A stretch of 24,229 nt of DNA from positions 1-24,229 of the IMG/VR virus record IMGVR_UViG_3300017783_000206; one strand, written 5' to 3'. The notes beneath the pieces were generated by a model. It searched no databases, had not been told where the DNA came from, and saw only the letters and a list, made by a program, of their open reading frames with translations. The stretch comes from a virus. Of this stretch, positions 1-24,229 are shown piece by piece. The translations under genes and the position numbers were made by a program. How positions within the stretch are numbered: the first letter of the stretch is position 1; each line of letters begins with the position of its first letter.

Positions 1-881
1 AAAGTTTTGTTCAACTTCTTCAATGTGGTCTTGTTGACCTCATGCACGTCACCGTGTGCTGTCTTCATTCTTTTCTGATATGAAGGCCCCGCTGTCTCGT
101 TCTCGTTCTGTCTAGTGAAACTAGGCATCATTCCGTTGAACTCTAGCAAGTCGTCTCTGATTGCTTGATTCTTCTTTTCTATGTTCAGTATCCTAGTGAA
201 ACTGTTTGTGATTGCCGCCGTGTAGTATGCGAACGGGTTGTCTGATTTGGATTCATCGAACTGTAGTCCAATCTGACTCAATTGCATCAACGCTTGAGAT
301 TGCATCTCATCATTGTATGTGTATCCTCTCCAGTTTGCTCTTGTTCCATAACGTTCACAAAGTTTCATGTACATCATGGCCAGTTGGTTGGTCATCTTAC
401 CGTGGTCCACAGAGAAGTTTCCGTTGCTCATTCCGCCAACCCAGTGTGACTTGCCTATGCAAACCAATTTGTCTTTTTGGTCAAAACGGTAGTGTTGGAA
501 AGGCGGGAAGTTGACCTTGCTGTGATGATCCGCTGTAGTCTTGGGATTCTTCTTCCTCTGGTCGTCCATGGGCACGTGATCGAACATCATGACCCTGAAC
601 ACCAGATCCGTTTTCTCTATCTTCCTGGGACTGACGGTGTAGTCCACTAATTTAATTTTTTTAAGTCCCGCCGCCTTGGCTTCCTCCCATGCTTCCTGTG
701 TGAGTCTCTTGGCTTTGGCCTTCCTGGCCTGTGCCACAGCACTGGCGTTGACTTTCTTTAGATTGGGCACGATTAAGTCATACTGTGCGTCCTCGGGTGC
801 GACGTATGAGCAGTAGGTGTTCTTGCTGGCGTGTATCTGTGCCAGCAGATCTCTGTTGTTTAGGTACTTGACTCTCTTCAT
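1..881 (-). CDS. 55: T4 gp55-like late-transcription sigma factor (3' end outside window)
   Basis: The minus strand reads open for 293 codons from an ATG at 881-879 to the window edge with no stop, so the C-terminus is missing. Residues about 171-245 match the gp55 sigma core: LCERYGTRANWRGYT (174-188), a DEMQSQAL helix, then FDESKSDNPFAYYT (208-221) and a basic FTRILNIEKKNQ segment (228-239). These parallel T4 gp55 'FSGYT...FDETKYKNPHAYIT'. gp55 is the small sigma-70-family factor that directs host RNA polymerase to TATAAATA late promoters together with the sliding clamp gp45. The clamp-binding tail expected at the extreme C-terminus would lie beyond the window. T4 gp55 is 185 aa; here about 170 residues precede the sigma core, an extension I associate with marine T4-like relatives. 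A purine-rich AAAGAGA about 10 nt upstream could be the ribosome site. The gene is divergent from the baseplate block. Identity is confident; the function of the N-terminal extension is unknown. Confidence 0.88.
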   Translation of the reverse strand, partial: MKRVKYLNNRDLLAQIHASKNTYCSYVAPEDAQYDLIVPNLKKVNASAVAQARKAKAKRLTQEAWEEAKAAGLKKIKLVDYTVSPRKIEKTDLVFRVMMFDHVPMDDQRKKNPKTTADHHSKVNFPPFQHYRFDQKDKLVCIGKSHWVGGMSNGNFSVDHGKMTNQLAMMYMKLCERYGTRANWRGYTYNDEMQSQALMQLSQIGLQFDESKSDNPFAYYTAAITNSFTRILNIEKKNQAIRDDLLEFNGMMPSFTRQNENETAGPSYQKRMKTAHGDVHEVNKTTLKKLNKT

Positions 882-948
882 AATTTGTTCTCTTTATATT
901 GTGTTGATTCGCGTCGTATGGTGAATTAAGTGCGCCTAAAATAATGCC

Positions 949-956
949 TATAAATA
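949..956 (+). promoter_or_regulatory. T4-type late promoter for the baseplate operon
   Basis: The octamer is an exact TATAAATA, the T4 late promoter -10 element, with no -35 needed. By T4 spacing (-13 to -6) transcription would start near 962, giving a leader of about 38 nt before the ATG at 1000. It is the only strong promoter-like signal before the block at 1000-7185, whose genes overlap or nearly touch, so it probably drives that whole unit late in infection. Confidence 0.8.
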
Positions 957-980
957 TAGTTAAAGTATACGAAATTTTAC

Positions 981-988
981 AAAGGAAA
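981..988 (+). promoter_or_regulatory. Ribosome binding site of the gp48-like gene
   Basis: AAAGGAAA lies 11-13 nt before the ATG at 1000. It is the only Shine-Dalgarno-like sequence in the leader predicted from the late promoter at 949-956, and it supports the chosen start. Confidence 0.6.
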
Positions 989-999
989 GCAACCATATA

Positions 1000-1830
1000 A
1001 TGGCATTCGGAGACATAGGCAAGATAGTCAAGAACGTGGGAGGGAGCATAATCAACAGGACCCTGGGCAGGCTCACGGGTGCTGGTATTTCCACGGATTC
1101 CAGGATAGTGCGTGCCAGGGCCAAATGGTCGGGTCGTAGCGACACCAGAGACTGGCGTGTGAGATTACAGGTGCCAAATGGACCATTGACAACATTTTTT
1201 GATTTTGCCAACAATCCAATAATGAAGCCTTTGAGTGAGGCGGAAGGCATTTTCTGGCCGCTGACACCTTCTATCACATTACAGCATTCGGCCAACTACA
1301 ACGCCATGGATCAGATACACAGCAACTATCCGCACCAGGCCTACCAGAATTCACAAGTGGACTCAATAAACATCATTGGTGAGTTCCCAGTGCAGAATTC
1401 TGAGGACGCCAAGCACTGGGTAGCGACCGTGAACTTCCTGAGGACAGTGACCAAGATGTTTTTTGGTAAAGACGATGGTGACGGACTCAAAGGCAATCCA
1501 CCACCAATCCTACACCTTTCAGGGTATGGTGACCACATGTACAACAAGGTGCCCGTTGTGGTCAACACGTTCAACCTTGAACTGAGGCAGGGCATAGATT
1601 ACATCTCAACAAAACAATCTGAAGTGGGATATGGACAAGGCAAGGTCGACCCAACCTTGGCGGCGGCAGTGCAGTCGGGAGAATCACAGACCTGGGCACC
1701 CACACTGTCAAACATATCAGTTTTAGTGACACCGATCTACAGCAGAGATTCTATCAAGGACTTCTCAATGAAGAAATTCGTTCGTGGAGAATTGAACGGC
1801 AAGGGTAGCAACGAGGTAGGATTCATCTAA
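1000..1830 (+). CDS. 48: Baseplate tail-tube cap/initiator protein, gp48-like (276 aa)
   Basis: The first gene of the late baseplate unit. It probably sits on top of the central hub and starts or caps tail-tube polymerisation. Visible features are a glycine-rich N-terminus, a beta-rich central part with WPLTPSITLQHSANYN (about residues 86-101), a helix around FLRTVTKMFFG (147-157), and a C-terminal strand PTLSNISVLVTPIYSRDSI (about 235-253). That strand resembles the end of T4 gp48 (TFTLEITMREI...). T4 gp48 is 364 aa and gp54 is 320 aa; both are distant members of the tail-tube fold, and this protein is shorter than either. I favour gp48 because gp48 is widely retained in marine T4-like phages and is followed by gp53 there, but gp54 cannot be excluded. 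Its TAA overlaps the next ATG by one base. Confidence 0.72.
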   Translation: MAFGDIGKIVKNVGGSIINRTLGRLTGAGISTDSRIVRARAKWSGRSDTRDWRVRLQVPNGPLTTFFDFANNPIMKPLSEAEGIFWPLTPSITLQHSANYNAMDQIHSNYPHQAYQNSQVDSINIIGEFPVQNSEDAKHWVATVNFLRTVTKMFFGKDDGDGLKGNPPPILHLSGYGDHMYNKVPVVVNTFNLELRQGIDYISTKQSEVGYGQGKVDPTLAAAVQSGESQTWAPTLSNISVLVTPIYSRDSIKDFSMKKFVRGELNGKGSNEVGFI

Positions 1831-2129
1831 TGGCCAAGTACTCGAACACATCACCGTATTTCGAAACCAGCGAGGTAGCAGACTACCTGGACATCTTGAA
1901 TCCAAGGACGCTGACCGCTGAGGACGATGATCAAAGTTACACCATAGAGAGGACATACGCATACAGGCCAGACCTGTTGGCATATGACCTTTACGGCTCA
2001 CCAAGACTGTGGTGGGTGTTCGCACAGCGTAATCCAGACCAGATAGAGGATCCCATCTACGATTTCAAACCAGGAGTTACGGTTCAACTACCAAAGAAAG
2101 AGAACCTGCTCAAAGACCTAGGAATATAA
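1830..2129 (+). CDS. 53: Baseplate wedge subunit gp53 (99 aa)
   Basis: A small wedge protein; in T4 gp53 helps join wedges and hub when the baseplate assembles. The signature is a run with AYRPDLLAYDLYGSPRLWWVFA (about residues 45-66) followed by the N-x-D...DP...DF...G..V.LP pattern (about 68-90), typical of gp53. At 99 aa it is about half of T4 gp53 (196 aa) and appears to keep only the N-terminal part. The start codon lies in a TAATG overlap with the upstream stop, with AGGTAGGA just upstream inside the previous gene, so translation is probably coupled. Confidence 0.85.
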   Translation: MAKYSNTSPYFETSEVADYLDILNPRTLTAEDDDQSYTIERTYAYRPDLLAYDLYGSPRLWWVFAQRNPDQIEDPIYDFKPGVTVQLPKKENLLKDLGI

Positions 2130-2132
2130 CCC

Positions 2133-4310
2133 ATGGTAGGCAAATATAATGGTCCTGATTTTGGGTTCGTAAAAAATGCTAAGTCAAGGGCAGACAAATT
2201 CAGGAACTTCGATGAATCGGCCTCCTACGCCAGGAAGTCCAGCATAAAAAAACTTCCGCTACAACCGGATCCCAACGTGTTGCACAAGTTCGCATCTTAC
2301 AACACCATATTCACTCTGTCTGCGTTGAGCCGCCAGGAGATCCGTAATCCCAAGCAGTTCTTCAACAGTGCACCACACGACATCATAGCAAGGAGTGGTG
2401 GCACAGGAGACGCCAACAGTAACACAGCACCACCCGGTGCACGTGAGAGGTTCACGGAAGACACCAAAGAAACCATAAGGAAGAGTGCCGCGTTGCGAGA
2501 CGCCCTCAACAGGAGCACCACAGAATTCTACAAGAACAACGATCTCTATTTCAAGAACGTCGAAATGACGTCAATACCGGCACTGAACGACAAGAGGCGT
2601 CTGACCAACGTGACCAACATCATGATGGAGTTGGTTGAACCGTCGGGACTGACGCTGTTGGAGAAAGTGAAGGCGGCCGCGGCCAACAACGGTTTCCTGG
2701 ATCATCTTGACGCACCCTACATGCTCACAATTGAGTTCAAGGGCTTCGATGAACACGGCAAGGATATCAAAGAGAACACAGATTTCATAAAGAGGGTCAT
2801 ACCTATCAAACTGATCACCATGGACATAGACGTTAACCAGGGAGGGTCATACTACAACATCAAGGCCATACCCTACGACCAATTCGCCCTTACCGACCAA
2901 TACATGTATCCGAGGACCAGCGGTAGCCTTAGATCAACCAACAGGTCGTTCAAGGACGCCGTGAAAAACTTGCAAGACATATTGGATGAGCAGAATAGAG
3001 ACGAGCAAAGCAAAGCACTCAACCAATTCCCAGACAGGTATGACATATCGATTAGTGAGGACCTTAATCCCGAAGCACAACTATCATATGAACTACTAGG
3101 CCAGGCAGGAATGACACAGGAAAATGTTAACTTTGCGGCAGGAGAGGAGGAGTTCACAATGGAGTTCATAAAATTCAATTCATCGGTACACATTCCTAAA
3201 CTGTTGGAAAATCTCATGAAGACCCATCCGGACTACGGCGCAAAGAGTTTCGACGAGTGGAGTAAGGCAGTAAGCACACCAGGATCAACAACTTTTGATC
3301 CAAACGGCGCTCTGTCCACCTACTTCAAGTATTTCAGGATACGTACAGCGATCGAACCAACGGCAGATTTTGATGAGATACGGCAGACCAACTCCAAGAT
3401 CATTAAGATCGTGGTGGAACCGTTCTATGTCAGTGCCTACAACCTGGCAACAGCGGGCATACACCAAGACAAGAATTATCAAGGATACGTGGCCAAGGCC
3501 TACAACTACATATTCACTGGCGATAACCTTGACATACAGGATCTCAACATCAACTACAAAGTTGCCTACTACCAATCTAGGTTGAAGGACCTGGAGGCCA
3601 ACGAGAGCAGGACATTCTCACAGAGCAACAAGGACGAGACAAATGAAACGAACACACCAACCAACAGGGAAAAATACAGGAGTGACCAGTATCTGCCCCT
3701 CAAGAGTGAGGTATCCTTGCACAAAACTTCGCCGAGCAACAGGTTAGGCAAGGCGGACTCCAGGATAGACCAGTTCTTCGACGCTATAACCAATCCACTT
3801 GCGGACATGGTGGTGGTGAACATGACGATACTGGGTGATCCCGCATGGCTGGGACAGAGCCAGTTCATTCCAGCGACACCGGTGAACTCCAACGGCAGTT
3901 CCCAGGACAACAACATTGAATTCTTCAGGGGAGAGGCAAAGGACAACGTATGGAACCCCAACCTTAAATGTTTCAACTACGACGTGGCCAAGCCAATAAC
4001 CAACCTCACCTTCAAGGTGCCACAGGACTTCGATGACAAGACCGGTGTTTATGAGATGTCATCGGCACAACAGGCGGTGTTCTCGGGCCTTTATCAGGTA
4101 ACACAGGTGCAACACAGTTTCACTGACGGTCAGTTCACACAGAATTTAACAATGGTGAGGTTTAACAACCAGGATAGCAAAGTCACCAACACCAGCAATC
4201 AAAAAATTACAACGAAAAATGGTGTGGTAACTAATGTGAAAAATCCAATGCAGGCATCACGTGAGATGGAAAACATTTGGAAAATCAGAGAAGATGATGG
4301 GATGGCATAA
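2133..4310 (+). CDS. Baseplate hub protein, gp27-like by position and C-terminal motif (725 aa)
   Basis: This is a large protein between gp53 and gp5, as in marine T4-like phages. Near the C-terminus residues 652-676 read GLYQVTQVQH...GQFTQNLTMVR, the 'Y-V-x2-V-x-H ... G-x-F/Y-T-x-x-L-x-x-R' pattern that ends hub domains of the gp27, Mu gp44 and gpD type. This suggests a trimeric hub that joins the tail tube to the gp5 spike. The N-terminal 60 residues are basic and polar. A segment at about 142-206 (FKNVEMTSIPALNDKRR, then a MELVEPSG motif and MLTIEFKGFD) is a block I recognise from marine myovirus structural proteins. Length is nearly twice that of T4 gp27 (391 aa). The start follows the gp53 stop by 3 bp, with TAGGAA upstream. 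The hub role is inferred; the structural role is more certain. Confidence 0.65.
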   Translation: MVGKYNGPDFGFVKNAKSRADKFRNFDESASYARKSSIKKLPLQPDPNVLHKFASYNTIFTLSALSRQEIRNPKQFFNSAPHDIIARSGGTGDANSNTAPPGARERFTEDTKETIRKSAALRDALNRSTTEFYKNNDLYFKNVEMTSIPALNDKRRLTNVTNIMMELVEPSGLTLLEKVKAAAANNGFLDHLDAPYMLTIEFKGFDEHGKDIKENTDFIKRVIPIKLITMDIDVNQGGSYYNIKAIPYDQFALTDQYMYPRTSGSLRSTNRSFKDAVKNLQDILDEQNRDEQSKALNQFPDRYDISISEDLNPEAQLSYELLGQAGMTQENVNFAAGEEEFTMEFIKFNSSVHIPKLLENLMKTHPDYGAKSFDEWSKAVSTPGSTTFDPNGALSTYFKYFRIRTAIEPTADFDEIRQTNSKIIKIVVEPFYVSAYNLATAGIHQDKNYQGYVAKAYNYIFTGDNLDIQDLNINYKVAYYQSRLKDLEANESRTFSQSNKDETNETNTPTNREKYRSDQYLPLKSEVSLHKTSPSNRLGKADSRIDQFFDAITNPLADMVVVNMTILGDPAWLGQSQFIPATPVNSNGSSQDNNIEFFRGEAKDNVWNPNLKCFNYDVAKPITNLTFKVPQDFDDKTGVYEMSSAQQAVFSGLYQVTQVQHSFTDGQFTQNLTMVRFNNQDSKVTNTSNQKITTKNGVVTNVKNPMQASREMENIWKIREDDGMA

Positions 4311-6772
4311 TGGTAGGAAGAGATTATTATAAAGGACACGCATCTAACCCCAGAGCACCGGGCAATGACACCTCTTGGTCGGGAGAGAGTGCAGGTCCAT
4401 ACATAGGTGTGGTCAAGAACAACGTTGATCCATTGAGGATGGGAAGACTACAGGTCAACATTCCCAACCTCAGCAAGACCAATGACCCCATCAGTGGCAA
4501 CTTGGTCACATGTGAATACCTTTCACCTTTCTATGGTGCCAAGGACGCTAGACACAGCATACCGGGTTCCACTGACTACAAGGACAGCCAACACAGTTAT
4601 GGCTTCTGGGCGGTGCCACCTGACCTAGACACAAGGGTGTTGGTGATATTCGCGGAAGGCAAGATGGACCAGGCGTTCTGGATAGGTTGCGTGCCGGAGC
4701 CCATGACCAACCAGATGACACCAGGCATATCATCAAGCACACTGACCCACGATGCCTTGGACGGCACCTTCGAGGGTGCGGACGCAGGATTCCAACAAGA
4801 CAAGAAATCAAAATACGGAACCACTAATGTTCCAGCCGGAGAAGTCAATAGGACAAAGACAGATGCCACACCACAACAGATCGCTAATGACAGACGGCCC
4901 ATACACCCGTTCGCAGAAACACTATTGAAACAGGGTCTTAGTGCGGACGACATCAGGGGTAACACCTCCAGTTCAGCACGTAGGGAGACACCGAGCCAGG
5001 TGTTTGGTATCAGCACGCCAGGCAGGAAAGACACGACCACCACAAAAGAGAACGTGGGAACAAAAGATTCAGGGGCAAAGGACTACGTCACGAGAAAGAC
5101 AGGACACACGTTCGTCATGGACGACGGTGCTGAGGACGGCACAAACCAACTCACAAGATTACGTACGGCGTCAGGACATCAACTGCTGATGCACGACACA
5201 GAGGGTGTGGTTTACATAGCCAACGGTTCTGGTAACGCCTACATAGAGATGCAGAAGAACGGCAGGATCGATGTGTATTCTGGAGTGGGAGGAATAAACT
5301 TGAGGACGGAGGGTGACTTCAACCTACACTCGGACTCCAACATCAACATGCACGCCAATGGTCAGATAAGGATGAGTTCTGCCAAAGAGATGATACAGAG
5401 TGCAGATGTCATATTTACAACGGGTCAAAAAGGAATATTCAACAGTTCACAGGCCGGGTCCGTGAGAACATTTGCCAGAGACGGGATAAGTTCAGATACC
5501 AAAGGTAGTCAGTTGCATGGAGCCAGGGGAGGCAGTATACACCTGGCGGCGTCTCCTAGAGGACGTACTGGCGGCCAGATACATTTCAATTCGACTTCCC
5601 CAAGTGACAAGTGGGGGCCATCATGGCTGACCCAGGAGAAGGTCGGAATGCAACTGCGTGAAGAGGGTGACGTAGAATTAGCACATAAAGGCGTCAAGCC
5701 ATTGAAGGAATTCACCAAGAAGACCAAGACAACAGTGCATAGATTGGTCACACACGAACCCATGTTCAGGGCCAGCGTGATAGACAGCGACGGGATCATA
5801 CCCGTGGACGCCGACGACAAGAAACAGTGGAGCAGGCTTGCCAACACGCCAGGCACTGCCGAGTATGTGAACAACAGGAACAGATTGAGTGAGAACAGTG
5901 CCATACGTGACGCCCAGTACCAAGCAGATGCGTTGCAATGGGTTAAACAGAAGATAGGTGACAGCACCAACGCCACCAAGGCCAAACAGTTGTTGACAGA
6001 GTTCGGAACCAAATACAATGCAATATATGGCATCTCGGAAAAGATAAATTTACCTTTCGATATCAAGGACAGCATTTCAGAGAAGTTCAAGGGATTAGAT
6101 TTCAATTCTCCTCTCAAGGACCTTACCAGCAACCTTACATCACAGGTGGTGGACTCTTTCACGGGCAAGAGCAAGGAACTGTTCAAGGACAACGTGTTCG
6201 TCAACAGTGCGGGAGAACTGTTCACTCTTGGCAGTGACACGATATCAGGTGTGACCGGTAACATAGACCTGCTGAACAGCAGTCTTAATTCTGTGCAGGG
6301 TCTCACAAAGAACCTGTCAGCGGGCAACATTCCTGCAACCATATCTAATCTACAGAGCATAAGCCAGACCTACACCAGTGTGGTAGGTGGCCAGATAGTG
6401 GGCATGAACCAGATCAAGAGCCTGGCCAGCAAGGCAGGACTTTTCGACGCCAGGGACGCCGCGAGGGGCGGTCAGACCTTCCTGGAGAACGTGGGCGGAA
6501 ACTTGACAGAGAAGATAGGAAACATAGGTGGAGCAGTCAAAGGGTTCTTCTCAGGTTTCAAATTCAGCGATCAGAGATTGAAGGAAGATATCAAATTAGT
6601 TGGCAAGTCGCTTGCAGGCATCAACATATATTCGTTTAAATACAAACACACCAATGGAACATACGAGGGCGTGATGGCACAGGAGGTTCCGTGGGCGAGA
6701 ACAATAACACACACAGGATTCTATGCTGTGGACTACAGCAAAGTTGACGTGGAATTTAGGAGATTGCATTAA
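4310..6772 (+). CDS. 5: gp5-like central spike/hub protein with C-terminal S74-type domain (820 aa)
   Basis: This is the likely membrane-puncturing spike under the hub. Domain order: an OB-fold-like part at residues about 30-130 (YIGVVKNNVDPLRMGRLQV ... RVLVIFAEG...AFWIG); a polar linker at 131-275 with TSSSARRE...FGISTPG; a VgrG/gp5-type beta-helix at about 286-360 (LLMHDTEGVVYIANGSGN, IEMQKNG, NLHSDSNINMHANGQIRMSS); a coiled or low-complexity stretch at 440-745; and an S74 intramolecular-chaperone-like domain from about 750 to the end. No T4-lysozyme-type catalytic domain is seen where T4 gp5 (575 aa) carries one. The ATG overlaps the hub gene stop (TAATG). Assignment to gp5 rests on the OB-fold plus spike repeats directly after the hub gene. 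Confidence 0.85.
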   Translation: MVGRDYYKGHASNPRAPGNDTSWSGESAGPYIGVVKNNVDPLRMGRLQVNIPNLSKTNDPISGNLVTCEYLSPFYGAKDARHSIPGSTDYKDSQHSYGFWAVPPDLDTRVLVIFAEGKMDQAFWIGCVPEPMTNQMTPGISSSTLTHDALDGTFEGADAGFQQDKKSKYGTTNVPAGEVNRTKTDATPQQIANDRRPIHPFAETLLKQGLSADDIRGNTSSSARRETPSQVFGISTPGRKDTTTTKENVGTKDSGAKDYVTRKTGHTFVMDDGAEDGTNQLTRLRTASGHQLLMHDTEGVVYIANGSGNAYIEMQKNGRIDVYSGVGGINLRTEGDFNLHSDSNINMHANGQIRMSSAKEMIQSADVIFTTGQKGIFNSSQAGSVRTFARDGISSDTKGSQLHGARGGSIHLAASPRGRTGGQIHFNSTSPSDKWGPSWLTQEKVGMQLREEGDVELAHKGVKPLKEFTKKTKTTVHRLVTHEPMFRASVIDSDGIIPVDADDKKQWSRLANTPGTAEYVNNRNRLSENSAIRDAQYQADALQWVKQKIGDSTNATKAKQLLTEFGTKYNAIYGISEKINLPFDIKDSISEKFKGLDFNSPLKDLTSNLTSQVVDSFTGKSKELFKDNVFVNSAGELFTLGSDTISGVTGNIDLLNSSLNSVQGLTKNLSAGNIPATISNLQSISQTYTSVVGGQIVGMNQIKSLASKAGLFDARDAARGGQTFLENVGGNLTEKIGNIGGAVKGFFSGFKFSDQRLKEDIKLVGKSLAGINIYSFKYKHTNGTYEGVMAQEVPWARTITHTGFYAVDYSKVDVEFRRLH
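6566..6769 (+). other. S74 (endosialidase-type) intramolecular chaperone-like domain in gp5
   Basis: Codons 753-820 of the gp5-like gene begin SDQRLKEDI and continue with an INIYSFKYK strand, GTYEGVMAQEV and a final YAVDYSKV. This is the order of the S74 family: S-D-x-R-L-K-x-x-I, Y-x-F-x-Y, G-V-x-A-Q-E-V, V-D-Y. Ser753 and Lys758 have the Ser/Lys spacing (5 residues) of the proposed self-cleavage dyad of endosialidase NF. In other phages such domains help trimeric beta-helices fold and are then cut off before the Ser. Whether this short copy (about 68 aa) cleaves is unknown. Confidence 0.82.
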
Positions 6773-7185
6773 TGGCATACGGAGATTCAGGATCAGGAGA
6801 CCTATCAAACAAGTCAGTGACCTTCAAGGGTTTCAGTTCACGTGCGGACAAGCGTAACTTCAAACTGTACGACTTCGAAGTGGCCAAGCAGGACCTGATC
6901 AACAGGTTATCAGTGCGTAAGGGTGAGCGGGTTGAGAACCCTGAGTTCGGCACCATAATATATGATGCCATATTCGAACCGTTTACAGAACAACTCAAAG
7001 ACGCCATAGTGGAGGACATCACTGCAAATTTGAACGCAGACCCTCGTATTTCTACACAAGAGATCCTAGTAACAGAAGCGGACAAGGGAATAGCCATACA
7101 GGCCACTATAACCTATGTTCCACTGAATATAACAGAGAAACTGAGATTCAACTTCGATGAGAATTCGTTGTTACGCCTATCTTAA
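6772..7185 (+). CDS. 25: Baseplate wedge subunit gp25 (137 aa)
   Basis: A wedge protein of the gp25/GpW-like lysozyme-related family, a part shared by contractile phage tails and type VI secretion (TssE). In T4 it binds the gp6 dimer core and helps start sheath assembly. Evidence: length close to T4 gp25 (132 aa); an early helical segment (DFEVAKQDLINRLSVRKGER, about 34-53), then NPEFGTIIYDAIFEP (56-70) with the family's conserved G-E-R...NPEFG...FEP pattern; and a C-terminal beta-strand pair. The ATG overlaps the gp5 stop (TAATG), with TAGGAG upstream. It ends the first gene unit; a short spacer with a late promoter follows. Confidence 0.9.
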   Translation: MAYGDSGSGDLSNKSVTFKGFSSRADKRNFKLYDFEVAKQDLINRLSVRKGERVENPEFGTIIYDAIFEPFTEQLKDAIVEDITANLNADPRISTQEILVTEADKGIAIQATITYVPLNITEKLRFNFDENSLLRLS

Positions 7186-7205
7186 TATACGCACATTTCC
7201 TAACA

Positions 7206-7213
7206 TATAAATA
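7206..7213 (+). promoter_or_regulatory. T4-type late promoter upstream of gp6
   Basis: An exact TATAAATA in the 42-bp gap between gp25 and gp6. T4 spacing puts the transcription start near 7219, only about 9 nt before the gp6 ATG. No Shine-Dalgarno sequence fits in that leader. The octamer is followed immediately by the palindrome at 7214-7231. Confidence 0.78.
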
Positions 7214-7231
7214 CCATTGTAATTACAATGG
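7214..7231 (+). repeat. 18-bp perfect palindrome spanning the gp6 start codon
   Basis: CCATTGTAATTACAATGG equals its own reverse complement and includes the gp6 ATG (7228-7230) in its right arm. As RNA it could form a 7-bp stem (CCAUUGU/ACAAUGG) with an AAUU loop that hides the AUG. As DNA it could bind a dimeric protein just downstream of the -10 element. A transcript started near 7219 would lack most of the left arm. Confidence 0.85.
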
Positions 7232-10200
7232 CCACTACAGATAGACAAAACAGATTATTAGTCGCGGAAGATTGGAGAAAGATCTACCAGGCTTTCCAAC
7301 AGGCGGATTTCAAATCATACGACTTCGAGACCTTGAGAAGGACCATGGTAGCGTATCTGCAAGAGAACTATCCAGATGACTTCAATGATTTCGTTGAGAG
7401 TTCTGAGTATGTGGCGCTAATAGACCTTATTGCCTATGTGGCACAGGCACTTTCTTTCAGAGTAGACCTTAACGCAAGGGAAAACTTCTTAGAAACTGCC
7501 GAAAGAAGAAACTCGGTTTTGAGATTGGCAAGGCTTATCAACTATAATGCAAAGAGAAATCTTCCAGCAACAGGATTATTAAAAGTAGATTCTATCTCTA
7601 CAACACAGGACGTGCAGGACAGCACAGGAACAAACCTTGCAAACTCAAACGTCATCTGGAATGATTCGGCAAACTCAAACTACAGGGAGCAGTTCACAGC
7701 AATACTGAACGCGGCCAACCAGACGGGACAACTGTTTGGCAATCCCAGGGAGTCAGGCAAGATAGGTGGCATCGACACAGAAGTCTACACACTAAGTTCC
7801 AACCAGTTGGATCTACCCATATTCAAATTTCAGAAGTCAGTGGGAGGTACAGCGAGAGCTTTTGAAATAGTTCCTAGTACAACAACAGATTCAGAAGCCA
7901 TATATGAATCATCACCGGTGCCAGGATCCGGATTGACTTACACTTACAGGTCAGATGGATCTGGAGACAGTTCAAACAACACAGGTTTCTTCTTCATGTT
8001 CAAACAGGGCACAATGCAGAATCAAGAGTTCACTGTGGACACAGCGATTACGAACTATGTGAAAAGTTTTGAGACATCCAACATCAACAATACCGACGTA
8101 TGGTTGTACAAGTTAGATCAGTTTGGACAGTTGTCTGAAGCATGGTCAAAAGTTCCATCGTTATCAGGAAACAATGCGATTTATAATTCTTTATCTAAGG
8201 AAGAGAGAAACACATATAATGTTGTTACAAAAAATAATGATTCAGTCGACCTAGTGTTCGGAGATGGTAATTTTTCCAACATACCTTTAGGCAACTTCAG
8301 GACCTACTACAGGGTCAGCGACAATGCAAAGTTTGCCATACAGCCTGCTGACATGCAGAACGTACAGTTGACGGTACCATACACGGACGCCAACGGTGCA
8401 CAGCAGTCATTGACAATGAGCGTGAGTCTTAAATCAAGTGTGTACAATTCTAGTGCAACTGAATCCAATGATTCAATAAAAGAGAAAGCCGCACAGGTAT
8501 ACTACTCACAGAACAGGATGATCACGGCAGAGGACTACCAGGTTGTGCCTTTGAGTGCTTCACAGGAAATCGTAAAAGTGAGATCGGTCAACAGGTCCGC
8601 GTCAGGAATCAGCAGGGCCAAAGAGATACTGGATCCAACGGGGGCATACTCGAATGTAAGCGTGTTTGCCGAGGATGGAATCATATACAGGGAGGAAAGT
8701 GTACAGCAGTTCACGTTCACTTTCAACAACAGGAGTGACATACAATCCACAATAGACACATCAGTAGAAGCCAAGTTAAAGGAAGCATACGCCAGACAGT
8801 TCTACTACTTGAAGTACGGCACGAAAGACGCCAGCACACTTTCAGCAACATGGAATTCAACAACAACTTCCACCAACACCAACACGGGGTATTTTACTTC
8901 AGGTGGTGCATTGGTGATAGGAGATTCTGCAACCTCAAACATGAAATTCGCGAAGCCGGGTGCTTTGATCAAGTTCACATCTCCGGACACCAGGAAGTTC
9001 TTGAATGGTACACTGGTCACGTCAACCACAGACAATGCGGAAGACAGGGCATGGGCCAAGATAGGTGATGTGGTGCTTGATGGAGCCAACGGCGGAGTAG
9101 GAAACCTAGAGTCGGGTGTTGGTCCAGTCACACTTAATAACATAGTGCCAGACGGTTCTGTAATCAATGCAATAATTCCAAATCTGACCACATCGTTCAG
9201 TGCAACGCTCGAAGCAGATATGATAGACAGGATAGAGGCCTATGAGGAATTTGGTTTACGATATGACACAGATTCAGAAACATGGAAGGTGATCACTTCT
9301 ACGAACCTAAGCACAAGTTCGGTATTCGGTCTTGGTAACACAGGTTCAACCACAGGAACAAACGCGGATGCCAGTTGGTGGTTCAAATTTACCAACGACG
9401 GAAACACCTACACGGTGCAATACAGGAAACTGGATTACATTTTCGAATCAGAGTCACAGAACAAGTTCCACTATGACGTGGAAGAAAAAATTTACGACTA
9501 CACAACAGGTAGGAGTGTCAAAGACACGGTAAAAATTCTTAAAACAAACAGTATAGTTTCGACGGGAAACAGTGTTGGATACCCGATCACATGGCAAGTG
9601 GTCGATGTTGTGACCGAGATAGACGGTTACCAGGACAACAGGAAAGTTAAGGTTGGTTTCTTTGATGCAGACGATGACGGTGTTGTGGACAATCCTGAAC
9701 TGTTTGACATATACGTTGAACCAACACTTTCGGAATCCACTAAATTTGTTTTCTTTGAGAAGTACACATCATATGACGCAATTGAAAGATTCAGACCATA
9801 CGCATCAACCAACTTCGTTGTTGCTGAAAAAGAAACAGACATAAATTTAAACACGTCGACTTATACAGACGGGCAATTATTTTACTTCTATGACAGCGCC
9901 GAGGACGTGATCAAGAAGTACAGTTCTACAACCAATACTTTGACCACGACAACGGACTACACAGCAAGGAAAGGCAGAAGTTCAATTGATTTCCAGTACA
10001 AACACCATGCCGGGCAAGAAACCAGGATAGATCCCAGCGTGTCTAACATTGTTGACGTGTACCTATTGGAGAGGACCTATGATAACCTGTTCAGGATCTG
10101 GTTACAGGAAGGCGGATCGAAACCAACTGTGTCCACAGCAGACCAGTTGAGAATCAACTACTCAGGCACACTAAATCCATTGAAATCTTTATCTGATCAA

Positions 10201-10710
10201 ATCATTTACCATCCAGTAAAATACAAAATTTTGTTTGGTTCAAATGCAGATGAACAACTACAGGCAACTTTCAAGGTTGTAAAAAATCCAAAGACCAATG
10301 TGTCAGACGCAGTGATCAAGACCAGAGTGATCGCCGCGATAAACGAATTCTTCGCACTGGACAACTGGGATTTTGGAGACGCTTTTTATTTTACAGAATT
10401 GGCCGCTTACATACACAATGAACTAGCACCAGACTTGTTGACAGCGGTCATTGTGCCCAACCAGTCAGGACAGGGTTTTGGGTCCTTGTTCCAAATTGAC
10501 TCAGCGGCAGACGAGATTTTCATCAGTGGGGCCACCGTTGATGATGTGTCAATCATAACAGCACTGGGAGCCAACCAACTGGCGGCCTCCGGCACTGTGG
10601 TCACATCAACATCAACTGCCACGACCAACACCACGACAGGATCAGCAGTGTCAGGCTCTACTACAACAGGTTCCGGTTCAAGCACCGGCAGTAGTGGGTC
10701 AGGATACTAA
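7228..10710 (+). CDS. 6: Baseplate wedge subunit gp6, enlarged (1160 aa)
   Basis: Main wedge protein; in T4 gp6 dimers form the continuous ring of the inner baseplate (gpJ-like family). The N-terminus is typical: YLQENYPDDFNDFVESS (about 43-59), then LIAYVAQALSFRVDLNAREN (68-87), AERRNSVLRLAR and YNAKRNLPA. A middle block has VFGDGNFSNIPLGNFRTYYRV (about 343-363), then YYSQNRMITAEDYQV (about 424-438). The conserved C-terminal part (about 1000-1090) has KTRVIAAINEFF, NWDFGDAFYFTELAAYI and LAPDLLTAVIVP. T4 gp6 is 660 aa; the excess lies mainly between about 500 and 1000 and includes an EF-hand-like loop at 813-824. The last 40 residues are an almost pure Ser/Thr/Gly tail. The start codon is the first ATG after the late promoter and lies inside a palindrome. 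Identity is confident; the role of the extra middle region is not known. Confidence 0.9.
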   Translation: MATTDRQNRLLVAEDWRKIYQAFQQADFKSYDFETLRRTMVAYLQENYPDDFNDFVESSEYVALIDLIAYVAQALSFRVDLNARENFLETAERRNSVLRLARLINYNAKRNLPATGLLKVDSISTTQDVQDSTGTNLANSNVIWNDSANSNYREQFTAILNAANQTGQLFGNPRESGKIGGIDTEVYTLSSNQLDLPIFKFQKSVGGTARAFEIVPSTTTDSEAIYESSPVPGSGLTYTYRSDGSGDSSNNTGFFFMFKQGTMQNQEFTVDTAITNYVKSFETSNINNTDVWLYKLDQFGQLSEAWSKVPSLSGNNAIYNSLSKEERNTYNVVTKNNDSVDLVFGDGNFSNIPLGNFRTYYRVSDNAKFAIQPADMQNVQLTVPYTDANGAQQSLTMSVSLKSSVYNSSATESNDSIKEKAAQVYYSQNRMITAEDYQVVPLSASQEIVKVRSVNRSASGISRAKEILDPTGAYSNVSVFAEDGIIYREESVQQFTFTFNNRSDIQSTIDTSVEAKLKEAYARQFYYLKYGTKDASTLSATWNSTTTSTNTNTGYFTSGGALVIGDSATSNMKFAKPGALIKFTSPDTRKFLNGTLVTSTTDNAEDRAWAKIGDVVLDGANGGVGNLESGVGPVTLNNIVPDGSVINAIIPNLTTSFSATLEADMIDRIEAYEEFGLRYDTDSETWKVITSTNLSTSSVFGLGNTGSTTGTNADASWWFKFTNDGNTYTVQYRKLDYIFESESQNKFHYDVEEKIYDYTTGRSVKDTVKILKTNSIVSTGNSVGYPITWQVVDVVTEIDGYQDNRKVKVGFFDADDDGVVDNPELFDIYVEPTLSESTKFVFFEKYTSYDAIERFRPYASTNFVVAEKETDINLNTSTYTDGQLFYFYDSAEDVIKKYSSTTNTLTTTTDYTARKGRSSIDFQYKHHAGQETRIDPSVSNIVDVYLLERTYDNLFRIWLQEGGSKPTVSTADQLRINYSGTLNPLKSLSDQIIYHPVKYKILFGSNADEQLQATFKVVKNPKTNVSDAVIKTRVIAAINEFFALDNWDFGDAFYFTELAAYIHNELAPDLLTAVIVPNQSGQGFGSLFQIDSAADEIFISGATVDDVSIITALGANQLAASGTVVTSTSTATTNTTTGSAVSGSTTTGSGSSTGSSGSGY
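9664..9699 (+). other. EF-hand-like calcium-binding loop in gp6
   Basis: Codons 813-824 encode DADDDGVVDNPE, with Asp at loop positions 1, 3, 5 and 9, Gly at 6, a hydrophobic residue at 8 and Glu at 12. This is the full ligand pattern of an EF-hand/dockerin calcium loop. Flanking helices are not obvious, so it may be an isolated calcium loop stabilising the inserted region. Confidence 0.6.
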
Positions 10711-13700
10711 TGGCAGACAATCCCACCAACGCATTAACTAATAACGAAGTTGTCAAACAGGGCAACAACGAGTACAGGCGTACAGTACAACACCTACCTG
10801 CTTTCTACAGGACAGACGCCAATCAACGTTTCCTGGCCAGCACGATGGATCCGTTAGTACAAAAAGGGTCACTGGAGAGACTAGACGGTTACATAGGAAG
10901 ACAGGATGCCTACACAAGACAAATCAGTGACAGATATATCACTGCCACAAGTAGAGATAGGTTCGCATATCAGTTAGAGCCTACTGTGACATACACAGAC
11001 AGAGACACAACATCGGTCAATCCCGAAGATCAAGTCAAGTTCACCGGAACGTACGATGATTACATAAACCAGATCAAGTACTTGGGCGGAAAGATTAACA
11101 ACCATGACAGATTGAACAAAGAGACTGTGTACTCATGGAACCCAGCCATAGACTACGACAAATTGATCAACTACAGAGAGTACTACTGGATACCAGAAGG
11201 GCCTGGAGCCATAGAGATAGATTCAGTTGGACCCAGTGCGGTCATCGAGTATTCGGTTGAGAATTTGGCACAAGGGGCCTACAACTTTACACACAGGGAG
11301 AACGAGAACAATCCCATACTGACGCTTTACAGGGGAAACACTTATAAGTTCGATGTGAACGCCAAAGGACATCCTTTCTGGATAATGACCGAGCCATACA
11401 AGAGCAAGGTATCAGAGGACGGCTCTACATCAACGATATTCGATACGGGAGTCACCAACAATGGAGCAGATTACGGAACTGTTACATTCACAGTTCCCAC
11501 TACAGGTGCACCAGACACTTTATACTATCAGTGCGGAAACCATGATGCCATGTACGGCATATTACAGATACGAGATGTTGTAAGCACTACTTCTATCAAC
11601 GTAGAAGATGATATCATAGGTGTTAAAAACTATAGCCTAAGGACTTTAGATCTTTCAAATGGCATGAAAATTAAATTCACCAACTCGTTGGTACCATCGG
11701 CTTATCAGGATAAAGAATATTACGTAGAAGGCGTTGGTGATTCTATCACACTTACTGATGTTGAAGACCTAATAACTCCAGGCAGTTACGCTACAGAGTC
11801 TACAATACTATACGACCAAGTAGGATATGATTCAAGACCATATGCGAAAGCGTACTACACTCCAGACAACAAAGATTACATCACAATAAAAAGGGATTCT
11901 CAGGATCAGAACGCATGGTCCAGATATAACAGATGGTTCCACAGATCCATAATAGAGGAAACTGCGAGGATAGGCGGCCACACTCCTGTGCTTAATGAAG
12001 ACGACAGGGCAAAGAGGCCTATCATAGAATTTGACTCTGGTTTAGCACTTTACAATCATGGAACTGTTGCCAAAAAATCAGTGACACTTTATGACACAGT
12101 GACCACAGACGCCTTCAGTGATGTTGTCAAGCAGACTGGATACATCATTGACGGACTAGCACTGGCTAACGGAATGAGGGTAGTGTTCGCGGCGGACACG
12201 GATCCCATAGTAAAGAACAAGATTTATGATGTGAATTTCGTCACAGCGGGAGATTCCACGCAGGTCATCAACTTAACAGAGGCATCCGATGCCACGCCAA
12301 CCAACAATGATTCTATTTTCATAGAGTTTGGAACAGCAAACCAGGGAAAAACTTTTTACTACAACGATACTACTGAAACTTTTGAAGAAGCACAACAGAA
12401 AACAGGCGTGAACCAACAGCCGTTGTTCGGTATGTGGGATAACAATCACCTCTCATTCGATGATGCTACGACATATCCCAATTCAACCTTCGCTGGAGCA
12501 AAGGTTTTTGCTTTCGCAACGTCTGACACGGCAACCACTGACACGGTGCTTGGCATCAAGGTAAAATACAACACCATCAACAACGTGGGAGACATCGTAT
12601 TCGATTCAGATCACACATCAGGAACCTTCACTTATAAGAGCGGAACATCCACAATCACAAAGAACTTGGCCGAGGGTCACCTGCACTACACGACAGGCAG
12701 GTCAACTCACAATTCAAGGAGTGCCTGGATTAAAAGGACGACGGAAAGCAAACAGCGGGCGATCAGGACTTTCATAGTCGACGCAACTGAAAAACAGTTG
12801 TTCCCCATCGACTTCTACAAGAATTCAGCGGACCTCACCGATCTTGAACTATCGGTATCTGTCAACGGTTCTCGTAAGACACTGACGACCGATTACACAC
12901 TAGAAACAGGAACAAAAAACAAATACGTAAAATTTAATACTGCCCTGGAAGTTGACGATCAGATCCGGATAGCAGGACATAGCAGTGCTGAAAAGATCGC
13001 TGACAAGGGCATATACGAGATCCCGGAAAATTTAGCGACAAACAGTCTCAACCAACAGTTGGGCACATTTACATTTGGTCAGATACTGGCTCATGTCAGG
13101 GACATACTTGACAAGAATCAAGATGTCACAGGAGCGATACCAGGAGTTTCAAATCTACGAGACAAGCCAGATGCGAGATTGAAGGGCGGTAGCATACACC
13201 AACACGAAGGACCGTTGCTTCCGGCCATTTTTGGTTTGGCGGATCAGAATTCCAACATAATTTCATCAATAGATTATGTCAGCCAGGAATATGAGAAATG
13301 GTACAACGCATTCTTAACACATGCAACAGGTACGGCATACGAGGGAGTTGCCGCTGACAGGATTGACGAGATAATCGCGGCCATAACACCAGGTAGAAAT
13401 AGTGGTTTCCCGTTCTACTACGAAGACATGGTAGGTTGGGGAGAAAACCTTTCGACCAGATCATACACGGTGATGGGATCATCACAGACAGACTATGCAC
13501 TGGACTCACAACACGACATAACGACTTTGAGCAATAGGGCAGTCTATGTGTACTTGAATGATGTGCAGTTGTTGTTGGGAACAGATTACACTTTCAGCAC
13601 AACAGACGACAGTGTCAGCATTAGCAAGGCCCTGGCCGAAGGTGATAAGATCGTCATCAGAGATTACACAGACACCACCGGCAGTTACATGCCACCGTCG

Positions 13701-16700
13701 CCGACCAAACTGGGAATGTATCCCAAGTTCACACCGGAGACATTCACAGATACCACGTATCTCACAGACACAGCGGTGATCCGTAAGCACGACGGTTCCA
13801 TCATCAAGGCGTATGGAGATGAACGTGATGATTTAATATTAGAGTTAGAAAAAAGGATCTACAACAACATCAAAGTGATCTACGATGCCACTTTGGTAGA
13901 CATACACGATGTGTTGCCAAGTGCTTTCACATCAACGGAGTACACACTACAAGAAGTGGACGGGGTGATGGGACCAGACTTCTATCAGTGGGCAGGCCGT
14001 AACAATGTGCAGTACATCAACAACACCGCGTTCACGGAAGGATCACCTTTCACGTACAACTATGCTAGGTCAAAAGGCAGACTGGTTGATGAGAACCTAC
14101 CAGGACACTGGAGAGGCATATACAAATATTTCTACGACACGGACGCTCCACATGTCAGGCCATGGGAGATGCTGGGTCATTCGGAGAAGCCTAGCACGTG
14201 GGACGCGACCTACGGAACCGCTCCATACACATCAGGCAATGATGTATTATGGAACGCTGTTGCGACACAGACGGGAAGATACGGGAAATCTCTGATCAGG
14301 GACTACCTACCTGTTGACGCATCAGGCAATCTTTTAGATCCATTGGAGGCGGGACTAGTTGACAACTTTGATATACCGGGAAGACAGAACGGATGGAAGT
14401 TTGGCGATCAAGCACCAGCGGAGACGGCATGGAGGAGATCCAGTGCTTACCCATTCACGGTCATTAAGGCATTGGCACTTACTAAACCCGCTAAGTTCTT
14501 TTCTAATCTTTTTGATCCGTCTAGATTGACGACGAACGTCGCAGGCAACCAGATCAACACAGCGACTGGTATAAGGAACACACTTGCAACAGCGAAATAT
14601 CATCTAGAAACGGAAACAAATACAGCAACAGGTGTGACGACAAGATACCAGACGGCAGGATACCAACCATTAGTGGTCAATTACCTGATATCGAGGAACA
14701 TGGACAGTAAAACTTTCTATTATGATAAGATGAAGAACTTATCTGTACAACTATCCTACAAGTTGGGCGGATTCACCGACAAAGACAACATAAAGATCTT
14801 AACAGACAGTGTGTCACCAGGATCTAAGTCAGGATCAAAATTCATGCCGGATGAAAACTACAAGATACTTTTCAGGACATCCAATCCTGTAGAGAGTTTC
14901 CAATATTCTGGTGTGCTGATAGAGAAGAACACAGATATCAGTCAGGATGGTTCCACTATACTGGGCGGATACAAGTTGTTGGGTTACAGCACTACCAAAC
15001 CTTATTTCAACTTTAACTACCCTGTGAAGACTGCTACCAACAAGTCAGTGTCTGTGCCAGGATCGCAGGAGGTAGCTCAATACAACAACTACCAGGAGAT
15101 CACACAGACCATACCATATGGTCACGTGTTTGAAACCATACAGGATGTTGCTGATTTCTTGTTTGGCTATGGACAATGGCTAGAATCACAAGGATTCCGA
15201 TTCAACAAGTTCTCGAACGAACTCAAAGAAACACTGAACTGGTCAAATGCTGTACGAGAATTTTTATTCTGGACCACACAGGAGTGGTCACCAGGATCAG
15301 CGATAACCGTTTCTCCGGCCGCGGATGGTTTCGAACTAGACACCGACAACAGCATCGTTGGGAAACTGAGGAACCTGGCAGGTGACTATTCACTACTAGA
15401 CTCGGGCGGTAGGAAGATAGATGTCAGTGAGATATCTACCAAAAGAATAGGTAAGACTTTTGAACTGGGGATCAAATCCGATACGGTTGGACTGTACAAC
15501 ATAGCACTCAACACCGTGCAGAAGGAACACGTATTGTTGTTTGACAACAGCACGGTGTTCGCAGACATAATATACGACCCGTTCACAGGATTCAGGCAAC
15601 AGAGGCTCAAACTGGTCGGCTGGAAGACGGCGGGTTGGAATGGTGACTACTACGCACCGGGATTCGTGTTCGATGCCGCACAGGTCACATACTGGACGGC
15701 CAACACAGACTACAGGATAGGCGACAGTGTTGAATACCAAGGCAAGTTCTACGTGGCAAAAACCAATCATAACTCGGGTGCTACTTTTGAAAAAACCAAC
15801 TGGACACTCAAAGATGAGAAACCAGCACCGCAGTTGATACCCAACTTCGAGTACAAGATAGCACAGTTCAACGACTTCTATGAGTTAGAGACCAACAACT
15901 TCGATGAATCGCAACAGCAGTTGGCACAGAGGCTCACAGGGTACCAATCAAGGGACTACCTGGAGAACCTTTTCGTCAATGACGTGTCGCAGTACAAGTT
16001 CTACCAAGGTTACATCAGGGAGAAGGGCACACAGAACGCCATAGACAAGATATTGAAGGCCAAGTACGAGGGAGAGGACATCACGTTGGACCTATATCCG
16101 GAATGGATGATACGTACAGGTAACTTCGGTAACACGGACTCCATAGAGAACATACAGATAACATTGAAAGATAACGAGATCACAGCAGATCCACAGAGCA
16201 TTGAATTGTTGGACACATCCAATGACACGGTGCAATATACAAGATCGGATGCGATAGTCAAAGACAACTTCTACTACAAGCCGGTTGAGTACACAGCGTC
16301 GACCACATTCAAGAGATTGGACTACACAAAAGGTGGGGTCAGCAGGGACACAGGACAGGTGTTCAAGACCGCAGGATATCCTCAACTGCAACAGGTACAA
16401 CACACTGCGTTCAACATAGACGAGATCCGCAACTTGGACATGAATGTCATATCAAGCAATGATCTGATATGGGTGGCCAACAAGAGTAATGGTGATTGGG
16501 ACGTGTTCAGGATCACCAGTGCTGGCATAAAGATAGCGGATCTACAGTTGATAAACGATGCCTCACAGTTGGAGATCACATTCACTGGTTCTCACAATTT
16601 GACGGCGGGGTCAACTACCACACAGGCGGACTACTTTGGTATATCAAACAGTGAAGAAGCAACGCTGAACGGCGTGTACCAGGTCAGTTCTACACCAGAC

Positions 16701-19700
16701 CACAAGACGGTGATCATCGATTATGATGGCAATGTGGGATTTATTCCGGCACTGGAAGACGGCTCAACAGCAGACAGTTATGGAAACATCTACAAGTTCG
16801 TGTCTGTGAGATTGGCATCAATGGATAATGTAAATGACTTGATAGATTTTGAAAATTACACAGACAAGGATGACGCTATAGAACAACTAGGAGACAAGGT
16901 GTTCGCAGACGCTGACAGTTCAGGACTGTGGCGTGTGTACGAGAAACAGGATCCGTACACGTCAGCGATAGTGTTATCCCCAGACGCCGGCACAGCAGAA
17001 CAGGAGTTTGGACACAGGATAGTGGCACGTAATGACGGAAGGACGGTGATAGCATCCGCTCCAGGCAAGGGACAAGGTGAGGTGCACTTCCTGTTCAGGC
17101 CTTCCGCGGAAGCAGGGACAACTTTGCAAACACAATCCACAGTGACAATGACAGAGAACAATGACAACACCAGCAGGCTTGGCGAATCATTATCGATCAG
17201 TACCGATGAGAACTTTGTGGTTGCTGGAGCACCATACACAAACGCTATAGATGATGATGGCAGTACAAGACAAATAGACTCAGGATTAATCAAGGTTTAC
17301 ATTTGGGATCCAAGCACGTTCAAGTATGGAATACTTGACACAATTACAGCACCAACAGATGGTTCTACATTTAACGAGAATGCGAACTTTGGTTGGGCAC
17401 ACAAAATTTCAGAACCAGGCATAACTTCCACAAGGACAACAGCAGACAAATACATGTTCGTGTCCGCACCAGGCCACGACAACGACAGGGGTCGGGTGTA
17501 CATGTACACGTGGGGAGTGGGCTCAGACGGATCCACGTACGACACTTGGACACAGGACTACACCATAGAGGCACCGGCCGGTGGTTCGGCACAGAGATTC
17601 GGACACAGGATACAGGCCAACGACAACGGTGACATACTTGCTGTGAGTTCCGTGGCACCAGGCAACGCGGGCAAGGTGGAGATATTCATCAAGACGTCAC
17701 AGAGCAATGATGGTAGCACACAAAATTCATTCGCACTGGCACAGACCATAACAGGTGTGGCGTCAGATGGTTCCAGTATTAATACAGCGTTTGGTGAATC
17801 TATAACAATGAGTAAAGATGGTACAGCACTGATCATCAGTGCACCTGGAGTCGATGGCACATTACATCCAGACGCAGGAGCAGTGTACTACTACAAATGG
17901 AACGCAGATGATTCGACCAACACTTACACACTACAACAGACTATAAGTGCTCCTGAATCGAGTACCAACATGAAATTTGGCACAAGCCTAGACATCAATG
18001 ACGCCGGCACAAGAGTGATAATCGGTGCTGAAAATTTTGCCAGCTCGAGGGAAATGAAATTTGACACAGGAGAGACAACTTTTGATCTACAGGATACCAC
18101 AATAGTTGACAGCAACACAGGATCAGGCGGAGCGTTCACGGCAACCATGTACAATACTAAATTTGTTGTGGATGACAGACTGGTTACAAACAATGTCACA
18201 GCAGACGATGACTTTGGAAGAGGTGTCTGCATGATTGACAATTCGGTCTTTGTTGGCGCACCAAAAGACGATGGCAACACAACATCGGACGGTAGCACCA
18301 AAATAGTGAACGATGGTACTGTTGCATGTTACGACCTTGCAGTGAATGGTCAATACGCATGGAAAAATCTAGTTACTGAGACAGCACTGATGGACACAGA
18401 TAAATTAGGAAAAGTTTTTGAATTTAGCCAATCAACAAAACAGATTAGAGATTATTATGATCTTTATGATCCTGTGAAAGGAAGGATATTAGGCATTGCT
18501 GATAGGGAAATAAACATCAAAACTGCATGGGATCCTGCAACTTATAATGTAGGAGACAATGCGAACACAAAGACACCATGGGCTGAGACACACATAGGTG
18601 AAGTATGGTGGAATCTGTCCACGGTCAAATGGTTATGGTACGAGCAGGACACACAGGAATACAAGCACAATCATTGGGGACAGACATTCCCTGGTTCCAG
18701 CATAGATGTGTACGAATGGGTGGAATCTCGATTATTGCCAAGCGAATGGAACAGGAGAGTCGAAGGCACGGCACGGCAAATTATATCAGGCACGGCTCTG
18801 TACGGAGATGATTCGCAGTACACAGTGACACAGAAGTACGATTCGAGACTAGACCAGTTTGTCAACTACTATTACTTCTGGGTAAAAGGAAAGACAACAC
18901 TGCCAGAAGAGCAGGTCAAGAATGATAGACATCAGCACATGCACAGGAAGAACACAGTGGCATTTATTGCCAACCTGATCGCAAATCCTAGGGCATTTGA
19001 TTACAAGTACTATTCTGTCACCGACACTAACAAATTACTATTGAATAACATCTCAAATTTAACCAATGACGATGTAGTGCTTAACATAGATATAAGAGCA
19101 AACACGTTCGAGGGAGATTCACACAGTGTATGGAAGTTGGTCAGGGAAGGCGATGCCGACTACAGGCCAGGTCATCAGATAGAGGCACGTTGGTGGGACT
19201 CTCTGGTAGGAAAAAATACTGCGGGCGACGTGGTACCAGATCTAAACCTACCAGTAAACGAGAGATACGGTAACAACGTAAGGCCGAGACAGAGCTGGTA
19301 TGTTGATAGGTATAATGCACTCAAAGAGATCATAGACTACGCAAACAGTGTGTTGAAAAAACATCAGTTGGTGGGCCAGGTCAATTTAACAAATTTAGAC
19401 TCCAAGGAACCAGAACCCACAGGACAGAGTGGCGAATGGGACGCAACAGTTGATACATACGTAGAACTGACTTATCTCAACACAGCAGATCTTTCAGGCA
19501 CTGTGAACTACTTGGTCAAAGCAGACGAGACAGCAAACAACCGTTGGGCGATATATCTATGGGACGGCACAGAATTCACGAGGACAAAAGTACAGACTTA
19601 TAACACTAGTGCATATTGGAGTTACACTGATTGGTACAAGACAGACGGAGACATGGCGCATAATGACAACACCAAGATCGACAAGCAGGTCACGTTCCAA

Positions 19701-22700
19701 TACGAACTTGATACACTGGACCTTGTCATAGGCAAACACGTGAAAGTAACGAGTGCAGACACAGGCGGGTGGAAACTGTTCATGAAGACTGCCACAGGAT
19801 GGGAAAATGTTGGAACAGAAAACGGCACCATCAGGTTGAGCACTAAACTTTACGACTACAGTCAAGATGCATCTGGCTTCGCAGGCGAGGACACGTTCGA
19901 TGAAAACTTCTTTGACCAGGAACCAAGCATAGAGACCAGGAAAGTGTTGACTGCATTGAGAGATGATCTATTCATAAATGATCTCGCAGGTGAATACAAC
20001 ACCTTGTTCTTTACAGGATTGAGAAAGGTGCTTTCTGAACAGACGTATGTGGATTGGATGTTCAAAACTTCATTCATAAATGTTAAAAATTCAGTTAGAG
20101 AACTGGACCAAAGAAAAACTTACACCACTGGCACAGACAGTTGGATAGAAAGTTACATCAACGAAGTCAAACCTTTCCACACAAAATTAAGGGAATACAC
20201 ACTAGGCTATGACAAGACGGAGACTCAAGACGGCATATACACAGACTTTGACAATCCAACTTTTTATGACGCAAATACTGGAAAAATAAGACCGCTAAAC
20301 GTAAGTCTAGACACTGAGAAGTTGACTGAATACCCTTGGCAGATGTGGAACGATTACCATAAGAAATATGTTTCATCAATAACAATTATCAATGGCGGAT
20401 CTGGATACACCAAGGCACCTACAGTAACCATAGTTGGTGGTACTGTGGCATCAACAGGTCCATTCCAGATACAAGCAACCAGCAATAGAGGTTCGACGTC
20501 AGGCAGTTACGGTTACTACTATCCTTTATTCAGCAGTGAGGCCCAGGCAAAAATATGGGACAGTCAAAACGGAGGTTCAGGAACCACCAACACGTACGGC
20601 TTCGACGGCTTCTCTGGATTGTTTTATGGTCCAAGCACAACGATAACTCCTACCAGCACCAGATCAGGTGCGTACAAAATGTATGAGACTCCAAGCACGA
20701 CCGCGGCCACGGCAACGGCGACAGTGCAGGATGGTAAGGTCACCAAAATTACACTTACAGGCAAAGGGGCAAATTACACAGCCACTCCAATGGTTGTCAT
20801 CACAGGTGGTGCTGATGACGGGTCAACGCCGTCAGACACAGCAAGAGCATATGCTAATTTGGCCAACGACCTGGTAAGAGACTTTGACACGACAATAAAA
20901 TTCGATAGGGTGTCCAGCACATCGAGAGTGGTTGATTGGGCGGCCAACACAAACTATGCTTACAATGACCTGTTAAGGTACAACAACAAACTTTACAAAG
21001 TTACCAATGCATTCACTTCATCGACAGACTTCGACGACAACGTCGGAAGTGTTTACAAGGTGTACGGCGATGAGACAGGACTTACAGCCGCTGACAGGAC
21101 TAAAGGTTTCTACACACCAGGTGCTGGAATGCCAGGCAATGAACTGGATCAAGTGATGACTGGTGTGGACTACGGCGGAACAATGGTTACTGGATTATTG
21201 TTCTCACAAGAAGCAGGTTGGGACAAAGCGGGTTGGTATGATTTCCCATGGGACAACTATGGTGGTTCAAGAGTCGTGGCGTTTAGGGCAGACGGAGTAG
21301 GACAAGATTATGACTTCGATGTTGCACCGGCCACAACAGAAGTTTATCAAGTGTACATCACGCAGGATGATAGCACAAGGAAAAAACTCCCTGATGTTAT
21401 CAGAGGTGATGGATCAACAGTGAGATTCGCTATCAGCGAGATAGCAGAAGCGAATGCTCTAGTAGAGTTCATTCCATTTGATGATGACGGAGTTTTGACA
21501 CCAACTGATGACAGGACATTGGATTCGATAGTCAAAGGTGGCCTTTTCACATCAGCACTGGGACACGCACCAAGTGATATCGTGTTGGAGGGAGACGAGT
21601 TCGTTTCACCGGACACTAGTTACGCACCTGAAGAAACTGTTCCTGGTCAGTTGTTTGACACATTGGACATAAAAGTTTACACTTCACCAGAGTCTGGTGT
21701 ACCATTCATCAGTGAGATGAGTCACAGAGGTAACGGAAGCACAACGACATACAGCATAGGTGACTATCCTGGCACACTTGGATCAGTGACTGTGACAGTG
21801 GATGGTGTGGTTAAGAAAGGCAGTGCATTAGATTCAACAGTGTCTGATTATACAATCAATGTTGCAAACAAAACAATAACATTTGACACGGCACCTGCAA
21901 ATCACACACAGATCTCAACTAAAGTGTTTGCCATCTCCGGAGAAAATTACAGAGTGTTGAACTCATTCACAGGGGACGGCAGTACTACTACATTCCTTAC
22001 TTCAACCAGAGGTGAGTTCAATCTAGATTCAACATCTTCTGACATCTATGTCACAGTTGACGGTGTGCCAATAACCGCATACTCGACTACCACTTCTGCA
22101 AACACAATCACAGTCGTGTTCGACTCGGCCCCGGAAGCAAGTTCATACGTACAGATAGCCGGTTTCAACAAGTCATCAACATCTACACGAAGTTATGCAA
22201 GTGTCAGAAACCAATCAATAACATATGACGGATCAACAAACAGATACACCTTAACATATCCACCTGGTGCAATAGGACCTTTCTCTGGTCTCACAACAGT
22301 AGAAGTCAATGGCAGGGTGCTACGTGGACCAGACAACACTTATTACTTAGGAGATGGAAGCACTTACACATATGGTGTCGTTTCGGGATTGGAAGATGAC
22401 TCAACAGTGGATCCTGCTAAAACTATTTCAAGTGCAAGTCAAGTACAGGTCTTCGTAAATGGTGTCAAGAAAGATTTAAGCACACACTACACAGTAGATG
22501 TTGGAAACCAAAATGTTGAATTTGTTACTGCACACGTTCCGAGTACCACGGATGTGATATGTATCTCAACCTTGGTTGATCATCAGTATTTCAATGAGGG
22601 GACTGATATAATATTAGTACCAAGTGCAATTACATCACCTTACAGTTTGAGTGCCAGCGATGTGTTATCAGTCACTACATTCAACAACGCTCTAGGCATG

Positions 22701-23597
22701 AAGCAAAGAAGAGAAGTGTTAGAAGGCAGAGGTACTGGTGTGTTCAAACTAAGATTCAACACATTAGATGCCGGATACACGTATGTTTGGTTGAATGGTC
22801 AACAATTGATACAGGCAAGTGATTACACGGTTAGTGGAAACACAATCACAGTCAATGGTAGAACGATCTCGTCATCTGACAGACTTGATGTGATGTACTT
22901 CGCAGTGGATTCAGCGGTCAATGCCACTGGATTCAGAATATTCAAAGACATGTTGAACAGGACGTTCTACAAACGTATATCCAAAACAGCAACAACAAAA
23001 TTGACACTGGACATGACAGAAAGCACACAGACATTTACTGTGGAAGATGCTAGTGTATTGCCTACACCAGATATTGCCAGCAACACCCCAGGCGTTGTGT
23101 TCATGGACAAAGAAAGAATTGAATATTTTAGCAAGAGTGATAACGTGTTAAGTCAATTAAGACGTGGAACTCTTGGAACAGGAATTAAGGAGCATGGATC
23201 AGGCACTGAAGTGGTAGATGCGTCTGGTACTCAAACCATCCCTTATGCGGACACTGTGTACACCAACACCTTCACAGGTGACGGCAGTACGTTGACGTTT
23301 GCACTATCACAAGCACCATCATCCGCTAGTGAGTTAGACATATTCATTGGTGGCCAACGATTGTTGCTCACTAGCGAGGATGGATCGACTATCAACTATT
23401 CTGTGGACGGAAGCACAACAGCAGTAACAGTGAGCTCTGCACCTGCTTCGGGCACACAGGTTAAAATTTTACATAAGAAAGGACAGGTATGGTATACGGC
23501 ACTAGATGGTAATCCAGCGGATGGTAAAGGATTACAGGCTTCTGGCACACAACAGGCTAAATTCATTGCTAACGAGCCTACAAACGCACCTGAATAA
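10710..23597 (+). CDS. Giant mosaic baseplate/virion structural protein (4295 aa)
   Basis: A single unbroken frame with a TAATG overlap with gp6. It occupies the place of T4 gp7/gp8 and resembles very long structural proteins next to gp6 in marine T4-like phages. Domain order (residues): conserved N-terminus 15-170 (QHLPAFYRTDANQRF...); cupredoxin-like 201-287; beta-sandwich repeats about 688-757 and 918-986; a conserved aromatic block at 1130-1275 (HVRPWEMLGHSEKP); CBM5/12-like 1659-1702; a gp7/gpI-like segment about 1721-1807 (FYQGYIREKGTQNAIDKIL); a beta-propeller at 2098-2551; W-rich IGEVWWNLS/FPGSS block 2606-2680; conserved 2814-3188 (VDWMFKTSFI, YINEVKPFHTKLREYT); paired GSGYT/GANYT glycine repeats 3223-3370; second CBM-like 3406-3448; GDGST beta-sandwich repeats 3565 to about 4066; a DKERIEYF...RGTLGTG...HGSGT block 4093-4179; and a last GDGST repeat to about 4264. 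No signal peptide or enzyme motif was seen. Structural role likely; equivalence to gp7 is inference. Confidence 0.8.
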   Translation: MADNPTNALTNNEVVKQGNNEYRRTVQHLPAFYRTDANQRFLASTMDPLVQKGSLERLDGYIGRQDAYTRQISDRYITATSRDRFAYQLEPTVTYTDRDTTSVNPEDQVKFTGTYDDYINQIKYLGGKINNHDRLNKETVYSWNPAIDYDKLINYREYYWIPEGPGAIEIDSVGPSAVIEYSVENLAQGAYNFTHRENENNPILTLYRGNTYKFDVNAKGHPFWIMTEPYKSKVSEDGSTSTIFDTGVTNNGADYGTVTFTVPTTGAPDTLYYQCGNHDAMYGILQIRDVVSTTSINVEDDIIGVKNYSLRTLDLSNGMKIKFTNSLVPSAYQDKEYYVEGVGDSITLTDVEDLITPGSYATESTILYDQVGYDSRPYAKAYYTPDNKDYITIKRDSQDQNAWSRYNRWFHRSIIEETARIGGHTPVLNEDDRAKRPIIEFDSGLALYNHGTVAKKSVTLYDTVTTDAFSDVVKQTGYIIDGLALANGMRVVFAADTDPIVKNKIYDVNFVTAGDSTQVINLTEASDATPTNNDSIFIEFGTANQGKTFYYNDTTETFEEAQQKTGVNQQPLFGMWDNNHLSFDDATTYPNSTFAGAKVFAFATSDTATTDTVLGIKVKYNTINNVGDIVFDSDHTSGTFTYKSGTSTITKNLAEGHLHYTTGRSTHNSRSAWIKRTTESKQRAIRTFIVDATEKQLFPIDFYKNSADLTDLELSVSVNGSRKTLTTDYTLETGTKNKYVKFNTALEVDDQIRIAGHSSAEKIADKGIYEIPENLATNSLNQQLGTFTFGQILAHVRDILDKNQDVTGAIPGVSNLRDKPDARLKGGSIHQHEGPLLPAIFGLADQNSNIISSIDYVSQEYEKWYNAFLTHATGTAYEGVAADRIDEIIAAITPGRNSGFPFYYEDMVGWGENLSTRSYTVMGSSQTDYALDSQHDITTLSNRAVYVYLNDVQLLLGTDYTFSTTDDSVSISKALAEGDKIVIRDYTDTTGSYMPPSPTKLGMYPKFTPETFTDTTYLTDTAVIRKHDGSIIKAYGDERDDLILELEKRIYNNIKVIYDATLVDIHDVLPSAFTSTEYTLQEVDGVMGPDFYQWAGRNNVQYINNTAFTEGSPFTYNYARSKGRLVDENLPGHWRGIYKYFYDTDAPHVRPWEMLGHSEKPSTWDATYGTAPYTSGNDVLWNAVATQTGRYGKSLIRDYLPVDASGNLLDPLEAGLVDNFDIPGRQNGWKFGDQAPAETAWRRSSAYPFTVIKALALTKPAKFFSNLFDPSRLTTNVAGNQINTATGIRNTLATAKYHLETETNTATGVTTRYQTAGYQPLVVNYLISRNMDSKTFYYDKMKNLSVQLSYKLGGFTDKDNIKILTDSVSPGSKSGSKFMPDENYKILFRTSNPVESFQYSGVLIEKNTDISQDGSTILGGYKLLGYSTTKPYFNFNYPVKTATNKSVSVPGSQEVAQYNNYQEITQTIPYGHVFETIQDVADFLFGYGQWLESQGFRFNKFSNELKETLNWSNAVREFLFWTTQEWSPGSAITVSPAADGFELDTDNSIVGKLRNLAGDYSLLDSGGRKIDVSEISTKRIGKTFELGIKSDTVGLYNIALNTVQKEHVLLFDNSTVFADIIYDPFTGFRQQRLKLVGWKTAGWNGDYYAPGFVFDAAQVTYWTANTDYRIGDSVEYQGKFYVAKTNHNSGATFEKTNWTLKDEKPAPQLIPNFEYKIAQFNDFYELETNNFDESQQQLAQRLTGYQSRDYLENLFVNDVSQYKFYQGYIREKGTQNAIDKILKAKYEGEDITLDLYPEWMIRTGNFGNTDSIENIQITLKDNEITADPQSIELLDTSNDTVQYTRSDAIVKDNFYYKPVEYTASTTFKRLDYTKGGVSRDTGQVFKTAGYPQLQQVQHTAFNIDEIRNLDMNVISSNDLIWVANKSNGDWDVFRITSAGIKIADLQLINDASQLEITFTGSHNLTAGSTTTQADYFGISNSEEATLNGVYQVSSTPDHKTVIIDYDGNVGFIPALEDGSTADSYGNIYKFVSVRLASMDNVNDLIDFENYTDKDDAIEQLGDKVFADADSSGLWRVYEKQDPYTSAIVLSPDAGTAEQEFGHRIVARNDGRTVIASAPGKGQGEVHFLFRPSAEAGTTLQTQSTVTMTENNDNTSRLGESLSISTDENFVVAGAPYTNAIDDDGSTRQIDSGLIKVYIWDPSTFKYGILDTITAPTDGSTFNENANFGWAHKISEPGITSTRTTADKYMFVSAPGHDNDRGRVYMYTWGVGSDGSTYDTWTQDYTIEAPAGGSAQRFGHRIQANDNGDILAVSSVAPGNAGKVEIFIKTSQSNDGSTQNSFALAQTITGVASDGSSINTAFGESITMSKDGTALIISAPGVDGTLHPDAGAVYYYKWNADDSTNTYTLQQTISAPESSTNMKFGTSLDINDAGTRVIIGAENFASSREMKFDTGETTFDLQDTTIVDSNTGSGGAFTATMYNTKFVVDDRLVTNNVTADDDFGRGVCMIDNSVFVGAPKDDGNTTSDGSTKIVNDGTVACYDLAVNGQYAWKNLVTETALMDTDKLGKVFEFSQSTKQIRDYYDLYDPVKGRILGIADREINIKTAWDPATYNVGDNANTKTPWAETHIGEVWWNLSTVKWLWYEQDTQEYKHNHWGQTFPGSSIDVYEWVESRLLPSEWNRRVEGTARQIISGTALYGDDSQYTVTQKYDSRLDQFVNYYYFWVKGKTTLPEEQVKNDRHQHMHRKNTVAFIANLIANPRAFDYKYYSVTDTNKLLLNNISNLTNDDVVLNIDIRANTFEGDSHSVWKLVREGDADYRPGHQIEARWWDSLVGKNTAGDVVPDLNLPVNERYGNNVRPRQSWYVDRYNALKEIIDYANSVLKKHQLVGQVNLTNLDSKEPEPTGQSGEWDATVDTYVELTYLNTADLSGTVNYLVKADETANNRWAIYLWDGTEFTRTKVQTYNTSAYWSYTDWYKTDGDMAHNDNTKIDKQVTFQYELDTLDLVIGKHVKVTSADTGGWKLFMKTATGWENVGTENGTIRLSTKLYDYSQDASGFAGEDTFDENFFDQEPSIETRKVLTALRDDLFINDLAGEYNTLFFTGLRKVLSEQTYVDWMFKTSFINVKNSVRELDQRKTYTTGTDSWIESYINEVKPFHTKLREYTLGYDKTETQDGIYTDFDNPTFYDANTGKIRPLNVSLDTEKLTEYPWQMWNDYHKKYVSSITIINGGSGYTKAPTVTIVGGTVASTGPFQIQATSNRGSTSGSYGYYYPLFSSEAQAKIWDSQNGGSGTTNTYGFDGFSGLFYGPSTTITPTSTRSGAYKMYETPSTTAATATATVQDGKVTKITLTGKGANYTATPMVVITGGADDGSTPSDTARAYANLANDLVRDFDTTIKFDRVSSTSRVVDWAANTNYAYNDLLRYNNKLYKVTNAFTSSTDFDDNVGSVYKVYGDETGLTAADRTKGFYTPGAGMPGNELDQVMTGVDYGGTMVTGLLFSQEAGWDKAGWYDFPWDNYGGSRVVAFRADGVGQDYDFDVAPATTEVYQVYITQDDSTRKKLPDVIRGDGSTVRFAISEIAEANALVEFIPFDDDGVLTPTDDRTLDSIVKGGLFTSALGHAPSDIVLEGDEFVSPDTSYAPEETVPGQLFDTLDIKVYTSPESGVPFISEMSHRGNGSTTTYSIGDYPGTLGSVTVTVDGVVKKGSALDSTVSDYTINVANKTITFDTAPANHTQISTKVFAISGENYRVLNSFTGDGSTTTFLTSTRGEFNLDSTSSDIYVTVDGVPITAYSTTTSANTITVVFDSAPEASSYVQIAGFNKSSTSTRSYASVRNQSITYDGSTNRYTLTYPPGAIGPFSGLTTVEVNGRVLRGPDNTYYLGDGSTYTYGVVSGLEDDSTVDPAKTISSASQVQVFVNGVKKDLSTHYTVDVGNQNVEFVTAHVPSTTDVICISTLVDHQYFNEGTDIILVPSAITSPYSLSASDVLSVTTFNNALGMKQRREVLEGRGTGVFKLRFNTLDAGYTYVWLNGQQLIQASDYTVSGNTITVNGRTISSSDRLDVMYFAVDSAVNATGFRIFKDMLNRTFYKRISKTATTKLTLDMTESTQTFTVEDASVLPTPDIASNTPGVVFMDKERIEYFSKSDNVLSQLRRGTLGTGIKEHGSGTEVVDASGTQTIPYADTVYTNTFTGDGSTLTFALSQAPSSASELDIFIGGQRLLLTSEDGSTINYSVDGSTTAVTVSSAPASGTQVKILHKKGQVWYTALDGNPADGKGLQASGTQQAKFIANEPTNAPE
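11310..11570 (+). other. Cupredoxin-like domain with full type-1 copper ligand set
   Basis: Codons 201-287 of the giant gene. Strands LTLYRGNTYKFDV and GTVTFTVP frame GHPFWI (His221) and YYQCGNHDAMYG (Cys275, His278, Met281). The Cys-x2-His-x2-Met spacing is that of amicyanin, and His221 sits where the first copper histidine is expected. Related 'YRGNTY.FDV...GHPF...LYY.C..H..M.G' modules recur in marine phage structural proteins. Copper binding is not shown. Confidence 0.7.
15684..15815 (+). other. Carbohydrate-binding module (CBM5/12)-like segment
   Basis: Codons 1659-1702 read W-T-x-x-T-x-Y-x-I-G-D-x-V-x-Y-x-G-K-F-Y-V-A, then NHNSGATF and a final W (Trp1662, Tyr1668, Tyr1676, Tyr1681, Trp1698). 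This is the pattern of short chitin-binding modules of families 5/12. A second, weaker copy (VDWAANTNYAYNDLLRYNNK) lies at about 20925-21050. Such modules could touch cell-surface glycans or simply serve as compact beta spacers. Confidence 0.6.
17001..18362 (+). other. FG-GAP-like beta-propeller in the giant protein
   Basis: Codons about 2098-2551 contain at least six repeats of the form 'FG(H/E/T)xI...(D/N)xxxxxxxVxxAPG...Gxvyxy', for example EFGHRIVARNDG...ASAPGKGQGEV, RLGESLSIS...VVAGAPYT, QRFGHRIQANDNG, AFGESITMSKDG...ISAPGVDG, KFGTSLDINDAG and DFGRGVCMID...VGAPKDDG. This matches integrin-type FG-GAP propellers, which often bind ligands and calcium. The blade number (6 or 7) is uncertain. 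Confidence 0.7.
21402..23501 (+). repeat. GDGST beta-sandwich repeats (protein-level) at the C-terminal end
   Basis: About six divergent copies of roughly 60-75 residues: near 21405, 21726, 21960, 22214-22575 (a doubled unit), 22725 and 23268. Each has GDGSTxTF, a V-x-V-x-G strand, a DYT strand, and F-x-x-A-P followed by I/V-x-I. DNA identity between copies is low, so this is an old repeat kept at protein level. Two similar units lacking DGST occur earlier at about 12771-12980 and 13462-13668. A DKERIEYF/RGTLGTG block splits the array at about 22986-23246. Confidence 0.75.
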
Positions 23598-23600
23598 ATA
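23593..23600 (+). promoter_or_regulatory. Degenerate late promoter before the last gene
   Basis: AATAAATA differs from TATAAATA only at the first base and fits the NATAAATA form I recall for a T4-like marine cyanophage. It overlaps the giant gene's stop codon. By T4 spacing transcription would start near 23606, one base before the next ATG, so it would make a nearly leaderless mRNA or is a chance match. Confidence 0.45.
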
Positions 23601-23606
23601 CACTAG

Positions 23607-24229
23607 ATGACACAGGACAACAAACCCACAGAAGTAAAAGAAGAGAACAAGAAGCCTCAGGATAACACGGGTGTTATGATGACGGGGCATATCAAGATTT
23701 CAGATCCAGAGACAGGTGAAGTTATCGTAGACAAGAGAAATGCGATACACTACGAGAACATGTCTCAGGCACTTGCTAATAGTTTAGCAAACAAGACAAC
23801 AGGCTTCGTACACGAGATTGCATTAGGCAATGGGGGAACAAGTGTTGACCCAACAGGTATAATCACATACCTTACTCCAAATTCAACTGGCACAAACGCA
23901 ACATTGTACAACCAGACTTATTACAAAGTAGTGGATGACAATAGTGCAACCAACAAAGACACCACAAGGAACAAAATGGAAGTGAGACACACGGCGGGTA
24001 ACAAGTACACAGATATAGTTGTGACTTGCACACTAGATTATGGTGAGCCAACAGGCCAAGCGGCGTTCGACAACACCACAGATTTCAACGGTGACTATGT
24101 GTTCGATGAACTAGGATTGAAAAGTTTTGAAGGAACAGAGAACGGATCAACGAACAAGTTGTTGACTCACGTGATATTCCACCCTGTGCAGAAATCATTG
24201 AACAGACTTATACAGATAGATTACACATT
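23607..24229 (+). CDS. Conserved virion structural protein, T4-like marine phage type (3' end outside window)
   Basis: The frame is open for 207 codons from ATG 23607 to the window edge. The first 23 residues are charged and polar (TQDNKPTEVKEENKKPQDN), then comes a beta-rich body: HIKISDPETGEVIVDKRN (28-45), ALANSLANKTTGFVHEIALG, NGGTSVDPTGIITYLTPN, CTLDYGEPTGQAAFD and HVIFHPVQKSLNR. I recognise these as a conserved structural protein found after the baseplate genes of marine T4-like phages, but I cannot match it to T4 gp8 or another named T4 protein. No clear ribosome site precedes 23607. ATG codons 24-25 (23676 and 23679), with CAGGATA upstream, are an alternative start that would remove only the polar leader. 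Probably a baseplate-periphery or fibre-attachment protein; this is inference from position. Confidence 0.65.
   Translation, partial: MTQDNKPTEVKEENKKPQDNTGVMMTGHIKISDPETGEVIVDKRNAIHYENMSQALANSLANKTTGFVHEIALGNGGTSVDPTGIITYLTPNSTGTNATLYNQTYYKVVDDNSATNKDTTRNKMEVRHTAGNKYTDIVVTCTLDYGEPTGQAAFDNTTDFNGDYVFDELGLKSFEGTENGSTNKLLTHVIFHPVQKSLNRLIQIDYT

What the first reader, a model, noticed from the sequence alone, without database searches (positions are those of the whole stretch)
6566..6769. gp5-like spike ends in an S74 intramolecular chaperone-like domain
S74 domains are best known from endosialidases and tail fibres, where they help trimeric beta-helices fold and then cut themselves off. Here one follows the beta-helix of the central spike, with Ser753/Lys758 in dyad spacing. 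It suggests that the spike trimer is matured by self-cleavage, a different route from T4 gp5, which is cut next to its lysozyme domain.
Basis: partly seen in the sequence, partly recalled or inferred. Interest (0 to 1): 0.58.

Follow-up and report, generated by a model that had tools for sequence, protein, structure and literature searches.

The report
Phage spike with swappable self-cutting cap
The cell-piercing spike of a group of marine viruses of bacteria ends in a small domain of a self-cutting family, and sister viruses that lack the domain stop at the very residue where the cut would fall, which suggests that the domain is a removable cap over the spike's real end.

Summary
In detail: the 820-aa gp5-like hub/spike (4310-6772, +) ends in a Peptidase_S74 domain at residues 753-820 (Pfam E 6e-8) with Ser753/Lys758 in SDxxxK spacing. 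The interpretation needs changing. The domain does not follow the beta-helix: about 270 residues lie between a THEP motif (481-484), near where jumbo-phage relatives end, and Ser753. It is a short form, exactly 68 aa in 124 of 124 S74-bearing hub contigs, without the C-terminal coiled-coil helix that drives trimerisation and cleavage in MyRF and that fibre S74s mostly keep. The residue before Ser is Phe, Trp or Leu (109, 11, 4 of 124); in 11 fibre controls it is Thr (10) or Val (1). In 14 related hubs without S74 the protein stops at the equivalent aromatic residue (12 Phe, 2 Trp). S74+ and S74- alleles interchange: at least 7 changes on a 108-row tree; one pair is 99.8% identical upstream. 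The same short form ends many podovirus-type DNA-ejection proteins, after a hydrophobic segment. Best reading: a self-removing cap on a cationic, aromatic C-terminal tail, cut between Phe752 and Ser753. Cleavage itself is not shown.

The parts
4310..6772 (+). gp5-like hub/spike gene, 820 aa
   Evidence: ORF; PF04717 and PHROG 13211
4400..4699 (+). OB domain, about residues 31-130
   Evidence: PF04717 E 1.1e-6, best stretch 97-128; PHROG 13211 31-352
5093..5599 (+). probable beta-helix region, about residues 262-430
   Evidence: DUF2345 only E 0.07 at 326-385, 8 of 52 hubs at E<=0.01; boundaries inferred
5750..5761 (+). THEP motif, residues 481-484; jumbo-phage relatives Paride and SCTP-2 end shortly after FEP/THEP
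5762..6565 (+). C-terminal extension, residues 485-752; helices predicted at 501-594
   Evidence: pLDDT 66-80 for most of 491-590, low elsewhere
6512..6565 (+). cationic aromatic tail, residues 735-752, ending FFSGFKF
6566..6769 (+). short Peptidase_S74 domain, residues 753-820
   Evidence: PF13884 E 6.4e-8
6566..6568 (+). Ser753 codon; predicted cut just before it
   Evidence: motif; family knowledge
6581..6583 (+). Lys758 codon, dyad partner
   Evidence: motif, invariant 80 of 80
6758..6763 (+). AGGAGA inside codons 817-818, probable ribosome binding site of gp25 (ATG 6772)
6772..7185 (+). gp25-like baseplate wedge gene
   Evidence: PF04965 E 2.6e-7

Best explanation
The spike protein ends, after its OB and beta-helix parts, in a ~270-aa extension whose last ~18 residues form a cationic, aromatic, acid-poor tail. 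A short S74 domain caps this tail. After chain assembly the Ser753-Lys758 dyad cuts the chain between Phe752 and Ser753, the 7-kDa cap leaves, and the mature spike ends in ...FFSGFKF. The tail is the working end, probably a membrane-seeking tip. Sister phages reach the same end directly with a stop codon. Shown here: the domain, its dyad, its short form, the tail pattern, and the exchange of S74+ and S74- alleles. Inferred: the cut, its timing, and the membrane role of the tail.
For: Pfam S74 match. S, D, R, L, K invariant in 80 of 80 distinct hub domains; S, D, K invariant across 63 hub and 16 ejection-protein domains. S74-less hubs end in F or W in 14 of 14 contigs, and Ser is preceded by F, W or L in 124 of 124, against 5.4% F+W in residues 431-700. 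L031/L062 differ only by a 251 versus 68 bp cassette in nearly identical DNA. At least 4 and 7 state changes on two trees. Tail composition. In MyRF, S587A and K592A abolish the cut between P586 and S587 (passages of PMC8326128).
Against: No proteomic or biochemical evidence of a cut. The C-terminal coiled coil that MyRF needs for trimerisation and cleavage is absent. A boundary at Ser is also what mere gain or loss of a whole domain would leave. Some S74-less alleles share downstream sequence and may have one origin. The membrane role rests on composition alone; amphipathicity of S74+ tails is only mildly above background.
Confidence: 0.5

Rival explanations
1. The short S74 domain is not cut. 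It stays as a small C-terminal domain of the spike tip, a cap or binding module in place of a PAAR tip, and Ser and Lys are kept for structure.
For: Missing coiled coil; strong conservation of the whole domain, not only the dyad; no PAAR_motif in 12 related contigs, which may be incomplete.
Against: Sister spikes lack it without any replacement and end at the same aromatic residue; dyad residues invariant even across ejection proteins.
Confidence: 0.28
2. One reading: a classical S74 chaperone that registers the beta-helix trimer and then cuts itself off.
For: Family membership; spikes of this kind are trimers; characterised S74 domains act so.
Against: About 270 residues separate it from the beta-helix; Ser follows an aromatic tail, not beta-helix sequence with Thr as in 10 of 11 fibre controls; no coiled-coil helix; S74-less sisters with nearly identical beta-helix.
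Confidence: 0.16
3. A passenger module spread by recombination, with no role in the spike beyond carrying the gp25 ribosome binding site.
For: S74 divergence is nearly uncorrelated with body divergence (rho 0.05, against 0.54 between two body segments); codons 817-818 hold AGGAG at gp25 spacing.
Against: Strong conservation across the domain, dyad included; length fixed at 68 in 124 of 124 contigs.
Confidence: 0.06

Closest known systems
Peptidase_S74 / ICA domains of K1F endosialidase, T5 pb1 fibre, GA-1 neck appendage, MyRF, Bdellovibrio MAT fibres
   Same: SDxxxK dyad (K1F has SNGERK), GVxAQEV core; profile match to 7dc3 MyRF (E 0.0034) and 3gud GA-1 (E 0.015)
   Different: 68 aa after and including Ser against 98-191 in 11 fibre controls, 133 in T5 and 154 in K1F; no C-terminal coiled coil; preceded by an aromatic tail instead of beta-helix
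Short S74 ends of podovirus-type DNA-ejection or structural proteins (Sulfitobacter pCB2047-C, Pseudomonas PAE2, Rhizobium RHph_Y1_10, Microcystis Mae-JY35)
   Same: Same short length (63-67 in 21 of 23 printed), Ser after a hydrophobic segment in most, C-terminal position; invariant S, D, K
   Different: Different parent protein; the segment before Ser is Gly/Ala-rich and uncharged, not cationic-aromatic
T4 gp5 with gp5.4 tip
   Same: OB domain and hub position in the baseplate cluster
   Different: No lysozyme domain found here; T4 tip is the PAAR protein gp5.4 (PMC4576200, passages) while this spike has a long extension and S74. The site of T4 gp5 cleavage is recalled, not checked
Hubs of jumbo phages Paride/PA5oct and SCTP-2
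   Same: 34-35% identity over residues 6-414 (Paride) and 29-349 (SCTP-2)
   Different: Proteins of 477 and 476 aa that end shortly after FEP/THEP, with neither extension nor S74

Membership tests
Peptidase_S74 (PF13884) | Profile match above the curated cut-off | tested here: met
   26.9 and 33.2 bits against 22
Peptidase_S74 (PF13884) | Ser-Lys dyad, SDxxxK spacing | tested here: met
   Ser753/Lys758; invariant in 80 of 80 distinct hub domains
Peptidase_S74 (PF13884) | Counterparts of K1F N912 and G956 | tested here: met
   Asp754 and, by profile alignment to MyRF, Gly787; both invariant; requirement from PMC3742443 passages
Characterised full-length S74/ICA domains | C-terminal helix forming a trimeric coiled coil | tested here: not met
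   Chain ends 68 aa after Ser; no C-terminal helix in the model; controls 98-191 aa
Characterised full-length S74/ICA domains | Position directly behind a triple beta-helix | tested here: not met
   Extension 485-752 in between, partly helical; tail composition
Characterised full-length S74/ICA domains | Fold like solved S74 structures | tested here: inconclusive
   No solved S74 retrieved by Foldseek/VIA; predicted viral ICA proteins retrieved at E 1e-6
Characterised full-length S74/ICA domains | Autoproteolysis before Ser | not testable with these tools
   Needs expression or mass spectrometry
gp5/VgrG-type central spike | OB domain and hub position | tested here: met
gp5/VgrG-type central spike | Triple-stranded beta-helix | tested here: inconclusive
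   DUF2345 E 0.07 in the window, 8 of 52 hubs at E<=0.01; model not confident
T4 gp5 (tail lysozyme) | Internal lysozyme domain | tested here: not met
   No lysozyme family for the window hub at E<=1 or for 52 hubs at E<=0.01

The most novel reading that the evidence does not exclude
The short S74 domain is a general self-removing cap on membrane-seeking C-terminal tails of the proteins that enter the host envelope first, contractile-tail spikes and podovirus-type ejection proteins alike. It keeps a sticky end masked during assembly and unmasks it by one autocatalytic cut, without the coiled-coil trimer of classical S74 domains.
Probability: 0.28. Interest if true: 0.77.

Novelty: new variant of a known kind. 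Interest (0 to 1): 0.55.

Why it matters
If the cap is cut, it is a second way, besides PAAR tips, of finishing the point of a contractile injection spike, and natural S74+ and S74- sister alleles make it directly testable. It would separate two uses of S74: trimer folding in fibres, and capping of tails in injection proteins. It also shows gp5-like spikes changing their ends by cassette exchange.

Tried and rejected
Beta-helix chaperone as the main role: not kept as best reading, because of the intervening extension, the missing helix and the S74-less sister spikes.

Full-length AlphaFold2 model: mean pLDDT 45.9; S74 and beta-helix not confident. Foldseek and VIA on PDB with the S74 model: no solved S74 structure among the rows shown; top rows are kinase fragments and are disregarded.

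Conservation of the last residues (VEFRRL) as evidence of protein function: weakened, because codons 817-818 are AGG (100 of 100) and AGA/AGG (97 of 100) and form AGGAG at gp25 spacing (14 bases before ATG in 88 of 100). Arg codons in hub bodies are AGG 48% and AGA 36%, so part of the bias is background.

NCBIfam gave nothing; single-sequence searches of PDB gave nothing. Paper searches listed no title or abstract describing S74 on a gp5-like spike or a short S74 on ejection proteins (searches found no paper); only open-licence papers are held, and I read passages of nine papers only. PMC7824862 (passages) mentions S74 autopeptidase domains in jumbo phages in general terms.

Biases: in scans 11 and 47 one of six peptide patterns each lay in S74, so the share of S74+ hubs is inflated. 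Seven loci of the second scan repeat contigs of the first; they were removed but may still hold a few near-copies. Background windows are not independent. The trees are quick ones, and several long branches meet.

Full report
What is there. The ORF at 4310-6772 (+) encodes 820 residues. It stands in a baseplate cluster with gp53, gp25 and gp6 homologues. It carries the phage-baseplate OB domain (PF04717 E 1.1e-6) and matches the PHROG 'baseplate hub subunit and tail lysozyme' at E 1e-36. Its last 68 residues match Peptidase_S74 at E 6.4e-8; Ser753 and Lys758 have the family's spacing. The window record holds this one S74 match. Of 18 related contigs searched whole, the 13 with an S74-bearing hub have one match each and the 5 others (four with S74-less hubs, and L048) have none; all may be incomplete.

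Relatives. Two scans of viral contigs gave 147 hub loci. With the window, and after removing seven repeats of the same contig, there are 141: 124 end in S74, 14 lack it, one (L048) has another C-terminal module, two are cut by the contig end. The share of S74+ is inflated because scan patterns included S74 peptides. In all 124 the domain is exactly 68 aa. Over 80 distinct domains S753, D754, R756, L757 and K758 never vary.

The end before the domain. In the 124 contigs the residue before Ser is Phe (109), Trp (11) or Leu (4); the 14 S74-less hubs end in Phe (12) or Trp (2). Reduced to distinct 20-mers this is 65 F, 6 W, 3 L of 74 and 7 F, 1 W of 8. F plus W make up 5.4% of residues 431-700. 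Examples of S74-less ends are KIFKF, FFGKFKF, SFFRF, GKMFGF and GGKFW. In the six loci read in detail the stop codon is followed by a short spacer and the gp25 start. The 18 residues before Ser are more hydrophobic and aromatic than the preceding region and nearly free of acid residues: mean charge +1.85 against +0.22, 3.74 aromatics against 1.26, 59 of 66 without D or E against 17%. S74-less tails have mean charge +3.25. The hubs of Paride and SCTP-2 have neither this tail nor S74 and end shortly after an FEP or THEP motif; THEP is at residues 481-484 here.

Natural allele exchange. L031 (with S74) and L062 (without) are 99.8% identical over 5641 bp before and 96.7% over 3891 bp after a cassette of 251 versus 68 bp. 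The replaced stretch includes the tail, and both versions end it in FF..FKF. L008/L035 and L034/L048 show exchange at the same place at lower identity. On trees of the hub body the S74 state changes at least 4 times (61 rows) and at least 7 times (108 rows). S74 divergence hardly follows body divergence: rho 0.05 with segment 440-590 and 0.13 with 200-350, the two segments 0.54. Several S74-less ends share their downstream spacer, so these alleles may have one origin spread by recombination.

Not a classical fibre S74. Twelve fibre or tailspike S74 loci were fetched as controls; 11 showed the motif. Their Ser is preceded by Thr in 10 and Val in 1 and followed by 98-191 residues, counted with Ser, mostly ending in a helical ARLxALE-like stretch. 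T5 has 133 and K1F 154. In MyRF the C-terminal triple coiled coil is the main force of trimerisation, cleavage needs the trimer, and L692A or R695A in the helix blocks it (passages of PMC8326128). PMC3742443 (passages) reports a like need of its zipper, and that counterparts of K1F N912 and G956 are needed. The window domain has counterparts of Ser, Lys, the residue after Ser and the Gly of GVMAQEV (profile alignment) but stops before the coiled coil. Its model (residues 733-820, S74 part pLDDT mostly 78-89) shows strands and no C-terminal helix. Solved S74 folds were not retrieved with it; predicted viral ICA proteins were.

The same short form elsewhere. A search with the hub's end found 19 phage records, mostly podovirus-type structural or ejection proteins. 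Six such proteins were scanned: all six match Peptidase_S74 (five above the cut-off, one at 17 bits), and all six match PHROGs named DNA ejection or virion structural protein. Two scans of viral contigs gave 38 loci. The script examined 31 of these; 23 distinct ones showed the motif and two missed the pattern. In 21 of the 23 the chain ends 63-67 residues after Ser (counted with Ser); L187 and L195 run 136 and 77. In most, Ser follows a hydrophobic Gly-rich segment (mean hydrophobicity 0.53, charge 0; 17 segments); L171, L173, L176 and L179 have milder Ala-rich ones. Across 63 hub and 16 ejection domains Ser, Asp and Lys are invariant.

Reading. The domain looks like a removable cap on a C-terminal tail that matters. 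The cut before Ser753 is inferred from the family, the invariant dyad and S74-less sisters that end exactly there. The weakest point is the missing coiled coil: either the spike trimer itself brings the three dyads together, or the short form does not cut. That the tail is membrane-seeking rests on composition and on the parallel with ejection proteins. No PAAR_motif match was found in 12 related contigs, which are fragments, so the tip of this spike is otherwise unassigned; in T4 it is gp5.4 (PMC4576200, passages).

Noticed in passing
L048:4711-9273: In this relative the hub's S74 is replaced by a ~250-aa module with a different C-terminus, and a subtilisin-like protease gene (PF00082 E 2.5e-33, 7744-9273) lies between hub and gp25.
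   Followed up: partly
L083:2905-5502: The hub of Agrobacterium phage Atu_ph07 carries a trypsin-like peptidase domain at its C-terminus (PF13365 E 6e-17): another spike with a protease domain at its end.
   Followed up: no
6758-6763: The gp25 ribosome binding site (AGGAGA) lies inside the last codons of S74; codon 817 is AGG in 100 of 100 hubs.
   Followed up: yes
L086:5176-8733: In this 1185-aa 'internal virion protein D' a short S74 (from residue 277) is internal, followed by a transglycosylase domain; a cut there would split the protein.
   Followed up: no
10710-23597: A single 4295-aa ORF follows the gp6-like gene; its role was not studied.
   Followed up: no
L133:2720-3370: About 650 extra bases between hub and gp25, against under 100 in 123 of 127 hub loci examined.
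   Followed up: no
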